In this document: positions 1 through 33,880 of the stretch, in pieces
Numbering within the stretch: the first letter of the stretch is position 1
How the letters are laid out: each line of letters begins with the position of its first letter
Source: a virus
Strand: one strand, 5' to 3'
IMG/VR virus record: IMGVR_UViG_3300048804_000058
Location: 1 to 33,880 of that record
DNA length: 33,880 bases
Made by a program: the position numbers and the translations under genes
The notes under the pieces: generated by a model
Database searches by the model: none
The model's input: the letters and a program-made list of their open reading frames with translations, nothing else
What the model was told of the DNA's origin: nothing

Positions 1-572
1 ATAATAACTGCCGACGGTACAAACCCAACACCGGTAATCGCTTGGATTGCTCCTGCACCCGTAAGTGAAACATCATGTGTAGCTGATCCGATCTTTACTC
101 TGGCAGCCGCAGCTAAGGCAGACATCGCTCCCGCCGTTCCAAAGAGGAAGCCAGCTAATGAGCCAACGGTGAGACCAGTGAGAACTGGATGATTAAATGT
201 TGGAGAATCACCCACTCCCAATGCCTGAGGTAATGTTTGAACTGTACCACCAGCAGGAAGAAATATAACATTCCAAGTCCCTGCTAAAGCTCCATAGGAA
301 GTTAAATCTACTGAAAGGGCAGATGTGGATGTAAAGGTTACATCGTCAGGTTTAATTATTATTCCATTATTATCAGAAACAGTGACAGAACCATATTGAA
401 CACCAAGAGTATGGGTTACTGTCAATATTCCAGCAGTTAAATTTGCATTAGTAAATGTAGTTAAATAATATGGAGAACCACCTGACGTACCAAGAGTACC
501 TGATGCGTCTGTGGTGACATATCTTATTCCACTACCTGCTAAATTAAGTGCTTTCAATCCACCTGTATCCAT
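1..572 (-). CDS. Tail-fibre-like protein, C-terminus cut by window edge
   Basis: Reading frame open to the left edge from an ATG at 570-572, so the C-terminus is missing; 190 codons are visible. The first ~110 residues closely parallel the C-terminal ~110 residues of the large fibre protein at 2499-4625 (shared IRYVTTDA / VRYITTDA, AGILTVTH, SYGALAGTW / SYGALTGTW, FLPAGGTV). After that come fibre-repeat phrases such as GDSPTFNHPVLTGLTVGSL. It is therefore a paralogue built from the same domain, presumably a surface-exposed fibre or appendage. It is the last gene visible in the minus-strand late operon, 8 nt after the previous stop. Receptor-binding role is inferred from context only. Confidence 0.75.
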   Translation of the reverse strand, partial: MDTGGLKALNLAGSGIRYVTTDASGTLGTSGGSPYYLTTFTNANLTAGILTVTHTLGVQYGSVTVSDNNGIIIKPDDVTFTSTSALSVDLTSYGALAGTWNVIFLPAGGTVQTLPQALGVGDSPTFNHPVLTGLTVGSLAGFLFGTAGAMSALAAAARVKIGSATHDVSLTGAGAIQAITGVGFVPSAVI

Positions 573-580
573 ATTTTATC

Positions 581-1147
581 CTATAATGTAAAAGTAAATT
601 TGTAAGTAAGAGTTATCGCCATTCCTATCCCAACAGTCACAGTATAGAGTGTACGGTCAAGTAAAATAGAATCACCACTTCCTGCATAATATCCTACAAG
701 CCCAACTTCATTTATTGTAATGGCTGCTCCTGTGTTATTTGAAAAAGAACGATTAATTATTATTTCAAAAACACTTGCGGATGGATTATTTAAAAATGCA
801 GTCGTAGCAAAATGATAAACATTAGTAATAGTCTGAGTTGCCAATTTATAATCACTAAATGCTGGTGCTGTTGTTCCAGTACCAATTTGAATTCCATAAG
901 CAGTAACATTTGCGGCGGCGATAACGGACAGAGAATTATAAGAACCGGCTGTACATAAAGTTCTTGCGGTATTCGACGCCGTATTAACTCCTAAATTTAT
1001 TGTAGCATTAGCAAATAATCCATATAAAGTATGCATAAAATTAGAAACAAAAGAATGAGCTTCTTCAAATGGTCTTCGCTCAATAAGTTTCCCATCAGCC
1101 GAAAATATTTCTAAACCAATAAAAGTTTTCATGTGTTTGTTGTCCAT
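581..1147 (-). CDS. Virion appendage protein, paralogue of the next upstream gene
   Basis: 188 aa, no recognised family. The N-terminal half has a short helix-like segment (SFVSNFMHTLYGLF) that matches NTFTQNWLKWLYACF in the gene at 1129-1956, and the C-terminal ~60 residues match too (NNTGAAITINEVGLVGYYAGSGD versus NNTGSTLNITEVALYSIYAGTG). The two proteins are tandem paralogues, Ser/Thr/Asn-rich and beta-rich like fibre or baseplate-attached proteins. The start overlaps the upstream stop by 19 nt with no clear ribosome binding site, so translation is probably coupled. Function unknown; virion role inferred from neighbours. Confidence 0.7.
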   Translation of the reverse strand: MDNKHMKTFIGLEIFSADGKLIERRPFEEAHSFVSNFMHTLYGLFANATINLGVNTASNTARTLCTAGSYNSLSVIAAANVTAYGIQIGTGTTAPAFSDYKLATQTITNVYHFATTAFLNNPSASVFEIIINRSFSNNTGAAITINEVGLVGYYAGSGDSILLDRTLYTVTVGIGMAITLTYKFTFTL

Positions 1148-1956
1148 GTGTAATAGAGTGTTACTGCTCCCAGATGAGCTACAGACATAGAAAGTAAAGT
1201 ATGATCAATACAAAAATACCGGCCTGTTCCCGCATATATTGAGTACAAAGCCACTTCTGTGATATTTAATGTTGATCCTGTATTATTTGTAAATTGTCTC
1301 TGTCCGATAATTTGATAATGTGTACTATCAGGAGAATTTAAACTCCATGTCATTGTACCATGAATCACATTAGTTACTACTTGAACTCCTAATTTAAAGT
1401 CAGATAATGAGATCATCGGTGTAAATACATCAGTTGCACCTGCCCCTTCCGTACCCAATGCTTCGGTTGTTGTCATAGTGGTTGTTCCCACTGTGGCAAC
1501 AGTATGTATTCCATTATTAGATGCACTTCCAGAAATAGTAAATCGTTGCCCAATAAAAAATCCAAGAGTTGTAAAATTTGAACCTGTGGATGTAATTGTA
1601 TTTCCAACAGAAGAGAATGAAATATCAGTCCTACTAAGAACCGCTTGAGTTCCAATCAAAATTCCACTGGTTGTGGTTGTTCCTGCATTCATTTTTAACG
1701 GAGTATTAGTGGCATCTACTGTATTTGCCTCTCCTGGTGTTGGACCAGCGGCGATCACTCCTGCTAAACTAACCTGAGTAAAACAAGCATAGAGCCACTT
1801 TAGCCAATTCTGTGTAAAAGTATTTGCTGCACGGGGAGAAATAACTTCTATAAGTTTTCTATTAGGGTCAAAAACTTTCCCACTAATCATTGGTCTGCTG
1901 TCATACATATTATTAGGGTACATGTGTGAGGACACATGTTGCTGTTTCATCATCAT
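1129..1956 (-). CDS. Virion appendage protein, larger paralogue of 581-1147
   Basis: 275 aa from the chosen start. The frame is open to an ATG at 1974, but an AAAGGTGG ribosome binding site lies inside that extension, about 8 nt before ATGATGATG (MMMKQQH), so 1956 is preferred. It shares N- and C-terminal blocks with the gene at 581-1147 and carries a central insertion of about 90 residues, Thr/Ser/Gly-rich. The start overlaps the end of 1913-2134 by 44 nt. The product is probably a tail or baseplate-attached structural protein; no enzymatic motif is seen. Confidence 0.7.
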   Translation of the reverse strand: MMMKQQHVSSHMYPNNMYDSRPMISGKVFDPNRKLIEVISPRAANTFTQNWLKWLYACFTQVSLAGVIAAGPTPGEANTVDATNTPLKMNAGTTTTSGILIGTQAVLSRTDISFSSVGNTITSTGSNFTTLGFFIGQRFTISGSASNNGIHTVATVGTTTMTTTEALGTEGAGATDVFTPMISLSDFKLGVQVVTNVIHGTMTWSLNSPDSTHYQIIGQRQFTNNTGSTLNITEVALYSIYAGTGRYFCIDHTLLSMSVAHLGAVTLYYTWTTNT

Positions 1957-2134
1957 TTCGTACCACCTTTCCATATTCAGGATTTATATATTTAGAAACA
2001 CCACCAGATAAAATTGCTCTTTTATTTGGTGCTTCTGTAGTTATTTTTAATACAAGTACAGAAGGAACTTGTGGATAAACCACTTGTGGCACAAGCTCAT
2101 TTCCAGGTATTCTTTTTCTATAAGATATAGGCAT
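1913..2134 (-). CDS. Small hypothetical protein in the fibre operon
   Basis: 73 aa, starting MPISYRKRIPGNELVPQVVY, with a GGGGGAT stretch about 6 nt before the ATG as a possible ribosome binding site. It follows the stop of 2147-2506 by 12 nt. Its C-terminus overlaps the N-terminal coding region of the next gene by 44 nt. No family recognised. It is kept because spacing and start signal fit the operon, but the sizeable overlap lowers confidence. Confidence 0.5.
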   Translation of the reverse strand: MPISYRKRIPGNELVPQVVYPQVPSVLVLKITTEAPNKRAILSGGVSKYINPEYGKVVRNDDETATCVLTHVP

Positions 2135-2146
2135 TATAATCCCCCA

Positions 2147-2506
2147 CTATGCTACTGTTATTCTATTTACATAGCCACTCATAGTAACCAAATTCGCCGC
2201 ATCAGCAAAGACAGTTACTGATAAACTGTTTTGTAATACCAAACCGGGGATAGCACAAATAAGACCCGCTTTAGGAGGAACAACTATTACAATATTATGA
2301 TCTGGTGCCGTTGCATCCCCAAACTCAATTGTAACAACATGAGAAGCAGTATCACTATTAAAAAGCCAAAGCCAAATCTCATCAAAATTTGTGGTTCCCG
2401 CCCCCGCTTGATGAAAGAGTGTCCCAAGTGTTGCAACGGCCACAACCTTAATTCCCATTCCAGTAGTCGAGCCAGAGGGAACAATTTTAGTAAATGTATT
2501 AGCCAT
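2147..2506 (-). CDS. Small beta-rich virion protein
   Basis: 119 aa starting MANTFTKIVPSG. A strong GGAGG site sits 9 nt upstream, inside the end of the large fibre gene, and the two genes overlap by 8 nt, so translation is coupled. The sequence alternates hydrophobic and polar residues (HVVTIEFGD, NIVIVVPPKAG, NSLSVTVFADAANLVT), as expected for a beta-sandwich. Proteins of this type are common in phage tail-fibre regions, but I cannot assign a family. Likely a fibre-associated or decoration protein. Confidence 0.7.
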   Translation of the reverse strand: MANTFTKIVPSGSTTGMGIKVVAVATLGTLFHQAGAGTTNFDEIWLWLFNSDTASHVVTIEFGDATAPDHNIVIVVPPKAGLICAIPGLVLQNSLSVTVFADAANLVTMSGYVNRITVA

Positions 2507-4625
2507 CTAAAAATACCTCCATACCAATATAATCAGGTGATGACATAGTAGGTGTAACAGTACCACCAGCGGGAAGAAATACTACTCTCCACGTTCCTGT
2601 TAATGCACCATAAGAAATTAAATCCACAGTGAAATAGCTTGTTGAAGCAGCACTGAAATCTATTTGATCTGGAATAACCACTTTTCCACTATTATTTATA
2701 ATTATAACAACCCCATAAGCCACAGTAAGATTATGTGTAACTGTCAAAATTCCTGCGACTAAATCGGCATTGATAAAAGTAGTGTTATAGAATATACCTG
2801 CACCCACACCAAGATTTCCAGCAGCATCTGTAGTAATATACCTTACACCAGTACCAGAAAGTCCTGTCAATTTTAAATTAATAAATTGTGGTGATCCTGA
2901 TACACTAATATTCTGAGCTGCATCCAATGTTGAAGAAGAATAAGACAAGCTTGTTCCGATTGATACTATCCCCAACACACCTGCTGCGGCTTTTATAATA
3001 CCAGAAAGAGAACCAACTGTTAGACCGGCAAAGGTTGGACTATGTGTAGTTTCCAAAGAAAGATTTGCCCTAAGAGAGGTTGCACCAGTATAAGCAAGAC
3101 TTGCTAAATTTTTTGATCCGTCTGTGACAACTGCATTGGAAATAGTAAGTCCAGTAAGAAGAAGCCCCACATGGGTAACAGTTGACCCAGTAGTTAATCC
3201 TGATATATCAGCTTGAGCCAATGATAAACTTGATTTGAATGTGGCATAAGTAACACTTGCTAAATTCTTTGAAGCATCAGTAACTACAGGAAGAGAAGCA
3301 GTTAACCCTGATAGATTCAGCCCTGCAATAGAAAGTGAAAGTGTGACTGGAAAATCTGCATTTACCAATGCTCTGAAGGATGGCGCAGAAACCGCACCCG
3401 TTGTAGGTCCGGCAAATATTCTATTTGCTGTTTGGTTATCCAATCCAAGTGCTTGAGTAGATAATGACAAAAGGTTATTCTCTGCATCATTTGATAAAGT
3501 GATTGCGGGGTGCTTCAAAGAAACAGCACTTGAAATATCAGTATCAGTGTTTGTTCCTGAAACAAGATTTCTATTGGCATCACTCATTACTACTTTTGAG
3601 GTTGATAGACCTGAAAATGTGCCTGATGCTGAAATTGTTATACTGCTAAAAGAAGGGGAATCGCCTGATTGATATCGTGTATTGATAGCATTTTCTAATT
3701 CATCTATTTTACCTGCTGTCAACACTAATGCAAAATAATCACCGGCAATCCATGACTTGGCAATAGTTCCTTCTTGTGCTCGAACAATATTGAACGTATC
3801 GTCAGTATTCAATGTTGCGGTAACAATTTCTCTATTGATATCAGACAATGGAGTTGATGATGCTTGGCCCCACAAGACACACCTAAACGATCCCGTTGCG
3901 GGGAAAAGTGAACCCTTCCCCGATGCTACTGTTAATTCTAAATCACCAGAACCGATCCCGCTCACAGCAAGTGTGGTTGAAGCATAATTTTTATTTTTCA
4001 AAAAGGATGAAACACCACCACCCGATGCAGATTTATAAGCCGATGCCATGTTCCACCAACTGATACTGGAACTAGTCCAGTCTGCACTATCGGCCCCAGC
4101 AACAGCAAGAATTCGATCTTGTGTCGCCAAGTATGTCCAGCCACTATTGGTAGTTTCAGTTTGTTTGGTATAATCTTCATCGGCGGTAATTGAAGTATTT
4201 GATTTGTCAACAATCGCGCAGAAAATAAGTTCATTGGCTTCTGCTGCGGTGATACTTACAGTTGCACTTGTTCCAACACCGTTATTGATATTGAATGTGT
4301 CAAAATCACCAACACCAGAATATTCGTGAACGGCTATAGTTATATAATCTGCACTATTTGGTGTGACTGTGATCGTGAAAGCACCAGAAGCCGTGGTCAC
4401 ATCACAATCAAATAGATGTGCATAATTCGCCCCACCTGAAGACCGCTCGTTGTAAGTGTTGGGAGGGCTTTGATTGTCTGTTATGATAATAGTTTTGGAA
4501 TACCAAAAACTCACAGCAACAATCAATTTGTGGCCGACAATAGGGGTAACATCCAAGGTTATATCAAGAGAAGCACCGCTATCTGGATTACCAAGTATTT
4601 TTGACTGAACAAGTGAGATAGACAT
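2499..4625 (-). CDS. Large tail-fibre protein with repeats
   Basis: 708 aa. Residues 1 to about 200 look like a beta-sandwich module (HKLIVAVSFWYS, FTITVTPNSADYITIAVHEYSG). A phage-fibre module follows around 225-300, with the phrasing NREIVTATLNTDDTFNIVRAQEG and a GDYFALVLTAGK ending. The rest holds diverged repeats of GLT/SKNLAS/YATF type (STSKVVMSDANRNL, PVVTDASKNLASV, AVVTDGSKNLASL). The last ~110 residues are duplicated in the partial gene at 1-572. Probably a receptor-binding or connecting fibre. An AAAAATC...GATTTTT hairpin lies just upstream. Confidence 0.85.
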   Translation of the reverse strand: MSISLVQSKILGNPDSGASLDITLDVTPIVGHKLIVAVSFWYSKTIIITDNQSPPNTYNERSSGGANYAHLFDCDVTTASGAFTITVTPNSADYITIAVHEYSGVGDFDTFNINNGVGTSATVSITAAEANELIFCAIVDKSNTSITADEDYTKQTETTNSGWTYLATQDRILAVAGADSADWTSSSISWWNMASAYKSASGGGVSSFLKNKNYASTTLAVSGIGSGDLELTVASGKGSLFPATGSFRCVLWGQASSTPLSDINREIVTATLNTDDTFNIVRAQEGTIAKSWIAGDYFALVLTAGKIDELENAINTRYQSGDSPSFSSITISASGTFSGLSTSKVVMSDANRNLVSGTNTDTDISSAVSLKHPAITLSNDAENNLLSLSTQALGLDNQTANRIFAGPTTGAVSAPSFRALVNADFPVTLSLSIAGLNLSGLTASLPVVTDASKNLASVTYATFKSSLSLAQADISGLTTGSTVTHVGLLLTGLTISNAVVTDGSKNLASLAYTGATSLRANLSLETTHSPTFAGLTVGSLSGIIKAAAGVLGIVSIGTSLSYSSSTLDAAQNISVSGSPQFINLKLTGLSGTGVRYITTDAAGNLGVGAGIFYNTTFINADLVAGILTVTHNLTVAYGVVIIINNSGKVVIPDQIDFSAASTSYFTVDLISYGALTGTWRVVFLPAGGTVTPTMSSPDYIGMEVFLDG

Positions 4626-4650
4626 TCCTAAAACTGACTCCTATTCCTAA

Positions 4651-4678
4651 AAATCGCATGATTTTTATTTTTCAAAAA
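4651..4678 (-). terminator. Weak hairpin between structural genes
   Basis: AAAAATC - ATGC - GATTTTT on the minus strand, 26 nt after the stop of 4705-5442 and before the fibre gene. The stem is 7 bp, A+T-rich, ending in a short T run. It may be an attenuator or RNA-processing hairpin rather than a full terminator, since the operon appears to continue. Confidence 0.35.
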
Positions 4679-4704
4679 AACGATCATCAATCAATTTCTG
4701 ATAA

Positions 4705-5442
4705 TTAAGTAGACTGTCCTGTAATTCTCATAGTGATTGAGTTTTTTGCGGCAGCATCGGTTAATGCTAATGTCAAACACAACCATACACCCTGTGAATC
4801 GCCGGGAGTAAGATTTCCAGAACTGGCAACCGCTTTTGCATTATTATCAAAGGCTAACCCATCAGGAGCAGTAATTCTATTTGTTGATGTATCGGTATCA
4901 TTCAATGTTGCAGCCAATGCAAATGTAATTTTACCTAATACATCTGTCTGTTTTATAATCTGTGCAGAAGTCAATGCCAATGTACCGTTTATATTTTTTG
5001 TAAAATATTTTTCATAATAACTTTTTGAACCGACAGTAGGAGTTGATGCATTATAAAAAGGTCTTCGCACTGTTGTGATTCCAGGCTCCATTGTCATAAT
5101 AAGAGAGCTATCACTTGTCTTGAAAATAGTTACTATTCCCGTTGCTGGTGATGCTAAAACCGATTTCATAATTCTTTCAACAGTATTACTACCAACAACT
5201 GGTGTTCCACCAGATAAAGTTAATATTTCTGACTGAATTACACCAGCATTATTTCTACTGGTAACAGTCAAGTCCATTGTATCACCGCCATCTGATGAAC
5301 TTACAGATATTGTACCAGAAGATGCTATATCCGTAAAATCTATTTTAGTGGTCAAATCAATCGCACCACCTTGTGATCCTGTGTCAACTTCTCGCATATT
5401 TGCAGAACCATAATCTAATAATTCACTTGTAAGAACGCTCAT
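4705..5442 (-). CDS. Virion structural protein of unknown family
   Basis: 245 aa, starting MSVLTSELLDYGSANMREV, with a GGAGG ribosome binding site 9 nt upstream. Thr/Ser/Asp/Asn-rich and beta-rich, without transmembrane segments or enzyme motifs. It lies between the large fibre gene and the small protein 5460-5762 on the same strand. Placement in the fibre block suggests a fibre-attachment, baseplate or decoration protein; nothing narrower can be supported. Confidence 0.65.
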   Translation of the reverse strand: MSVLTSELLDYGSANMREVDTGSQGGAIDLTTKIDFTDIASSGTISVSSSDGGDTMDLTVTSRNNAGVIQSEILTLSGGTPVVGSNTVERIMKSVLASPATGIVTIFKTSDSSLIMTMEPGITTVRRPFYNASTPTVGSKSYYEKYFTKNINGTLALTSAQIIKQTDVLGKITFALAATLNDTDTSTNRITAPDGLAFDNNAKAVASSGNLTPGDSQGVWLCLTLALTDAAAKNSITMRITGQST

Positions 5443-5459
5443 GTCTTAATCCTCCATTC

Positions 5460-5762
5460 CTATATTTCCTCAACTGTGAGTTGAGTTTTATGATAATATA
5501 TATAAGGCACAGTATTGCTGGCCTTTGAAAGTTTCCATACAATTTCATACGTTCCTGATGTAATAGTCACATCAGTAGTTATCACAAGTGTTGCTGTATT
5601 TGAACTAACCTCTGCAACATCCTCGGCTTGAACGATGGTCCCATTACTATCATTAACCCATGCACTTGCAGATGTAGGAACCCATATATTATCATTCTGA
5701 TCTCGAATAGATATTGTCACTGGTCTTATTTCATTTTGATAGAACGTATCGTAGGACTTCAA
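5460..5762 (-). CDS. Small Ig-like virion protein
   Basis: 100 aa. The composition and strand pattern (RPVTISIRDQNDNIWVP, ATLVITTDVTITSGTYEIVWKL, YIYYHKTQLTVEE) suggest a single beta-sandwich domain, like the N-terminal modules of phage baseplate or tail proteins. It starts 1 nt after the stop of the HNH gene, which appears to be inserted between this gene and 6369-6965. No enzymatic motif. Exact family unknown. Confidence 0.65.
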   Translation of the reverse strand: MKSYDTFYQNEIRPVTISIRDQNDNIWVPTSASAWVNDSNGTIVQAEDVAEVSSNTATLVITTDVTITSGTYEIVWKLSKASNTVPYIYYHKTQLTVEEI

Positions 5763-5763
5763 T

Positions 5764-6360
5764 CTATTGTTCTCCTATAATGATTTTTTTTTTCCAATTA
5801 TCTTCCGCCCATAGTGGTTGAAGATTTGTATAATGAAAACATTTTTTCTGTTCATCTATTCTTGATAAATCAAACTTACAACAAGGAATAATATGATCAA
5901 TATGCCATTTACCATAGTTTTCCCAAGTCATTCCGAGTTGAAATTTCGTTTCTAACCATTGCTTCAAAAAATCCACAGAACACCCCAACAATTCTAATGT
6001 ATGACCAGACTTCCAGTTTTGTTTCAATGCTCTATATATTCTGCTTCTATAATATTCTCGTATCTTGAAATTCAAATCAATACTCTTTCTTCGTCTACTA
6101 TTATAGATATGGAGATTATTGATTTGTTTTTTATGTTTTTCATAATACTTTTTATTCCACTCGGAATGTTCTTTTTTATGATTTTGATAATATTTTCTTG
6201 AACTTTCAATAAAAGATGTATTATCCTTTTGTCTTTTTTCTCTTATCCCTTTGAGACAACATTCTATACATATTTTTTGCAAAGAATATTTCTTATTGCT
6301 CGTCTTATAAAAATATTCTTCTGTATAAGGGTTATCAATTTCACATCTTTTACAAATCAT
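5764..6360 (-). CDS. HNH endonuclease (probable free-standing homing endonuclease)
   Basis: 198 aa. An N-terminal zinc-binding pair (CKRC, then CIECC) is followed by a Lys/Tyr/Arg-rich helical linker. The C-terminal HNH core reads GMTWENYGKWHIDHIIPC, then FDL, EQKKCFHYTNLQPLWAEDN, with the H-x-D-H-x-x-P and N...P...N positions intact. Free-standing enzymes of this phage type nick or cut DNA to spread their own genes. It sits in a structural operon, and a TATAAATA late-promoter box lies only 5 nt before the ATG with no ribosome binding site, suggesting independent, possibly leaderless, late expression. Identification of the nuclease is firm; the homing role is inferred. Confidence 0.9.
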   Translation of the reverse strand: MICKRCEIDNPYTEEYFYKTSNKKYSLQKICIECCLKGIREKRQKDNTSFIESSRKYYQNHKKEHSEWNKKYYEKHKKQINNLHIYNSRRRKSIDLNFKIREYYRSRIYRALKQNWKSGHTLELLGCSVDFLKQWLETKFQLGMTWENYGKWHIDHIIPCCKFDLSRIDEQKKCFHYTNLQPLWAEDNWKKKIIIGEQ

Positions 6361-6365
6361 ATTAT

Positions 6366-6373
6366 TATTTATA
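6366..6373 (-). promoter_or_regulatory. TATAAATA late-promoter box before HNH gene
   Basis: An exact TATAAATA on the minus strand, 5 nt upstream of the HNH start codon. If used as a T4-like late promoter, transcription would begin at or near the start codon. It could also be chance in A+T-rich DNA. Confidence 0.45.
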
Positions 6374-6965
6374 TTTTTCCCTCGAATGCAACTTCTTTAG
6401 CAATACCAAAAAGTCTACCCAAAAATTTAGTTCCAAGATCGGGTATTCTGCCACCATAATCTTCACTAAGAGCAATGCTCAATGCTTTCATCTTTGTTTT
6501 GCTTTTCTCTCCCTTCCAATTCGCAATCATTTCCAATATGGCCTGTTTAGAAAAATCTTTATACATTGTTCCGACAACCACTTCTCCGATCATTTCTAAA
6601 GGAATTTCTCTAATCTCAAAAAGGTCACTTCGTGATAGTAAATATTTTCTTACTGCTGCTGCCATAAAAGGAAATTGTTCTACTATTCCTTTATAAGTAA
6701 GTGGAATATTGCCCTTCGTCCTTATCAGAGTATTGACCCATTGTTTGACAAATTGCCTTCTATTGTTACGATTTATATATGACAGATTTATAGCAAGCAA
6801 ATAGTTATGTATATGACCAGTTTTTGGATGCTGGCCTTTCACACCATATAACATGAAAATGAGAGGCTCGGGGTCGTTTTGAAATTTCTTATATTTGAAT
6901 TTATATATATGACCACTCTTGAATTTGAAAGAACCTTCTTGTGGCCCCATTCGTCTTGTTATCAT
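6369..6965 (-). CDS. Conserved phage late protein, function unclear
   Basis: 198 aa, basic. Residues ~13-75 contain GHIYKFKYKKF, a Pro-rich turn, then LLAINLSYINRNNRRQF. This pattern recalls phage proteins annotated as DNA-end protector-like (short FKY strand, then INLxYL and an R-rich helix), but the match is from memory and weak. The C-terminal half is helical (FSKQAILEMIANWKG). It lies directly downstream of the ferritin-like and head-completion genes, consistent with a head or tail-completion role. No catalytic motif seen. Confidence 0.6.
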   Translation of the reverse strand: MITRRMGPQEGSFKFKSGHIYKFKYKKFQNDPEPLIFMLYGVKGQHPKTGHIHNYLLAINLSYINRNNRRQFVKQWVNTLIRTKGNIPLTYKGIVEQFPFMAAAVRKYLLSRSDLFEIREIPLEMIGEVVVGTMYKDFSKQAILEMIANWKGEKSKTKMKALSIALSEDYGGRIPDLGTKFLGRLFGIAKEVAFEGKI

Positions 6966-6970
6966 AAATT

Positions 6971-7297
6971 TTATCCTAATTTTTCTTCTACTTCATCCTT
7001 GCCTTTTTTCAGTTCTTCTTCGTATTCTTTGTCTATTTCCACCAAGGCGGCTTGAAATTCTCCCACATGGGTCTTTTCTTCTTTTGCCACATCTAAAAGC
7101 AATAACTTTATTTTTTCATTTCCCGTTGCTTTCGCCATTTGCTCATAGAGGTTAATGGCATCTAATTCAGCAAGAATGGATATTCTCATCATTTCCTTAT
7201 CAGAATTGCTATCAAGTGGAATCTTAGAAAGAAGTTCTGAAAGCATCCTGCCCTTTTTACCAGCCAAATATTTTTCCGATATATTCTCAATATTCAT
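6971..7297 (-). CDS. Encapsulin-type ferritin-like protein
   Basis: 108 aa with an AAGGAG ribosome binding site. Residues 41-85 (AELDAINLYEQMA ... LLDVAKEEKTHVGEF) closely resemble, from memory, the ferritin-like domain fused to the shell protein of Pyrococcus encapsulin. E44, E52 and the E74-x-x-H77 pair are the likely di-iron ligands of this rubrerythrin/ferritin superfamily. In encapsulins such domains oxidise or store iron in an HK97-fold shell, the same fold as phage capsids. The N-terminus (ISEKYLAGKK) resembles the head-targeting tags of neighbouring proteins but lacks the E at the cleavage position. It lies between the gp4-like and 6369 genes, inside the head-gene block. Iron handling in the virion is an inference. 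Confidence 0.8.
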   Translation of the reverse strand: MNIENISEKYLAGKKGRMLSELLSKIPLDSNSDKEMMRISILAELDAINLYEQMAKATGNEKIKLLLLDVAKEEKTHVGEFQAALVEIDKEYEEELKKGKDEVEEKLG

Positions 7298-7298
7298 T

Positions 7299-7757
7299 TT
7301 AGAATAACTCCTTCTCTGTAATTATCTTGAAAATCAAGCCACGTTTCCTACAAAAATCATTGGCCGCATGCCATTTAGCAGTATTGCGAGCATACATCTG
7401 GCTTTCATACATAACCGATTTGAGTGCTTTATTCGGTGATGGTTTTGGAGGATATACTTCTCTATATGGTTTTATTTCCACCACATAGTAAATTTCATGC
7501 CCATCATTGTTCTTTACCACCATTGTAAAATCAGGATAATATCTTTTCCATTTCTTTGTTACAGGATCAATATATGGTATTTCCAAACCCTCAGAGTTCC
7601 ATTTAATGACATTGGGATTATTATCAACCCACTTCATAAATGAGCGTTCCCATTCACTTCTACAAATAGGAAAATCTTTTCCCGTATACTTACTCAAAAA
7701 TTTTGGCTTATACACCTTATGCTTTTCAGCATCAAACACATGGCTCATGAAACTCAT
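7299..7757 (-). CDS. Head-completion nuclease, T4 gp4-like
   Basis: 152 aa, close to the length of T4 gp4. The pattern RSEWERSFMKWVDNNPNVIKW, IPYIDPVTKKWKRYYPDF, then VVEIKPYRE is characteristic of T4-like head-completion proteins. It reads as a PD-(D/E)XK nuclease-type core with E35, P75-D76 and E94-x-K96. In T4 this protein is needed to finish DNA-filled heads before tails attach. The gene is tightly packed, overlapping 7754-8161 by 4 nt and ending 1 nt before the ferritin-like gene. The assignment rests on motif recognition. Confidence 0.8.
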   Translation of the reverse strand: MSFMSHVFDAEKHKVYKPKFLSKYTGKDFPICRSEWERSFMKWVDNNPNVIKWNSEGLEIPYIDPVTKKWKRYYPDFTMVVKNNDGHEIYYVVEIKPYREVYPPKPSPNKALKSVMYESQMYARNTAKWHAANDFCRKRGLIFKIITEKELF

Positions 7758-8161
7758 TTTGCCCTCATTATATTGATTTGGTTTGTCAAATCATTTCTTT
7801 GTTTCTGAACATCAGATAATTCATCTTTAAGAGACTGATCTTTGGGATACCTTTGTATTTCTCGTTTAAGACTTTTCTCTCTATCATAAAGTCTTTTTTC
7901 GTCTTGTTGTAAAAAGTTTTGGTCGGCCTGTTGTTTTTGTTGTTGAAACAATGTATCATTCTGTTGTTTCTGTTGAGTTAAATTTTTATTAAGTTGTTCA
8001 AAACTTTTTAATACTTCTTCTTTTTGTTGTTGGGCTTGAAGAGATTTTTCATATCTACTATCAAACGCAAATATTCCACCAATCAAAGCCAACGTTAAAA
8101 GTATAATCCCAATATTTTCTTTGAGTTTAGAAAGAAATGTTCCTTTCTTTTTCTTTACCAT
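7754..8161 (-). CDS. Membrane-anchored coiled-coil protein
   Basis: 135 aa. The frame extends 4 codons further, but GAGGTG lies 6 nt before ATGGTAAAG, so 8161 is chosen. A basic N-terminus (KKKKGTFLSKLKEN) precedes a single transmembrane segment (IGIILLTLALIGGIFAF, about residues 17-33), followed by ~95 residues rich in Gln, Lys and Glu that look like a long coiled coil. The topology resembles spanin- or tape-associated proteins, but it could equally be an internal head or holin-accessory protein. No family recognised. Confidence 0.7.
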   Translation of the reverse strand: MVKKKKGTFLSKLKENIGIILLTLALIGGIFAFDSRYEKSLQAQQQKEEVLKSFEQLNKNLTQQKQQNDTLFQQQKQQADQNFLQQDEKRLYDREKSLKREIQRYPKDQSLKDELSDVQKQRNDLTNQINIMRAK

Positions 8162-8169
8162 ATCACACC

Positions 8170-8355
8170 TCAATGATAATAACCAATTTTCTTATTCTGT
8201 TTATCAAAGTCTATAATATATTGGTCAACATCCTTTGAATTACAATGTGGGCAAACAATCCCGGGCTCCATTCTTTTGACTTGAAACTTTTTTCCACAAC
8301 TATTACATTCCATGTCCGTATCTTCAGTAAGATACTTGAAGATTATTTTATCCAT
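8170..8355 (-). CDS. Zinc-ribbon protein with tag-like N-terminus
   Basis: 61 aa. Residues 1-12 read MDKIIFKYLTED, containing KYL-T-E, which fits the L-x-E cleavage pattern of T4-type prohead protease and resembles the MRLxxY[LIM]xE tags of the plus-strand genes. A C-x2-C (CNSC) and a second C-x2-C (CPHC) 19 residues apart form a classic zinc ribbon. It is 1 of 3 adjacent zinc-ribbon genes (with 8356 and 8544) and abuts the next stop. Possibly a small packaged or scaffold protein; the zinc site is evident, the role inferred. Confidence 0.75.
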   Translation of the reverse strand: MDKIIFKYLTEDTDMECNSCGKKFQVKRMEPGIVCPHCNSKDVDQYIIDFDKQNKKIGYYH

Positions 8356-8547
8356 TTATTTTGGCTCGGTATCATAAGAACCACACTTCGGGCATTTTAC
8401 TTCATATGTTCCCTTACTGATTTTCTTCTTGAACTCTCTGCCACATTCCATACATTTCATTTCGGTAACATCGGATTCTTTTGCCTTCCATGCTTTGTGT
8501 GCGGATAAATCTTCACCCAAATATTTATCTACTATTCTATCTATCAT
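8356..8547 (-). CDS. Zinc-ribbon protein with tag-like N-terminus
   Basis: 63 aa. It starts MIDRIVDKYLGED, with KYL-G-E in the same place as KYL-T-E of the neighbour at 8170-8355, so the two are tandem paralogues. The zinc ribbon is CMEC ... CPKC. The start overlaps the end of 8544-8909 by 4 nt. The conserved N-terminal motif next to a cleavable L-x-E suggests processing in the prohead; no experimental support is available here. Confidence 0.75.
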   Translation of the reverse strand: MIDRIVDKYLGEDLSAHKAWKAKESDVTEMKCMECGREFKKKISKGTYEVKCPKCGSYDTEPK

Positions 8548-8909
8548 TTTTTCACCACTGGTTTCATTGGTTTTGGTGCTGGTTTTACTGGAGGTTTTGG
8601 TTTCGCAGCAGAAGTCTTCACACCAACATCCCCTGATTTACATCTTGGGCATGATGATGGTTCCGGACCTTTTTTATTTCTTCCACCCCATTCATGATCG
8701 CAATGATAGCATACATTCTTTTCCTGTTCACTTAAAAGATGTTTATCAACTATTTCTTCAACTGCTTCGCTTTTCTTATGGGCCTGTTTCCACATCCCAT
8801 AACATTTTCCCGCAGCCGCTTTATTATCAGTTTCTCCTTCATCCATTACCTGTTTGATACATCTGCTGATATACTCTTCTTTTTCTTCGCCTGCTTTTGG
8901 TTCTGGCAT
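8544..8909 (-). CDS. Zinc-ribbon head protein with internal cleavage-like site
   Basis: 121 aa. The N-terminal region (MPEPKAGEEKEEYISRCIKQ, then DNKAAAGKCYGMW) is a motif often seen in phage capsid or portal-associated proteins (GE..EY.SRC....C..W). An IVDKHLLSEQ segment follows at about residue 52, matching the KYLxE tags of the next two genes. Then come a zinc ribbon (CYHC ... CPRC) and a Lys/Pro-rich tail of ~30 residues. It looks like a fusion of a capsid-associated module with the same tagged zinc ribbon found downstream. Role in the head inferred. Confidence 0.7.
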   Translation of the reverse strand: MPEPKAGEEKEEYISRCIKQVMDEGETDNKAAAGKCYGMWKQAHKKSEAVEEIVDKHLLSEQEKNVCYHCDHEWGGRNKKGPEPSSCPRCKSGDVGVKTSAAKPKPPVKPAPKPMKPVVKK

Positions 8910-8920
8910 ATTATTTCCTC

Positions 8921-9193
8921 CTATACAGTAATATCTACATTCTTTTCGGGTTTCATCGGCCCTCTTCTAATCAAACCATATTTTATACCCAATGTTACAA
9001 GACCATACCAATTATCTTTGACAGCATTCAATTCTTGTGCTATCCTAGTAGCATTGGGAAGATGGGGATTCATGTCTGGATGAGCCATTTTTAATAACTC
9101 ACGGTAAAGTTCCTTTGTGGTTGCTACATTCTTTTCAACCAATGGTGGTATTGAAAATACTCTCAATCGTTCTGTTATGTTCATTTGCTCCAC
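8921..9193 (-). CDS. Minimal J-domain (DnaJ-like) protein
   Basis: 90 aa. Residues 26-60 read TKELYRELLKMAHPDMNP, then an A..I.QELN.VKD.W helix, matching J-domain helices II and III with the invariant HPD at residues 38-40. J domains stimulate the ATPase of Hsp70/DnaK. There is no Gly/Phe region or zinc domain, so it would be a stand-alone co-chaperone, perhaps recruiting host DnaK for head or tail assembly. Tightly packed, overlapping the upstream gene by 13 nt. The fold call is good; the role is inferred. Confidence 0.75.
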   Translation of the reverse strand: MEQMNITERLRVFSIPPLVEKNVATTKELYRELLKMAHPDMNPHLPNATRIAQELNAVKDNWYGLVTLGIKYGLIRRGPMKPEKNVDITV

Positions 9194-9465
9194 TCAAAGA
9201 AATTTCCTTCTTTATTTTTTCTTACAAGAAAACTATTATCCAAAAGTATAACCCATATCTTTTCAAATTGTTCCCTTTTGACATTCTTAAATTCTCCCGT
9301 AACCATTTTCCAAACATCTTCTTTTTGAACCATATTATTCGTTAGATAGAGTTGTGATCTAATGAAAGCCATGAGACGATCATCTCTCATTTCTTCTATT
9401 TCTTCATCCAATATATATGAAATTTTTTTTACAATATCCAATATATCTCCTTGAACAATTAACAT
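9181..9465 (-). CDS. Hypothetical protein, first gene of the minus late operon
   Basis: 94 aa, helical, ending in a beta-hairpin-like stretch (NSFLVRKNKEGNFFEWSK) that could be the wing of a winged helix. No family recognised. The ATG at 9465 lies 16 nt from the minus TATAAATA box of the palindromic promoter at 9474-9509, so it heads the leftward late operon with a very short leader and no strong ribosome binding site. Confidence 0.65.
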   Translation of the reverse strand: MLIVQGDILDIVKKISYILDEEIEEMRDDRLMAFIRSQLYLTNNMVQKEDVWKMVTGEFKNVKREQFEKIWVILLDNSFLVRKNKEGNFFEWSK

Positions 9466-9473
9466 AGTTTCAC

Positions 9474-9509
9474 TCTATCTTATTTATAAAATTTTATAAA
9501 TAAGATAGA
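9474..9509. promoter_or_regulatory. Perfect 36-bp palindrome: back-to-back late promoters
   Basis: The sequence reads identically on both strands for 36 bp. Each strand contains TTTTATAAATAAGATAGA, with TATAAATA at 9495-9502 (plus) and 9481-9488 (minus). T4 late promoters are defined by TATAAATA at -10, so this is read as two divergent late promoters sharing an overlapping core. It separates the leftward operon starting at 9465 from the rightward operon starting at 9581. A regulator-binding palindrome is an alternative or additional role. Confidence 0.8.
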
Positions 9510-9580
9510 AGAGTTTTAAGAACAAACGACTAACAAGAGGACGAAATTTTGTTCTTATGTTATGTGAGGAGGAAAATGTT

Positions 9581-10051
9581 ATGGCATTACCAAGTCCACA
9601 GTTTGCAACACCGATTACATTAGAATTGGTGCTTTCAATAATAGCCATCGCTATAAGTTTTTTTGGATTATTATGGACACAATTCAAAGTATTGCTAGGA
9701 ATAGAAAGAAGATTGGTTAGTATAGAAACAAAAACAGATCTGTGGTGGGATATAGTATCCGATCAAGCAAGAAAAATTATTAAGCAGCCAATACATTTTA
9801 GAAAAGATGATTTGCTAGACAGATTTCCGAACCTCAATGATGATGAATTATGCGAATTAAAAAATATCATTGCTACGGAAAAGCATGAACTTGAACCAAG
9901 CAAAGACCCAAAATTAATATCATATGCTATATGGACAGCGCGAATAGAAATGGAATACATGAAAAGAGATGCTGAAAAAAGAACATCAGGACGAAGAAAA
10001 GTTGTTTGTTCATGTAAAAAATTTATTATCGGTGACTGTAATAAAGAATAA
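9581..10051 (+). CDS. Membrane protein, first gene of plus late operon
   Basis: 156 aa. The frame opens at 9557, but GAGGAGG lies just before ATGGCATTACC, so 9581 is chosen. One transmembrane helix (LELVLSIIAIAISFFGLLW, about residues 13-31) is followed by a helical, charged cytoplasmic part and a C-terminal Cys pair (VCSCKKF). No family recognised. It lies downstream of the palindromic late promoter and just before a second membrane protein. Confidence 0.75.
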   Translation: MALPSPQFATPITLELVLSIIAIAISFFGLLWTQFKVLLGIERRLVSIETKTDLWWDIVSDQARKIIKQPIHFRKDDLLDRFPNLNDDELCELKNIIATEKHELEPSKDPKLISYAIWTARIEMEYMKRDAEKRTSGRRKVVCSCKKFIIGDCNKE

Positions 10052-10079
10052 GAGGAAAAAAAATAGAGGTGAAAAAATT

Positions 10080-10673
10080 ATGTTAATTAATGTTTTAGTA
10101 TTAATATCAACTGTATTTGGATTCATGTCACTATACTATGGATTTAGAAACTGGGTCTTAATCAAAAGCAATAAATTATGGAATGCATCATGGGCTGCTT
10201 TTATTTCAACTGCCACTCTCATAGGTATTAGAAGGCTTTATTCGTTTCAATACGAACATGAACATATGTTAATTGAATATCTTTTGGTATTAGCAATATC
10301 CATTGGAGCATTCACATTTGCTTTAACAAAAAATAAATTCTTTGAAAAATATCTACGAGATATTAGAGAAGAAAAGGCAGATAAAAATTTCAGAAGAAAA
10401 GAAGAACTCATAAAAACAAAAGAAGAAGGCCGAGAAGAAGCAAATATAGAAAGAGAAAAAGGAAGAGAAACAGAAATACAAGCGCAAGAAAAAGATAGAG
10501 AAGATAAAAAAGAAAGAATTACAATGAGAAGAAGTAAGAGAGAACAAGAAAGCACAGATAGAGGAATAGCGAGAGAAGAAGAAAGCATTACAAGAGAAAA
10601 AGAAAGAATGCAAGAAAGAGAAGAAAGATTGACAGAAAGAAAAAGAAACATAAAAGATAAAAACGATCTATGA
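10080..10673 (+). CDS. Membrane protein with long charged single helix
   Basis: 197 aa. The start at 10080 is preceded by AGAGGTG, 8 nt upstream; a longer open frame from 9969 overlaps the previous gene and lacks such a site. Three hydrophobic segments (about residues 2-18, 36-51, 62-80) are followed by ~110 residues made almost only of Glu, Lys and Arg, e.g. REKGRETEIQAQEKDRED. This ER/K pattern is typical of a rigid single alpha-helix. It could act as a membrane-anchored spacer or scaffold; no family recognised. The stop overlaps the next start (ATGA). Confidence 0.7.
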   Translation: MLINVLVLISTVFGFMSLYYGFRNWVLIKSNKLWNASWAAFISTATLIGIRRLYSFQYEHEHMLIEYLLVLAISIGAFTFALTKNKFFEKYLRDIREEKADKNFRRKEELIKTKEEGREEANIEREKGRETEIQAQEKDREDKKERITMRRSKREQESTDRGIAREEESITREKERMQEREERLTERKRNIKDKNDL

Positions 10674-10906
10674 GACTAAAAAAATATTTATCAGAACAAG
10701 ACGGTGTATCTTCGAACCCCAGCAATCAAACATCTGGTGGCTTTGCGAATTATGGTATGGGGGCAGTTGCATATAAGCCAAAGGATCAAATCGACAGAAA
10801 GAAAAAGAAGAAAAAGAAAGAACCGAAAGAAGTTAAAAAGCCATTAACATTTCGACCAATAGCAGATACATCAGGAGAAACAACTGATAGCATGAGGCAA
10901 TACTAA
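10670..10906 (+). CDS. Tagged small basic protein (MRLKKYLSEQ)
   Basis: 78 aa. It begins MRLKKYLSEQD, the first of five consecutive plus-strand genes with the tag MRLxxY[LIM]xE. L-S-E fits the T4 prohead protease cleavage pattern, and the tag resembles the T4 internal-protein targeting peptide (MKTYQEFIAE). Behind it are a Gly/Asn/Ser stretch and a poly-Lys run (RKKKKKKKEPKEVKK), as expected for a DNA-binding or internal head protein. Start coupled to the upstream stop by ATGA, with no separate ribosome binding site. Confidence 0.75.
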   Translation: MRLKKYLSEQDGVSSNPSNQTSGGFANYGMGAVAYKPKDQIDRKKKKKKKEPKEVKKPLTFRPIADTSGETTDSMRQY

Positions 10907-11433
10907 TGAGGCTTGAAAAATACATGCAAGAGCAAATGGCGGGTGGTGGTGGAATGACTTCTGGTGGAATAGCTGGAGGAGCAAAAGGTGGAGAAATTGG
11001 AAGTGGTGCCACAACAACAAGCAAGATAGCCAAATTTTATCCTTACTACATTTATAATAAGAAGAAGAAGAAAAAAAAATTATTGAGTAGGAGAAAGGAA
11101 GAAATGACCATGACCAAGGAAGAGAAACTACTTTGGGAGCAGGGGCATCAAGTTGCTAAAACCATTCTTACACAAATTCATTCTTTAGATAAGTGGGCAT
11201 TGGGAGCATGGGGAGCACAAGATTTTGTATCAACAAACAATCCATCAAGTCTTCAGTTTAGAGTGAATGGAGCAAAATTCAAAGGAAAGGTTGTTATTCA
11301 TCTAAACGGAAAGGATTTATATGATATAGATTTTGGTGTGGGAAAAGATTTAAAATGGGTTTCAAAACACAAAGAACATGATATCTATGCTGAAGATTTA
11401 GTCAAAATACTTGATGACTATATTGAGAAATAA
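10906..11433 (+). CDS. Tagged protein: Gly-rich linker, poly-Lys, conserved phage domain
   Basis: 175 aa beginning MRLEKYMQEQ (tag; M-Q-E at the cleavage position). Residues 13-40 are Gly-rich, residues 52-58 are seven Lys, and from about residue 68 (MTKEEKLLWEQGHQVAKTIL ... WALGAWGAQDF ... LQFRVNGAKFKGKVVIHLNGKDLYDI) there is a compact domain that I recognise as a common stand-alone phage protein of unknown function. A tag and linker therefore seem to have been fused to it. An internal start at 11104 or 11110 (ATGACCATGACC after AGAAAGGAAG) could also make the domain alone. The stop TAA shares its A with the next ATG region. Confidence 0.75.
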   Translation: MRLEKYMQEQMAGGGGMTSGGIAGGAKGGEIGSGATTTSKIAKFYPYYIYNKKKKKKKLLSRRKEEMTMTKEEKLLWEQGHQVAKTILTQIHSLDKWALGAWGAQDFVSTNNPSSLQFRVNGAKFKGKVVIHLNGKDLYDIDFGVGKDLKWVSKHKEHDIYAEDLVKILDDYIEK

Positions 11434-12813
11434 ATGAGACTTAAATATTATATAACCGAAGCAGATGAAAAAATTAAAGTCGTAATTCTCACAACAAAGA
11501 ATGATGAAAAAAAAGAAGATTCTGGTGGGGATAAACTCTTTGACACATCAAAGAAAATCAAAGAGTATTGTGAAAAGAAAAAAATAAGTCATTATGTATT
11601 ATACGCCGAGAATGCATTCATCAATCGAAATAAAGATGATATGACCGTCCATAATTCCGATGACAAACAAGGATTTAAAATACACAAAAACAATACAGCA
11701 GTTGTTGTTCGAGGAACTTTTGATACACTATCAACTGGCCTTGACCTTCTTTCCAGAATGGAAAATGCTGGTATATTCTGTGTAAATGGAAGAGAAGCAA
11801 TAGAAATATGCTCCGATAAATATCGAACAATTCTCGCCATGGAAGACAATGAGATAAAATGCCCCAAGACAGCAACGGTAGTGAATAAAGATGGGCTTGG
11901 GGGCGCATTTAAACGAATTGGTGGAAAATTCCCATGTATCTTAAAAACCATAACAGGATCAAAGGGTATTGGAGTGTTTTTTGCGGATTCGTGGATTGGC
12001 ATGAATTCTACTCTTCAGGCAATGTGGAAAGTAGATGAAGAAGTACAGATATTGATGCAGGAATACATTGAAGCAGATTTTGATATGAGAATCCATGTTC
12101 TGGGTGGTGAAGTCATAGGAGCAATGAAAAGATTCAAAATAAAAAATGATTTCAGATCAAATTATTCTCTTGGTGGCAAAATTGAAGAGATGAAAGTAAA
12201 TGACAAATTGAGAGAATTTGCTATCAATGCAGCGAAGGCAATAGGGGGAATATGGGTCGGTGTAGATGTAATGGATGCAGGAAAAGAGGATTATCGCGTT
12301 ATCGAAGTCAACTCTTCACCAGGGACAGAAGGAATAGAAAAAGCCACCCATAAAAATATAGTTGGAACAGTAGTAAAGTTCATAACCGATAAGAACAATT
12401 GGGCTGATATAAAAAAGACAGAATGTGGTTTCGTTGAAAAAATAAAAATAGAAAAAACAGATAAAGAATTTGATGCCAAAATGGATACGGGCAATAGTTC
12501 TTACTCTGTCATTCATGCCAACAAATGGAAAATAAATGGCGATAATATAAGATGGGAAATGTATGGAAAGAAATATACCGATGAATTAGACTCCATGAAA
12601 GAAGTAGAAGCAGGAGCGACAGAACATAAGAGAGAAGAAAGACCCGTCATAAAGTTGAATGTAATTTTCAACGGGGAAACATACAAAAACGTTAGATTCT
12701 GTCTATCAGATCGAGAAGATTTTTCAACTCCTGTATTGATGAATCGCCAATTTATTAGACGGGCTGGATTAATAGTCAACCCATCATTGAAATATGCTCT
12801 ATCGGAAAAATAA
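11434..12813 (+). CDS. Tagged RimK-like ATP-grasp ligase fused to RimB-like protease domain
   Basis: 459 aa. Tag MRLKYYITEA (I-T-E). Residues ~15-320 form a RimK-type ATP-grasp glutamate ligase: CPKTATVV, the ATP-binding lysine in FPCILKTITGSKGIGV, the LMQEYIEAD strand, DMRIHVLGGEVIGAMKR, and the metal-binding end VIEVNSSPG. RimK adds glutamates to the C-terminus of ribosomal protein S6. Residues ~335-459 match the retropepsin-like RimB / RimK-associated zinc-protease family, with AKMDTG at 349-353 and LSDRED plus VLMNRQF near the end. A ligase and its partner hydrolase in one chain, with a head-targeting tag, suggest an injected ribosome-modifying enzyme; that target is inferred. Confidence 0.85.
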   Translation: MRLKYYITEADEKIKVVILTTKNDEKKEDSGGDKLFDTSKKIKEYCEKKKISHYVLYAENAFINRNKDDMTVHNSDDKQGFKIHKNNTAVVVRGTFDTLSTGLDLLSRMENAGIFCVNGREAIEICSDKYRTILAMEDNEIKCPKTATVVNKDGLGGAFKRIGGKFPCILKTITGSKGIGVFFADSWIGMNSTLQAMWKVDEEVQILMQEYIEADFDMRIHVLGGEVIGAMKRFKIKNDFRSNYSLGGKIEEMKVNDKLREFAINAAKAIGGIWVGVDVMDAGKEDYRVIEVNSSPGTEGIEKATHKNIVGTVVKFITDKNNWADIKKTECGFVEKIKIEKTDKEFDAKMDTGNSSYSVIHANKWKINGDNIRWEMYGKKYTDELDSMKEVEAGATEHKREERPVIKLNVIFNGETYKNVRFCLSDREDFSTPVLMNRQFIRRAGLIVNPSLKYALSEK

Positions 12814-13118
12814 TGAGACTACAAGAATATCTTACAGAAAAAGAAGAAAGGAAAGTTGTTGTTTATAACATAAAGAATGTAGATCAGCTTCACCAAAGAA
12901 TGAAAGAAATGAGCGTGGGAAATGAGTATGCATGGATTGCCCACACAGTCTTTGGTATGACAACTCTGACCGCATATAAACGCCCAAGTCTTATACCATA
13001 TATTGCGATAGGCGATTCTCCCATAGCATTCAAAGGATTTTATCAGAATGGAGAGTTCAAGGATTTTCCTACTGCTCAAAAAATCAAATACCAGAATAGT
13101 AATATGGGATCAGAATGA
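12813..13118 (+). CDS. Tagged hypothetical protein (MRLQEYLTEK)
   Basis: 101 aa. Tag MRLQEYLTEK (L-T-E). The remainder is an alpha/beta domain (KVVVYNIKNVDQLHQRMKEM, YAWIAHTVFGMTTL, PYIAIGDSPIAFKGFY) with no family I recognise. Start coupled to the upstream stop (TAATGAG) and overlapping the Nudix start by 4 nt. Probably co-packaged with the other tagged proteins if the tag works as proposed. Confidence 0.7.
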   Translation: MRLQEYLTEKEERKVVVYNIKNVDQLHQRMKEMSVGNEYAWIAHTVFGMTTLTAYKRPSLIPYIAIGDSPIAFKGFYQNGEFKDFPTAQKIKYQNSNMGSE

Positions 13119-13570
13119 GACTCAATAAATATATAACAGAAGAAAAAAAACTCAGTGTAGGTCTTATTCTTACAGATGGAGAAGTATTTCTCGCCGTTAG
13201 ACCTACAAATGGATTTCTCTATGATATGCCAAAAGGAATGGGCAATCCAGGAGAAAACCCTGTTGAAACTATTGTAAGGGAGTTCAAAGAAGAAACAAAC
13301 ATTGACATATCGAGATATAAATCACAACTAACCCCAATGGGAAAACATTATTATACAAACTATAAAGACGTTGACGTTTTTGTCCTGAAACTTGAAAATC
13401 TTCCTTCAATATCTTCAATGAAATGCACTTCAATGTTTCATATAAGACCCGATGAACTCGCGCCAGAAGTTGATCAATTCCATTATATCAATTGGAACAA
13501 TTTGAAAATGTTCAATTCTGGTATGAAAAACATTCTGGAAAAAGTAAGAGAAAAAATAAAAAACCCATAA
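13115..13570 (+). CDS. Tagged Nudix hydrolase
   Basis: 151 aa. Tag MRLNKYITEE (I-T-E). The Nudix box runs from G41 to I63 and fits G-x5-E-x7-REUxEExGU, with N replacing the last G (REFKEETNI), so the metal-binding glutamates are present. Nudix enzymes hydrolyse nucleoside diphosphates linked to another group, such as NAD, ADP-ribose or RNA caps; the substrate cannot be read from sequence. Last gene of the plus operon, ending at a hairpin shared with the convergent minus operon. T4 also encodes a Nudix enzyme, but tagging one for the head would be unusual. Confidence 0.85.
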   Translation: MRLNKYITEEKKLSVGLILTDGEVFLAVRPTNGFLYDMPKGMGNPGENPVETIVREFKEETNIDISRYKSQLTPMGKHYYTNYKDVDVFVLKLENLPSISSMKCTSMFHIRPDELAPEVDQFHYINWNNLKMFNSGMKNILEKVREKIKNP

Positions 13571-13592
13571 GCACTTTCGCACCTATGGGTCT
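13563..13592. terminator. Hairpin between convergent operons
   Basis: ACCCATA ... TATGGGT, a 7-bp stem around a 14-nt loop overlapping the stop of the Nudix gene, followed by A+T-rich sequence. It lies between the converging ends at 13570 (plus) and 13614 (minus). The T run is short, so termination strength is uncertain. Confidence 0.5.
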
Positions 13593-13613
13593 AAAACCAG
13601 CCTATATATTTCT

Positions 13614-13997
13614 TTATTTTTTGGTTGACGTTGGAGGGACAACCTGGGATGGCGGCGTCTGAATGTCTGTAACTCTCAAACGAACATCGAAAACATTGCC
13701 ATCATGGACAAATCCTTTAACTTGAACAATCTCGCCCATCTTCATATAGAAATATTGCTTCGCACCCCAAATGCCCACACTGATACCGAATAAGAAAAAT
13801 ATCAGAGTAATCAAAGCAAACTTATTGACAGCATTGCCGATTTTTGACAACATTTGATTTTTTTCCTTTTCTACTTTTGGGGCCAATATTTTATCCGTAT
13901 TCTCTTCCATTTTGTTCTCCTTTCTATCTTCACTCTGTGAAGGTGGCCAATTATATTTTTCTTCAAACTTATTGAAAAGCGGGATATCTTCTGGCAT
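13614..13997 (-). CDS. Single-pass membrane protein
   Basis: 127 aa. Start chosen at MPEDIPLF because AAGGAG lies 7 nt upstream; two codons more are open. The N-terminal ~55 residues are polar and charged, then one transmembrane segment (FALITLIFFLFGISVGIWGA, about residues 61-80), then a small C-terminal domain and Pro/Ser/Thr tail. Located at the end of the transglycosylase operon, so a lysis-related role such as a holin or spanin partner is possible. No family recognised. Confidence 0.65.
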   Translation of the reverse strand: MPEDIPLFNKFEEKYNWPPSQSEDRKENKMEENTDKILAPKVEKEKNQMLSKIGNAVNKFALITLIFFLFGISVGIWGAKQYFYMKMGEIVQVKGFVHDGNVFDVRLRVTDIQTPPSQVVPPTSTKK

Positions 13998-13999
13998 TA

Positions 14000-14377
14000 T
14001 CATTCTCCTTTCAACATTTCTTTAATGGTATCTTTCCAATAAGGCTTGATTTCTACCACCCAATTTTCTCTTGTGCGCAAATCAGTTCCTTTTTTATGAA
14101 TATATATTTGCCCCTGATTTCTTCCCGTTCCAAATTTTTCATATCCGATATTCAATTGGGCATCGTATACTTCTCTGTTGATAAGAACACCTTCCCACAA
14201 AAGACATTCAATCCTGTCAATTTTTTTATATGCCGTGATATATTCATAATTCATTTTGGGTATCATATCACGAGCAGTAACAATCTTATCTTGTTTCTTC
14301 ATAAATTTTATGAATTGATTTATTCCATCTTCAAATTGCTTGTCATATTTCAATTCAGTATCCCAAAGATTGTCCAT
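14000..14377 (-). CDS. Hypothetical protein
   Basis: 125 aa, mixed alpha/beta. It ends in ENWVVEIKPYWKDTIKEML, a phrase that recalls the VEIK strand of PD-(D/E)XK proteins such as the gp4-like protein at 7299-7757, but no upstream PD motif is clear. Spaced 13 nt from the transglycosylase gene with a GGAGAAT-type site. Function unknown. Confidence 0.6.
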   Translation of the reverse strand: MDNLWDTELKYDKQFEDGINQFIKFMKKQDKIVTARDMIPKMNYEYITAYKKIDRIECLLWEGVLINREVYDAQLNIGYEKFGTGRNQGQIYIHKKGTDLRTRENWVVEIKPYWKDTIKEMLKGE

Positions 14378-14390
14378 CTTATTCTCCTTT

Positions 14391-14936
14391 TTATACTTCC
14401 AAATCCAACTTCTTTTGCTTGTCTTTTATTTTCATATAAAGGTTCATTGTCTGTCTTGCATATTTCTTTGCTTCAGGATTATTACCACCTTTATATAAAG
14501 CAAGAGCAAATAACATATCGCCATCGGCAATCAGCAATTTTTCGTTCAAAATTCTGCATCCATAAAGAATATCAACATCGGCATATTCTTTTGTTGCCCA
14601 TGGTGTTTGCATCAATCCCTTATATCCTTTATTGGATACAGCATTATATTTGAACTCGGATTCGGTATACATCAAAGCGACAATAAGTGTGGGATTCAAT
14701 TTGGTAATTTTTGAAACATTGGCTACAGAAGAAGTAAGTTCATTGATTTTATTTATAGGAGCATTGAGTATATAAAGGGCCATTTTTGCTTCAGATACAA
14801 CAGGGTCGTGATTGAGTATATAGACGGGTACTGGTAAGACTTTACCGAAATTATGGCCTGAATAGAATAAAAAGGTAAGACTGAATAACAATAAAACAAT
14901 TTCAATGAAAACAAATGCTTTTGGTTTACCTACCAT
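14391..14936 (-). CDS. Membrane-anchored lytic transglycosylase (SLT-like)
   Basis: 181 aa. Residues 8-26 form a signal anchor (FVFIEIVLLLFSLTFLFYS). The SLT (goose-lysozyme type) core begins with LIVALMYTESEFKYNA, where E92 is the likely catalytic acid, followed by GYKGLMQTP (107-112) and a final ALALYKGGNNPEAKKYA helix. Such enzymes cleave the glycan of peptidoglycan, for lysis or for DNA entry. The gene is first in its operon behind a TTTACA-N17-TATAAT promoter, so expression by host sigma70 is likely and early or middle timing is plausible. Confidence 0.8.
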   Translation of the reverse strand: MVGKPKAFVFIEIVLLLFSLTFLFYSGHNFGKVLPVPVYILNHDPVVSEAKMALYILNAPINKINELTSSVANVSKITKLNPTLIVALMYTESEFKYNAVSNKGYKGLMQTPWATKEYADVDILYGCRILNEKLLIADGDMLFALALYKGGNNPEAKKYARQTMNLYMKIKDKQKKLDLEV

Positions 14937-14996
14937 TATCTCTCCAAAGATATTTTTTGAACCTCATAAATAGAAAAATCATTATACTACAATATA

Positions 14997-15025
14997 ATTA
15001 TAGCATAGTGGAGAGTAATTGTAAA
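14997..15025 (-). promoter_or_regulatory. Sigma70-type promoter for transglycosylase operon
   Basis: TTTACA (15020-15025), 17-bp spacer, TATAAT (14997-15002), reading left towards the start at 14936. Confidence 0.75.
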
Positions 15026-15034
15026 CATAAAATA

Positions 15035-15706
15035 TTAATGCTGAACAAAAAGAACATCAGACCTTGTTTGGCAAGCGGTGCATGTTTCCCCACAAACCAC
15101 CTTATTTCCTGGTTTGCATGGACAAACAAAGGCACCTGTTTCTCCTGCACGAATGTTTATTTCTTGTTCTGGGCCAAAGTTAACTTTACCACCAACAAAA
15201 GAACTTACGACATTGAAATTAGGAAGAGATTTAATCTTTCCAAAATCCCATATATGTTCTGTTTTAGTATATGTATAGAATCTTACATCAGGTCTTTCTT
15301 TTGCAATTTCAAACCACATATCAAGATATGCTTGAGAGAACATATCACCTGATTCATGAATTCTGACAATATCTCCTGATTCTAACTTCGATAATATTTG
15401 TTTTTTCAAAAGTTCGGGGGCTTCTTTAGCAAGTCTAAAATTTCGGCCTCGTGCTGCCCTGACAGCAGGATATTGTCTTTCTGCTTTTCTAGCATAGCAG
15501 AATTTAGCACATTGGGAAGAATTTGGGCAACTCTGTATAGCGGGAAGATTGAATATTTTTATCTTCTTGGATAATTTCAAATTTCCTTTAGACATAAAAA
15601 CCCAAAGGTCTTCAAGAGGAATTTGTTCTACAGGAACATTTTTATACTTCACTGCCATTTCTTTTTCTCTTTTGTCCACTTCTACCAAAAAATTTTCATA
15701 TCGCAT
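15035..15706 (-). CDS. GP88-like protein with head-tag-like N-terminus
   Basis: 223 aa. It starts MRYENFLVEVDK; NFL-V-E matches the L-x-E cleavage pattern and resembles the tags of the plus operon. The body (SKGNLKLSKKIKIFNLPA, SCPNSSQCAKFCYARKAE, VRAARGRNF) matches the phage GP88 family, named after a mycobacteriophage gene product. The Cys clusters C-x5-C-x3-CYA and a later CPCKPG...C...CTAC suggest bound metal or an Fe-S cluster. A TATAAATA late box lies 28 nt upstream. Biochemical function of the family is not known to me. Confidence 0.75.
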   Translation of the reverse strand: MRYENFLVEVDKREKEMAVKYKNVPVEQIPLEDLWVFMSKGNLKLSKKIKIFNLPAIQSCPNSSQCAKFCYARKAERQYPAVRAARGRNFRLAKEAPELLKKQILSKLESGDIVRIHESGDMFSQAYLDMWFEIAKERPDVRFYTYTKTEHIWDFGKIKSLPNFNVVSSFVGGKVNFGPEQEINIRAGETGAFVCPCKPGNKVVCGETCTACQTRSDVLFVQH

Positions 15707-15733
15707 AGTCTTTCCCCCAATATAATCTATACT

Positions 15734-15741
15734 TATTTATA
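15734..15741 (-). promoter_or_regulatory. TATAAATA late promoter for GP88-like gene
   Basis: The minus strand reads TTTTTATAAATAAGTATAG, almost the same as each arm of the palindrome at 9474-9509 (TTTTATAAATAAGATAG). The box is 28 nt before the ATG at 15706, with GGGGGAAAG as ribosome binding site. Confidence 0.75.
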
Positions 15742-15752
15742 AAAAGGAACGA

Positions 15753-16454
15753 CTATTTCTTCTCAAGATTGGTGAGAGTAGCGACCATTTCTTTCATTTC
15801 TTTTTCAATTTCTTCAAGAGGACGGGGTGGTGTAGTATCAGGAACATATAAATTCTTTTGTTCTACAACTCTACCAGGAAGTAATTCTATTTCCCAATTT
15901 TCGATTTCAGCAAGGGGAACACGAAAGACGGGGCAGAAATGTGCGGAGATTGTAGTCTTGGGTTTGAAATTTGCAATAGCAATTGCGGCTTTCTCTAACA
16001 TTCCCATATAGGTAGATTTATGGTAAGAAAAGGCCCCTTCTTTATCGAACAAAAACTTTTGATATTCTTCAAGTGTTCCTTTCTTATAGATGGGTTTACT
16101 TTCGGATAGAGGAATGCGTTTTCTTTCACTCCATGGTGGGTTATAATTCCAATCAGCATCATGTTTATTCAAATCATCTATTTGCGTTTGTAAATTATTA
16201 TAATTATCTGTAAGTTGTTTCAACTTCTTATCGTTTTCAAATTTCAGGAATTTATCAAACCCCAAGCCAGAAATGAATTTGAAGGTTAGGCTTGATTGGA
16301 AATAACCATTATTTCGTATATAGACTTGATTGATTTGAAGAACGGTATCTTTAGGGATGGTATCTATATCCATTTTACTCCATCCCGTATCAACAAATTT
16401 TACATCTTCCAACATTTTTATTTGTTCGCCAGGAACTACAAATTTGAGTTTCAT
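15753..16454 (-). CDS. Hypothetical protein with coiled-coil segment
   Basis: 233 aa, starting MKLKFVVPGEQIKMLEDVKF. Residues ~78-97 (KKLKQLTDNYNNLQTQIDDL) form a short coiled coil; the C-terminal 25 residues are Glu/Lys-rich. The middle has beta-rich stretches (TISAHFCPVFRVPLAEIENW). No family recognised. It follows the small basic protein 16457-16597 by 2 nt at the downstream end of the tRNA block. Confidence 0.65.
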   Translation of the reverse strand: MKLKFVVPGEQIKMLEDVKFVDTGWSKMDIDTIPKDTVLQINQVYIRNNGYFQSSLTFKFISGLGFDKFLKFENDKKLKQLTDNYNNLQTQIDDLNKHDADWNYNPPWSERKRIPLSESKPIYKKGTLEEYQKFLFDKEGAFSYHKSTYMGMLEKAAIAIANFKPKTTISAHFCPVFRVPLAEIENWEIELLPGRVVEQKNLYVPDTTPPRPLEEIEKEMKEMVATLTNLEKK

Positions 16455-16456
16455 TT

Positions 16457-16597
16457 TTATGCCTTTCTTAAATCTCGTTTACCAACACATCTTCTTCTTT
16501 GACGAAGAAATTTTTTCCAGAAAAATTTTATTCTCTTGAAACGACCATCCCCATTGAATGTCCATCCCGGTGCTTTATGGTTTCTATCTCCTATCAT
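16457..16597 (-). CDS. Small basic protein after tRNA-Lys
   Basis: 46 aa, very basic (HKAPGWTFNGDGRFKRIKFF, then RQRRR). A longer open frame runs backwards through the tRNA-Lys gene, but AAGGA sits 6 nt before the ATG at 16597, directly after the encoded CCA, so the short form is chosen. No family recognised; nucleic-acid binding is plausible from charge only. Confidence 0.55.
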   Translation of the reverse strand: MIGDRNHKAPGWTFNGDGRFKRIKFFWKKFLRQRRRCVGKRDLRKA

Positions 16598-16605
16598 GTT
16601 TTCCT

Positions 16606-16682
16606 TGGTGAGGTCGGGGGGAATCGAACCCCCATGTGCGCAGGGTAAGAGCCTGTTACAAGCCAATATTTGTTACGACCTC
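16606..16682 (-). tRNA. tRNA-Lys(CTT)
   Basis: Acceptor GAGGTCG/CGACCTC, discriminator A, encoded CCA. Anticodon loop CTCTTAC gives CTT. T arm GGGGG-TTCGATT-CCCCC. Top pair of the anticodon stem is A-C. The CCA is followed at once by AAGGA for the next gene. Confidence 0.9.
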
Positions 16683-16683
16683 A

Positions 16684-16944
16684 TTATATTTCAAACAAAT
16701 CTTTTGGTAATTTAAACTTTATGATCGAGCCTAATTTCACAGAAAGAAAAAAACAATATTCATTATTCGAAACCAGATTTCCACTACATGTTACATAATC
16801 TTTATTGGAAGAAAATATCTTTTGGTATCGTGTAGAAGATGTTAAATGAAACTCTCTCCCAATATATTCTTTTCGTTTATCATAAAAACCATCGGAGAAC
16901 TCTATATCTTCTATAATTACTGTATCACCATGTTCGAATTTCAT
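16684..16944 (-). CDS. Small beta-rich protein, SH3-like
   Basis: 86 aa, starting MKFEHGDTVIIEDIEF and ending FKLPKDLFEI. The start (K-x-GD-x-V-x-I) and the ending resemble the small protein at 25305-25496 and the last residues of 18063-18527 (FFPKDLFKIE), suggesting a family of small barrel proteins spread through the tRNA block. The stop is 1 nt from the 5-prime end of tRNA-Lys. Function unknown. Confidence 0.6.
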   Translation of the reverse strand: MKFEHGDTVIIEDIEFSDGFYDKRKEYIGREFHLTSSTRYQKIFSSNKDYVTCSGNLVSNNEYCFFLSVKLGSIIKFKLPKDLFEI

Positions 16945-16945
16945 T

Positions 16946-17170
16946 CTACTTCCTATTCAGATAAGCATTTATATTTTTCAATTCTGTTATTGCTTTTCTT
17001 GCTTCATACATTGAATTTATATATTCACTCTCTTTGCGATATTTGATATATTGAAATAATTTCTTCAATGTAAAAATAAAAAAACATATACCGATAATAA
17101 GATATATAATCCCCATTGTTTTTACAATTATGGGATTGGGATTAGTCAATTGTGGAATATTCGCTATCAT
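16946..17170 (-). CDS. Small membrane protein
   Basis: 74 aa with one clear transmembrane helix (IIVKTMGIIYLIIGICFFIF, about residues 14-33) followed by a charged helix. It lies between tRNA-Val(TAC) and 16684-16944, 9 nt after the encoded CCA; no strong ribosome binding site. No family recognised. Confidence 0.6.
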   Translation of the reverse strand: MIANIPQLTNPNPIIVKTMGIIYLIIGICFFIFTLKKLFQYIKYRKESEYINSMYEARKAITELKNINAYLNRK

Positions 17171-17178
17171 AAAATTTT

Positions 17179-17255
17179 TGGTACGGGATGGTGGATTTGA
17201 ACCACCTACCTTTCGGGTGTAGGCCGAATGTTCTTCCCAAGTGAACTAATCCCGC
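17179..17255 (-). tRNA. tRNA-Val(TAC), C33
   Basis: Acceptor GCGGGAT/ATCCCGT (G-T first pair), discriminator A, CCA encoded. Stem TTCGG/CCGAA with loop CCTACAC: anticodon TAC and C instead of the near-universal T at position 33. T arm GGTGG-TTCAAAT-CCACC. Confidence 0.85.
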
Positions 17256-17261
17256 ATTATT

Positions 17262-17783
17262 TTAATACAACCATTTTTCGTTTCTAAAATCACCATATTC
17301 TTGAACGGCACCATAAATATTTTGAACTATGTCTGTTCGATGAACCATTATTTTACAAGTGCCATAAAGCAATTTTCCTTTTTTCTTTTTCGAAGAAAAT
17401 TTAGAATACTTATTTATAATTGATTTTCTTAAACAACTTTTCGGCAAACACAAAGCATTACACCAATATGCTTCAATATCAGATATTGACATTCCGTTAT
17501 TATCATAAGCATTTATTTCTAATTTTATTTCTTCTATCCGAACATTATAACATTCCATCAAAAACTTCAGAAAAAATTTCAACATATTAACATCTGAATT
17601 TGTAAGTATGACGGAATTTTTCTTTTTAGAACCCTCACCCCAAAACAACATACATCCAGAAATATGTAACCAATTCAATTCCTTTGCTTTTTGTTTTCCC
17701 TTATTTTGGCACTCTTCTCTTAATTTTCTAAATTTATCTTGAGCGAATGTATTACCAAAATGTATTAAATTTTTGTTTACCAA
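17262..17783 (-). CDS. Possible LAGLIDADG-like / WGEGSK-domain protein
   Basis: 173 aa with a TTG start (17781-17783) after a GAG-rich stretch, overlapping the previous stop by 7 nt. The core LHISGCMLFWGEGSKKKNSV, then TNSDVNMLKFFLKFL, matches a widespread uncharacterised family whose (A/G)xxxWGEGS motif recalls degenerate LAGLIDADG helices. A homing-type endonuclease inserted in the tRNA block is possible but unproven. A TATAAATAAGTA sequence occurs inside the gene near 17409-17420 and may be chance. Confidence 0.6.
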   Translation of the reverse strand: MVNKNLIHFGNTFAQDKFRKLREECQNKGKQKAKELNWLHISGCMLFWGEGSKKKNSVILTNSDVNMLKFFLKFLMECYNVRIEEIKLEINAYDNNGMSISDIEAYWCNALCLPKSCLRKSIINKYSKFSSKKKKGKLLYGTCKIMVHRTDIVQNIYGAVQEYGDFRNEKWLY

Positions 17784-17968
17784 CTCTTTTTACTCCAAGA
17801 AATATTTCGTTCTGTCTTTCCTAACTTTCGGCCTTTTCGTAAACCCTTGGCCTCTGCTTCTTTCAGACAATACTGGCAGGGGTCAAGAAAATAAACACCA
17901 TTATCCACACCCGTTGCTGTTTTTGGTTTTCCCAAATCCCCGCTACATTTTGAACAAAAATAATTCAT
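17777..17968 (-). CDS. Zinc-binding C4 protein
   Basis: 63 aa from MNYFCSKCSG; AAGGA 7 nt upstream decides this start, since the longer frame reads back through tRNA-Val(GAC). The pattern YFCSKCSGDL ... GVYFLDPCQYCLKEAEAKG matches each of two repeats in the protein at 24156-24626 (YYCDKCNADL ... IAIKPCHACLEEANNAG). It is thus a single-copy version of that zinc finger. The basic C-terminus suggests nucleic-acid contact. Function unknown. Confidence 0.7.
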   Translation of the reverse strand: MNYFCSKCSGDLGKPKTATGVDNGVYFLDPCQYCLKEAEAKGLRKGRKLGKTERNISWSKKSW

Positions 17969-17985
17969 TTTACTTTCCTTTCTTT

Positions 17986-18061
17986 TGGTGCGGAATGTTG
18001 GTTTCGATCCAACTACCTTTGCCGTGTCAGGACAACGCTCTCCCAATTGAGCTAATCCCGC
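17986..18061 (-). tRNA. tRNA-Val(GAC)
   Basis: Acceptor GCGGGAT/ATTCCGC, discriminator A, CCA encoded. Stem TTGTC/GGCAA, loop CTGACAC, anticodon GAC. Complements tRNA-Val(TAC). Confidence 0.9.
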
Positions 18062-18062
18062 A

Positions 18063-18527
18063 TTATTCTATTTTGAACAAATCCTTTGGAAAAAAAGCAG
18101 GACGAATTACTGTAAACCCTCGCGCTATCAGTTTATCATATTGTTCATCGGTCACTTCATGGTCAATATAACCATACTCATCAATATTTTCCATCATTAT
18201 TTTTGCTTCATAAAGACCATTATTAAAAACTTCTCGTAAATCCTTTACGGCAGCAATTCTCAATTCAATTTTTTTTGAAATTCTGCTTTTGGCTGAAGGC
18301 AAATAAAATGAATTATCCTCTTCATCTATAATTTTGAACCCAACATAAATTAAATCATTTTTTTGAATATCGGTCAATTCAGAAACAAAATAACCATTGT
18401 CTCTTATGCTTTCTGCCATTTCTTTTGCTTCTTTCAAACCAACAAAAAGAATAGAACGAATTTCCTTTATGATTGTAATAAATCTTTGGGAAACATAATC
18501 ATGGTCTTTTGAGATTTTATAGTTCAT
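18063..18527 (-). CDS. Tandem ribosomal L7/L12 C-terminal-domain-like protein
   Basis: 154 aa made of two repeats: about residues 15-67 (RFITIIKEIRSILFVGLKEAKEMAES, then TDIQKNDLIYVGFKII) and 88-141 (LRIAAVKDLREVFNNGLYEAKIMMEN, then TDEQYDKLIARGFTVI). Each matches the bL12 C-terminal domain pattern (K-I-x-V-I-K-x-x-R-x..G-L-x-EAK, then a G-x-x-V/I end). In ribosomes this domain recruits EF-Tu, EF-G, IF2 and RF3. There is no N-terminal dimerisation domain to bind L10, so it would not simply replace host L12. It has its own consensus promoter. A role in binding translation factors is inferred. Confidence 0.75.
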   Translation of the reverse strand: MNYKISKDHDYVSQRFITIIKEIRSILFVGLKEAKEMAESIRDNGYFVSELTDIQKNDLIYVGFKIIDEEDNSFYLPSAKSRISKKIELRIAAVKDLREVFNNGLYEAKIMMENIDEYGYIDHEVTDEQYDKLIARGFTVIRPAFFPKDLFKIE

Positions 18528-18533
18528 ATTATA

Positions 18534-18562
18534 ATTATATCAGAGTTTTCAATATATGTCAA
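18534..18562 (-). promoter_or_regulatory. Consensus sigma70 promoter for L12-like gene
   Basis: Perfect TTGACA (18557-18562), 17-bp spacer, perfect TATAAT (18534-18539); the -10 lies 7 nt before the ATG at 18527, giving a near-leaderless transcript. Confidence 0.85.
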
Positions 18563-18594
18563 GAAAAAAGTTTTACATATATATCAATAAGTTA

Positions 18595-18684
18595 TGGCGG
18601 AGAGAATGGGATTTGAACCCATGGGAGCATGGTGACTCCACCTGCTTTCCAGACAGGCACCTTAAACCACTCGGCCATCTCTCC
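18595..18684 (-). tRNA. tRNA-Ser(GGA)
   Basis: Acceptor GGAGAGA/TCTCTCC, discriminator G, CCA encoded. Loop CTGGAAA, anticodon GGA, with the long variable arm typical of serine tRNAs. The stop of 18662-18901 lies inside its D loop. Confidence 0.9.
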
Positions 18685-18901
18685 GAATTTGGTCAATAAC
18701 TTTCACTTCATCTATCCAACACGCATCAGAGTATATTGATTTATGAGAACCATTATGCTCTATAATGTATTGATGATTATCGAGTAATTTTTTGGCATCA
18801 TACGTAAAGGCAACTACATGATCTGGATAATCAGAAAATCTAGCAATGTATGTATTGTTTTCTCTGGTCGATAATATATCTATTTTTATTTTATCCATCA
18901 T
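18662..18901 (-). CDS. Small hypothetical protein ending inside tRNA-Ser
   Basis: 79 aa, starting MMDKIKIDILSTREN. The last eight codons and the TAA lie within the tRNA-Ser(GGA) gene (23-nt overlap), so the same RNA must serve as message or tRNA. The start is 8 nt after the CCA of tRNA-Ser(GCT), with a weak AAAAGA site. No family recognised. Confidence 0.6.
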   Translation of the reverse strand: MMDKIKIDILSTRENNTYIARFSDYPDHVVAFTYDAKKLLDNHQYIIEHNGSHKSIYSDACWIDEVKVIDQIRRDGRVV

Positions 18902-18908
18902 AATCTTT

Positions 18909-18996
18909 TGGAGGAAGGGACAGGATTCGAACCTGCGGGGCTTTTACACCCAAAAGTTTAGCAAACTTTCATCATAAACCACTCGATCACCCTTCC
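18909..18996 (-). tRNA. tRNA-Ser(GCT)
   Basis: Acceptor GGAAGGG/CCCTTCC, discriminator T, CCA encoded. Stem AAAGT/ACTTT, loop TTGCTAA, anticodon GCT, long variable arm. Discriminator T is unusual for serine, where G is usual. Confidence 0.9.
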
Positions 18997-19002
18997 GAAT
19001 TT

Positions 19003-19079
19003 TGGAGGCGGCAGAGAGACTCGAACCCCCGCATTTTCTGTTTTGCAGACAGACGCATTACCATCTTTGCTATGCCGCC
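19003..19079 (-). tRNA. tRNA-Cys(GCA)
   Basis: Acceptor GGCGGCA/TGCCGCC, discriminator T, CCA encoded. Stem TCTGT/ACAGA, loop CTGCAAA, anticodon GCA. Overlaps the stop of 19070-19369 by 10 nt. Confidence 0.9.
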
Positions 19080-19369
19080 TTAATCTTTTTCCATCCTTTC
19101 TTACCTATGACAAACCCAGTTTCTCGCAACCATTTTTCCCAATAGTTTTTCACAAAATCCCAATCTTCAACTTCAGAACTTGTGAAACCAAGAAATTCAT
19201 TTTTGGATTCATCCCAAGAAGCATCATGAACACCATATGTTTCTTCCAACCAAGTCATATCAGATTCAGAAACTATATCTAGGAAATCCTGAAAATCCAT
19301 CGAACAACTAACAAGAGGAAGACGATATGTTATTTCCTCGTTTTCATCGTGAAGCACAAAATACTTCAT
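19070..19369 (-). CDS. Hypothetical acidic protein
   Basis: 99 aa starting MKYFVLHDENEEITYRLP, Glu/Asp/Trp-rich (DFVKNYWEKWLRETGFV), with AAAGGAAA before the ATG. The final codons AAG-GCG-GCA-TAG run into the 5-prime end of tRNA-Cys. Overlaps the DUF4326 gene start region by 4 nt. No family recognised. Confidence 0.65.
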   Translation of the reverse strand: MKYFVLHDENEEITYRLPLVSCSMDFQDFLDIVSESDMTWLEETYGVHDASWDESKNEFLGFTSSEVEDWDFVKNYWEKWLRETGFVIGKKGWKKIKAA

Positions 19370-19635
19370 ACAATTTCCTTTCCTATATAATCCGCCAATA
19401 ATGCTAATATGTCACCATGGCATCCTTTGGGTTTACACCAGCACCCCAAAGTTTTATCTTTCAATTCATGTAAATCAGCAAGAAGTTTTTCATTCTTCAT
19501 TATCCATACTTGATATTTCTGTAATACCTTCTCCCTGTTGCCGTCTTTGCCTATAGCAAATGGATTGCCCCATTTACTGGGCCTTCCGATATATACATCA
19601 TATGCTTCTTTTTTACAATGAACTACTTTTGTCAT
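19366..19635 (-). CDS. DUF4326-family protein
   Basis: 89 aa from ATG at 19635 (MTKVVHCKKEAYD); a TTG at 19659 would add eight residues. The motifs VYIGRPSKWGNPF, a middle REKVLQKYQVWI helix and LGCWCKPKGCHGDIL are those of DUF4326, a family common in phages. The conserved Cys/His (C-W-C ... C-H-G-D) suggest metal binding. Function unknown. The start lies within the end of the zinc-ribbon gene 19613-19816. Confidence 0.85.
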   Translation of the reverse strand: MTKVVHCKKEAYDVYIGRPSKWGNPFAIGKDGNREKVLQKYQVWIMKNEKLLADLHELKDKTLGCWCKPKGCHGDILALLADYIGKEIV

Positions 19636-19816
19636 TTTTTCTCTTATTGTATATATCAATATTGCTTTCTAATACTTCACAATCGAGACTTTCATTTGGG
19701 TTGCACAAACTGCAAAGAACCGATGGATACCTTCTTATAATTCCTTTCCTACATATATGGCAGAGAATTAATTTATCTCTCTTCTTAAATAAATGTCGAT
19801 TATCAATTGCTTCCAT
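19613..19816 (-). CDS. Small zinc-ribbon protein
   Basis: 67 aa. C-x2-C (CHIC) and C-x2-C (CSLC) 16 residues apart form a zinc ribbon; the C-terminus is Lys/Ser/Asn-rich. The start is 7 nt downstream of the encoded CCA of tRNA-Gly(TCC), with AGG between as ribosome binding site. Function unknown. Confidence 0.65.
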   Translation of the reverse strand: MEAIDNRHLFKKRDKLILCHICRKGIIRRYPSVLCSLCNPNESLDCEVLESNIDIYNKRKNDKSSSL

Positions 19817-19823
19817 AATACCT

Positions 19824-19901
19824 TGGAGCGGGTGGAGGGACTCGAACCCTCACTAAAAGGGTGGAAGCCTTTCGTGCTGTTCCGTTAAACACTACACCCG
19901 C
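19824..19901 (-). tRNA. tRNA-Gly(TCC)
   Basis: Acceptor GCGGGTG/CACCCGC, discriminator T, CCA encoded. Stem AAAGG/CCTTT, loop CTTCCAC, anticodon TCC. Overlaps the C-terminal codons of 19885-20265. Confidence 0.9.
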
Positions 19902-20265
19902 TTATATCAAACATCTCATTAGGAAGTTCAATAAGCACCTTCAAATCATACGGTGATATATACCACTTGCCAACAAGATAATCCGCATACTTTACTATTT
20001 TTAACTGATGATAAATTTTTGTATAAGATTCATCAATCGTCCTGTATTCAATGTAATATACCGTTTTGGAAATCACCTTATATTTTTTATTCAATGGTAT
20101 ATATATATTTGCCTTTACTATTTGATCGTCATTAAATTCTACATATGGGCCGCGCTTACCAACAACAAGACGATCATAGCCTTTGCAAACAAGCATATCT
20201 GATTTTGTATGGAAAAGAAGGTCTTCATTCTTCTTTATGTATTTCAAATAATTAACAAGTTCCAT
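19885..20265 (-). CDS. Conserved phage hypothetical protein
   Basis: 126 aa. The phrases MLVCKGYDRLVVGKRGPYVEF and QLKIVKYADYLVGKWYISPYDLK belong to a family I have seen in phages and bacteria without known function. Beta-rich. Its last codons extend 17 nt into tRNA-Gly(TCC). It directly follows 20266-20637 (the ATG abuts that stop). Role unknown. Confidence 0.65.
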   Translation of the reverse strand: MELVNYLKYIKKNEDLLFHTKSDMLVCKGYDRLVVGKRGPYVEFNDDQIVKANIYIPLNKKYKVISKTVYYIEYRTIDESYTKIYHQLKIVKYADYLVGKWYISPYDLKVLIELPNEMFDISGCSV

Positions 20266-20637
20266 TTACCACCATAAAGTCTGAAACCATTCTCCGAATA
20301 ATTTACATCCCCTTTGAACTCTCTTATGATTTACATCAGGGCCATACCATTTATCATCATCCGAAGAAATTTCCATAGCATAAATCATATCATCAAGAAT
20401 TTTATGCCATTTCTTTCTTCCAGCATCCCAATCTTCATTTGTAACAGAAGGAGAAAAACATCCAGGAACACCAGGAGAAATTTCTCTATATTTTTTCAAT
20501 CTTGGTAGAGTAAATTTGGCTACATACAAAAATAAACACCAAGTTTCGCGTTCATCAAATCCCCATTCTTTTCTTTGCTTCGCCCATTCAAAGCGGCGGT
20601 CATCGGAGTGACTTTTCTTACCTAATTTTCTGTTCAT
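20266..20637 (-). CDS. Conserved phage hypothetical protein
   Basis: 123 aa from MNRKLGKKSH; a GTG two codons earlier is also open. GGGTGA lies just upstream. It contains RRFEWAKQRKEWGFDERETWCL, then LPRLKKYRE and a WDAGRKKWHKILDDMIYAME helix, a pattern frequent in T4-like phages (GFDxRxTWxL ... LPRLKxF). Trp-rich. Function unknown. Confidence 0.7.
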   Translation of the reverse strand: MNRKLGKKSHSDDRRFEWAKQRKEWGFDERETWCLFLYVAKFTLPRLKKYREISPGVPGCFSPSVTNEDWDAGRKKWHKILDDMIYAMEISSDDDKWYGPDVNHKRVQRGCKLFGEWFQTLWW

Positions 20638-20779
20638 ATTCACCCAACTTACAATTTTTACTTGAACATATAGTCTTGAATTTCAAGCAGTAAAACGGTT
20701 TCAATTCACCAACAAACATTCTATCTTTTGGATTACACAAATTAACCATCTTTTCCCTGAATGTAATTCTCTTTTTCAT
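20618..20779 (-). CDS. Small Cys-containing protein
   Basis: 53 aa, starting MKKRITFREKMVNLCNPKD and containing FYCLKFKTICSSKNCK. AAAAAGGTGAAT precedes the ATG and tRNA-Trp lies just upstream. It overlaps the start of 20266-20637 by 20 nt. Four Cys could bind a metal. Too short for family assignment; accepted on its ribosome binding site and spacing. Confidence 0.5.
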   Translation of the reverse strand: MKKRITFREKMVNLCNPKDRMFVGELKPFYCLKFKTICSSKNCKLGEYEQKIR

Positions 20780-20790
20780 ATTCACCTTTT

Positions 20791-20868
20791 TGGCAGGAGC
20801 AGTAGGGATTCGAACCCTAATCTTTCGGTTTTGGAGACCGATATTTTTCCAATTAAACTACTCTCCCG
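20791..20868 (-). tRNA. tRNA-Trp(CCA)
   Basis: Stem TCGGT/ACCGA, loop CTCCAAA, anticodon CCA. GCCA at the 3-prime end as in E. coli tRNA-Trp. The acceptor stem is irregular: GGGAGAG against TGCTCCT or CTGCTCC leaves mismatches or needs an 8-bp stem with a C-G closing pair. Confidence 0.8.
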
Positions 20869-20872
20869 TATT

Positions 20873-20949
20873 TGGTTGCGAGTGACAGGTTCGAACTGTC
20901 GTATAACATGGTTATGAGCCATGCGCCTTACCATCTTGGCGAACTCGCA
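20873..20949 (-). tRNA. tRNA-Met(CAT), elongator-like
   Basis: Acceptor TGCGAGT/ACTCGCA, discriminator A, CCA encoded. Stem CATGG/CCATG, loop CTCATAA. Could instead be tRNA-Ile(CAT) read after lysidine modification; fully paired acceptor argues against an initiator. Confidence 0.85.
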
Positions 20950-20957
20950 ATAAATTT

Positions 20958-21045
20958 TGGAGGAAGGAGTGGGATTCGAACCCACGGAACTTTTACATCC
21001 ATTAGTTTTCAAGACTAACACCTTAAGCCACTCGGCCACCCTTCC
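20958..21045 (-). tRNA. tRNA-Ser(TGA)
   Basis: Acceptor GGAAGGG/TCCTTCC, discriminator T, CCA encoded. Stem TTAGT/ACTAA, loop CTTGAAA, anticodon TGA, long variable arm. Confidence 0.9.
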
Positions 21046-21052
21046 TTAATTC

Positions 21053-21131
21053 TGGTAGCGGAGGTGAGATTTGAACTCACGTAGAATTGGTTATGAGCCA
21101 ATGCTGGGGGCCAACTCCAGTCTACTCCGCA
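21053..21131 (-). tRNA. Second tRNA(CAT): initiator- or Ile2-like
   Basis: Stem ATTGG/CCAAT, loop CTCATAA. Acceptor TGCGGAG/CTCCGCT has a T-T mismatch at 1-72; an unpaired 1-72 is the hallmark of bacterial initiator tRNA, but the three G-C pairs of initiator anticodon stems are absent. CCA encoded. The TAG of 21122-21451 lies at positions 8-10. Confidence 0.75.
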
Positions 21132-21451
21132 TCAATTTCTTTCTTGTGTTTTTTATACCACGATTTGTAAGGTTCTTCTTTTAATCTGCTTTTGCTTTCC
21201 TCATATTCATTCCAATGCCTTACAACCGTTTTTTCTATCTCTTCATGAAGTGCTTCAAGTAATGATACACACCACCAATCATCTAAACCATCAATAATTT
21301 CCTTTGCTGTTTTATTAAAATCAGGAAAGCCTTCACCTTCATCATCTGAAGCCATAGCAATCAGATCAAAATCTTTTGTGTTTTCATATATGAACATTCC
21401 CAATATTCTTTGGGGATGTAACTGAATAAAATGTTTACTTACTTTTTTCAT
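21122..21451 (-). CDS. Hypothetical protein ending inside tRNA(CAT)
   Basis: 109 aa, starting MKKVSKHFIQLHPQRILGMF, helical and charged at the C-terminus (KSWYKKHKKEIDAE). AAGGAA directly after the CCA of tRNA-Ile(TAT) serves as ribosome binding site. The last codons and TAG overlap the next tRNA by 10 nt. No family recognised. Confidence 0.65.
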   Translation of the reverse strand: MKKVSKHFIQLHPQRILGMFIYENTKDFDLIAMASDDEGEGFPDFNKTAKEIIDGLDDWWCVSLLEALHEEIEKTVVRHWNEYEESKSRLKEEPYKSWYKKHKKEIDAE

Positions 21452-21461
21452 AAAATTCCTT

Positions 21462-21537
21462 TGGTAGCCCCACCAGGATTCGAACCTGGGTCTATCGGTT
21501 ATAAGCCGATTGCGCTACTCGATTGTGCTATGGGGCC
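21462..21537 (-). tRNA. tRNA-Ile(TAT)
   Basis: Acceptor GGCCCCA/TGGGGCT, discriminator A, CCA encoded then AAGGAA. Stem ATCGG/CCGAT, loop CTTATAA, anticodon TAT for the rare AUA codon. Confidence 0.9.
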
Positions 21538-21538
21538 A

Positions 21539-21856
21539 TTATTTTTTCTGTCTTGCCAATTCCTTCTTTGTTTTTTTCTCCCACGGTGCTTTTGTCTGTA
21601 AAGAGCGAATCAACCGATCATTCGGTTGCGGTTCATCATCTTCCATATGAGGGCATTCAGGATTGCTATTCATTCCTTGACATTGCCCCATACAAGTTTC
21701 TGGTTTGCATTTTTCTTTTTTTGCTTCTTCTTCCAGAAATTCCTTCAACATTTTAGAAAATTTAGAAAATTCTTTGGAATGAACCAATGGATGTTTTTTT
21801 CCAGAATGAAGTTTCTTCAAAAAATTTTCGGCATCCTTACCATGCAATGTTGTCAT
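21539..21856 (-). CDS. Hypothetical Lys-rich protein with Cys cluster
   Basis: 105 aa. N-terminal helical region rich in Lys (FLKKLHSGKKHPLVHS, then MLKEFLEEEAKKEK), then CKPETCMGQCQGMNSNPEC, a cluster of four Cys that may bind metal, then a basic tail. AAGGAAAA after the CCA of tRNA-Thr(CGT) is the ribosome binding site. The stop is 1 nt from tRNA-Ile. No family recognised. Confidence 0.65.
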   Translation of the reverse strand: MTTLHGKDAENFLKKLHSGKKHPLVHSKEFSKFSKMLKEFLEEEAKKEKCKPETCMGQCQGMNSNPECPHMEDDEPQPNDRLIRSLQTKAPWEKKTKKELARQKK

Positions 21857-21866
21857 ATATTTTCCT

Positions 21867-21941
21867 TGGAGCCACCGAAGAGATTCGAACTCTCATGAAT
21901 TGGGTACGGACCAATCATTCTTCCTGTTGAATTACAGTGGC
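21867..21941 (-). tRNA. tRNA-Thr(CGT), C33
   Basis: Acceptor GCCACTG/CGGTGGC, discriminator T, CCA encoded. Stem ATTGG/CCAAT, loop TCCGTAC: anticodon CGT with C33. Its first 27 nt are also the end of the GGQ protein gene. Confidence 0.8.
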
Positions 21942-22295
21942 GTGTGTCCATTTTCCTTCTTGTTTTGTTTCTACTTTTATATATTTATCGTTTACCCATT
22001 TTTCAACTTCTGCAAGTAATTCTTTTTCTGTTTTATGAGTTGATAAATATTTTGATGCTTCCAATTTCAGCCACTTTTTGAATTTATCGGTATCAACCAA
22101 TCGTCTGAATGCATTCTTTCTATTTTGAAGTTGACTTCTCTCTTCTCTGCTTTCTCCTATTGCACCAGATTTTTCGTGAATTATTCTTACTCCACTTTCC
22201 ACCTTATTCTGGTTCTGCCCACCTTTGCCACCAGATCGAAAAGTTTGAATTTCAAAATCTTTTTTGGTTACAGAGAATAACAATTCTTTTTTCAT
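21915..22295 (-). CDS. GGQ-domain release-factor-like protein
   Basis: 126 aa from MKKELLFSVTKKDFEIQ; a longer open frame runs back through tRNA-Leu(CAA) and is rejected. Residues 19-40 (FRSGGKGGQNQNKVESGVRI) carry the GGQ peptidyl-tRNA hydrolysis motif (25-27) with the flanks of the RF-1 domain family, and GESREERSQLQNRKNAFRRL follows as in class I release factors. No codon-recognition domain is present, so it resembles ArfB-type rescue factors or RF-H-like proteins. The last residues and TGA lie in tRNA-Thr(CGT). The start follows the CCA of tRNA-Leu with no clear ribosome binding site. Confidence 0.85.
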   Translation of the reverse strand: MKKELLFSVTKKDFEIQTFRSGGKGGQNQNKVESGVRIIHEKSGAIGESREERSQLQNRKNAFRRLVDTDKFKKWLKLEASKYLSTHKTEKELLAEVEKWVNDKYIKVETKQEGKWTHATVIQQEE

Positions 22296-22303
22296 AATAT
22301 TTT

Positions 22304-22381
22304 TGGTGCGCCTGGGGGGATTCGAACCCCCAAAATCACGGGTTTGAGCCGTGCACCTATACCTGATTCGATCACAGGCGC
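22304..22381 (-). tRNA. tRNA with Leu(CAA) anticodon, short variable arm
   Basis: Acceptor GCGCCTG/CAGGCGC, discriminator A, CCA encoded. Stem CACGG/CCGTG, loop CTCAAAC, anticodon CAA. Variable region is only ATTTT, whereas bacterial leucine tRNAs have a long arm; the D stem is also short. Amino-acid identity is therefore uncertain. Confidence 0.8.
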
Positions 22382-22384
22382 ATA

Positions 22385-22585
22385 TTACCAACTATTCAAT
22401 TCAATTTCTGTGCGGTTGTTACATTTCGGGCATACGAAATTTACCTTAACCTCACCATGATTACCACATCTATCACAATCCTGGCTCATTCCTTGCCAGT
22501 GAAGATCATTCTTTTTTACTGCAACATTCTTGTTACAGTGCCCACAAAAAAATAAAAGATGTTTTAGTATACCTACATATCTCAT
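22385..22585 (-). CDS. Zinc-ribbon protein
   Basis: 66 aa from MRYVGILKHLLFF; AAGGAAAATGTT follows the CCA of tRNA-Leu(TAA) and sets the start. Three C-x2-C knuckles (CGHC, CDRC, CPKC) plus one further region could hold two zinc ions. Small multi-knuckle proteins of this kind are common in T4-like phages. Function unknown. Confidence 0.7.
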   Translation of the reverse strand: MRYVGILKHLLFFCGHCNKNVAVKKNDLHWQGMSQDCDRCGNHGEVKVNFVCPKCNNRTEIELNSW

Positions 22586-22597
22586 AACATTTTCCTT

Positions 22598-22674
22598 TGG
22601 TGCGAATGAAGGGATTCGAACCCTCACTTTACAGGGTTTAAGCCTGTTGACTCTACCAGTTGGCCCACATTCGC
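22598..22674 (-). tRNA. tRNA with Leu(TAA) anticodon, short variable arm
   Basis: Acceptor GCGAATG/CATTCGC, discriminator A, CCA encoded then AAAGGAA. Stem ACAGG/CCTGT, loop CTTAAAC, anticodon TAA. Variable region AAAGT (5 nt). The first 51 nt are also the end of the phosphatase reading frame. Confidence 0.8.
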
Positions 22675-23106
22675 ATTATCAACTTTCTTCAATGTAGAAT
22701 AAACCAGTTTATTGTATAACCTATAAGTAGCAAACCAAAATTTGATTTCCATTTTGTTTACTCTTACATTATATTTTTCTCCTATGAAAAATGCAACTCC
22801 TGCTGATCTTGAAATTCCTGCTGCGCAATGAACATATATTGTATTTACTCGATCATCCAGGTTGTGCAAAAAATGCACTATCTGCTTTGCATGATCCACA
22901 TTGAATATAGTATATTCAGTTACCAAATCAGGATGAGCATCAATATGCCTCTGATCTATATCGTGAAACCGCAATCTCAAGATTCTATTTCCCCAATCAG
23001 GCAAATCAACATCAGAGTTTTCGGAGATAGAAATCATAGCGGTGTCTTTTCTTACAACCGCCTTCTTCGCCATTTCCTCACCGAAGAAATATACTTGCTT
23101 GATCAT
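22624..23106 (-). CDS. Protein phosphatase, dual-specificity/PTP type
   Basis: 160 aa. The signature H93-C94-x5-R100-S (VHCAAGISRSAGVAFF) is the catalytic loop of Cys-based phosphatases, with an upstream IFNVDHAKQIVHFLH helix as in this family. No obvious general-acid loop can be pinned, though FHDIDQRHID is a candidate. Substrate may be phosphoprotein or RNA 5-prime phosphate. A second start (MAKKAV, after GGTGAGGAA) is possible. The last 17 residues (from DNANVGQ) are read through tRNA-Leu(TAA), so the natural end may once have been earlier. Driven by a consensus promoter at 23137-23165. Confidence 0.85.
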   Translation of the reverse strand: MIKQVYFFGEEMAKKAVVRKDTAMISISENSDVDLPDWGNRILRLRFHDIDQRHIDAHPDLVTEYTIFNVDHAKQIVHFLHNLDDRVNTIYVHCAAGISRSAGVAFFIGEKYNVRVNKMEIKFWFATYRLYNKLVYSTLKKVDNANVGQLVESTGLNPVK

Positions 23107-23125
23107 TTGATTCTCGTTTCCCTTA

Positions 23126-23183
23126 TTTCAGTCTTTATTATATCAAAAATCTGAAGACATGTCAAGAAAAATCTTTCATAATA
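23126..23183 (-). repeat. 58-bp promoter repeat, copy 1
   Basis: 56 of 58 bases match the copy at 28057-28114, including both promoter boxes, spacer ends and upstream A/T tract. Confidence 0.9.
23137..23165 (-). promoter_or_regulatory. Consensus sigma70 promoter (copy 1 of a duplicated promoter)
   Basis: Perfect TTGACA (23160-23165), 17-bp spacer, TATAAT (23137-23142). The surrounding 58 bp (23126-23183) recur with two mismatches at 28057-28114. An A/T-rich stretch before -35 may act as an UP element. Reads towards the phosphatase and on into the tRNA block. Confidence 0.9.
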
Positions 23184-23220
23184 ATGTCAACATCTTATAA
23201 CAAAAACCCCTTTTGGTTTA

Positions 23221-23295
23221 TGGTGGAGGAAGACGGATTCGAACCGCCCTCTCAACCTCTTCAGGGTCGCGCTAATCCTAATCAGCTATTCCTCC
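23221..23295 (-). tRNA. tRNA-Phe(GAA)
   Basis: Acceptor GGAGGAA/TTCCTCC, discriminator A, CCA encoded. Stem CGACC/GGTTG, loop CTGAAGA, anticodon GAA. Confidence 0.9.
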
Positions 23296-23304
23296 ACAAT
23301 TCCT

Positions 23305-23383
23305 TGGGGTGAGAGATGGGATTCGAACCCACGATATGCACGGGCCACAACCGTGCGCCTTCGACCGCTTGGCTACTCTCACC
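23305..23383 (-). tRNA. tRNA-His(GTG)
   Basis: Stem CACGG/CCGTG, loop TTGTGGC, anticodon GTG. The 8-bp acceptor GGTGAGAG/CTCTCACC includes the G-1:C73 pair needed by histidyl-tRNA synthetase; CCA encoded. Confidence 0.9.
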
Positions 23384-23388
23384 ATAAA

Positions 23389-23898
23389 CTATTTTTTTAT
23401 CAACTCGCAAATTTCATCCAATGATACTGGATAAAAATTCCAAACATCCACCCCTACATTGACTGCGTTTTGCACCATCTTGAATAAATCATGAATATGG
23501 GCGCATAAAAATATTTTTGTTCTATCCAGGCAACTTGCAGCAGGATCATGAACCAAAACAAAATCGCCTTTGAATGTATTTATTTCCAATGCTGTATGCA
23601 CAGTACGAAATCCCATATTTACATAGGTGAAAGGTTTGAGGGCATCGTGATTGCCCAAAATCAATATTTTGGTCCCATTCATTTTGCTGATATATCTTTC
23701 AATATCGTGGTCTCTTTTGCTGAGGGAAATATCACCAACAATATAAATGGTATCTTCCTTTTTTACCCGTTCATTATGCCTTCTGACAATCTCACGATTC
23801 ATTTCGTGTATATCTTTGAACGGCCGGTTACAGTAGTGGATTATTCCACCCCTTTCGTTCATATGATCAAAATGATAATCTGCTGAGAAATAATACAT
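23389..23898 (-). CDS. Calcineurin-like metallophosphoesterase
   Basis: 169 aa. The metal-binding motifs appear in order: D7-x-H9 (YFSADYHFDH), G55-D56, G-N-H-D (82-85), a later LVHDP, and A-H-I-H (133-136). Short phage enzymes of this layout hydrolyse phosphodiesters, often 2,3-cyclic phosphates or small molecules; the substrate cannot be read here. A tRNA-block location makes RNA-end processing an attractive but unproven idea. 11 nt upstream is the CCA of tRNA-Arg(ACG). Confidence 0.9.
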   Translation of the reverse strand: MYYFSADYHFDHMNERGGIIHYCNRPFKDIHEMNREIVRRHNERVKKEDTIYIVGDISLSKRDHDIERYISKMNGTKILILGNHDALKPFTYVNMGFRTVHTALEINTFKGDFVLVHDPAASCLDRTKIFLCAHIHDLFKMVQNAVNVGVDVWNFYPVSLDEICELIKK

Positions 23899-23909
23899 AT
23901 AAACCTTTC

Positions 23910-23986
23910 TGGCACCCCTGGCAGGATTCGAACCCGCAATGCTTCGTCCGTAGCGAAGTGTGATAATTCCGTTTCACTACAGGGGC
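23910..23986 (-). tRNA. tRNA-Arg(ACG)
   Basis: Acceptor GCCCCTG/CAGGGGT, discriminator G, CCA encoded. Stem CTTCG/CGAAG, loop CTACGGA, anticodon ACG. Overlaps the end of 23977-24159. Confidence 0.9.
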
Positions 23987-24159
23987 AATCTTTTCATTCC
24001 AAGATCATCCATAACCCAAAACCAAATTTCAGGTTCTTTATAGGCATATTCTGAAAAATATTCTTCTGGCTGTCTACCATAAATATTTACAAACATTTCT
24101 CTTTTATTTTGCCTATCTATTATGGTTATGCAATTTTCCCTGGATTTTATCCTTTTCAT
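23977..24159 (-). CDS. Small hypothetical protein
   Basis: 60 aa, starting MKRIKSRENCITIIDRQNK, then aromatic-rich YFSEYAYKEPEIWFWVMD. It is coupled to 24156-24626 by an ATGA overlap and its TAG is inside tRNA-Arg(ACG). No family recognised. Confidence 0.6.
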   Translation of the reverse strand: MKRIKSRENCITIIDRQNKREMFVNIYGRQPEEYFSEYAYKEPEIWFWVMDDLGMKRLPL

Positions 24160-24626
24160 TTTATAATCAAATCATCTTCAACAACATATCGTGGTGAAAG
24201 AGGATCGGTTTCTTCTTCTTTCTTTTTCTTATCGTCTTCTTCTTTCTCTTCCGAAGGATTATCAGGACTATCACCTTCTGCTGGCGTCATCCAATTATTA
24301 TCCGCTCCTTCCTGTGTTTCTGGTATCTCTTCTTCCTCTTCTTCTGTTTCTACAGTCTCACCATCTGCATCTATATCTTTCCCTTCTTTTCCTGCATTGT
24401 TTGCTTCTTCCAGACAAGCATGACACGGTTTTATTGCGATACCGCCATTTTCGCTCTCATCTACTTCCAAATCCGCATTGCATTTATCGCAATAATACAT
24501 CTTCTCTGTAGTGCATTCGGTGCATAAGTCAACCCAAATACACATATCACCCCCATTATCGGGTTTCATTTCAGCATCCAATGATGTTCCGCATTTATTA
24601 CAATACAACTCAAATTCCAAAGACAT
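24156..24626 (-). CDS. Double zinc-finger protein with acidic tail
   Basis: 156 aa. Two similar C4 units, YCNKCGTSLDAEM ... CTEC (residues 8-40) and YYCDKCNADLEVDE ... CHACLEEANNAG (44-80), match the single unit at 17777-17968. The remaining ~75 residues are strongly acidic (EEEEEEIPETQEGADNN, then EEKEEDDKKKKEEET). Acidic tails can mimic nucleic acid or bind basic proteins; that role is inferred. A TTTACA-N17-TATAAT promoter lies upstream. Confidence 0.7.
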   Translation of the reverse strand: MSLEFELYCNKCGTSLDAEMKPDNGGDMCIWVDLCTECTTEKMYYCDKCNADLEVDESENGGIAIKPCHACLEEANNAGKEGKDIDADGETVETEEEEEEIPETQEGADNNWMTPAEGDSPDNPSEEKEEDDKKKKEEETDPLSPRYVVEDDLIIK

Positions 24627-24661
24627 TTTGTATTCTCCTTTATATAGGATTTTCTATTTGT

Positions 24662-24690
24662 ATTATAACACAAATTGAACGAATTGTAAA
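24662..24690 (-). promoter_or_regulatory. Sigma70-type promoter
   Basis: TTTACA (24685-24690), 17-bp spacer, TATAAT (24662-24667), reading towards 24626. Confidence 0.75.
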
Positions 24691-24697
24691 TATAAAA

Positions 24698-24772
24698 TGG
24701 TGTCCCTGGAGGGAATCCAACCCTCATCAATTCTTTAGGGGAGAATTATCCTATGCGTTGAACGACAGGGGC
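24698..24772 (-). tRNA. tRNA-Arg(CCT), C33, degenerate
   Basis: Acceptor GCCCCTG/CAGGGAC with a C-A mismatch, discriminator A, CCA encoded. Stem ATTCT/AGAAT, loop CCCCTAA, anticodon CCT with C33. T loop TTGGATT deviates from TTCGAAT. May be decaying. Confidence 0.65.
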
Positions 24773-24779
24773 AAAAATA

Positions 24780-24855
24780 TGGTAGGGCCAGAAGGATTCG
24801 AACCTTCAAAAAAAGTTTAGAGGACTTTTGTGATAATCCATTTCACTATGGCCCC
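24780..24855 (-). tRNA. tRNA-Arg(TCT), C33
   Basis: Acceptor GGGGCCA/TGGCCCT, discriminator A, CCA encoded. Stem AAAGT/ACTTT, loop CCTCTAA, anticodon TCT with C33. Reads AGA/AGG codons. Confidence 0.85.
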
Positions 24856-24864
24856 AGAAATTTC

Positions 24865-24940
24865 TGGCTGAGAGGGGTGGGATCGAACCACCAACCTTTC
24901 GGGTCAAAGCCGAATGTCCTGCCAGTTGAACGACCTCTCA
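24865..24940 (-). tRNA. tRNA-Gln(TTG)
   Basis: Acceptor TGAGAGG/CCTCTCA, discriminator G, CCA encoded. Stem TTCGG/CCGAA, loop CTTTGAC, anticodon TTG. Confidence 0.9.
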
Positions 24941-24947
24941 ATAAATT

Positions 24948-25024
24948 TGGTAGCCATGGAGAGATTCGAACTCTCAAAAGACTGCTTCTAAGGCAGTTCC
25001 CTTTGCCAGTTAGGGTACACGGCC
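24948..25024 (-). tRNA. tRNA with Leu(TAG) anticodon, short variable arm
   Basis: Acceptor GGCCGTG/CATGGCT, discriminator A, CCA encoded. Stem ACTGC/GCAGT, loop CTTAGAA, anticodon TAG. Variable region CTTTT, short like the two other leucine-anticodon tRNAs here. Confidence 0.8.
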
Positions 25025-25031
25025 AAAACTT

Positions 25032-25292
25032 TTATATAAGTATTTTTATTTCAACTTTTTCCAAGCCGAAATATTCTTTGAACTCTTTCATAAAGGTTTT
25101 AAGATGAACATGAAGAAGTTCTTTTCCTTTCGGATCATGTTCAACATCAGGACACCATGGAAGAGAAATTTGAATATGCGGTTCTTCCATATCTATTGCC
25201 TTTTGTAATGCTTCCATTGCTTCCCGAATTTTTTCATCCTTTGACTTCTTCATCTTTTTCTTCGGAGTTTCTACTACCATTTTACCTATCAT
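25032..25292 (-). CDS. Hypothetical protein
   Basis: 86 aa. Lys-rich N-terminus (KKKMKKSKDEKIREAMEAL), then PHIQISLPWCPDVEHD and a helix (LKTFMKEFKEYFG). AAAGGAAAAT precedes the ATG. The sequence ends 7 nt before tRNA-Leu(TAG). No family recognised. Confidence 0.6.
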   Translation of the reverse strand: MIGKMVVETPKKKMKKSKDEKIREAMEALQKAIDMEEPHIQISLPWCPDVEHDPKGKELLHVHLKTFMKEFKEYFGLEKVEIKILI

Positions 25293-25304
25293 ACATTTTC
25301 CTTT

Positions 25305-25496
25305 CTATAATAGAACCAAACAGCCTTCAGGAAATATTACAGCCAAATGATTAGGAATTGGTTCATCAAGAAGAATTATATAAAAGTCAATAATATTTTC
25401 GGTTGCCTTTCCTAAATTCTTTCCTGTATGACCATCAATATCGGTTCCTGTATTTTTTATTTCAACCCTATCATTTACCTTCAAATTTAATTTCAT
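25305..25496 (-). CDS. Small SH3-like barrel protein
   Basis: 63 aa, almost all beta-strand: MKLNLKVNDRVEIKNTG, GHTGKNLGKATE, NIIDFYIILLDEP, AVIFPEGCLVLL. The pattern (x-GD/ND-x-V-x-I at the start, a Gly-rich turn, final strand) is that of an SH3-like barrel as in KOW-type or small phage proteins. AAGAG after the CCA of tRNA-Glu(CTC) is the ribosome binding site. Function unknown. Confidence 0.65.
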   Translation of the reverse strand: MKLNLKVNDRVEIKNTGTDIDGHTGKNLGKATENIIDFYIILLDEPIPNHLAVIFPEGCLVLL

Positions 25497-25507
25497 AATT
25501 TTCTCTT

Positions 25508-25581
25508 TGGTAGAGCATATCAGAATCGAACTGATGCTTTTCGGCTGAGAACCGAAGATTCTTCCATTAAACTAATGCTCC
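25508..25581 (-). tRNA. tRNA-Glu(CTC)
   Basis: Acceptor GGAGCAT/ATGCTCT, discriminator A, CCA encoded. Stem TTCGG/CCGAA, loop TTCTCAG, anticodon CTC. Confidence 0.85.
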
Positions 25582-25589
25582 AAAATTTT

Positions 25590-25667
25590 TGGTGGGACCA
25601 GCGGGAATCGAACCCACGTATTCACAGGTTAAAAGCCTGTTGCAATGCCAACATTTGCTATGATCCC
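25590..25667 (-). tRNA. tRNA-Lys(TTT)
   Basis: Acceptor GGGATCA/TGGTCCC, discriminator A, CCA encoded. Stem ACAGG/CCTGT, loop CTTTTAA, anticodon TTT. Confidence 0.9.
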
Positions 25668-25674
25668 AAAGGTG

Positions 25675-25774
25675 TTTCCATCTTGGATAGAGTACCCTAC
25701 GGTGTTAAGCCTGTGTTCAGCTAGGCCCCGATACTATCTCTATTACTCGGTACTGACATACCGCAAGATGGAAA
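25675..25774 (-). ncRNA. Structured ~100-nt RNA closed by 11-bp stem
   Basis: Ends pair perfectly (TTTCCATCTTG with CAAGATGGAAA). Just inside, on the transcribed strand, is a CGGTA-TGTCAG-TACCG hairpin, followed by further short complementary pieces (GCCT/AGGC). It has no T arm, anticodon arm or reading frame and fills the space between tRNA-Ile(GAT) and tRNA-Lys(TTT). Comparable small stable RNAs occur in the T4 tRNA operon. Function unknown. Confidence 0.65.
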
Positions 25775-25777
25775 TTT

Positions 25778-25852
25778 TGGTAGTCCCATCCAGATTTGAA
25801 CTGAAGTCCATCGCTCATCAGGCGATTGCACTCCCAATTGTGCTATGGGACC
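25778..25852 (-). tRNA. tRNA-Ile(GAT)
   Basis: Acceptor GGTCCCA/TGGGACT, discriminator A, CCA encoded. Stem ATCGC/GCGAT, loop CTGATGA, anticodon GAT. Confidence 0.9.
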
Positions 25853-25859
25853 AAATTTT

Positions 25860-25933
25860 TGGTAGCCCCAGTCGGATTTGAACCGGCGTTTCAAGATTGA
25901 AGGTCTTGCTACCTACCATTAGTAGATGGGGCC
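25860..25933 (-). tRNA. tRNA-Glu(TTC), C33
   Basis: Acceptor GGCCCCA/TGGGGCT, discriminator A, CCA encoded. Stem CAAGA/TCTTG, loop CCTTCAA, anticodon TTC with C33. Confidence 0.85.
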
Positions 25934-25942
25934 AAATATTTT

Positions 25943-26020
25943 TGGTCGGGGTGAAAGGAATTGAACCTTCATATACTCGGTCCCAGGCCGAGTGGGCTGC
26001 CAGTTTACCCGCACACCCCG
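25943..26020 (-). tRNA. tRNA-Pro(TGG), C33
   Basis: Acceptor CGGGGTG/CACCCCG, discriminator A, CCA encoded. Stem CTCGG/CCGAG, loop CCTGGGA, anticodon TGG with C33 where bacterial tRNA-Pro normally has T. Confidence 0.85.
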
Positions 26021-26027
26021 AAATTTT

Positions 26028-26312
26028 TTATCCTTCTATTGCTTTCCTAATCTCTCTATCGCATTTTGCAATAAATTCATTTGCAGATTTTTTAAAAGCA
26101 TCTTCCATCTGATCAATTATCTGTTGCTGTCTTTGGTATCCCTCCCAATATCCTTTAATATACTCTTTGGTAAAAACAGATTTACAATTCAGACAATGAA
26201 CCTTTTCTAATGATTCATGAATCTTACCATAAGAACCATAAGGTTCATGAATTTCTTCTAATGTTTTAGCGCAATTCGGGCATTGACTATAAATGCTATC
26301 TTCATCAATCAT
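26028..26312 (-). CDS. Zinc-ribbon protein with helical tail
   Basis: 94 aa. C-x2-C (CPNC) near residue 11 and C-x2-C (CLNC) near residue 40 form a ribbon; residues ~48-94 form a long helix (YWEGYQRQQQIIDQMEDAFK). Overlaps 26305-26493 by 8 nt and ends 7 nt before tRNA-Pro. The helix could be a dimerisation or partner-binding element. Function unknown. Confidence 0.7.
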   Translation of the reverse strand: MIDEDSIYSQCPNCAKTLEEIHEPYGSYGKIHESLEKVHCLNCKSVFTKEYIKGYWEGYQRQQQIIDQMEDAFKKSANEFIAKCDREIRKAIEG

Positions 26313-26493
26313 CTTTATTTTCCTTTATTTCACCACACTCTTCCAAAATGCGAAAACTATCCATCCAAACAGTATCAATCAATCTCATTGCTGTTACCAT
26401 ATCTTTGACACCACTGATAGTATTAGGGTTTGCTGTTATCGTACAAATATGATGAATATGTCTTATCAATTCTGCTTTTGTTGGTTTTCTCAT
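26305..26493 (-). CDS. Small helical protein
   Basis: 62 aa, starting MRKPTKAELIRHIHHICTIT, with AAGGGTGT as ribosome binding site. The first gene after tRNA-Asp. Mostly helical; no motif recognised. Confidence 0.6.
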   Translation of the reverse strand: MRKPTKAELIRHIHHICTITANPNTISGVKDMVTAMRLIDTVWMDSFRILEECGEIKENKDD

Positions 26494-26526
26494 TTTACAC
26501 CCTTTCTCATCAATCTTATTTCTTTA

Positions 26527-26602
26527 TGGCGATGCCAACGGGATTCGAACCCGCATCTTCTTCCGTGACAGGGAAGTATTTTTCCGGTTAAACTATAGCA
26601 CC
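26527..26602 (-). tRNA. tRNA-Asp(GTC)
   Basis: Acceptor GGTGCTA/TGGCATC (one G-T and one T-G pair), discriminator G, CCA encoded. Stem CTTCC/GGAAG, loop CTGTCAC, anticodon GTC. Confidence 0.9.
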
Positions 26603-26639
26603 ATTATCTTTTAAGAAATTTTAACATCGGTTTCCTTTC

Positions 26640-26714
26640 TGGTGGAGGCGGAGGGATTTGAACCCTCAAAAATGCGGTGCAAGCGCATTATGATCCCAGT
26701 TTCATCACGCCCCC
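26640..26714 (-). tRNA. tRNA-Ala(TGC)
   Basis: Acceptor GGGGGCG/CGCCTCC, discriminator A, CCA encoded. Stem ATGCG/CGCAT, loop CTTGCAC, anticodon TGC. Confidence 0.9.
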
Positions 26715-26726
26715 AAATTCAATTTT

Positions 26727-26791
26727 ATTTGAGAGTTGTCTGTCTCTCTATGGACTTTGAGCACATCTCATATTCTGAGCAACCCTCAAAT
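26727..26791 (-). ncRNA. Structured 65-nt RNA closed by 12-bp stem
   Basis: ATTTGAGGGTTG pairs with CAACTCTCAAAT (11 Watson-Crick pairs and one G-U). Immediately inside is a CTCA-GAATA-TGAG hairpin, the same arrangement as in the RNA at 25675-25774. No tRNA arms and no reading frame. Located between tRNA-Tyr and tRNA-Ala. Confidence 0.6.
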
Positions 26792-26801
26792 TTTTCATAT
26801 C

Positions 26802-26885
26802 TGGTGAGGAAGAGAGGAATCGAACCTCTATGCTTTCGCAAGTGGGTTACGGCCACTGGGACTCACCACGCTGTCCGACTTCCCC
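26802..26885 (-). tRNA. tRNA-Tyr(GTA), C33
   Basis: Acceptor GGGGAAG/CTTCCTC, discriminator A, CCA encoded. Stem AGTGG/CCACT, loop CCGTAAC, anticodon GTA with C33. Long variable arm TGC-GAAA-GCA, as in bacterial tRNA-Tyr. Confidence 0.85.
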
Positions 26886-26893
26886 AAAATTTT

Positions 26894-26967
26894 TGGCTCC
26901 GATGGAGGGACTCGAACCCCCAAAAATTGGTTAACAGCCAATCGTGATGCCATTTCACTACATCGGA
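26894..26967 (-). tRNA. tRNA-Asn(GTT)
   Basis: Acceptor TCCGATG/CATCGGA, discriminator G, CCA encoded. Stem ATTGG/CCAAT, loop CTGTTAA, anticodon GTT. Confidence 0.9.
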
Positions 26968-26977
26968 AAAAATGTTG

Positions 26978-27097
26978 TAAGGGAAAGAAGCAACGGGAAT
27001 TGAACCCTGTTCGCTCTCTCTTTCGGGAGAGTAAGAAATGCCGAGCTAAGTTTTGCGCAAAACCGCCACGCTTCCTACCTTGTTTACTTTCCCCTAA
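26978..27097 (-). ncRNA. 120-nt tRNA-like RNA without usable anticodon or CCA
   Basis: Ends pair as TTAGGGGAAAG with CTTTCCCTTA (one bulge). It has a good T arm (CAGGG-TTCAATT-CCCGT) and a long CTCTC-CCGAAAG-type hairpin, but where an anticodon arm should be there is the palindrome GTTTTGCGCAAAAC, which cannot form a 7-nt loop. No CCA. Either a strongly altered tRNA or a tRNA-derived structured RNA. Confidence 0.55.
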
Positions 27098-27101
27098 CTC
27101 T

Positions 27102-27176
27102 TGGAGCCGATGGAGGGAATCGAACCCCCAACTTACTGCTTACAAGACAGTTGTTCTTCCGTTGAACTACATCGGC
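27102..27176 (-). tRNA. tRNA-Thr(TGT)
   Basis: Acceptor GCCGATG/CATCGGC, discriminator T, CCA encoded. Stem ACTGT/GCAGT, loop CTTGTAA, anticodon TGT. Confidence 0.9.
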
Positions 27177-27220
27177 AAAAACATCAAGCGTTTAGAATCC
27201 ATCCTATCCATGCTTATTAA

Positions 27221-27240
27221 GGGGATTTCACGTTGTTCTA
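27221..27240 (-). repeat. 20-nt repeat in ncRNA region, copy 1
   Basis: The plus strand reads ggggatttcacgttgttcta; it recurs with one insertion and one change at 27522-27542. On the transcribed strand each copy lies downstream of a T arm. Confidence 0.7.
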
Positions 27241-27384
27241 TTAGTAAGTGGCCACTTACCAACATCTATCCCAAATTTTCACATACGGGAATCGAACCCG
27301 TATTCCGCTTGTCTACTCTTAAATTTTTCGGGTATCCTGTTTGGTGGCAAATGCCTCCAACAGAATTGCTCCATATTTGTGTCT

Positions 27385-27455
27385 CTAAATTTGCTCGAAT
27401 CGAACGAGCATCACGGGTTGCAATGCCCGTATGTTACCGCTACACCACAATTTAG
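27385..27455 (-). ncRNA. tRNA-like unit inside the ncRNA region
   Basis: Acceptor CTAAATT/AATTTAG, T arm GCTCG-TTCGATT-CGAGC, D-arm-like GTGTAGCGGTAACATAC, and an ACGGG/CCCGT stem with an 8-nt loop CATTGCAA (TGC or GCA could be exposed). No CCA follows. Shape is tRNA-like, but an 8-nt loop and missing CCA argue against a normal tRNA. Confidence 0.5.
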
Positions 27456-27521
27456 ATTTTAGCATGCATTCACAAATATGTCTAACAGTCTCCGAAGAGA
27501 CACCCAAATTCGTACCTACTC

Positions 27522-27542
27522 GGGGATTTCACTCTTGTTCTA
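27522..27542 (-). repeat. 21-nt repeat in ncRNA region, copy 2
   Basis: The plus strand reads ggggatttcactcttgttcta, near-identical to 27221-27240, again downstream of a T arm on the minus strand. Confidence 0.7.
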
Positions 27543-27550
27543 CATTTAGA

Positions 27551-27621
27551 ACCATCGGGGAGATTTGAACTCCCGACCTGTTCAATTACTTGAACCCTCT
27601 ACCAAACTGAGTTACATTGAT
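27551..27621 (-). ncRNA. Second tRNA-like unit inside the ncRNA region
   Basis: Acceptor ATCAATG/CGATGGT (one A-A mismatch), D arm ACTC-AGTTTGGTA-GAGG, T arm GGGAG-TTCAAAT-CTCCC. The anticodon arm GTTCA-AGTAAT-TGAAC has a 6-nt loop. No CCA. Probably not a working tRNA. Confidence 0.5.
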
Positions 27622-27968
27622 TCTATTTGTATCTATCCTTTTCGGTTTATCATAATGGTCTGGGAGGAAGGGATTATCTCTCACCCTTTTTGCTCTAATC
27701 GGCCTCTCACATTAATTTATCCATGGTTATTAATGCTACCCACCTACCCCCCACAATTTTATTTTTAGGGATGGAATTTAATTGCTCCAATTGTGTCACG
27801 CCATCTATTCCGAGCGACAACCCTTAAAATTCCCGATAATGGGCAGACCACACAGGGACGGAATCAAACCACAAAGGATGTCCATTACCGATATATCGTT
27901 ATAAATTCGCTGACGCGGGATTTAGGGTATCTTGGAAACACCGCGTCCTTTGTCCTGATCGCATTGCG

Positions 27969-27991
27969 AAAAAACCCCATGCTCGGTTTTT
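27969..27991 (-). terminator. AAAAACC...GGTTTTTT hairpin near the ncRNA 5-prime end
   Basis: On the minus strand AAAAACC, an 8-nt loop, GGTTTTTT, about 70 nt after the promoter start. Could be an attenuator, or one helix of the ncRNA fold. Reads as terminator-like on both strands. Confidence 0.4.
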
Positions 27992-28056
27992 ATAATTTCC
28001 GCTTTCTATCAGTAATTCCAAGATTAATATTCAGTTGTCAAAGATCAATTACTCAT

Positions 28057-28114
28057 TTTCAGTCTTTATTATATCAAAAAACTGAAGCCATGTCAAGAAA
28101 AATCTTTCATAATA
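28057..28114 (-). repeat. 58-bp promoter repeat, copy 2
   Basis: Matches 23126-23183 at 56 of 58 positions. Confidence 0.9.
28068..28096 (-). promoter_or_regulatory. Consensus sigma70 promoter heading ncRNA/tRNA block
   Basis: Perfect TTGACA (28091-28096), 17-bp spacer, TATAAT (28068-28073). It follows the terminator at 28195-28230 and reads into the structured ncRNA and the tRNAs. Confidence 0.9.
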
Positions 28115-28194
28115 AAATCAATAACTTACCTTCTTATTACTGCTTTCCCTTACCCATGGTACTCAAATAAAGACAATTTTAAACTTGTGAAACA

Positions 28195-28230
28195 AAAAAC
28201 CCCACTTTGATTTCTCCAAGAGGGGTTTTT
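28195..28230. terminator. Bidirectional terminator after second virion operon
   Basis: AAAAACCCC ... GGGGTTTTT, a 9-bp stem with T run on either strand, 26 nt after the stop of 28257-28487. Separates that operon from the ncRNA promoter. Confidence 0.85.
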
Positions 28231-28256
28231 CATCATCTATTATATGGGAAATTGGT

Positions 28257-28487
28257 TTATCCTTTTTCCCCCTCTTGTTTGCCTGTATCTGCTGTTTGTT
28301 CTGGTGTATTTTTCGGTTTTCTAATCAGTGCAGAACAATTGGATGATAGAGAAAACTCTCCCTCTAAATTATTATAATTCAAGAGGGTGGTGCAAATTGT
28401 ATGTATTCTCGCTCGACTTTCCATAATTATTCCCGTAAGTTCTTCTAAAATCTTCCTTGTTTTTTCGTCAATGATTATTTCATCCAT
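28257..28487 (-). CDS. Small hypothetical protein, end of virion operon
   Basis: 76 aa from ATG (MDEIIIDEKTRKILEEL); a TTG two codons earlier is also in frame. The N-terminal half is helical, the C-terminal half low-complexity (RKPKNTPEQTADTGKQEGEK). Both a TTTACA-N17-TATAAT promoter and an embedded TATAAATA lie immediately upstream, with almost no leader. No family recognised. Confidence 0.6.
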   Translation of the reverse strand: MDEIIIDEKTRKILEELTGIIMESRARIHTICTTLLNYNNLEGEFSLSSNCSALIRKPKNTPEQTADTGKQEGEKG

Positions 28488-28492
28488 TTTCA

Positions 28493-28521
28493 ATTATACC
28501 ATATCTATTTATAAATGTAAA
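28493..28521 (-). promoter_or_regulatory. Overlapping sigma70-type and late promoters
   Basis: TTTACA (28516-28521), 17-bp spacer, TATAAT (28493-28498). Inside the spacer is TATAAATA (28506-28513), whose context TATAAATAGATATGG matches the late box at 30664-30671. One site could serve two stages of infection. Confidence 0.65.
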
Positions 28522-28634
28522 CATTCTTTTTTGTCTTCTGGTTCTTCAATCAATATTCCGATCATTAATGCCAATTCCGTTGGATTAACTCCCGACCCAT
28601 CAAGACTTTTGAGAGGTATCATATAAACATTCAC
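28509..28634 (-). CDS. 41-aa small protein with GTG start
   Basis: Translates as MNVYMIPLKSLDGSGVNPTE and 21 more residues ending in ECLHL. GAGGAAGAT lies just before the GTG. It fits between 28646-29050 and 28257-28487, 11 nt after the upstream stop, and its stop lies in the promoter of the next gene. Hydrophobic centre (LALMIGILIEEP). No family recognised. Confidence 0.5.
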   Translation of the reverse strand: MNVYMIPLKSLDGSGVNPTELALMIGILIEEPEDKKECLHL

Positions 28635-28645
28635 ATCTTCCTCTA

Positions 28646-29050
28646 TTATGCATAACTATCGTCATAATTTCCAAACACATTTATAGTTCCATCATCTGGC
28701 CCATTAAATACTATTTCCGCAGTAAGAAAATCTGCCGATTCGGGACTTGGAACAGGCATTACATATTTGCCCGTTGAAGTCAACCTAATGAAATATTGAC
28801 TTGCTACACTTGAAGAATTTGTTTTAATAACATAGTATGCGCCAGAAGGCGGAACGGAAGCAGCAAATAAACTATCAGATGCTTTGAAAAAGAAATCAAC
28901 ACTCGATTCGCTACCTTTTGTATAATTCACATACAGATACATTCCAGAATATCTAACTATATTATATTGAATTTCATATGTGCCTGAAGAGGGGTTGGTA
29001 AACGAAACCAGCACCCCACTTTTTACTGAATTACTAACCGTTACTGGCAT
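28646..29050 (-). CDS. Virion protein, beta-rich
   Basis: 134 aa starting MPVTVSNSVKSGVLVSF. Repeating beta-strand pattern (GTYEIQYNIVRYSGMYLYVNY, AYYVIKTNSSSVASQYFIRL) and ending FNGPDDGTINVFGNYDD. Directly downstream of the TIG-repeat gene, 15 nt apart, so probably a partner in the same appendage or a decoration protein. No family recognised. Confidence 0.65.
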   Translation of the reverse strand: MPVTVSNSVKSGVLVSFTNPSSGTYEIQYNIVRYSGMYLYVNYTKGSESSVDFFFKASDSLFAASVPPSGAYYVIKTNSSSVASQYFIRLTSTGKYVMPVPSPESADFLTAEIVFNGPDDGTINVFGNYDDSYA

Positions 29051-29065
29051 AATATTTCTCCTATA

Positions 29066-30622
29066 TTAAGTAATTGTAAATGTTTGATCATTTGATGTTC
29101 CACCACCTGGAGTTGGGGTAAATACAGTAACGGCAACAGTTCCAGGATCGGCAACATCAGCCTCAAGAATTGATGCTGTAAGTTTAATAGAACTAACATA
29201 AGTTGTTGTTCTGTTCGAACCACCCCACTTTACAACAGAATTGTTGACAAAATTTGTTCCATTGGCTGTCAATGTAAATGATGATCCACTTGCTCCCGTT
29301 GTAGATGGTGTTATACTATCTAATTCAGGAAGCGGATGATCAACCTCAAATATCAAAGAACCAGAGGTTCCTCCACCTGGGCTTGAGTTAAACACTGTTA
29401 CAGCATAATTATTGGCAAGAGCAATATTAGTGTCGGGAATTGCTGCTGTCAACTCTGTGGGACTAACATATGTTGTAGTCTTTGAAACCGATGCCCATTT
29501 TACTACTGAATCATCAACAAAGTTTGATCCACAAACAGTTAAGGTAAATGAAATACCACCTTCTATAGCACCTGAAGGACTTATATTTGATAATGCAGGA
29601 GCTGGATTATTTACTGTAAATGTCAAAGCATCTGATTCACCGCCACCTGGAGCTGGATTGAATACAGTAACATTTACTGTTCCTTCATCTGTAATGTCAG
29701 AAGCACTTATTTCAGCAGTTAGTGATGCCCCGCTAACAAAGGTTGTATCTCTATCAGAACCATCCAATTGTACTGTTGAATTATTTTCAAAATTTGTTCC
29801 AGAAATAGTCAAAGTAAATGCTACGCTTCCTGCTATCCTGCTTGATGGACTCATACCTATAAGTGTTGGAACAGGATTATTTACCGTGAATACTTCAGGA
29901 TTTGATAATCCACCACTAGGAGAGGGATTGAATACTGTTACATCAAATTCTCCACCATCAGCAATATCAGAAGCACTTATTTCAGCAGTTAAACTTGTAT
30001 AACTGACAAAAGTTGTATCTCTATCTGAACCTTCCCATCTCACTACAGTATCTTGATCAAACAATGTTCCACTTACTTCCAAAGTAAAAGCATCATCACC
30101 TACTTCGGCAGAATTTGGTGTTAAACTTAAAATATATGGTATTGGTTCATTGATCGTAAATGTTTGCGCATTTGATGTTCCGCCGCCAGGAGTTGGAGTA
30201 AATACAGTAACAGCAACCGTTTCAGGATCGGCAACATCAGTTTCAAGAATTTCTGCTATAAGTTGTGTAGAACCAACATATAGAGTATCCCTTGATGAAC
30301 CACCCCATTTTACTACAGAATTATCGACAAAATTTGTGCCGTTAACTGTAAGAGGAAAGGCAGGACTATTAACCTCTATGTTGTTGGGATCTAAACTTGT
30401 AATTGTCGGCCCTGGTGGATTAACAGGATCAGGAGAAATTTCAGAAATATAATTATGTAAAAGTTCATTCAAAAACTCATCCCTGTTGAAAGTACGAGAA
30501 GTTGGGACTTCCCAAAGTCTGTTATGTATAATATCATCAGCAATTGTTCTCCATTCCGCTGGTATATTCCTAATATTATTATGAATAATATCGTCTGCTA
30601 AATTTCTTATTGTGTATGCCAT
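29066..30622 (-). CDS. TIG/IPT-repeat surface protein
   Basis: 518 aa. Residues 1-65 hold three short repeats (NLADDIIHNNIRNIP, TIADDIIHNRLWEVP, EFLNELLHNYISEIS), perhaps an attachment or trimerisation module. From about residue 67 there are five tandem ~90-residue IPT/TIG immunoglobulin-like domains, each with P-x-I/L-x-x-[IML]-x-P start, FTLTVxGTNFxxxSxVxW, the TTYVS strand, and ending VTVFxPxPGGGxSN. Repeats 1 and 5 are most alike. Such repeats are typical of phage fibres and decoration proteins that bind sugars. A TATAAATA late promoter lies 42 nt upstream. Confidence 0.85.
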   Translation of the reverse strand: MAYTIRNLADDIIHNNIRNIPAEWRTIADDIIHNRLWEVPTSRTFNRDEFLNELLHNYISEISPDPVNPPGPTITSLDPNNIEVNSPAFPLTVNGTNFVDNSVVKWGGSSRDTLYVGSTQLIAEILETDVADPETVAVTVFTPTPGGGTSNAQTFTINEPIPYILSLTPNSAEVGDDAFTLEVSGTLFDQDTVVRWEGSDRDTTFVSYTSLTAEISASDIADGGEFDVTVFNPSPSGGLSNPEVFTVNNPVPTLIGMSPSSRIAGSVAFTLTISGTNFENNSTVQLDGSDRDTTFVSGASLTAEISASDITDEGTVNVTVFNPAPGGGESDALTFTVNNPAPALSNISPSGAIEGGISFTLTVCGSNFVDDSVVKWASVSKTTTYVSPTELTAAIPDTNIALANNYAVTVFNSSPGGGTSGSLIFEVDHPLPELDSITPSTTGASGSSFTLTANGTNFVNNSVVKWGGSNRTTTYVSSIKLTASILEADVADPGTVAVTVFTPTPGGGTSNDQTFTIT

Positions 30623-30663
30623 TTATTTTCTCCCATAATTATTAATAGATGCGTTTCTATATC

Positions 30664-30671
30664 TATTTATA
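30664..30671 (-). promoter_or_regulatory. TATAAATA late promoter of second virion operon
   Basis: The minus strand reads TATAAATAGATATAG, 42 nt before the ATG at 30622 and just after the terminator at 30687-30716. Confidence 0.75.
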
Positions 30672-30686
30672 TTTATGGAAAAGAAA

Positions 30687-30716
30687 AACCCCCATACTGT
30701 TTCCAATATGAGGGTT
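30687..30716 (-). terminator. Rho-independent terminator
   Basis: Minus strand AACCCTCATA - 10-nt loop - TATGGGGGTT followed by TTTCTTTT; 10-bp stem with one T-G pair. It follows the stop of 30743-31123 by 26 nt. Confidence 0.85.
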
Positions 30717-30742
30717 TGGTGGGTTGTTACATCTGTGCTAAT

Positions 30743-31123
30743 TTATTTTTTAGCAGTAGATGTTTCTGATAGACCAGCAAATACGATTGTTCCACTGGCA
30801 ATAGCAGCAGGATCACCTGCGGTTACTGTGAACTGTGCACCAAATACACCAATGACTGTTCCATCTGTTTCGGAAACAGTTATATTAATATTGGCATTCG
30901 ATGGCGTTCCGTCTGTGTTGGGTGAACCAAATGTTACTGTTCCTTTCAGTGGGTTTCCATCAGGGTCAGCAATAACTGCTACTGATGATGGATTATCTGA
31001 AACGACCTCAACTTTCAATGCACTCAAAACTGCTGGATCAATAACAGGGCTTCCTTCAGCATCCAATACCTGGAAAGATAGTTGAAATGCTACATCGGGC
31101 TGTGTGTCTTTTACAATATACAT
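30743..31123 (-). CDS. Ig-like decoration or virion protein
   Basis: 126 aa from MYIVKDTQPDVAFQLSF. AAAGGAGG 7 nt before this ATG decides the start; a 48-residue upstream extension is rejected. The pattern of strands and phrases (VAVIADPDGNPLKGTVTFG, ANINITVSETDGTVIGVFGAQFTV) is that of a bacterial Ig-like (Big-type) domain used as capsid decoration. Mono-cistronic, ending at a strong terminator, which suggests high-level expression. Confidence 0.75.
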   Translation of the reverse strand: MYIVKDTQPDVAFQLSFQVLDAEGSPVIDPAVLSALKVEVVSDNPSSVAVIADPDGNPLKGTVTFGSPNTDGTPSNANINITVSETDGTVIGVFGAQFTVTAGDPAAIASGTIVFAGLSETSTAKK

Positions 31124-31416
31124 GAATTTTCCTCCTTTTAAAGTATACTTTGATTTTCTTCTGTGGAACTCTTCTCCATTAAAAATAATAGTTCCGAAAT
31201 TAAACATAAAAGGTATGCGACTCCACATTTTCTTTTTCCGTTCTTCCAAAAATGAATTTTTCTCCATTTACATTCCCTCTCTCGGATTTTCACATCCTAT
31301 AGTTTACACCTCTTCTCCATACATCTATTTAGATGAAAGTATCTGCAAAAGGATTCAAAAAATTTATTATTGTATTGTAATACTAAGGACTTCTGATGAT
31401 TTGAAGTAATGAAGAT
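31124..31416 (-). other. Gene-free upstream region of the Ig-like gene
   Basis: No supported gene. A TCTAAATA box with the context TCTAAATAGATGTATGG (31326-31333, minus) resembles the late promoters at 28506 and 30664 and may drive 30743-31123 from a leader of about 200 nt. An open frame on the minus strand through 31124-31267 lacks a ribosome binding site. Confidence 0.4.
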
Positions 31417-31491
31417 TGGAGCGGGTAATGGGAATCGAACCCACCTAAATCACATTGGCAACGTGACACCTAACCACTAGGTTATACCCGC
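31417..31491 (-). tRNA. tRNA-Gly(GCC)
   Basis: Acceptor GCGGGTA/TACCCGC, discriminator T, CCA encoded. Stem TCACG/TGTGA, loop TTGCCAA, anticodon GCC. Outside the main tRNA block. Confidence 0.9.
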
Positions 31492-31497
31492 TTATCG

Positions 31498-31571
31498 TGG
31501 CAGGGGGACAAGGAATCGAACCTTGATCTGTAAGTTCAGAGCCTACCGTCCTGCCGTTGAACGATCCCCCT
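31498..31571 (-). tRNA. tRNA-Gln(CTG)
   Basis: Acceptor AGGGGGA/TCCCCCT, discriminator G, CCA encoded. Stem GTAGG/CTTAC, loop CTCTGAA, anticodon CTG. Confidence 0.9.
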
Positions 31572-31580
31572 GTAATTTTT

Positions 31581-31841
31581 CTAATTTCTATCAAGATATA
31601 TTTTCCAGCAAACATCACAACTGACTTTTGGTTTAATTTTTCCGCCATATCGTGGATGATGCCTGCATTTCAATTTCCCCTCTCCTTCTGGTTTGGGATT
31701 ATATGTTTGGCATGATGTTATTTTGACTTGTCCCGCAACAAATACATCAGGACAACCTTTAATCGCATCCCAAAATATACATCTATGACACATCTTAAGT
31801 TGTTCTTCTTGTATTTCTGTAATTTCTCTTCGGCTTAACAT
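31581..31841 (-). CDS. Cys-rich zinc-binding protein
   Basis: 86 aa. Two metal-site regions: MCHRCIFWDAIKGC ... SCQTYNPKPEG and CRHHPRYGGKIKPKVSCDVC. The second phrase (C-R-x-HP-R-Y...C-x-x-C-W-x-IYL) is common in phage zinc proteins of unknown role. 17 nt downstream of the DNA polymerase gene and 9 nt before tRNA-Gln, with AAAGGAGT before the ATG. Confidence 0.7.
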   Translation of the reverse strand: MLSRREITEIQEEQLKMCHRCIFWDAIKGCPDVFVAGQVKITSCQTYNPKPEGEGKLKCRHHPRYGGKIKPKVSCDVCWKIYLDRN

Positions 31842-31858
31842 CTAAAAACTCCTTTCCT

Positions 31859-33880
31859 TTATTTAAAGAAGAGACTTAACCTATATCCCGAATCATTCAA
31901 TAAATTTGTTTTATTCATTGGAGCAAGAAGCATTTTTATCTTTTCAGTAAAATTGTTTTCTATTTGCTTATTATAATCTATTTGAATAATTCTGTCAAAT
32001 TCTTTCGGCCAACGTAAAAAAGAAACTTCTTCAAATCCAAAAACATTAGGTTTCAAATAAACTACCTTTGTCTTATTACCATCAACTAACTCTTCATATT
32101 TATCTGTCAGCTTGAGATGTTTCAATAAGTACCGATAAGCATGAACACCTTTTACATGCCATGGGGCACCTTTTAAAACCACATTTCCTTTGATATAATC
32201 ACTCATTCCTCTTATCCCAATATTCATTGAGATTTCTTCGGGAATACAATTCATCAACTCGGCTTTATATGTATTTATCTTTTCTGTTATCTCATTATCT
32301 GATTTTCTTTTCAAAATCATTTCCATTATTTCTTTGAGTTTAGGGCGAATGGCTTCTGGTGTTTCTGAACGAATAATTTCCAATCCTTTTGTTTTTATTT
32401 CATCTACAGTAGCACCTTCTTCATCAACAATCCACATGGAATATTTTTTCTTCTTTACAAATAATGCTGTCTTGGCAACCATTTCCTGTTTGAATGTTAT
32501 CTTGAAATCCGTAACTGCTGAATTATAAAATCCCCGCTGTATTTCCTTATATTCTCTATCATTTATATATTCATAAACAATACGGGATACTCTAATCAAA
32601 TAATGAATTTTCTTTTTTTCATCCAATTCTTGCCAAATTTTTCCGCCAACAACATCCATAAAATAACCCATTTTGACATACAGTGAATCCGTATCTCCAT
32701 AAGCCACCATATCATTTTTTATTTCAGGATATTCTGTTATGCCCATCTGCCCAAGAACATCTTTCATTTCCTTATTTTTTGCATATATCCCTTGCTGGAA
32801 AAATTCATTGATAAATTTTTCTCCATATCGAACAGTAATTCTACCACAAGAAGCAATCGCTTCCGATAGGTTGACGTTAAAGTATCTCGAATATGGAACT
32901 GCTGTAATTCCAAATTGAGCATTCATTACAATTTTCAAAGAATTTTGAATTGAGTTTAATTGCTCTATTCTTTCCTTCGCGTTATTGAGATTTACATCAC
33001 GCAATTCTGGAAGAGACTGTTTTACTTTTATCATTCTCTTCTTTGTGTCTTTTCTTATATCGAAAATGCTTCTTTCCAATTTTGCGAGAACACCCTCTGG
33101 TTTGGTTCTGAATACAGAACCATTTGGGGCAACAGCCAATGCCCGTCTTTCTAAAAGAGCATTGAAGGTAGATAGTTTTTGTCCTTCAAATATATCCTGC
33201 TCACCGTTCAATTTGGTTATGGTAAATGATGGAAAATTTCTGCTCACCACATAAAAAATAATCTTGTCTTCTGGTATCCCTGTAATGCGCCCAAAATAAG
33301 TTTCCTTTGACATATTGAGTGCTATAATATGGGTTGGATAAGATGATGTAATATCAAAATCACAAATCCAATCATACATTCCACTTTGCGGTTCTTTGAC
33401 ATAAGCCGCTTCAAATGTCTCCTGTTTTCCGCCAGAAAAGTGCGGTGCGCACAAACCATTTCTTCTGAAATATGCAATAAAAAGACCTTCAATCAATTGG
33501 GTCTGCGCCACATAAAATTTCATCGGTACTTTGCACAACAAAGATAATGATTGAACCAGTTTTATATAGCCAAGTTTTTCTTCCAGTTGTTTCGGCCTGA
33601 TTGTATCCATTACATTATATTCGATGAACAAATCATGATTTTTATTGTAAAATTCATTCAAATCTTTATATTCCGAATAATCAACTTTACCTTTTTCTAA
33701 TTCATGTTTACTTACAAAATCAAGAGAATATCTTTCCAGTTTCTTCGGAGAATATCGTTTATACAAATCCATATAATCTAATACGGTAACACCCGCTATA
33801 TCCAATTTCGCAGGACCTTTTTCCTCTTCCCATATCCTAACAGTATTGATAGGAGACATTGCCTTATATATATTTGTGTC
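31859..33880 (-). CDS. Family B DNA polymerase, T4 gp43-like, N-terminus beyond window
   Basis: Open to the right edge; 673 residues visible, so roughly the N-terminal quarter is missing, including Exo I. Counting from the Met at 33859: Exo III YNVMD (81-85), palm motif A CDFDITSSYP (166-175), motif B KIVMNAQFG (309-317), motif C YGDTDS (387-392). The SSYP and NAQFG variants are those of T4-like replicative polymerases. The C-terminal end SGYRLSLFFK looks like the sliding-clamp-binding tail of gp43. It copies the phage genome with proofreading. The Met at 33859 is internal, not the start. Confidence 0.95.
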   Translation of the reverse strand, partial: DTNIYKAMSPINTVRIWEEEKGPAKLDIAGVTVLDYMDLYKRYSPKKLERYSLDFVSKHELEKGKVDYSEYKDLNEFYNKNHDLFIEYNVMDTIRPKQLEEKLGYIKLVQSLSLLCKVPMKFYVAQTQLIEGLFIAYFRRNGLCAPHFSGGKQETFEAAYVKEPQSGMYDWICDFDITSSYPTHIIALNMSKETYFGRITGIPEDKIIFYVVSRNFPSFTITKLNGEQDIFEGQKLSTFNALLERRALAVAPNGSVFRTKPEGVLAKLERSIFDIRKDTKKRMIKVKQSLPELRDVNLNNAKERIEQLNSIQNSLKIVMNAQFGITAVPYSRYFNVNLSEAIASCGRITVRYGEKFINEFFQQGIYAKNKEMKDVLGQMGITEYPEIKNDMVAYGDTDSLYVKMGYFMDVVGGKIWQELDEKKKIHYLIRVSRIVYEYINDREYKEIQRGFYNSAVTDFKITFKQEMVAKTALFVKKKKYSMWIVDEEGATVDEIKTKGLEIIRSETPEAIRPKLKEIMEMILKRKSDNEITEKINTYKAELMNCIPEEISMNIGIRGMSDYIKGNVVLKGAPWHVKGVHAYRYLLKHLKLTDKYEELVDGNKTKVVYLKPNVFGFEEVSFLRWPKEFDRIIQIDYNKQIENNFTEKIKMLLAPMNKTNLLNDSGYRLSLFFK

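Follow-up and report, generated by a model that had tools for sequence, protein, structure and literature searches.

The minus-strand gene at 6971..7297 of the analysed window, a 33,880-nucleotide stretch of viral DNA, encodes a ferritin-like protein of the two-helix EncFtn family, and it is fairly probable from the features of its sequence and neighbourhood that the product is an active ferroxidase cargo packaged in the head of this phage. The gene is a real open reading frame of 108 amino acids (MNIENISEKYLAGKKGRMLSELLSKIPLDSNSDKEMMRISILAELDAINLYEQMAKATGNEKIKLLLLDVAKEEKTHVGEFQAALVEIDKEYEEELKKGKDEVEEKLG), started by ATG, with an AAGGAG Shine-Dalgarno sequence at good spacing before the first ATG and none before the internal Met18. 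Both motifs named in the first-pass annotation, ELDAINLYEQ and EEKTHVGEF, are found in it, and the location beside a head-completion gene, likewise pointed out there, is confirmed: directly upstream lies the gene of a T4 gp4-type head completion (head closure) protein (7299..7757, minus strand; phrog_218, 8.8e-46), and directly downstream that of a T4 gp2-type DNA end protector (6369..6965, minus strand; phrog_429, 9e-8). Since genes 4 and 2 are immediate neighbours in T4, the ferritin gene stands between them here. The window corresponds to the end of a viral contig of 155,948 bases (99.99% identity over 33,840 bases), and the source of the gene is a large T4-like virus of bacteria. Searches of this contig for capsid and prohead protease genes (PF03420, PF07068, phrog_207, phrog_138) returned no match, so the contig must be incomplete; a T4-type prohead protease was found on contigs of relatives (G018, G021). 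In addition, the window carries 34 tRNA genes on its minus strand (16606-31571), which cover nearly all amino acids and are interspersed with small genes.

Among sequences of solved structures in the PDB, the closest is the ferritin domain of Pyrococcus encapsulin (5n5e, 5.1e-21; 2e0z, 1.8e-19), with EncC and EncB next. The NCBIfam matches are EncB_fam (2.7e-18, with a score of 66 bits under the curated NCBI cut-off of 90 bits, so that the protein counts as related to this family without formally belonging to it), TIGR04535 (1e-11) and rubrerythrin (0.057), and those in Pfam are Rubrerythrin (7e-7) and EncFtn-like (3e-6). A profile comparison with encapsulin-associated ferritin families, which the first-pass annotation had proposed as a check, was performed with a profile of 28 homologues against the PDB and again placed EncFtn proteins in the lead (2e0z, 5.5e-35; 5n5e, 3.5e-34; EncC, 1.7e-16; EncB, 5e-11). 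Judged by these matches, the product is a two-helix EncFtn-family protein whose core fits EncFtn better than rubrerythrin, and the earlier assignment to an encapsulin-type ferritin holds (5e-21 for 5n5e vs. 0.057 for rubrerythrin). An ordinary rubrerythrin was discarded as a candidate, as the matches to it are weak only and a single EExxH half is present. The ferritin-like domain spans residues 22-107 (6977..7234, minus strand). Within it, E44, Y51, E74 and H77 align with Glu32, Tyr39, Glu62 and His65, which constitute the ferroxidase centre of Rhodospirillum rubrum EncFtn (PMC5012862), and all four residues are invariant across the 28 homologues, which suggests catalysis.

The first 21 residues (MNIENISEKYLAGKKGRMLSE; 7235..7297, minus strand) form an N-terminal extension that is considered a candidate capsid-targeting sequence on the basis of its profile rank and the starts of homologous proteins. 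This extension is absent from the cellular homologues, which share the start MLSKIP, and at the boundary of the phage protein LSE is followed immediately by LLSKIP. The L-S-E at residues 19-21 (7235..7243, minus strand) is thus placed as a candidate L/I-x-E cleavage site of the gp21 type. Internal head proteins of T4 carry N-terminal capsid-targeting sequences of 10-19 residues, in which residues 4 and 7 serve targeting and residues 8 and 10 processing, gp21 cuts after L/I-x-E, and foreign proteins fused to such a sequence are packaged and delivered (PMC9026906). Upstream of the core, [LIM]xE is present in 19/21 phage homologues (the two without an L/I-x-E site being L061 and L063) vs. 15/75 cellular ones, and in many phages it directly abuts the domain. 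The strict T4 pattern, M..[FYLIM]..[YF][LIVM].E, is short; it fits four phage homologues (MVNFKDYLTE, MGKFKNYLVE, MSKFKDYITE and MSKLLNYLTE), which come from related T4-like phages and are therefore not independent, compared with 0/106 cellular Met starts and 0.05% of internal windows. Run on 36 T4 genes, the same pattern recovers ipII and ipIII only. Additionally, with gene starts in the relatives picked by rule, the N-termini of phage ferritins are closer to those of genes on the same contig than to those of other contigs (permutation p<5e-5, 20 loci). The locus L003 exemplifies this with a spacing other than that of T4: its ferritin starts MNPRKAFEQALAK, and three neighbours start with near-identical peptides. 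Here, NPRxAFEQALxK opens four neighbouring genes (4346-6794) and recurs within some of the proteins, including the C-terminal part of the ferritin, as if it were a repeated tag.

Tags of this kind are not confined to the ferritin gene. Approximately 20-25 genes of the 156-kb contig start MRLxxYLxE or MIDKIIxKYLxE, corresponding to 6-8% of N-termini vs. 1-2% of internal windows, and 149 similar pairs are N-terminal vs. 40 internal. The shared tag is written in varied synonymous codons, which argues that it is kept as protein. The N-terminus of the window ferritin (MNIENISEKYLAGKK) ranks 10/321 against the profile of KYL-type tags (shuffle p 0.0095), and the nine sequences above it are all tagged. 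Its tag is degenerate, reading KYLAG instead of KYLxE with the glutamate missing; ISE-8 and LSE-21 are candidates for the site of cleavage. As KYLAG does not fit the strict tag expression, the assignment follows from the profile score; T4 IPI likewise has no glutamate at position 10. A tag of the capsid-targeting type on the window ferritin itself is probable from this comparison, with moderate support (p about 0.01). In the same operon, two zinc-ribbon proteins carry the tags MDKIIFKYLTED (8170..8355, minus strand) and MIDRIVDKYLGED (8356..8547, minus strand). Five consecutive genes on the plus strand (10670..13570), among them ATP-grasp and NUDIX genes, start MRLKKYLSE, MRLEKYMQE, MRLKYYITE, MRLQEYLTE and MRLNKYITE, and a GP88-family protein (15035..15706, minus strand) starts MRYENFLVE. 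These eight tag-bearing genes of the window are candidates for co-packaging, and over the whole contig the tag marks about 20-25 further candidate injected proteins in one phage, mostly of unknown function. Possible tags were also observed at other viral loci. An array of tagged genes in L046 (4544-12378, contig position 104.5-112.4 kb) includes C39-peptidase and zeta-toxin/kinase domains as well as a paralogous family (phrog_12810, 11975, 15932) with LYRG/LWRG motifs reminiscent of ADP-ribosyltransferases, and a CCA-adding tRNA nucleotidyltransferase in L044 (5288-6730; phrog_2244, 6.7e-85) starts MDFRRFYLFE.

The profile search yielded 32 viral loci, in which the domain occurs in several arrangements. 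T4-like relatives carry a separate, tagged ferritin gene beside terminase and neck genes. In non-T4 phages the domain is fused to head proteins: it is attached C-terminally to a portal protein (L071), lies in the middle of a single open reading frame between a portal protein and topoisomerase IB (L070, 5980-8637), and precedes a DUF2213/head-maturation-protease-like protein in one polypeptide (L004). In two further loci (L072 and L075) it is located within NUDIX-containing polyproteins near head genes, with a minor-head-like gene upstream in L075 as judged by inspection of the sequence. The portal and protease fusions form one supported group in the tree (95) and the two NUDIX fusions another (96). 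At further loci, it precedes the head protease by ~7 kb and the major head protein by ~9 kb (L089), adjoins the neck genes for the head-tail adaptor and head closure (L084), is next to a baseplate wedge gene (L087) or lies outside the head operon (L082). The only recognisable relative that the searches of 50,697 sequenced phage records gave is Eggerthella phage LE2-3 (LE23_74), in which a weakly matching protein of 948 residues is encoded four genes ahead of the major capsid protein. The records of T4-type isolates contained no EncFtn-like match, against 2,486 phage records with gp4, and a gp4-based search of viral contigs for further relatives returned the same phage only. That such varied arrangements share one destination is the strongest argument for the head as the place of this protein.

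The earlier suggestion that a phage could be packing an iron-oxidising cargo thus gains support at the sequence level from the tag-like N-termini, the L/I-x-E at the domain boundary and the portal and head-protease fusions elsewhere. From the family, ligands, extension, boundary motif, neighbourhood and recurrence described above, a course of targeting, cleavage, location, iron chemistry and benefit of a phage ferritin can be proposed. By homology, the two-helix ferroxidase would dimerise into di-iron centres and form open rings. The N-terminal extension would carry it into the core of the prohead, much as the capsid-targeting sequence of T4 acts on IPII, IPIII and Alt. Cleavage behind L-S-E-21 by the prohead protease would follow, and the protein that stays in the DNA-filled head would correspond to the cellular form. 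Because no prohead protease was found on the contig, an L/I-x-E specificity is assumed for this phage. EncFtn oxidises iron, but storage requires a shell (PMC5012862), and the phage head would serve as that shell. Inside it, the ferritin may oxidise and hold Fe2+, thereby shielding packaged DNA from Fenton damage, and/or it may be delivered into the cell together with the DNA and there affect the iron of the host or oxidative stress. A broader proposal, tentative but quite possible, is that several unrelated phage lineages independently turned their capsids into iron-handling compartments, either by providing a cellular EncFtn-type ferroxidase with a capsid-targeting tag, as in the T4-like phages, or, in others, through its fusion to a portal protein or head protease, so that the head would work like an encapsulin and not be derived from one.

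The alternative that survives best, although it appears unlikely, is an ordinary auxiliary gene. The product would be a late cytosolic ferritin-like protein for iron binding or protection from oxidative stress, with no role in the virion, and the likeness of N-termini would reflect a general leader of late genes. The nearest cellular homologues are indeed free-standing proteins of a cytosolic type, without encapsulin. At least 547 homologues are present in the genome collection; the 80 retrieved are for the most part proteins of archaea and bacteria, 90-100 residues long, that start MLSKIPID. The degenerate tag of the window protein also fits an auxiliary gene, as does the presence in other phages of Dps or Mn-catalase, which are discussed as stress genes (PMC8008677, PMC6669764). 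However, a cytosolic role leaves unexplained the portal and head-protease fusions, the head-gene locations in unrelated phages and the recurrence of L/I-x-E at the domain boundary.

It is improbable that the protein is a structural component of head, neck or tail in which the two-helix fold serves assembly and iron binding is incidental, or that it sits in the tail and aids entry via iron receptors (Ferrojan horse). Such a role would agree with the position between head-completion genes, with the neck genes and the baseplate wedge gene that adjoin the ferritin gene in L084 and L087, respectively, and with the portal fusions. In contrast, the ferroxidase ligands are invariant in 28 proteins, T4 completes the gp4-gp2 region without a ferritin gene, and the gene is rare among gp4-bearing phages, with none of the T4-type isolates having an EncFtn-like match vs. 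2,486 gp4 records.

The encapsulin shell gene (PF04454) was detected in 0/30 genomes that hold the closest cellular homologues, while three control genomes were positive, and a GSL-type C-terminal cargo-loading peptide was found in 0/32 phage and 0/81 cellular sequences; on both counts, loading as an encapsulin-type cargo was rejected. In the tree, the Pyrococcus domain clusters with archaeal free-standing proteins and not with the phage ones, with modest support in a weakly resolved topology whose 74-column core is too short for most forks or for counting origins. The evolutionary link between capsids and encapsulins that the first-pass annotation had offered as a further possibility is not borne out by these three results. 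That the phage protein is a leftover or close kin of an encapsulin system, and documents descent between the two kinds of shell, is very improbable. In favour of it, the top solved relative is the encapsulin-fused Pyrococcus domain; against it, the shell gene was not found in the 30 genomes, the loading peptide is absent and the Pyrococcus domain groups, if weakly, with archaeal free-standing proteins. The likeness to Pyrococcus is a likeness inside a wide half-ferritin family that includes encapsulin cargo as one of its branches, and an encapsulin link is unnecessary to account for the phage protein.

Encapsulins are thought to have descended from HK97-fold viruses and to have later acquired cargo such as ferritins. 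The packaged-cargo reading of the phage protein describes the reverse of this pairing, in which phages seem to load such a ferritin into their heads by their own targeting systems, and to have done so repeatedly. If it is correct, some virions carry an iron-oxidising enzyme, which bears on the protection of packaged DNA, on phage-borne iron in nature and on the material that is injected as infection begins. The literature searched, which left most subscription journals outside its scope, held no description of a phage EncFtn-type ferritin.

Several known systems can be compared with the window protein. Kuttervirus gp217, which was observed in virions, had been named a ferritin from its predicted fold (PMC10892097); as a precedent it was set aside, because its sequence (L174, 7948-8301) matches DUF5856 (1.3e-28) and shows neither an EExxH nor a match to ferritins. 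Dps and Mn-catalase are phage-encoded members of the ferritin superfamily, but they belong to other families than the window protein. Stand-alone EncFtn-like proteins (s-FLP), such as NE0167 (PDB 3k6c), and the free-standing homologues from archaea and bacteria consist of the same domain. In the cellular homologues collected here, a cargo-loading peptide is lacking, and the genomes examined gave no encapsulin. Unlike the phage protein, these stand-alone proteins carry no N-terminal extension and lie outside phage head gene clusters. The encapsulin ferritin of Pyrococcus furiosus (PFC_05175, 5n5e/2e0z) shares the two-helix EncFtn core, the EExxH and the ferroxidase ligands, but is fused to the encapsulin shell protein, whereas the phage protein is separate, N-terminally extended and without an encapsulin cargo-loading peptide. 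The internal head proteins of T4 differ in their cargo, which comprises basic proteins and an ADP-ribosyltransferase and no ferritin, and the tag of the window protein departs from theirs in being degenerate and having its site at residue 21. With IPI, IPII, IPIII and Alt, the phage ferritins nevertheless have in common a short N-terminal tag that recurs on unrelated proteins within one genome and an L/I-x-E at or past the end of this tag, which in some of the phage homologues follows the exact spacing of T4.

What the first reader, a model, noticed from the sequence alone, without database searches (positions are those of the whole stretch)
10670..13570. Five consecutive genes share an N-terminal tag that looks like a head-targeting and cleavage peptide
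MRLKKYLSEQ, MRLEKYMQEQ, MRLKYYITEA, MRLQEYLTEK and MRLNKYITEE open five otherwise unrelated proteins. T4 internal proteins start with a similar ~10-residue peptide (MKTYQEFIAE) cut by the prohead protease after L/I-x-E. All five fit or nearly fit. Conservation extends to DNA: every start is ATGAG[AG]CT fused to the upstream stop. This suggests a modular cargo operon delivered with phage DNA, including a RimK-RimB enzyme and a Nudix hydrolase.
Basis: partly seen in the sequence, partly recalled or inferred. Interest (0 to 1): 0.9.

Follow-up and report, generated by a model that had tools for sequence, protein, structure and literature searches.

The report
Capsid-targeting tags on phage cargo proteins
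At least 20 mostly unrelated proteins of an uncultured T4-like phage, five of them in a row here, begin with the same short peptide, which most likely sends them into the growing virus head and is then cut off, so that they can be delivered into the bacterium together with the phage DNA.

Summary
Five consecutive, mutually unrelated genes start MRLxxY[LIM]xE, with starts fused to the upstream stops. A sixth tagged gene (MRYENFLVE, GP88 family) lies 1.5 kb away. A near-identical 156-kb contig carries 14 strict tags (0.01 expected; 0 at 738 internal Met) and about 23 relaxed ones, in three clusters.

The tag reproduces the mapped T4 capsid-targeting sequence: hydrophobic-x-x-aromatic-[LIM]-x-E, as in IPII/IPIII MKTYQEFIAE. 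Four lines support head targeting plus cleavage: (1) the same [YFW]LxE motif is the propeptide junction of the major capsid proteins of relatives; (2) homologues of window protein 2 sit between protease gene 21 and scaffold gene 22 in relatives; (3) most phage RimK-RimB homologues examined carry such tags; (4) one ADP-ribosyltransferase-like cargo family carries a different tag in each phage lineage.

The gp21 protease is present in relatives. It is absent from this virus's contig, which lacks the whole gp20-gp23 block. DNA-level conservation is only codon usage.

Packaging, cleavage and injection of these exact proteins are inferred, not shown. This is a large new deployment of a known device, with a striking enzyme cargo.

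The parts
10670..10906 (+). Tagged gene 1: 78 aa, MRLKKYLSE|Q..., small basic Lys-rich protein (pI 9.8 after E9), no family
10670..10696 (+). Tag 1 (MRLKKYLSE); L-S-E fits the gp21 motif
10906..11433 (+). Tagged gene 2: 175 aa, MRLEKYMQE|Q..., Gly/Lys-rich linker then a C-terminal alpha/beta domain (phrog_9437); homologues lie between gp21 and gp22 in relatives
10906..10932 (+). Tag 2 (MRLEKYMQE); M-Q-E is a near miss to L/I-x-E
11434..12813 (+). Tagged gene 3: 459 aa, MRLKYYITE|A..., RimK ATP-grasp ligase (127-317) fused to RimB retropepsin-like domain (332-455, DTGN)
11434..11460 (+). Tag 3 (MRLKYYITE)
12813..13118 (+). Tagged gene 4: 101 aa, MRLQEYLTE|K..., no family, no match in isolates
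12813..12839 (+). Tag 4 (MRLQEYLTE)
13115..13570 (+). Tagged gene 5: 151 aa, MRLNKYITE|E..., Nudix hydrolase starting right after the tag; tagged homologue in G005 (MKLLNFLKE)
13115..13141 (+). Tag 5 (MRLNKYITE)
15035..15706 (-).
15680..15706 (-). Tag 6 (MRYENFLVE)
7299..7757 (-). Homologue of the putative head completion protein (gp4) of phage Mosig, 45% identical: T4-type head gene, untagged
31859..33859 (-). T4/cyanophage-type family B DNA polymerase, cut by the window end; places the virus among T4-like phages

Best explanation
The shared N-terminal peptide is a capsid-targeting sequence of the T4 internal-protein type. L3 and Y6 dock each protein on the prohead core during head assembly. 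Y6-[LIM]7-x-E9 is then the cut site of a gp21-type prohead protease, which removes nine residues. The freed cargo (here a Lys-rich peptide, a small alpha/beta protein, a RimK-RimB fusion, an unknown 10-kDa protein, a Nudix hydrolase and a GP88 protein) stays with the packaged DNA and enters the host with it. Shown here: the shared peptide, its non-randomness, its match to T4 determinants and to capsid propeptide junctions, the head-module location of homologues, and the protease in relatives. Inferred: packaging, cleavage and injection of these proteins, and the presence of gp21 in this virus.
For: Tag excess (backward-pattern control 0). T4 IPII and IPIII start MKTYQEFIAE in the T4 record; in IPIII the first 10 residues suffice, residues 4 and 7 target, 8 and 10 govern processing, and gp21 cuts after L/I-x-E (PMC9026906). 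Tag spacing L-x-x-Y-L-x-E equals Y-x-x-F-I-x-E. Capsid-protein propeptide junctions: T4 SFLTE|A, Mosig AFLSE|A, G010 NWLQE|A, G007 NYLME|A; 65 of 77 related capsid proteins have x[LIM]xE there. gp21 over the Pfam cut-off in G007, G009, G010, G023-G026, Mosig, T4 and YerA41. Tagged ORFs near gp21/gp23 in about 20 contigs; window protein 2 homologues in the order gp20-gp21-[2]-gp22-gp23. RimK-RimB tagged across many T4-like contigs; its YerA41 homologue is annotated 'structural protein', and that phage's particles were analysed by LC-MS/MS. ART-like cargo family with lineage-specific tags (MRLxxYLxE; MRWxQLTE in Atu_ph07; MKINDLLKE in SCTP-2). Enzyme domains start soon after the tag.
Against: No gp21 gene in the virus's own available sequence; the contig lacks the head module, so this is inconclusive. 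One of five tags has M instead of L/I before x-E. The YerA41 homologue, the only one labelled a virion protein, lacks a clean L/I-x-E tag. The Atu_ph07 supplement naming individual virion proteins could not be read. No proteomic data exist for this virus.
Confidence: 0.85

Rival explanations
1. The tag does send the proteins into the prohead, but they are core or assembly factors that act inside the head and are not injected as effectors.
For: Some tagged genes and window protein 2 homologues sit inside the gp20-gp23 block, where T4 encodes core proteins gp67 and gp68.
Against: Many tagged genes are enzymes with likely host substrates (RimK-RimB, Nudix, C39 peptidases, kinase, ART-like) and lie far from head genes. 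The T4 precedents Alt and IPI act in the host.
Confidence: 0.1
2. The tag targets proteins to the head or another site but is not cleaved, the L/I-x-E ending being coincidental.
For: No protease gene in the virus's own contig; SPN3US studies note that regions removed as propeptides in one giant phage may stay uncut in another.
Against: The same [YFW]LxE is the capsid propeptide junction of relatives, and x-E is kept in RimK-RimB tags of distant phages.
Confidence: 0.06
3. The tag is an unrelated localisation or interaction peptide (for example docking to a replication compartment or a host membrane protein).
For: Short amphipathic N-terminal peptides can have many roles; localisation was not tested.
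Against: Does not explain identity with capsid propeptide junctions, the position next to gp21/gp22 in relatives, or lineage-specific tag replacement on one cargo family.
Confidence: 0.03
4. The shared 5' end is a translation signal (coupled re-initiation in an operon) or a remnant of recent 5'-end duplication, without protein-level function.
For: All five starts overlap or abut the upstream stop, and ATGAG[AG]CT is shared.
Against: Codons in the tag vary while the amino-acid classes do not, and tags occur in separate clusters on both strands. Orthologues in distant phages keep the amino-acid grammar with other residues and codons.
Confidence: 0.02

Closest known systems
T4 internal proteins IPI, IPII, IPIII with the capsid-targeting sequence (MKTYQEFIAE)
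   Same: N-terminal peptide of about 10 residues shared by otherwise unrelated proteins; hydrophobic-x-x-aromatic-[IL]-x-E; cut after E by gp21 in T4
   Different: One residue shorter, MRL instead of MKTY; about 20 or more cargo proteins in one genome instead of three; several cargo are recognisable enzymes; cleavage not shown here
T4 Alt (packaged, injected ADP-ribosyltransferase)
   Same: The same phage carries a family of tagged proteins with an ART-like fold (conserved YRG Arg and late Glu)
   Different: No match to a named ART family in the Pfam or PHROGs scans; compact proteins of about 200-300 aa in tandem paralogues; activity untested
phiKZ/SPN3US head ejection proteins with propeptides cut by a gp21-like protease
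   Same: N-terminal propeptides and cleavage after Glu; proteins ejected into the host
   Different: Those propeptides are mostly 100+ residues and phiKZ cuts at S/A-x-E; here nine residues and L/I/M-x-E
Bacterial RimK and RimB, including RimBK hybrid enzymes
   Same: ATP-grasp glutamate ligase plus retropepsin-like domain in one chain
   Different: RimK precedes RimB and a capsid-type tag precedes both; found in hundreds of viral contig stretches

Membership tests
T4-type capsid-targeting sequence / internal proteins | Short N-terminal peptide shared by otherwise unrelated proteins | tested here: met
   Five consecutive plus about 18 more in the genome; no similarity among the five bodies
T4-type capsid-targeting sequence / internal proteins | Hydrophobic/aromatic pair at the targeting positions (T4 residues 4 and 7) | tested here: met
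   L3 and Y6 with identical spacing; position 4 of T4 is Y, here L
T4-type capsid-targeting sequence / internal proteins | L/I-x-E gp21 cleavage motif at the tag end | tested here: met
   4 of 5 in the window exactly, 1 with M-x-E
T4-type capsid-targeting sequence / internal proteins | gp21-family prohead protease in the same virus | tested here: inconclusive
   Absent from G001, which lacks the whole head module; present in relatives
T4-type capsid-targeting sequence / internal proteins | Protein found in the virion, cut after E | not testable with these tools
   Needs virion proteomics; indirect only: YerA41 RimK homologue annotated structural; Atu_ph07 gp53-gp62 lie in a virion-protein cluster
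T4-type capsid-targeting sequence / internal proteins | Delivery into the host with DNA | not testable with these tools
   Needs infection experiments
RimK (ribosomal protein S6 glutamate ligase) | RimK ATP-grasp domain | tested here: met
   PF08443 135.5 bits; PDB relatives 7qyr, 4iwx
RimB retropepsin-like protease | PF05618 domain with a DTG catalytic motif | tested here: met
   50 bits over cut-off; DTGN conserved in four phage homologues; PDB 9g58
ADP-ribosyltransferase (tagged paralogues elsewhere in the same genome) | ART fold with R...E signature | tested here: inconclusive
   Model pLDDT 85.5; most VIA-align rows are ARTs but best Z is 6.8 (2aua), Arr 5.0, diphtheria toxin 4.2; invariant R47 and E180; no Pfam ART hit

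The most novel reading that the evidence does not exclude
An entire uncultured T4-like clade uses one exchangeable nine-residue signal to load an arsenal of 20 or more proteins (RimK-RimB, Nudix, C39 peptidases, a zeta-toxin-like kinase, tandem ADP-ribosyltransferases, a CCA-adding enzyme in some members) into the head for delivery. Each phage lineage has its own dialect of the signal matched to its own core and protease, so injected effectors can be read from sequence alone.
Probability: 0.6. Interest if true: 0.82.

Novelty: new variant of a known kind. Interest (0 to 1): 0.68.

Why it matters
Which phage proteins enter the host before any phage gene is expressed is known for only a few phages. 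A tag that can be read from sequence turns this into a genome-wide prediction, names candidate takeover and anti-defence enzymes in phages that cannot be cultured, and supplies natural nine-residue loading signals for packaging foreign proteins into phage heads. The dialect differences between lineages would also allow core and protease specificity to be tested.

Tried and rejected
DNA-level conservation as a separate signal: rejected by codon counts. PF03420 in the own genome: none. Extending the genome past the window's left end by exact match in viral contigs: no hit. Capsid-protein scan: the 80 listed contigs include none from the two metagenomes of this virus. Searches used a pattern one base out of frame; (17 chance hits) was kept only as a control against 62 in-frame hits. 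Fold of window protein 2: low-confidence model (pLDDT 66.7) with only middling matches (best Z 6.0), no fold assigned. Sequence search of the ART-like alignment against PDB: nothing significant. Foldseek alone gave no hit at E<=0.001. Reading the Atu_ph07 virion protein list was not possible (supplements closed).
Full report
WHAT IS THERE. Five ORFs on the + strand (10670-10906, 10906-11433, 11434-12813, 12813-13118, 13115-13570) begin MRLKKYLSEQ, MRLEKYMQEQ, MRLKYYITEA, MRLQEYLTEK and MRLNKYITEE. Each start overlaps or abuts the preceding stop. Without the first ten residues the five proteins show no similarity to each other. Pfam identifies a RimK ATP-grasp domain fused to a RimB-type domain in the third (PF08443 135.5 bits; PF05618 50 bits) and a Nudix domain in the fifth. 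A sixth tagged gene, a GP88-family protein starting MRYENFLVEV, is on the minus strand at 15706.

NOT CHANCE, AND NOT ONLY FIVE. The window is a 33.9-kb viral record. A 155,948-bp contig (G001, IMGVR_UViG_3300046710_000261) contains the RimK gene at 100% protein identity and was read whole. The strict pattern M[RK][LIVFYM]xx[YF][LIMV]xE occurs at 14 of 308 ORF starts, against 0.01 expected after shuffling and 0 of 738 internal methionines. A relaxed version gives 24, one of them doubtful, mainly in three clusters at about 62-72, 104-113 and 140-145 kb. Tagged proteins elsewhere include two C39-like cysteine peptidases and a zeta-toxin/AAA_33-like kinase. Of eight relatives (G003-G010), seven have 2 to 20 strict tags against about 0.01-0.03 expected (20 in G010, 13 in G006, 6 in G004); G009 has none by the strict pattern but nine by the looser one against 2.1 expected. 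In 18 further contigs the reversed pattern gave no hit at all; these contigs had been chosen by a similar forward pattern, so only the zero control is informative.

WHAT IT MATCHES. T4 IPII and IPIII both begin MKTYQEFIAE in the T4 record. A review of T4 head work reports that the first ten residues of IPIII suffice for packaging, that targeting depends mainly on residues 4 and 7 and processing on residues 8 and 10, and that gp21 cuts after L/I-x-E (PMC9026906). Aligning L3-x-x-Y6-[LIM]7-x-E9 with Y4-x-x-F7-I8-x-E10 places a residue of like class at all four positions. Another review describes the T-even internal proteins as a diverse set of defence proteins sharing only a capsid-targeting sequence (PMC3012670).

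THE TAG END EQUALS THE CAPSID PROPEPTIDE JUNCTION. T4 gp23 has SFLTE|A at residue 65, its propeptide junction. The corresponding stretch is AFLSE|A in Mosig, NWLQE|A in G010 and NYLME|A in G007. In 77 related capsid-protein ORFs, 65 have x[LIM]xE at that place, most with F, Y, W or H first (loci partly redundant, cleavage there inferred from T4).

HEAD-MODULE LOCATION. The gp21 protease family is over its cut-off in G007, G009, G010, G023-G026, Mosig, T4 and YerA41, and 64 of 80 capsid-protein loci contain a gp21 homologue. Tagged ORFs lie close to it, for example MNFEKYLTEA in G010 and MKLIEKIDEYLNE in G009. Homologues of window protein 2, in which a tag-like peptide sits almost directly on the same domain, lie between gp21 and gp22 in L353, L365 and L385, and just before gp22 in L380. 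These loci were fetched for their capsid gene, so the sample is biased to that region, but the exact slot is consistent.

THE TAG BELONGS TO THE PHAGE, NOT THE CARGO. RimK-RimB homologues were found in 453 viral stretches (80 kept); most with a complete 5' end start like MKAPKFKEFIAEA, MQVPKFREYITEA or MEVPKFKDFLTEE, though a minority do not. A family of tagged paralogues in G001, G003, G004, G005 and G007 has a conserved YRG arginine and a late glutamate. An AlphaFold2 model (pLDDT 85.5, tag residues below 50) aligns mainly with ADP-ribosyltransferases, though at modest Z (2aua 6.8, Arr 5.0, diphtheria toxin 4.2, PARP about 3). Homologues occur in jumbo phages Atu_ph07 and SCTP-2, where they start M[RK]WxQL[TN]E and MK[IV]NDLLKE-like respectively. 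The same cargo thus carries a different tag in each lineage, while within one phage unrelated cargo share one tag. In Atu_ph07 these genes are gp53-gp62, inside the CDS 31-76 cluster in which 29 proteins were detected in virions by mass spectrometry (PMC6102473); which ones could not be read.

WHAT IS MISSING. G001 has no PF03420 hit, but BLASTP with T4 and Mosig head-region proteins found only UvsW, gp4, an SSB-like, an aminotransferase-like and an RNA ligase-like match, so the gp20-gp23 block is simply not on the contig. Synteny with G010, where the portal, a KSGHxY-type protein and gp4 are neighbours, suggests the block lies beyond the window's left end; no extending contig was found. The YerA41 RimK homologue is annotated as a structural protein from a phage whose particles were analysed by LC-MS/MS (PMC7354516), but its N-terminus is not a clean L/I-x-E tag.

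MECHANISM. Most likely each tagged protein docks on the prohead core through L3/Y6, is cut after E9 by the prohead protease, remains among the packaged DNA and is injected. For RimK-RimB the expected activity is glutamate ligation and trimming on a protein such as ribosomal protein S6; bacterial RimB removes glutamates from S6 and stimulates RimK, and RimBK hybrids exist (PMC11957791). That target is a guess by family. Scores: head targeting plus cleavage 0.85, injection as effectors somewhat lower.

NOVELTY. The device is known from T4. New are its scale (about 20 or more cargo in one genome), its spread over a large uncultured T4-like clade, the enzyme cargo, and the lineage-specific dialects. 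I found no paper in the held library describing this, but most subscription papers are not held.

Noticed in passing
window 16606-31571, minus strand: A dense island of 34 predicted tRNA genes covering nearly all amino acids, together with an RF-1-domain (GGQ) release-factor-like protein at 21915-22391.
   Followed up: partly
G001 65288-66730; G006 4208-5629; G008 78499-79929: CCA-adding enzyme / tRNA nucleotidyltransferase in G001 (weak tag MDFRRFYLFEAE); proteins of like size and N-terminal sequence in G006 (MRFHNYINE) and G008 (MRLTRYLNE) are clearly tagged: possibly a head-packaged tRNA repair enzyme.
   Followed up: partly
L088 and L093 (RimK loci): RimK-RimB appears in one long reading frame downstream of other domains with internal tag-like sites (FREFMEANR, FSNFLESKR), which looks like a polyprotein that a prohead protease could cut.
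   Followed up: no
G026 (343 kb, locus L301) 30-183 kb: A jumbo contig with gp21 and ten MRFKxYLxE-like tags, another dialect of the signal.
   Followed up: no
L327/L328 (Atu_ph07 record 39484-49507): Ten tandem ART-like paralogues gp53-gp62, annotated hypothetical, in a virion-protein cluster of a cultured phage: the most direct place to test the idea.
   Followed up: partly
window 6971-7297, minus strand: Small rubrerythrin / EncFtn-like (encapsulated-ferritin-like) protein next to the gp4 gene.
   Followed up: no
window 29066-30622, minus strand: 518-aa protein with five IPT/TIG immunoglobulin-like repeats, probably a virion surface or fibre protein.
   Followed up: no
window 22624-23106, minus strand: Dual-specificity-phosphatase-like protein (PF00782, slightly below cut-off).
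   Followed up: no

Follow-up and report, generated by a model that had tools for sequence, protein, structure and literature searches.

The phage contig analysed here encodes a single polypeptide in which a RimK-type glutamate ligase is joined to a RimB-type retropepsin domain behind a short N-terminal tag, and this protein is probably a polyglutamate writer/eraser that is packaged in the phage head and injected into the host. The computed basis of this explanation comprises the two domains, the catalytic and largely intact polyglutamate-binding residues, the identity of the tag and the conservation of the family, while others have shown one divergent family member in virions; from these we infer cleavage, injection, enzymatic activity in this phage and the target. 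The window, i.e. the whole stretch of 33,880 nucleotides that was analysed (IMG/VR record IMGVR_UViG_3300048804_000058), corresponds to one end of the IMG/VR contig IMGVR_UViG_3300046710_000261 of 155,948 bases, with 99.99% identity over 33,840 bases, and the latter is referred to as the parent contig.

Domain organization of the RimK-RimB fusion

In the 459-residue protein, 13 N-terminal residues precede an ATP-grasp ligase of the RimK type, which is followed by a RimB retropepsin domain at the C-terminus (Table 1). Pfam searches placed RimK (PF08443) at residues 127-317 with an E value of 2.2e-39 and 135.5 bits against a cut-off of 21, and Zn_protease/RimB (PF05618) at residues 332-455 with an E value of 3.8e-13 and 50 bits against a cut-off of 27, the latter model being matched at E<=0.001 by 18 of the 26 aligned family members. 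An AlphaFold2 model, for which an alignment of 26 sequences served as input, had a mean pLDDT of 85 and a pLDDT of 90 for the C-terminal domain by itself. When this model was compared with PDB structures, residues 14-323 superposed on RimK (7qyr) with a Z of 32.1 and an rmsd of 2.4 over 286 residues and the RimK half matched the structure of RimK with RpsF (5zk6) with a Z of 31.7, while the C-terminal domain matched Legionella 2pma (DUF785) and Pseudomonas RloA2 and RloA (9g59 and 9g58) with Z values of 16.5-17.7 and retroviral proteases with a Z of about 9. An earlier note on this DNA had read the ORF as a RimK ligase fused to a RimB-like protease and had put forward structure prediction of both domains as a check; the fusion is borne out for this exact ORF by both Pfam domains and by both predicted folds. 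Two names in circulation were set aside: Glutathione synthetase, used in the Mosig and YerA41 records, was rejected as the primary identity, the RimK family scoring far higher, and "ATP-dependent zinc protease" for PF05618 is outdated, as the family is one of retropepsins (PMC12239564).

Table 1. Coordinates of the fusion gene, its parts and its neighbourhood in the window
Feature	Position	Strand	Evidence or remark
Perfect 36-bp palindrome with divergent TATAAATA, the motif of T4-type late promoters	9474..9509		between divergent gene runs
First ORF of rightward gene run, membrane-type, untagged	9557..10051	+	TATAAATA 54 nt upstream
Tagged small ORF, 78 aa (MRLKKYLSEQ...)	10670..10906	+	same tag; start/stop overlap with neighbour
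Tagged ORF, 175 aa (MRLEKYMQEQ...), phrog_9437 domain	10906..11433	+	relative in contig G003 tagged too
RimK-RimB fusion with N-terminal capsid-targeting-like tag, 459 aa	11434..12813	+	ATG start; ORF, Pfam, AlphaFold2 model, PDB matches
Tag MRLKYYITE, predicted prohead-protease cleavage after Glu9 (ITE/A)	11434..11460	+	disorder, conserved Glu9, T4 likeness
RimK-like alpha-L-glutamate ligase (ATP-grasp), residues 14-317	11473..12384	+	TIGR00768; metal ligands and nucleotide Lys171
RimB/RloA-like retropepsin domain, residues 326-459, catalytic D351-T-G-N	12409..12810	+	PF05618; PDB matches
Tagged ORF, 101 aa (MRLQEYLTEK...)	12813..13118	+	ORF list
Tagged NUDIX hydrolase, 151 aa (MRLNKYITEE...)	13115..13570	+	PF00293, E 1.4e-10; phrog_1185
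GP88-family ORF, tag MRYENFLVE	15035..15706	-	TATAAATA 27 nt upstream

Conservation of active sites and polyglutamate contacts

Within the ligase half, the ATP-grasp metal ligands D278, E291 and N293 and the nucleotide lysine K171 are invariant in all 30 non-redundant relatives, as are R93, R219, F240 and N243. Thus, the loss of metal ligands, which the earlier note had named as evidence that would speak against its reading, is seen in none of these relatives. In profile alignments read by eye, the ADP contacts K141, E178, I180, F210, S212 and N213 of Pseudomonas RimK correspond to phage K171, E210, I212, F240, S242 and N243, and its Glu contacts R64, R189 and N262 to phage R93, R219 and N293, with most of these phage counterparts being invariant among the relatives. 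Likewise, the protease half carries the catalytic D351-T-G followed by Asn in 30 of 30 non-redundant relatives. In the case of RloA, residues K46, R114 and R137 touch polyglutamate, with mutation of R114 or R137 having the strongest effect (PMC12239564), and these residues correspond to phage K349, R403 and R427, all of which are invariant. Judged by such residues, both halves of the fusion look active and built for polyglutamate, and polyglutamate chemistry by this protein is very likely.

Ribosomal protein S6 and other candidate targets

The fusion scores above the cut-off of the general RimK family model TIGR00768 (164.7 bits against 143.4) but below that of the S6-specific equivalog NF007764 (118.7 bits against 331). 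S6, through which the earlier note had suggested a reprogramming of host ribosomes, is plausible but unproven as a target, and as the main target it is possible rather than probable. A chance not far short of even is given to the same packaged enzyme having a target other than S6, such as the C-terminus of another host protein, a small-molecule acceptor or free polyglutamate, whose synthesis would drain the glutamate pool. Such a target agrees with the two model scores, with the extension of the ligase profile similarity to LysX/ArgX and MptN, and with the polyglutamate contacts S7/R8 of RimK, which by profile alignment are not retained in the phage ligase. Bacterial systems point in the same direction, since the RimBK hybrid of Desulfotalea (DP2392), described in 2025, cleaved polyglutamylated RpsF while glutamylation of RpsF was not seen (PMC11957791), and since RimB stimulates free polymer synthesis by RimK (PMC11957791). 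On the other hand, S6-type RimKs provide the closest structures and the best PDB profile hits for the ligase half, and the conserved polyglutamate-cleaving pocket fits a polyglutamylated protein. A search of the contig ORFs for poly-Glu runs and EE C-termini, as marks of a phage-encoded substrate, gave no convincing candidate.

The N-terminal tag as a T4-type capsid-targeting sequence

The tag is an N-terminal peptide of about 10 residues ending in (L/I)xE, as in T4-type capsid-targeting sequences, and MRLKYYITEA and MKAPKFKEFIAEA are candidate capsid-targeting peptides. Residues 1-11 have a pLDDT below 50 in the AlphaFold2 model and the folded part begins near residue 14, with which residue 1 of solved RimKs pairs in the structure comparison, placing the tag outside the RimK fold. 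Despite this location, Glu9 is kept in 29 of the 30 non-redundant relatives. The N-termini seen in relatives include KFKEFIAEA, KFREFISEA and KFNDYLTEA, among others. For comparison, IPII and IPIII of T4 begin with MKTYQEFIAEA, the site in T4 gp23 is SFLTE/A (the slash marks the cut), and the capsid precursor (MCP) of the pelagiphage Mosig carries AFLSE/A, the same kind of site as at the ends of phage MCP propeptides; processing of T4 core proteins by gp21 takes place at such motifs (PMC5694885).

Of 70 distinct N-termini from the family, 58 carry the tag motif; among neighbouring ORFs it occurs in 18 of 325, and among internal windows in 5 of 1275. Applied to the parent contig, the strict tag was found in 16 of 295 ORFs versus 0.04 expected from the rate in internal residues. 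Searching with a DNA pattern for the tag gave 5 matches versus 0.03 expected, including one in a non-protein frame, at 14948 (-), which was dropped as a protein, the frame having 13 codons. In the complete Mosig genome, a looser form of the tag pattern picks out a single ORF, that of the RimK-RimB protein. The cyanophage RimKs, which form a separate clade and have no RimB, are untagged and begin close to the Met of RimK; they were rejected as the same thing and serve as a negative control. An S77 prohead protease was seen in Mosig, Melnitz, YerA41 and contig IMGVR_UViG_3300027917_000020 (G003); the contig of the present phage, which is partial and lacks the head genes, showed none. By its sequence, MRLKYYITE/A is a T4-type capsid-targeting sequence, in line with the putative head tag of the earlier note, and packaging of the fusion in the phage head can be expected with high probability.

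The tag speaks for prohead targeting only; T4 core proteins are cleaved in the prohead, and a second head protease is conceivable. The core-targeting tag could hence mean that the fusion acts within the prohead, where it would modify capsid proteins or internal proteins while the head matures. This is quite improbable, given that ATP-grasp ligation requires ATP and free glutamate, that T4 Alt, the best known tagged enzyme, modifies the host, and that RimB-type proteases are specific for polyglutamate (PMC12239564).

Co-tagged neighbours and a putative effector set

The fusion gene is one of five consecutive ORFs (at 10670, 10906, 11434, 12813 and 13115) that start with MRL(K/E/Q/N)xY(I/L/M)x(E). 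Elsewhere in the parent contig, positions 104544-113506 (L024:4544-13506) hold an array of tagged ART-like ORFs with an LYRG/Arg/Glu pattern, and the tag is also borne by C39 peptidases and by a kinase resembling zeta toxin, a C39 peptidase and the kinase lying with the array. The label "ART-like", which is based on an LYRG motif together with invariant Arg and Glu positions, is unproven, and alignment of the ART-like proteins against PDB profiles gave no match at E<=1. A homologous array with tags of its own (MRWEQLTEA) is found in Agrobacterium phage Atu_ph07, at about CDS 53-61 by accession counting, within the cluster CDS 31-76, of which 29 proteins were found in virions (PMC6102473).

In contig G003 (L135-L143), 29 ORFs, mostly small and with no assigned function, fit a looser tag pattern of the MRLKRYLTEA type. 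At three loci (L068:2486-5623, L069:2486-5623 and L073:2894-5623), a cytidyltransferase-like domain (FGRFNPPTSGHELLV) precedes the fused RimK-RimB in proteins of 909-1045 aa, while at L064 the cytidyltransferase and RimK-RimB are neighbours and the cytidyltransferase has a tag-like start, MSKSYQQFLKE.

Presence in virions of a relative and timing of synthesis

Yersinia phage YerA41 encodes a fused RimK-RimB homologue with 33% identity, which forms a basal branch of the clade and whose N-terminus matches the tag poorly. Table 3 of the YerA41 report lists g112 as "Ribosomal protein modification protein", with an asterisk denoting detection by LC-MS/MS in purified particles (PMC7354516). This g112 was equated with YerA41_066 by gene order, the ribonucleotide reductase genes g109/g110 being genes 063/064 and the homologue gene 066. 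Polymerases and helicases were also present in the particles (PMC7354516), and for this reason carry-over of g112 from the lysate is possible.

As regards the time of synthesis, the 36-bp palindrome with its divergent TATAAATA motifs stands out in the window, where the next longest palindrome measures 16 bp. In the contig, TATAAATA immediately precedes ORFs 9 times versus 3.05 expected, a number equalled in 1 of 500 shifts, and an endolysin gene is among those preceded by it. Its presence in the palindrome and its enrichment upstream of ORFs fit late, assembly-time expression of the fusion in this phage. The motif was also observed upstream of a gene at 29066-30622 (-) of the window, encoding a 518-aa protein with five IPT/TIG repeats and internal DNA repeats. 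In pelagiphages the fusion gene is located between regA and the DNA polymerase gene, and YerA41 g112 is a middle gene (PMC7354516), so that timing varies between phages.

Given this position next to regA/gp43 in many phages and the middle expression of g112, the enzyme may act upon synthesis de novo. With the same location and expression in view, the fusion could be an ordinary, unpackaged host-takeover protein, made early or in the middle period and modifying ribosomes, with an incidental N-terminal motif. A proposal of 2008 drew on the T7 kinase in a comparable manner (PMC2530865). Such an unpackaged role is nonetheless unlikely, in view of the statistics and conservation of the tag, its disorder and location outside the RimK fold, and the presence of the YerA41 protein in particles, all of which favour a packaged enzyme.

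Relation to known RimK-RimB systems

One scan found 453 viral relatives, and among the best 80 of these 453 nearly all match both domains. In the tree, the fused phage proteins form one group with a support of 98/97, and nested inside it is the Melnitz protein, which has the tag and is without the RimB part. A genome scan for cellular relatives using phage patterns gave ligase-domain matches only, and in plasmid searches the rimK and rimB of Vibrio proved to be separate genes lying side by side. Other phages with the fused form, whose search the earlier note had recommended, are thus numerous, but the fusion itself is already known: Monier et al. described in 2008 marine phage RimK genes near regA, some with a C-terminal DUF785, and suggested, by analogy with the T7 kinase, that phage RimK modifies the translation machinery (PMC2530865). 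The proteins of that report share with the present one the domain order, the marine T4-like setting beside regA and a distinct phage clade; its accessible text makes no mention of a head tag, and DUF785 was at that time without an assigned function (PMC2530865).

Pseudomonas RimK and RimB resemble the phage protein in fold, catalytic residues, most ATP/Glu contacts, the DTG motif and polyglutamate contacts, but they are separate proteins with DTGA and no N-terminal tag, whereas the phage has one tagged chain with DTGN (PMC11957791, PMC10092738). Bacterial RimBK is likewise one chain, with RimB at the N-terminus and no capsid tag, whereas RimB is C-terminal in the phage protein. The haloarchaeal RimK-RimB of Haladaptatus (WP_227778482) has the phage domain order in one chain, yet it is cellular, lacks a tag and sits on a long separate branch. 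YerA41 g112 combines the same fusion and presence in virions with a poorly conserved tag. T4 Alt and IPII/IPIII have an N-terminal capsid-targeting peptide and are packaged, injected and active in the host, as is predicted for the fusion; Alt is an ADP-ribosyltransferase, in contrast to the glutamate ligase/protease predicted here. To our knowledge, there is no glutamate ligase or protease among the known T4 internal proteins. In the open PMC literature, we came across no description of the head tag, of a polyglutamate-binding site preserved in the protease domain or of the co-tagged effector set (ART-like, NUDIX, C39 and zeta-like kinase).

Proposed mechanism and meaning for phage biology

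In the reading preferred here, the fusion would be made during virion production and its short N-terminal capsid-targeting sequence would place the enzyme in the prohead core, where a gp21-type protease would cut off residues 1-9 after ITE, and the trimmed enzyme would go into the host with the phage DNA. There, the RimK domain with ATP would extend the C-terminus of a target protein, S6 of the host ribosome being the leading candidate, by alpha-linked glutamates, or would make free poly-alpha-glutamate, while the fused RimB domain, as a dimer, would trim the glutamate tails and/or stimulate the ligase. One polypeptide could thereby set the tail length. The parallel that the earlier note had drawn with T4 Alt gains from the same-tag ART-like proteins (of the T4 Alt kind, if the unproven label is correct) in this genome and from the YerA41 member in virions; the action at the moment of infection, which it had also suggested, is deduced from the tag and YerA41 proteomics.

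The genome has further features that concern translation. The window contains 34 tRNA genes, which make up an almost complete set, at 16606-27455 and 31417-31571 (-), and a tRNA nucleotidyltransferase is encoded elsewhere in the parent contig, indicating a heavy investment of the phage in translation. Separately, window 5797-6056 is 76% identical to contig 109184-109442, both in ORFs with cysteine-rich starts (MICKRCEID and MTCKKCEID), possibly representing duplicated homing-type genes.

Host RNA polymerase is modified by T4 Alt, the classic example of an enzyme carried in the virion, and a virion-borne modifier of translation, if true, would be a second arm beside Alt. In its most far-reaching and still doubtful form, widespread marine T4-like phages would inject a ready-made single-chain writer/eraser of S6 polyglutamylation, which would retune host translation before phage gene expression, together with co-injected effectors bearing the same tag. 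Given how often the family turns up in virus contigs, a large number of infections among abundant ocean bacteria could be touched by such a step. In addition, the tag offers a simple, sequence-only route to list probable injected effectors, in this phage at least 16 ORFs, mostly without an assigned function. The packaged fusion would give a testable meaning to the question raised in 2008 of why phages carry RimK.

Follow-up and report, generated by a model that had tools for sequence, protein, structure and literature searches.

Cytosine at position 33 in seven tRNAs of a T4-like phage and its possible explanations

Introduction

U33, located just 5' of the anticodon, is nearly universal in tRNAs; it is treated as invariant and contributes to tRNA recognition. 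Unusual anticodon loops have nevertheless been described in several systems. A natural C33 occurs in tRNA-Cys(GCA) of Sulfolobales (PMC7668247), and for mycobacteriophage C1 mutations in the anticodon loops of the tRNAs were proposed as a means of escape from anticodon nucleases (van den Berg et al. 2023, PMC10264068), in a paper whose main text names neither U33 nor C33. Phage tRNAs have been found to rescue T5-like phages from the defence systems PARIS, retron-Eco7 and PrrC170 (PMC12409363, PMC11555353). Dense clusters of supernumerary tRNAs also make up the mobile tRNA array units of Mycobacterium plasmids, described in passages that do not mention C33 (PMC12803027). A search of the open-licence literature yielded no description of C33 recurring among the tRNAs of phages. 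Here, a phage tRNA array is analysed for which seven C33 tRNAs had been claimed from the sequence, with the suggestion that they might be an anti-nuclease adaptation.

Results

The window, i.e., the whole stretch of DNA analysed, comprises 33,880 nt of a T4-like phage and contains about 36 well-formed tRNA genes. The main array (16606..27176, minus strand) holds 32 standard tRNAs with small ORFs interleaved, and tRNA-Gly-GCC and tRNA-Gln-CTG lie beyond it at 31417-31571. A gene for an RF-1 domain protein is located inside the array (21915..22391, minus strand; Pfam PF00472, E=8.7e-20). A sigma-70 promoter is predicted upstream of the array (28068..28096, minus strand; TTGACA, a spacer of 17, and TATAAT with TG before the -10); two further 12/12 consensus sites (23165-23137 and 18562-18534) and an 11/12 site (24690-24662) are present on the same strand, all four being consensus matches only. 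Genes for RtcB, an RNA ligase and a CCA-adding enzyme are also encoded by the phage. When the host was sought through the phage polymerase in GTDB genomes, no match was obtained.

The seven tRNAs of the original prediction, all encoded on the minus strand, are exactly those to which ARAGORN assigned C33. Six of them combine C32 with C33: Val(UAC) (17179-17255, loop CCTACAC, 59.2 bits against Rfam RF00005), Arg(CCU) (24698-24772, CCCCTAA, 42.4 bits), Arg(UCU) (24780-24855, CCTCTAA, 62.1 bits), Glu(UUC) (25860-25933, CCTTCAA, 53.3 bits), Pro(UGG) (25943-26020, CCTGGGA, 31.3 bits) and Tyr(GUA) (26802-26885, CCGTAAC, 43.8 bits). In Thr(CGU) (21867-21941, TCCGTAC, 52.9 bits) C33 follows U32. The tRNA-Glu gene was missed at the default ARAGORN threshold and was recovered by RF00005 and by ARAGORN with -ps90. 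The 29-bit gathering score of RF00005 was passed by all seven, with Pro the lowest. Since every one has a 7-nt anticodon loop on a 5-bp stem, the register of position 33 is unambiguous. Apart from U33 itself, the features of elongator tRNAs (cloverleaf, 7-nt anticodon loop and T-arm) are present in all seven. The least canonical is Arg(CCU), in which G56 replaces C56 and the D loop lacks GG. Neither A33 nor G33 was found among the approximately 36 tRNAs of the window, and the remaining standard tRNAs all have U33.

The same phage is represented by the contig G001 (IMGVR_UViG_3300046710_000261, 155,948 bp); its alignment with the window spans 33,840 bp and has three mismatches, none of them within a tRNA. 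G001 carries the identical seven C33, and a base-calling error is therefore unlikely. Among five related phages with tRNA arrays, three have C33, partly in other isoacceptors, and two have none. Orthologous tRNAs of the relatives differ at position 33 in both directions. Glu(UUC) also has C33 in the relatives G002 and G018; Pro(UGG) has C33 in G003 and G018 but U33 in G002, where the tRNA is 86% identical; and Tyr(GUA) has U33 in the G002 tRNA, which is 79% identical to that of the window.

When window, viral and chromosomal tRNAs were scored by one pipeline, C33 was found in 48 of 1438 viral tRNAs (3.3%) of an unselected sample and in none of 133 bacterial chromosomal tRNAs, controls that may not be those of the host. 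With 7 of 36 (19%), the window had about six times the viral rate (p=2.5e-4) and departed clearly from the usual cellular anticodon loop (p=1e-5 against these same, perhaps non-host, chromosomal controls). The C33 rate varied strongly among contigs (p=2e-4), and no C33 was present in the T5 and T4 tRNAs examined. Within the array, C33 occurred in 5 of 14 tRNAs of the promoter-proximal segment and in 2 of 20 elsewhere, a difference that was not significant (p=0.10). The counts of the Pro-UGG pattern (C33 in 22 viral contigs and U33 in 17, with 6 matches in 84,980 GTDB genomes) were not used as an enrichment figure because bacteria seldom have this arm, whichever base it carries. Several GTDB contigs found by Pro C33 are dense tRNA arrays with many C33 tRNAs, these contigs having been selected for C33.

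The departures from U33 were strongly restricted in kind. After quality filtering, 42 C and 4 purines were found at position 33 in the viral sample, compared with 13 C and 59 purines at U8 (p=7e-16). One could suppose that U33 is regained in the mature tRNA through C-to-U editing, which would leave the genomic C neutral, and the almost exclusive replacement by C, the base that deamination converts to U, would be consistent with it. However, neither G001 (156 kb) nor G003 (189 kb), which have C33 tRNAs, yielded a PF00383 deaminase at E<=1; one was present in G018, in a search that covered this family only, in phage contigs. We know of no C-to-U editing at position 33 in bacterial tRNAs, and consider editing very improbable.

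Several invariant positions were lost from viral tRNAs (U8 8.7%, T54 3.9%, T55 3.2%, A58 3.2%, U33 3.9%), with almost no loss in the chromosomal controls. In the window, by comparison, U8, T55 and A58 were each lost in 0 of 34 tRNAs, T54 and C56 in 1 of 34 each, and U33 in 7 of 34, while R57 was intact in all 34; the loss of U33 relative to the other invariants thus differed from that in viruses at large (p=1e-4). Because the departures are almost all to C and the other invariants are kept in the window, general decay is not the cause of C33. The broken stems and lost invariants of pseudo-tRNAs were not seen in the window tRNAs. The view that C33 tRNAs are decaying or non-functional draws on the G56 of Arg(CCU) and on the unselected sample, where U8 was also lost in 7 of 40 C33 tRNAs versus 65 of 1109 others (p=0.01). 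Against it, stems and CCA encoding match those of U33 tRNAs (1.1 versus 1.5 stem imperfections, p=0.36, and 1.5 versus 1.3 in a second comparison), and decay would be expected to leave purines at position 33 as well. In the first pool U8 was lost in 0 of 57 C33 tRNAs; this absence was reversed in the unselected sample, and no claim is based on it. Decay is accordingly given only a slight probability.

C33 was unevenly distributed among isoacceptors within contigs (p=0.0015). The first pool, from which the group of Lys, Leu, Trp, Phe, His and Cys was chosen, had C33 in 2 of 141 tRNAs of this group and the second pool in 3 of 387 (p=9e-4), so that the near-absence was replicated. No C33 was found in 78 viral tRNA-Lys sampled, nor in 52 viral tRNA-Tyr of the unselected sample, although the Tyr tRNA of the window has it. 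Glu-UUC and Ile-GAU were among the commoner C33 tRNAs in the viral samples. A depletion of GUN/ACG anticodons that looked significant in the first pool was not replicated in the larger unselected sample.

The pattern could also reflect an adjustment of decoding, in which C33 loosens the anticodon loop and a codon box is read differently, e.g., with wider wobble. The enrichment of C33 among tRNAs of four-codon boxes in the first pool (p=0.0015 within contigs) and among C36 tRNAs in the unselected sample (7.7% versus about 2%) would agree with this. However, the four-box enrichment was not replicated in the unselected sample (22/549 versus 26/889, p=0.29), and C33 was evenly spread over U34, C34 and G34 tRNAs, so it is not tied to a wobble U. 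An adjustment of decoding is therefore regarded as improbable.

Discussion

The reading favoured here, at about an even chance, is that C33 is tolerated in working tRNAs. U33 would have mutated repeatedly to C in tRNAs that most likely still work, purifying selection being weaker on phage tRNAs than on chromosomal ones. The anticodon-loop turn would still be demanded of position 33, with C as the substitute that passes, and C33 would persist mainly where the decoding of an isoacceptor tolerates it, and hardly at all in Lys, Leu, Trp, Phe, His and Cys tRNAs. The C33 tRNAs are probably charged and used, and tolerance rather than advantage has presumably fixed the change. At a rate of 3.3% in viral tRNAs generally, C33 is a minority feature that tolerance can explain. 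On the other hand, tRNA function suffers from changes of U33 in model systems: the phenotype of a U33C mutation in yeast tRNA-Gln was ascribed to poor decoding, while U33G gave none (PMC3664417). Moreover, the approximately six-fold excess in this phage is left over by a general tolerance and must have a further cause. Because the other invariants are nearly intact in the window and contigs differ strongly in their C33 rate, this cause should concern position 33 in particular, and only certain lineages.

Anti-nuclease selection, which the original prediction put forward, is one possible cause. With C33, the phage tRNA would be cut poorly by a host anticodon nuclease that reads U33, or acted on poorly by a U34-modifying enzyme that the nuclease needs, and would replace the cut host tRNA. 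Such a nuclease is possible since PrrC and RloC cut beside U33, so that the 5' fragment ends in this base (PMC2610378). Overexpressed RloC favours tRNA-Glu in E. coli (PMC2610378), and CDI toxins cut the anticodon loop of tRNA-Glu and cleave tRNA-Ile (PMC9424206, PMC9990079), Glu and Ile tRNAs being among the commoner carriers of C33. That modification of U34 can depend on U33 has a precedent in Elongator, whose tRNA-triggered activity is abolished by U33C (PMC11096365). The rescue of phages by their tRNAs, the RtcB, RNA ligase and CCA-adding enzyme encoded by this phage and the position-specific excess of C33 point in the same direction. However, C33 is absent from the sampled viral tRNA-Lys, which PrrC and PARIS AriB attack, and, outside the window, from the unselected tRNA-Tyr, the target of retron-Eco7; the AriB site is at 40-41 and not at 33 (PMC12409363). 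Furthermore, neither RtcB (2 of 14 C33 contigs versus 4 of 20 C33-free contigs) nor RNA ligase over the cut-off (5 of 14 versus 7 of 20) was enriched with C33. Protection from nucleases is thus only a tentative explanation and rather unlikely. It is unlikely, too, that C33 evolved as a position-specific trait which lets the tRNA arrays of some phages and mobile elements evade U33-reading factors of the host, either an anticodon nuclease or a U34-modifying enzyme, and which is gained and lost as hosts change.

Viral C33 occurs at a measurable rate, is nearly always C, avoids certain isoacceptors and is concentrated in some phages, and therefore offers natural, functional-looking variants of the U-turn. 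With such a set, the escape of phage tRNAs from U33-reading nucleases and the range of codons readable without U33 become testable. As the tRNA-Glu gene here illustrates, genes of this type can escape tRNA finders that are run at default settings.

The phage shares a large tRNA set with unusual anticodon loops in several isoacceptors with mycobacteriophage C1, where the changes were matched to known VapC sensitivity determinants and host tRNAs (PMC10264068). As in T5-like phages, there is a tRNA array with strong promoters, which are predicted in the present case, and the supply of tRNAs may serve as a counter-defence; for T5-like phages the protection was shown by experiment (PMC12409363, PMC11555353). 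The dense clustering of tRNAs resembles that of the Mycobacterium plasmid units (PMC12803027). The natural C33 of Sulfolobales is confined to a single isoacceptor in cellular genomes (PMC7668247), whereas in the phages studied here it affects many isoacceptors and varies from phage to phage.

Base 33 in the tRNA array

The 34 standard tRNA genes found in the window by ARAGORN and Rfam all lie on the minus strand, with 32 of the 34 falling within 16606-27176. With base 33, just 5' of the anticodon, read from the ARAGORN structure, C33 occurred in exactly the seven tRNAs named in the original prediction (Val-TAC, Thr-CGT, Arg-CCT, Arg-TCT, Glu-TTC, Pro-TGG and Tyr-GTA), and all others had U33. 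The anticodon loops were regular, with 7 nt on 5-bp stems, and the anticodon register is therefore certain. tRNA-Glu-TTC was missed by ARAGORN at its default threshold and matched the Rfam tRNA family RF00005 at 53 bits. Just past the main array lies a tRNA-like gene (27384-27455) that ARAGORN models with an anticodon loop of 6 nt and that scores 38 bits against RF00005.

This 33.9-kb IMG/VR fragment is included in a longer contig of the same phage, G001 (155,948 bp), the two differing at 3 of 33,840 bp and never within a tRNA. G001 had the same seven C33 tRNAs, and its extra tRNAs, Thr-GGT and Ser-CGA, both had U33. The phage's DNA polymerase is distantly related to those of T4-like phages and cyanophages (~31% identity); a polymerase search of GTDB contigs found no relative.

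C33 in chromosomes, viruses and related phages

Chromosomal tRNAs of four GTDB genomes, run through the same pipeline as a control, had U33 in 133 of 133 cases. In an unselected viral sample, collected with two T-arm patterns that left base 33 unspecified (1438 tRNAs, 189 viral contigs), this base was U in 1382, C in 48, A in 5 and G in 3. This C33 rate of 3.3% was above the chromosomal one (p=0.03, in statistics ignoring phylogeny), and viral rates may be underestimated, as ARAGORN might overlook C33 tRNAs more often than U33 ones. Higher still were the phage of the window (7/36, p=2.5e-4) and its relatives (9/101, p=0.01), and the rate varied strongly among contigs (p=2e-4). Related contigs are non-independent; near-identical tRNAs were merged in part of the statistics, and kinship was otherwise ignored. 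Several comparisons were run, and only those that replicated were relied on.

Since most invariant positions of viral tRNAs were lost at a few percent, a 3% loss at U33 is unremarkable by itself. Two specific features nevertheless speak against random decay. In the phage of the window, other invariants were nearly intact and U33 was lost in a fifth of tRNAs; losses of U33 against those of other invariants were 7:2, compared with 56:292 in viruses at large (p=1e-4). Viral departures at position 33 favored C over purines by 42:4, whereas those at U8 were mostly purines (13:59; p=7e-16). A mutational transition bias would be expected to affect U8 as well. C33 was usually accompanied by C32 (85% vs. 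65%, p=0.003).

The relatives compared had 48-64% polymerase identity and tRNA arrays. C33 was present in Ile-GAT, Glu-TTC and Thr-TGT of G002, in Gly-GCC, Glu-TTC, Pro-TGG, Thr-CGT and Thr-TGT of G018, and in Pro-TGG of G003, as well as in its Ser-GCT, visible only under a laxer ARAGORN setting; G012 (24 tRNAs) and G013 (19 tRNAs) had none. Pro-TGG orthologues (86% identity) had C33 in the window and U33 in G002, while Thr-TGT orthologues (75% identity) had U33 in the window and C33 in G002. Orthologues differ in both directions, and C33 has therefore been gained and lost over time. Among the polymerase loci of relatives (L005, 9353-12991; L006, 9562-13138), that of G002 reads 1212 aa vs. 905 aa, with an intein-like insert, and that of G003 is interrupted by another ORF. 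A relative's 64-kb contig, G014, carries a lone CUA-anticodon, amber suppressor-like tRNA (L104, 36150-36400).

Ile-GAT with C33 was found in the isolated phages KVP40, Vibrio Pontus, Enterobacter CW742 and Caulobacter CcrBL10, and C33 in Pro and Ser tRNAs of Brevundimonas Bajun; tRNAs of T4, T5, Bellamy and Karp had none. Far more were seen in certain dense arrays of tRNA genes on GTDB contigs, e.g., in 11 of another 24 tRNAs on one contig from Acidobacteriaceae; such arrays had been chosen through Pro C33. Several to many C33 occurred in L153 (1399-4662), L148 (217-4820) and L151 (633-3092), from Acidobacteriaceae and two Chloroflexi. Six other viral contigs (L483, L369, L363, L408, L470 and L385), each carrying between three and six tRNAs with C33, are good candidates for further cases of lineage-specific C33. 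Among the open-licence papers searched, none described C33 as a recurrent feature of phage tRNAs.

Possible causes of C33

The simplest account is tolerance, to which we would give about an even chance. Weak selection would act on phage tRNAs, the loop turn at position 33 would still be needed, C would be the base that gets through, and isoacceptors unable to afford C33 would retain U33. Lys, Leu, Trp, Phe, His and Cys tRNAs were nearly without C33 in the first pool (2/141), from which this group was itself chosen, and the depletion was replicated in the independent unselected sample (3/387 vs. 42/1044, p=9e-4). By within-contig shuffling, the frequency of C33 differed among isoacceptors in each of the two samples (p=0.013 and p=0.0015). 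Four-codon-box and GUN/ACG patterns, seen first, failed to replicate in the unselected sample.

However, tolerance leaves the C33 excess in the phage of the window unexplained. Selection against anticodon nucleases, as originally proposed, would account for it, and cleavage by PrrC and RloC leaves U33 at the cleaved end, with RloC preferring tRNA-Glu (PMC2610378). CDI toxins cleave tRNA-Ile and cut tRNA-Glu within the anticodon loop (PMC9424206, PMC9990079), and the tRNA-triggered Elongator reaction is blocked by U33C (PMC11096365). Nevertheless, this explanation is possible but the less likely of the two: C33 never occurred in the viral Lys tRNAs sampled, none of 52 Tyr tRNAs had it in the unselected sample, and contigs with C33 did not carry RtcB or RNA ligase more often. 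G001 encodes both (38031-39281 and 84118-85110, respectively) and a CCA-adding enzyme (65291-66730). C-to-U editing that restores U33 is unlikely because no PF00383 deaminase was found in G001 or G003.

Surroundings of the array

The array lies downstream of predicted, near-perfect sigma-70 consensus promoters on its coding (minus) strand (28096-28068, 24690-24662, 23165-23137 and 18562-18534), three matching at 12/12 and one at 11/12, all with TG preceding the -10. The stretch at 24624-24705 is a repeat, of which G001 has another copy (95% identity) immediately 5' of its DNA polymerase gene. Within the array, an RF-1 domain gene (21915-22391, minus strand; PF00472, E=8.7e-20), perhaps encoding a ribosome-rescue factor, overlaps tRNA-Thr(CGU) at its 3' end. 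Three minus-strand stretches amid the tRNA genes (25668-25777, 26715-26801 and 26971-27098), each closed by inverted repeats, folded better than shuffles (z = -2.7, -2.4 and -2.2, respectively), and the third contains the T-arm-like GGGTTCAATTCCC. They had no Rfam matches and could perhaps be small stable RNAs resembling those of the T4 tRNA cluster.

Follow-up and report, generated by a model that had tools for sequence, protein, structure and literature searches.

The three leucine-anticodon tRNA genes of the window, by which we mean the whole 33,880-base stretch of the IMG/VR virus record IMGVR_UViG_3300048804_000058, are most probably genes of working leucine tRNAs in class I shape; we put the probability of this reading at about 0.87. 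ARAGORN finds 34 tRNA genes in the window, all of them on the minus strand, and no tRNA-Leu among them besides those with the anticodons CAA, TAA and TAG. These three genes, together with the class II serine and tyrosine tRNA genes that serve as comparators, are located as follows (the variable-region coordinates of tRNA-Leu(CAA) were derived by hand from the parsed tRNA):

22304..22381, minus strand: class I tRNA-Leu(CAA), variable region ATTTT at 22332-22336, D-arm TGATCGAATCAGGTATAGGTG, A73 (ARAGORN, Rfam)
22598..22674, minus strand: class I tRNA-Leu(TAA), variable region AAAGT at 22626-22630, D-arm TGGGCCAACTGGTAGAGTCA, A73 (ARAGORN, Rfam)
24948..25024, minus strand: class I tRNA-Leu(TAG), variable region CTTTT at 24976-24980, D-arm TACCCTAACTGGCAAAGGGA, A73 (ARAGORN, Rfam)
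18595..18684, minus strand: class II tRNA-Ser(GGA), comparator, variable arm of 18 nt
18909..18996, minus strand: class II tRNA-Ser(GCT), comparator, variable arm of 16 nt
20958..21045, minus strand: class II tRNA-Ser(TGA), comparator, variable arm of 16 nt
26802..26885, minus strand: class II tRNA-Tyr(GTA), comparator, variable arm of 11 nt

An earlier note on this DNA had reported 5-nt variable regions in the leucine tRNAs and long arms in the serine and tyrosine ones, and both observations are confirmed by this list. Class I tRNAs are defined by a variable loop of 4 or 5 nt (PMC7609411); all three leucine tRNAs of the window have 5 nt, and none of them has the variable arm of at least 10 nt that marks class II. 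The CAA, TAA and TAG genes look intact, since in each of them the acceptor and T stems are full, the anticodon loop has 7 nt, A73 is present and CCA is encoded, and since their Rfam tRNA scores are 55.8, 58.7 and 61.2 bits at a gathering score of 29. The TAG tRNA differs from the other two in that its positions 13 and 22 can pair as U-A. The same leucine genes, and no other tRNA-Leu, were found in a 155,948-base record (G001, searched in pieces), which encodes the window's polymerase, an enzyme of the T4/RB69 type, and one neighbouring protein at 100% identity. The relative G003 possesses tRNA-Leu with CAA, TAA and TAG anticodons, each with a 5-nt variable region, and the fragment available of another relative, G002, contains a tRNA-Leu(TAG) with a variable region of the same length. 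Since both relatives examined have it, the armless form is due neither to chance nor to damage.

The window's leucine tRNAs also retain the nucleotides by which leucyl-tRNA synthetase (LeuRS) recognizes its substrates. For the E. coli enzyme, the determinants are described as A73, the A15-U48 pair, G18G19, A20a and D-loop/T-loop contacts; neither the anticodon nor the variable arm is required, and E. coli tRNA-Leu variants without the anticodon arm and the variable arm are still active (PMC9976931). By these E. coli rules, A73, A15-U48, G18G19 and A20a are all present in 3 of 3 leucine tRNAs of the window, while the full set occurs in none of its 31 other ARAGORN tRNAs (p = 1.7e-4). Among 1,910 distinct tRNAs from the sampled loci, which passed stem filters out of 2,244 ARAGORN calls, the set is complete in 135 of 174 viral class I tRNA-Leu (the other 39 are without some part of it), 44 of 51 viral class II tRNA-Leu and 87 of 104 bacterial class I tRNA-Leu, as compared to 16 of 1,395 viral non-leucine tRNAs (rows summed). 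The class I leucine sample was partly picked by an anticodon-loop and T-loop pattern, by which the positions of the identity set are not fixed. As to the relaxed leucine recognition proposed in the earlier note, recognition without the arm is indeed indicated, but no special relaxation of LeuRS is needed, because the E. coli rules already dispense with the arm (PMC9976931).

The genetic code at UUA, UUG and CUA looks standard, and the alignments indicate decoding as leucine, clearly for UUA and UUG and on fewer data for CUA. In a codon test in which T4 genes and five further phage polymerases served as the reference (one polymerase piece being counted twice), leucine was the best fit for UUG and UUA (247 and 120 aligned pairs, respectively); for CUA, represented by 20 pairs only, it was not, with asparagine in 8 pairs and leucine in 7. 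This test should be regarded as rough, since just 50 of the 61 codons were called as standard. When sites were counted with the duplicate polymerase piece removed, one or more homologues had leucine at 14 of 29 UUA, 27 of 66 UUG and 5 of 6 CUA sites. In alignments with G003, leucine corresponds to UUA in 93 of 182 cases, to UUG in 129 of 266 and to CUA in 23 of 45; for the ordinary leucine codons, the values are 109 of 191 (CUU), 26 of 59 (CUC) and 32 of 64 (CUG). The respective values for G002 are 71 of 132 (UUA), 136 of 236 (UUG), 12 of 30 (CUA) and 77 of 141 (CUU). UUA, UUG and CUA are exchanged for CUU, CUC and CUG between the window phage and its relatives.

Judging from whole-body scores, class I leucine tRNAs appear to form a type of their own. 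When no class I leucine group was offered, only 17 of 174 viral and 4 of 104 bacterial ones were placed with class II tRNA-Leu. When such a group was offered, with the window's phage left out of it, it was joined by 238 class I leucine tRNAs and by the three of the window; with all columns used, none of the 1,502 non-leucine tRNAs joined it, and 9 went to class II leucine. Descent from class II tRNA-Leu by mere deletion of the arm finds no support in these scores, and an anticodon change in a tRNA of one other isotype was dropped as an explanation, since no single donor is indicated.

Armless tRNA-Leu is common in phages. Two samples of viral contigs, neither of them selected with regard to leucine, have short variable regions in 39 of 117 leucine, 1 of 173 serine and 3 of 57 tyrosine tRNAs; the earlier note was thus right in stating that the phage set is not simply minimal. 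The first sample comprises at least 120 stretches picked by a tRNA-Asn pattern; here the lengths of leucine variable regions peak at 5 nt, with other peaks from 10 nt up, and regions of 7 nt or fewer occur in 21 of 59 leucine, 1 of 48 serine and 2 of 37 tyrosine tRNAs. The second one, at least 111 further stretches, was picked by a class II serine pattern, which biases the serine count but not the leucine one, and gave 18 of 58, 0 of 125 and 1 of 20, respectively. These counts are restricted to tRNAs with a parser score of at least 20; the one serine-labelled and three tyrosine-labelled short tRNAs were kept in them, although two of the latter have an ATA anticodon. A viral scan with the leucine pattern yielded at least 120 stretches, and among the matches listed 118 of 122 are tRNA-Leu according to ARAGORN (the window's own copies excluded), while a class I serine pattern run over the whole collection matched 27 stretches, a single one being called as tRNA-Ser by ARAGORN. 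Among isolated phages, 5-nt leucine variable regions are present in T5_ev212 (TAA and TAG), Acibel004 (TAG and TAA), P-RSM6 (TAA) and Jay2Jay (both); phage Myrna has one of 5, one of 6 and one of 14 nt.

The class I form is also encoded in bacterial chromosomes, and the premise of the earlier note, a long arm in bacterial leucine tRNAs, does not hold for many Actinomycetota, including Streptomyces and Planktophila. Searching one genome per species with the leucine pattern gave at least 119 stretches; 100 of those listed are ARAGORN tRNA-Leu, and 89 of these 100 loci, among the matches listed, hold only one or two tRNAs. A relaxed pattern applied to evenly drawn genomes matched in 34 of 119 genomes of the Streptomyces phylum and in 6 of 79 of the cyanobacterial phylum (the seed genome included in each case), and in 1 of 119 of the phylum to which the Lachnospiraceae genome belongs, that one being the seed genome; the seed genomes in these counts had been chosen for having a match. 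The patterns combine a CTYAAA loop with a GTTCGANTC T arm and miss other loops, so that a tRNA designated as the sole isoacceptor by pattern can be taken as such with confidence only in genomes whose tRNA set was read.

In two Streptomyces genomes, the sole CAA pattern match is class I and the TAA one is class II. In Streptomyces G005, where 12 of 68 Rfam matches were examined (11 of class II length and the CAA gene; one of the 12 is without an ARAGORN call), the variable region has 5 nt in the CAA tRNA, 15 nt in each of the TAA, CAG and TAG tRNAs and 17 nt in both GAG tRNAs. According to a 2016 table, six other Streptomyces genomes have one CAA gene each (PMC4932002). The class I gene of Streptomyces should be considered a stable chromosomal gene, since its flanking DNA aligns in 14 of 14 other loci compared. 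In the complete chromosome of Planktophila versatilis, 38 of 38 Rfam tRNA matches were read: the CAA and TAA leucine tRNAs are class I, the TAG (11 nt) and GAG (15 nt) ones are class II, and the sole intact UUA- and UUG-reading leucine tRNAs are those of class I. A second TAA pattern match in Planktophila (L448) duplicates 49 bases from the 3' part of the class I TAA tRNA, and the ARAGORN tRNA with a 15-nt variable region called there was judged spurious. In comparison with E. coli proteins, leucine is aligned with UUA in 18 of 41 pairs and with UUG in 52 of 86, and the standard code fits 61 of 61 Planktophila codons. A single LeuRS gene exceeds the family cut-off in each of 12 genomes, in some of them split into two pieces of one frame, and one such gene is found in the Planktophila genome. 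Since UUA and UUG have no intact reader other than the class I tRNAs there, these codons correspond to leucine and a single LeuRS gene lies above the cut-off, we infer from gene content that class I tRNA-Leu must be a substrate of a bacterial LeuRS in Planktophila.

We suppose that the LeuRS of the host charges the window's leucine tRNAs via the acceptor end and the tRNA corner, the model for this being the action of E. coli LeuRS on arm-deleted tRNA-Leu in vitro. The leucine arm could be lost because charging would proceed in this way. Serine identity depends on the variable arm (PMC9976931), and for this reason serine arms presumably could not be lost, which fits the contrast between leucine and serine tRNAs across phages. 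As an ordinary chromosomal tRNA in many Actinomycetota, class I tRNA-Leu would be a functional second structural type, not a recoding device. Arm loss in phages may have been driven by neutral shortening or by escape from nucleases that attack the variable arm.

Several other explanations have to be weighed. That the genes are decayed or non-functional and merely resemble tRNA-Leu is extremely improbable: nothing in favour of decay was found for the three tRNAs of the window, and their intact cloverleaf, encoded CCA, high Rfam scores and recurrence in G002 and G003 argue against it. It is also very improbable that the class I bodies are substrates of a different synthetase, with UUA, UUG or CUA being reassigned or read ambiguously during infection. 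The class I shape itself, the whole-body scores, which do not favour leucine when the class I leucine group is absent, and the excess of asparagine over leucine among the few CUA pairs could be taken as pointing that way; however, the LeuRS identity set is retained, the anticodon loops have 7 nt, the per-site counts favour leucine, and UUA, UUG and CUA are exchanged at leucine-like rates with CUU and CUC, two codons to which none of the phage tRNAs seen corresponds. Codon fit, exchange with relatives and per-site counts all failed to support reassignment, and the suggestion of the earlier note that another synthetase is responsible finds no support either, given the conserved identity nucleotides and the alignment of the three codons with leucine.

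It is quite unlikely, in our opinion, that the tRNAs are charged with leucine and have shed the arm under pressure from anti-phage nucleases that cleave arms of this kind. Such a pressure would be in line with the short arms of about one third of leucine tRNAs in the two viral samples, and nucleases of this kind are known for tRNA-Tyr (PMC13096335). However, one that cuts the arm of tRNA-Leu was not found in the literature searched, tRNA-Tyr, the known target, retains its arm in 54 of 57 cases, and the form is also chromosomal in bacteria, where the pressure need not act. A broader proposal, unlikely as a whole, is that class I tRNA-Leu is a widespread type of its own, the sole reader of UUA and/or UUG in many Actinomycetota, which has been exchanged among bacteria and phages whose hosts differ widely, and which phages favour for lacking an arm that nucleases attack, as Septu and retron-Eco7 do in tRNA-Tyr. 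The reading of the window genes as working leucine tRNAs of class I remains the preferred one.

A 2023 review states that leucine and serine tRNAs are long-armed everywhere except in animal mitochondria (PMC9976931); for leucine, this universal statement is contradicted by phages and part of bacteria. Short variable arms have been mentioned for several Sec, Ser, Tyr and Leu tRNAs (PMC2265525), and the open-licence literature searched yielded no survey of the class I form of tRNA-Leu, be it in phages or in bacteria. Phages provide a natural experiment on synthetase recognition, in which the arm is lost frequently in leucine and almost never in serine tRNAs, presumably because LeuRS ignores the arm on which serine identity rests. 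Annotation by arm length will misjudge genuine leucine tRNAs as misassigned. Ready test systems are available in the T5 relatives and in the class I genes of Streptomyces and Planktophila.

Among the known systems, a short-loop tRNA-Leu(TAG) noted in 2019 in a horizontally acquired tRNA cluster of Mycobacterium resembles the window's tRNAs in its leucine anticodon and short variable loop; it is a single gene mentioned in one sentence, and the likeness is by description only (PMC6582537). A tRNA-Leu-CAA is used in tRNA-dependent lysogeny in Mycobacterium (PMC10865867); its assignment to class I was not borne out, as the tRNA-Leu of phage Gaia, with 83 nt, is of class II length. Among 60 genomes of the genus, a minority carries a class I CAA sequence and many match nothing with the pattern used. 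Animal mitochondrial tRNA-Leu likewise has no long arm, the identity of human mt-tRNA-Leu(UUR) being described as essentially A73 and A14 (PMC9976931), but it is organellar and charged by a mitochondrial LeuRS. The yeast mitochondrial tRNA-Thr(UAG) also combines a leucine-family anticodon with a body that is not that of a standard tRNA-Leu; unlike the window's tRNAs, it has an 8-nt anticodon loop, derives from tRNA-His and reads CUN as threonine (PMC7609411). Such features of a codon-reassigning tRNA are absent here: the anticodon loops have 7 nt, and no non-leucine residue is indicated at the codons (at few sites in the case of CUA). The human armless tRNA-Leu-CAA, too, has a leucine anticodon and no long arm, and is treated as a changed tRNA-Met (PMC8450103), whereas the window's tRNAs show no single donor isotype and possess the LeuRS set. 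Finally, bacterial class II tRNA-Leu, as in E. coli, T4 and T5, shares with them the anticodons, codons, A73, A15-U48, G18G19 and A20a, and differs in whole-body scores and in its long arm (13 nt in the TAG tRNA of T5 and 15 nt in the TAA tRNA of T4, against 5 nt). In the E. coli phage T5_ev212, the TAG tRNA is class I, and its T5 counterpart is class II: both genes are flanked by tRNA-Ala and two tRNA-Ser genes, with a homing endonuclease gene inserted in T5, and occupy the same place in the tRNA order.

The proteins encoded next to the leucine tRNA genes of the phage, and one fused protein elsewhere in the window, are as follows.

21915-22298, minus strand: small RF-1 domain protein (Pfam PF00472; PHROG release factor family)
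22624-23106, minus strand: protein with a dual-specificity phosphatase match below threshold (30.5 bits against a cut-off of 33.5)
11434-12813, plus strand: fusion of a RimK-like ATP-grasp domain with a putative zinc protease domain (domain matches)

The RF-1 domain gene, which sits between tRNA-Thr(CGT) and tRNA-Leu(CAA), possibly encodes a ribosome-rescue factor. As for the phosphatase-like protein, its reading frame overlaps the end of tRNA-Leu(TAA). The DNA polymerase match spans 1,998 bases in the window versus 2,988 in a relative (locus L006, 10001-12988), as would be expected if the latter carried an inserted intron or intein.

Two further tRNA-like genes were found in the window.

25863-25933, minus strand: tRNA, Rfam match only (53.3 bits)
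27384-27455, minus strand: tRNA-like gene with an ambiguous anticodon and without encoded CCA (ARAGORN; Rfam 38.2 bits)

The former received no ARAGORN call despite its Rfam match. Read by eye, its anticodon loop is CCTTCAA, giving the anticodon TTC (Glu), and position 33 is C, where U is usual. The two ends of the gap between tRNA-Lys(TTT) and tRNA-Ile(GAT) (25668-25777) also appear complementary by eye; the Rfam search returned nothing at gathering score within this gap.

Among bacterial chromosomes carrying class I tRNA-Leu(TAA), that of Planktophila holds a 49-base duplicate of the 3' part of this gene, about 7.9 kb from the tRNA.

G008:C1 (complete P. versatilis chromosome), near 128870 and 136775: tRNA-Leu(TAA) and its 49-base copy (loci L443 and L448)

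The copy looks as if it were the trace of an element integrated at the tRNA gene. The class I tRNA-Leu(TAA) of the cyanobacterium Synechococcus lacustris (L446 in genome G013) has no intron; in many cyanobacteria the tRNA-Leu(TAA) gene is intron-bearing.

Follow-up and report, generated by a model that had tools for sequence, protein, structure and literature searches.

A conserved four-way-junction RNA with an exchangeable third arm in the leader of a phage tRNA operon

Results

A long gene-free leader heads the tRNA operon

The window analysed here is the whole 33,880-base IMG/VR virus record IMGVR_UViG_3300048804_000058. Its DNA polymerase belongs to the T4-like group and its minus strand carries more than 30 tRNA genes, with the feature under study on the same strand, ahead of the tRNAs (Table 1). 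A preliminary description had proposed that positions 27177-28061 encode one large RNA with tRNA-like parts, structured along its whole length of about 880 nt and possibly akin to the giant phage RNAs GOLLD and ROOL. We confirmed that the region is free of genes, the minus-strand open reading frames inside it being all of 40 aa or less, and that a strong promoter stands at its head (28096-28068, 12/12 match to the sigma-70 type with an extended -10 box). A 155,948-base contig turned out to be the same virus (1 mismatch in 12,019 bases) and had no comparative value.

Table 1. Elements of the leader and its flanks in the window, listed in the direction of the minus strand.
Element	Position	Strand	Evidence
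Terminator-like hairpin of the upstream gene (AAAAACCCC...GGGGTTTTTT), splits transcription units	28194..28230	-	sequence; same layout in L004
Promoter TTGACA-17-TATAAT, extended -10	28068..28096	-	12/12 match; homologous promoter in L004, 15203-15265
rRNA-type boxA TGATCTTTGACAACTGAATA, 20 nt past the -10 box	28028..28047	-	exact 20-mer in GTDB genomes
Unit 1, with TLS1 and the first bipartite motif	27513..27845	-	local alignment to unit 2
TLS1, tRNA-like cloverleaf, no CCA, anticodon loop of 4 or 6 nt	27550..27621	-	RF00005, 31.5 bits
Bipartite motif, copy 1 (AGAACAAGAGTGAAATCCCC)	27522..27541	-	
Core, perfect four-way junction RNA	27326..27511	-	MFE z -5.15; same fold in L004; double-sided changes
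Core helix P1, UUUGGGU/ACCCGAA	27508-27502/27333-27327	-	
Core helix P2, hairpin	27501-27488	-	
Core helix P3, UGUU/AGCA	27487-27484/27371-27368	-	
Inner helix of P3, beyond the conserved AGACA/UGR internal loop	27480-27471/27382-27373	-	
TLS2, tRNA-like cloverleaf on P3, no CCA, anticodon loop of 8 or 6 nt	27384..27455	-	RF00005, 38.2 bits; ARAGORN tRNA-???
Core helix P4, eight pairs, bulged A, two G-C pairs	27367-27358, 3' strand to 27334	-	
Lone T-arm hairpin ATACGGG-TTCGATT-CCCGTAT	27283..27303	-	sequence; fold
Bipartite motif, copy 2 (AGAACAACGTGAAATCCCC)	27221..27239	-	
First bona fide tRNA past the leader, tRNA-Thr(UGU), CCA encoded	27102..27176	-	RNase P would cut at its 5' end and free the leader

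The promoter has a close counterpart in the window, a stretch of 44 nt recurring with 95% identity at another promoter, 23169-23126. The boxA 20-mer occurs at 61 exact places in GTDB genomes, compared with about 0.5 expected from our own base-count estimate over 257 billion bases, and at least 9 of the 61 matches lie in rRNA operons, 70-200 nt before the 16S gene or in the 16S-23S spacer. As in the boxA leaders of rRNA operons, a boxA-type sequence follows closely on a strong promoter that serves a long operon of stable RNAs, whereas here the operon driven is one of phage tRNAs, no boxB or boxC was identified, and the element is absent from the related phage L004 and from behind the sister promoter at 23165. 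In gamma-proteobacteria, by comparison, the published boxA consensus reads GYTCTTTAANA (PMC5725501). The motif suggests that the leader could recruit host rRNA antitermination factors. Among the other matches, many copies of the 20-mer were present in one Kiritimatiellaeota MAG (L176, L178, L181, L184 and others), and it was also found in near-identical contexts of unrelated Firmicutes and others (L175, L179, L182 and others), a pattern suggestive of a mobile element that they share.

Other observations were made along the window. Inside the tRNA array, an RF-1-domain gene (peptide release factor type; phrog_3122, E 4e-32) lies at 21915-22391 (-) and overlaps a tRNA-Leu, and a tRNA missed by ARAGORN was detected by Rfam at 25863-25933 (-), with 53.3 bits and a CCA following it. 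At 10670-13570 (+) and 15035-15706 (-), five consecutive genes have the common N-termini MRLKKYLSE, MRLEKYMQE, MRLKYYITE, MRLQEYLTE and MRLNKYITE, with a looser form, MRYENFLVE, at 15706. This common start resembles the sequence that targets T4 internal proteins to the capsid, so the proteins that bear it, an ATP-grasp-like and a Nudix-like one among them, may be packaged and injected.

The leader holds a compact four-way-junction core

The fold of the leader was then evaluated against shuffled sequences. The extensive structure attributed earlier to the whole ~880 nt was not borne out, since its MFE z-score is only -0.77 and 5 of 20 shuffles folded equally well. Folding excess was confined in sliding windows to about 27524-27269 (~190-250 nt), and the 5' half of the leader, covered in windows of 150 nt, exhibited none. 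This stretch includes the core, in which four helices meet with zero unpaired bases between them; with its tRNA-like cap the core has a z-score of -5.15, and none of 200 shuffles was as stable. A second promoter candidate inside the core (27484-27456, 10/12) was set aside because its -35 box belongs to the conserved AGACA loop and the P3 insert holds its -10 box.

The useful relative was L004 (IMGVR_UViG_3300032053_000177), with a DNA polymerase that shares 64% identity with that of the window. The gene order is the same in both: polymerase, a small gene (50% identical), the terminator-like hairpin, the homologous promoter, a leader, of about 140 nt in L004, and then, in L004, a tRNA-Asp. The L004 core (15286-15407) adopts as its own MFE fold the same perfect four-way junction, with a z-score of -1.76 when taken alone, only slightly better than chance. 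With TLS2 set aside, the sequence similarity between the two cores reached a z-score of 5.9 (0/500 shuffles), the exact loop sequences CUGUUAGACA and AGCAAUU are common to both, and the AGACA/UGR internal loop of P3 is kept. In a MAFFT alignment of these two sequences, with the P3 tips replaced by N, 98.4% of the cells were paired and six pairs showed double-sided changes, compared with 36-61% paired and 0-1 double-sided changes when the partners were slid along the same alignment. This level of covariation was reached by 8 of 500 letter shuffles, the test being weak because it involves only two sequences; a structure-fitted alignment gave seven double-sided pairs and an alifold z-score of -13.8, which is inflated by the fitting. 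The preliminary description had held that a lack of covariance support in homologues would speak against its RNA: the core escapes this objection, and nothing supports the remainder of the 880 nt.

Arm P3 of L004 ends in a plain hairpin while that of the window bears the TLS2 cloverleaf, whose acceptor-like helix is reached from P3 through an asymmetric loop; the junction is therefore conserved and the P3 cap exchangeable, and this exchangeable cap is the most distinctive feature of the core. Because the L004 leader, behind its homologous promoter, consists of the core alone, the conserved object measures about 100-190 nt, and the label 'giant' is unsupported. The leader holds a compact, conserved four-way-junction RNA and most probably not one giant RNA of known class.

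tRNA-like units and repeats in the rest of the leader

Several smaller elements that had been read from the letters were recovered. The two tRNA-like units without CCA, TLS1 and TLS2, both score above the Rfam tRNA cut-off (RF00005, 29 bits), with model matches at 27621-27550 for TLS1 and 27454-27385 for TLS2, and the isolated T arm corresponds to the hairpin at 27303-27283. CCA is encoded by the operon's bona fide tRNAs and by all the tRNAs (16/16 and 23/23) of two related phages; TLS1 and TLS2 have neither the encoded CCA nor the 7-nt anticodon loop of a bona fide tRNA. TLS2, as judged from these traits, would be unable to work as a normal tRNA. The repeated motif proved real in a bipartite form, AGAACAA-(1-2 nt)-GTGAAATCCCC, with one copy at 27541-27522 and the other at 27239-27221. 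Of 1000 shuffles, 138 matched the 11-mer repeat by itself and 7 held a bipartite motif like the one observed.

Local alignment of unit 1 with unit 2 gave a z-score of ~5 (0/500 shuffles), with TGGAGCAATT and GTGAAATCCCC in common and a similar order of motifs. The junction fold is absent from unit 1, which probably arose as a tandem duplicate of the core unit (unit 2) and then decayed. On the 3' side of the core lie the lone T arm, a palindrome and copy 2 of the motif. Palindromic loops were considered as dimerisation signals and rejected, six-base palindromes being too common to count. Altogether, a structured noncoding RNA with tRNA-like parts at the head of the tRNA operon is supported; the four-way junction, the boxA, the likeness of the two tandem units and the structured RNAs in other inter-tRNA spacers are additions to what had been described.

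Searches find the core in two phages

We searched for homologues with covariance models, as the preliminary description had advised, and its proposed kinship with GOLLD or ROOL found no match in the region at E values up to 10. The GOLLD model (RF02032) also had no match in six related phage records, and the search of these six records with the ROOL model (RF03087), run without a positive control, was empty. Other Rfam families at lenient thresholds gave nothing convincing except tRNA, and a nucleotide search of 50,697 phage records returned tRNA-like and chance bits only. In IMG/VR, pattern scans with the core motifs, the GTGAAATCCCC motif and the tRNA-bearing core gave real matches only in this phage and L004, the rest being coding sequence or chance. 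The promoter pattern led to one further related phage fragment (L241), which is without a tRNA array, and the gene upstream of the leader, used as bait, returned the same two phages. The core was absent from G003, G008 and G009, which are DNA polymerase relatives with tRNA arrays, and a covariance model built on the core matched only the window phage and L004 among the related records.

Other structured units between phage tRNAs

Gene-free inter-tRNA spacers of the window that fold as closed units were observed on the minus strand at 25777-25668 (z -2.65) and 26801-26715 (z -2.39), and the spacer 27101-26968 (-) forms another (z -1.78) that contains a T arm and is not called as a tRNA. The tRNA array of G008 (L144) exhibits structured gene-free units at 195-317, 478-587, 664-733 and 3997-4124, with z-scores of -2.6 to -4.4; the one at 478-587 resembles a tRNA, has a T arm and lacks CCA, and a four-way junction occupies 3997-4124, with a hairpin immediately next to its P1. 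The spacer units of both phages are leads only, because they were picked after looking and their conservation is not shown. In G003, a CCA-ending unit (L142 4709-4818) carries a Tyr-like anticodon arm (CUGUAAA) before a D-arm-like stretch, so that its arms seem rearranged. In G007, a tRNA with anticodon CUA (L147 2230-2305, minus strand; tRNA-Pyl according to ARAGORN) is a possible amber suppressor.

Discussion

The core appears to be a new RNA, and RNAs of its kind in phage tRNA operons have lacked an explanation since T4. The T4 RNAs RNAC and RNAD (NC_000866, 70908-71171), also called species 1 and 2, lie in the T4 tRNA cluster and were identified as late RNAs by Northern blot, with function unknown (PMC9697503, PMC3014915); rnaD of a T4-like phage showed a convergent mutation in a recent study (PMC12685909). 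Like the core, they are structured non-tRNA units inside the tRNA operon of a T4-like phage, and RNAC, which carries a T arm and lacks CCA, folds with a z-score of -4.7, comparable to that of the window core. However, RNAC and RNAD close the T4 cluster on its 3' side whereas the core heads its operon on the 5' side, and they have no four-way junction bearing a complete cloverleaf on one arm. No sequence homology was detected between them and the window, only T-arm and short chance matches. By analogy of setting and build, RNAC, together with RNAD, appears to be the closest analogue of the core.

The bacterial Y RNA YrlA resembles the core in that a CCA-less tRNA-like module is attached to a structured RNA. 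The YrlA model (RF02553) had no covariance match in the window, and no Ro60/TROVE gene was present in the searched genome parts of the window phage and L004 (G001, G002). A TROVE (Ro60-type) protein gene was observed in the related phage G003, at 141309-142103 (-), with an E value of 8e-16.

Our preferred reading, to which we give a probability of roughly 0.55, is that the leader contains a discrete structured RNA that is freed by tRNA processing, like RNAC and RNAD of T4. Given the promoter, the boxA, the junction with its double-sided changes, the cloverleaf grafted on P3 and the place before the tRNAs, we infer how it might be made and kept. The leader would be transcribed together with the tRNAs of the operon, the boxA loading host Nus factors on the polymerase so that it can traverse the whole long operon. 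Release of the leader RNA would fall to RNase P and further enzymes of tRNA processing, the closed P1 and the compact fold would keep it stable, and the freed core may then act as a discrete structured RNA, comparable to those derived from the T4 tRNA cluster; perhaps it also helps RNA polymerase through the long operon. The CCA-less cloverleaf might serve as a handle for processing or stability, or as a mimic of the tRNA elbow, rather than as a decoder, and the remaining leader would be a decayed second copy of the unit with tRNA debris. In favour of this reading, a homologous promoter and a tRNA flank the core in each of the two phages; against it stand the occurrence of the core in these two phages only and the missing boxA of L004.

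The junction could instead be a cis-acting antitermination leader that, like HK022 put or Tn916 canT RNA, would modify RNA polymerase while emerging from it and so let it read through the long operon, the tRNA-like parts being incidental. RNA-only antitermination is known from put, EAR and canT (PMC11658703, PMC9378689), the core of L004 begins shortly past the operon promoter, and the window leader has a boxA as well. In the window, however, the core lies ~550 nt past the promoter, it is missing at the other strong promoters of the operon, and strong terminators were not seen inside the operon; we regard this explanation as unlikely.

Neutral decay of tRNA genes, with the junction a coincidence or a recent leftover, would agree with the scores of TLS1 and TLS2, which are below those of most operon tRNAs, with a T arm that is a fragment, and with a leader of which most is not in common with L004. 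It is difficult to reconcile with a core kept across polymerases that are 64% identical, with its exact loops and double-sided changes, and with the precise placement of TLS2 on the P3 arm, and we consider it improbable. A single ornate RNA of ~880 nt, a divergent GOLLD or ROOL or a similar new class and possibly a multimeric cage, is very unlikely: its size, its tRNA-island setting beside phage tRNAs and its embedded tRNA-like parts fit the description of these RNAs, which measure 600-800 nt and, in the case of GOLLD, may include tRNAs within the linker (PMC12286853), but the covariance models found nothing, folding excess is lacking in the whole and in the 5' half, and L004 keeps the much shorter core alone.

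Beyond the discrete RNA that we favour at this locus, we put forward tentatively, and with somewhat less than even confidence, that the core represents a new class of phage RNA, a junction whose third arm can be exchanged between a hairpin and a CCA-less tRNA mimic, and that it is one of several structured units between the tRNAs of T4-like phages. The observations suggest that structured RNAs in phage tRNA islands have been overlooked, as gene finders skip them or call them 'tRNA-???'. The defined conserved fold with its tRNA mimic follows a promoter and, in one of the two phages, an rRNA-type boxA as well, and it offers a concrete target for expression, probing and deletion. If the proposal is true, phage tRNA islands would also be islands of unexplained structured RNAs, of which RNAC and RNAD of T4 were the first seen.
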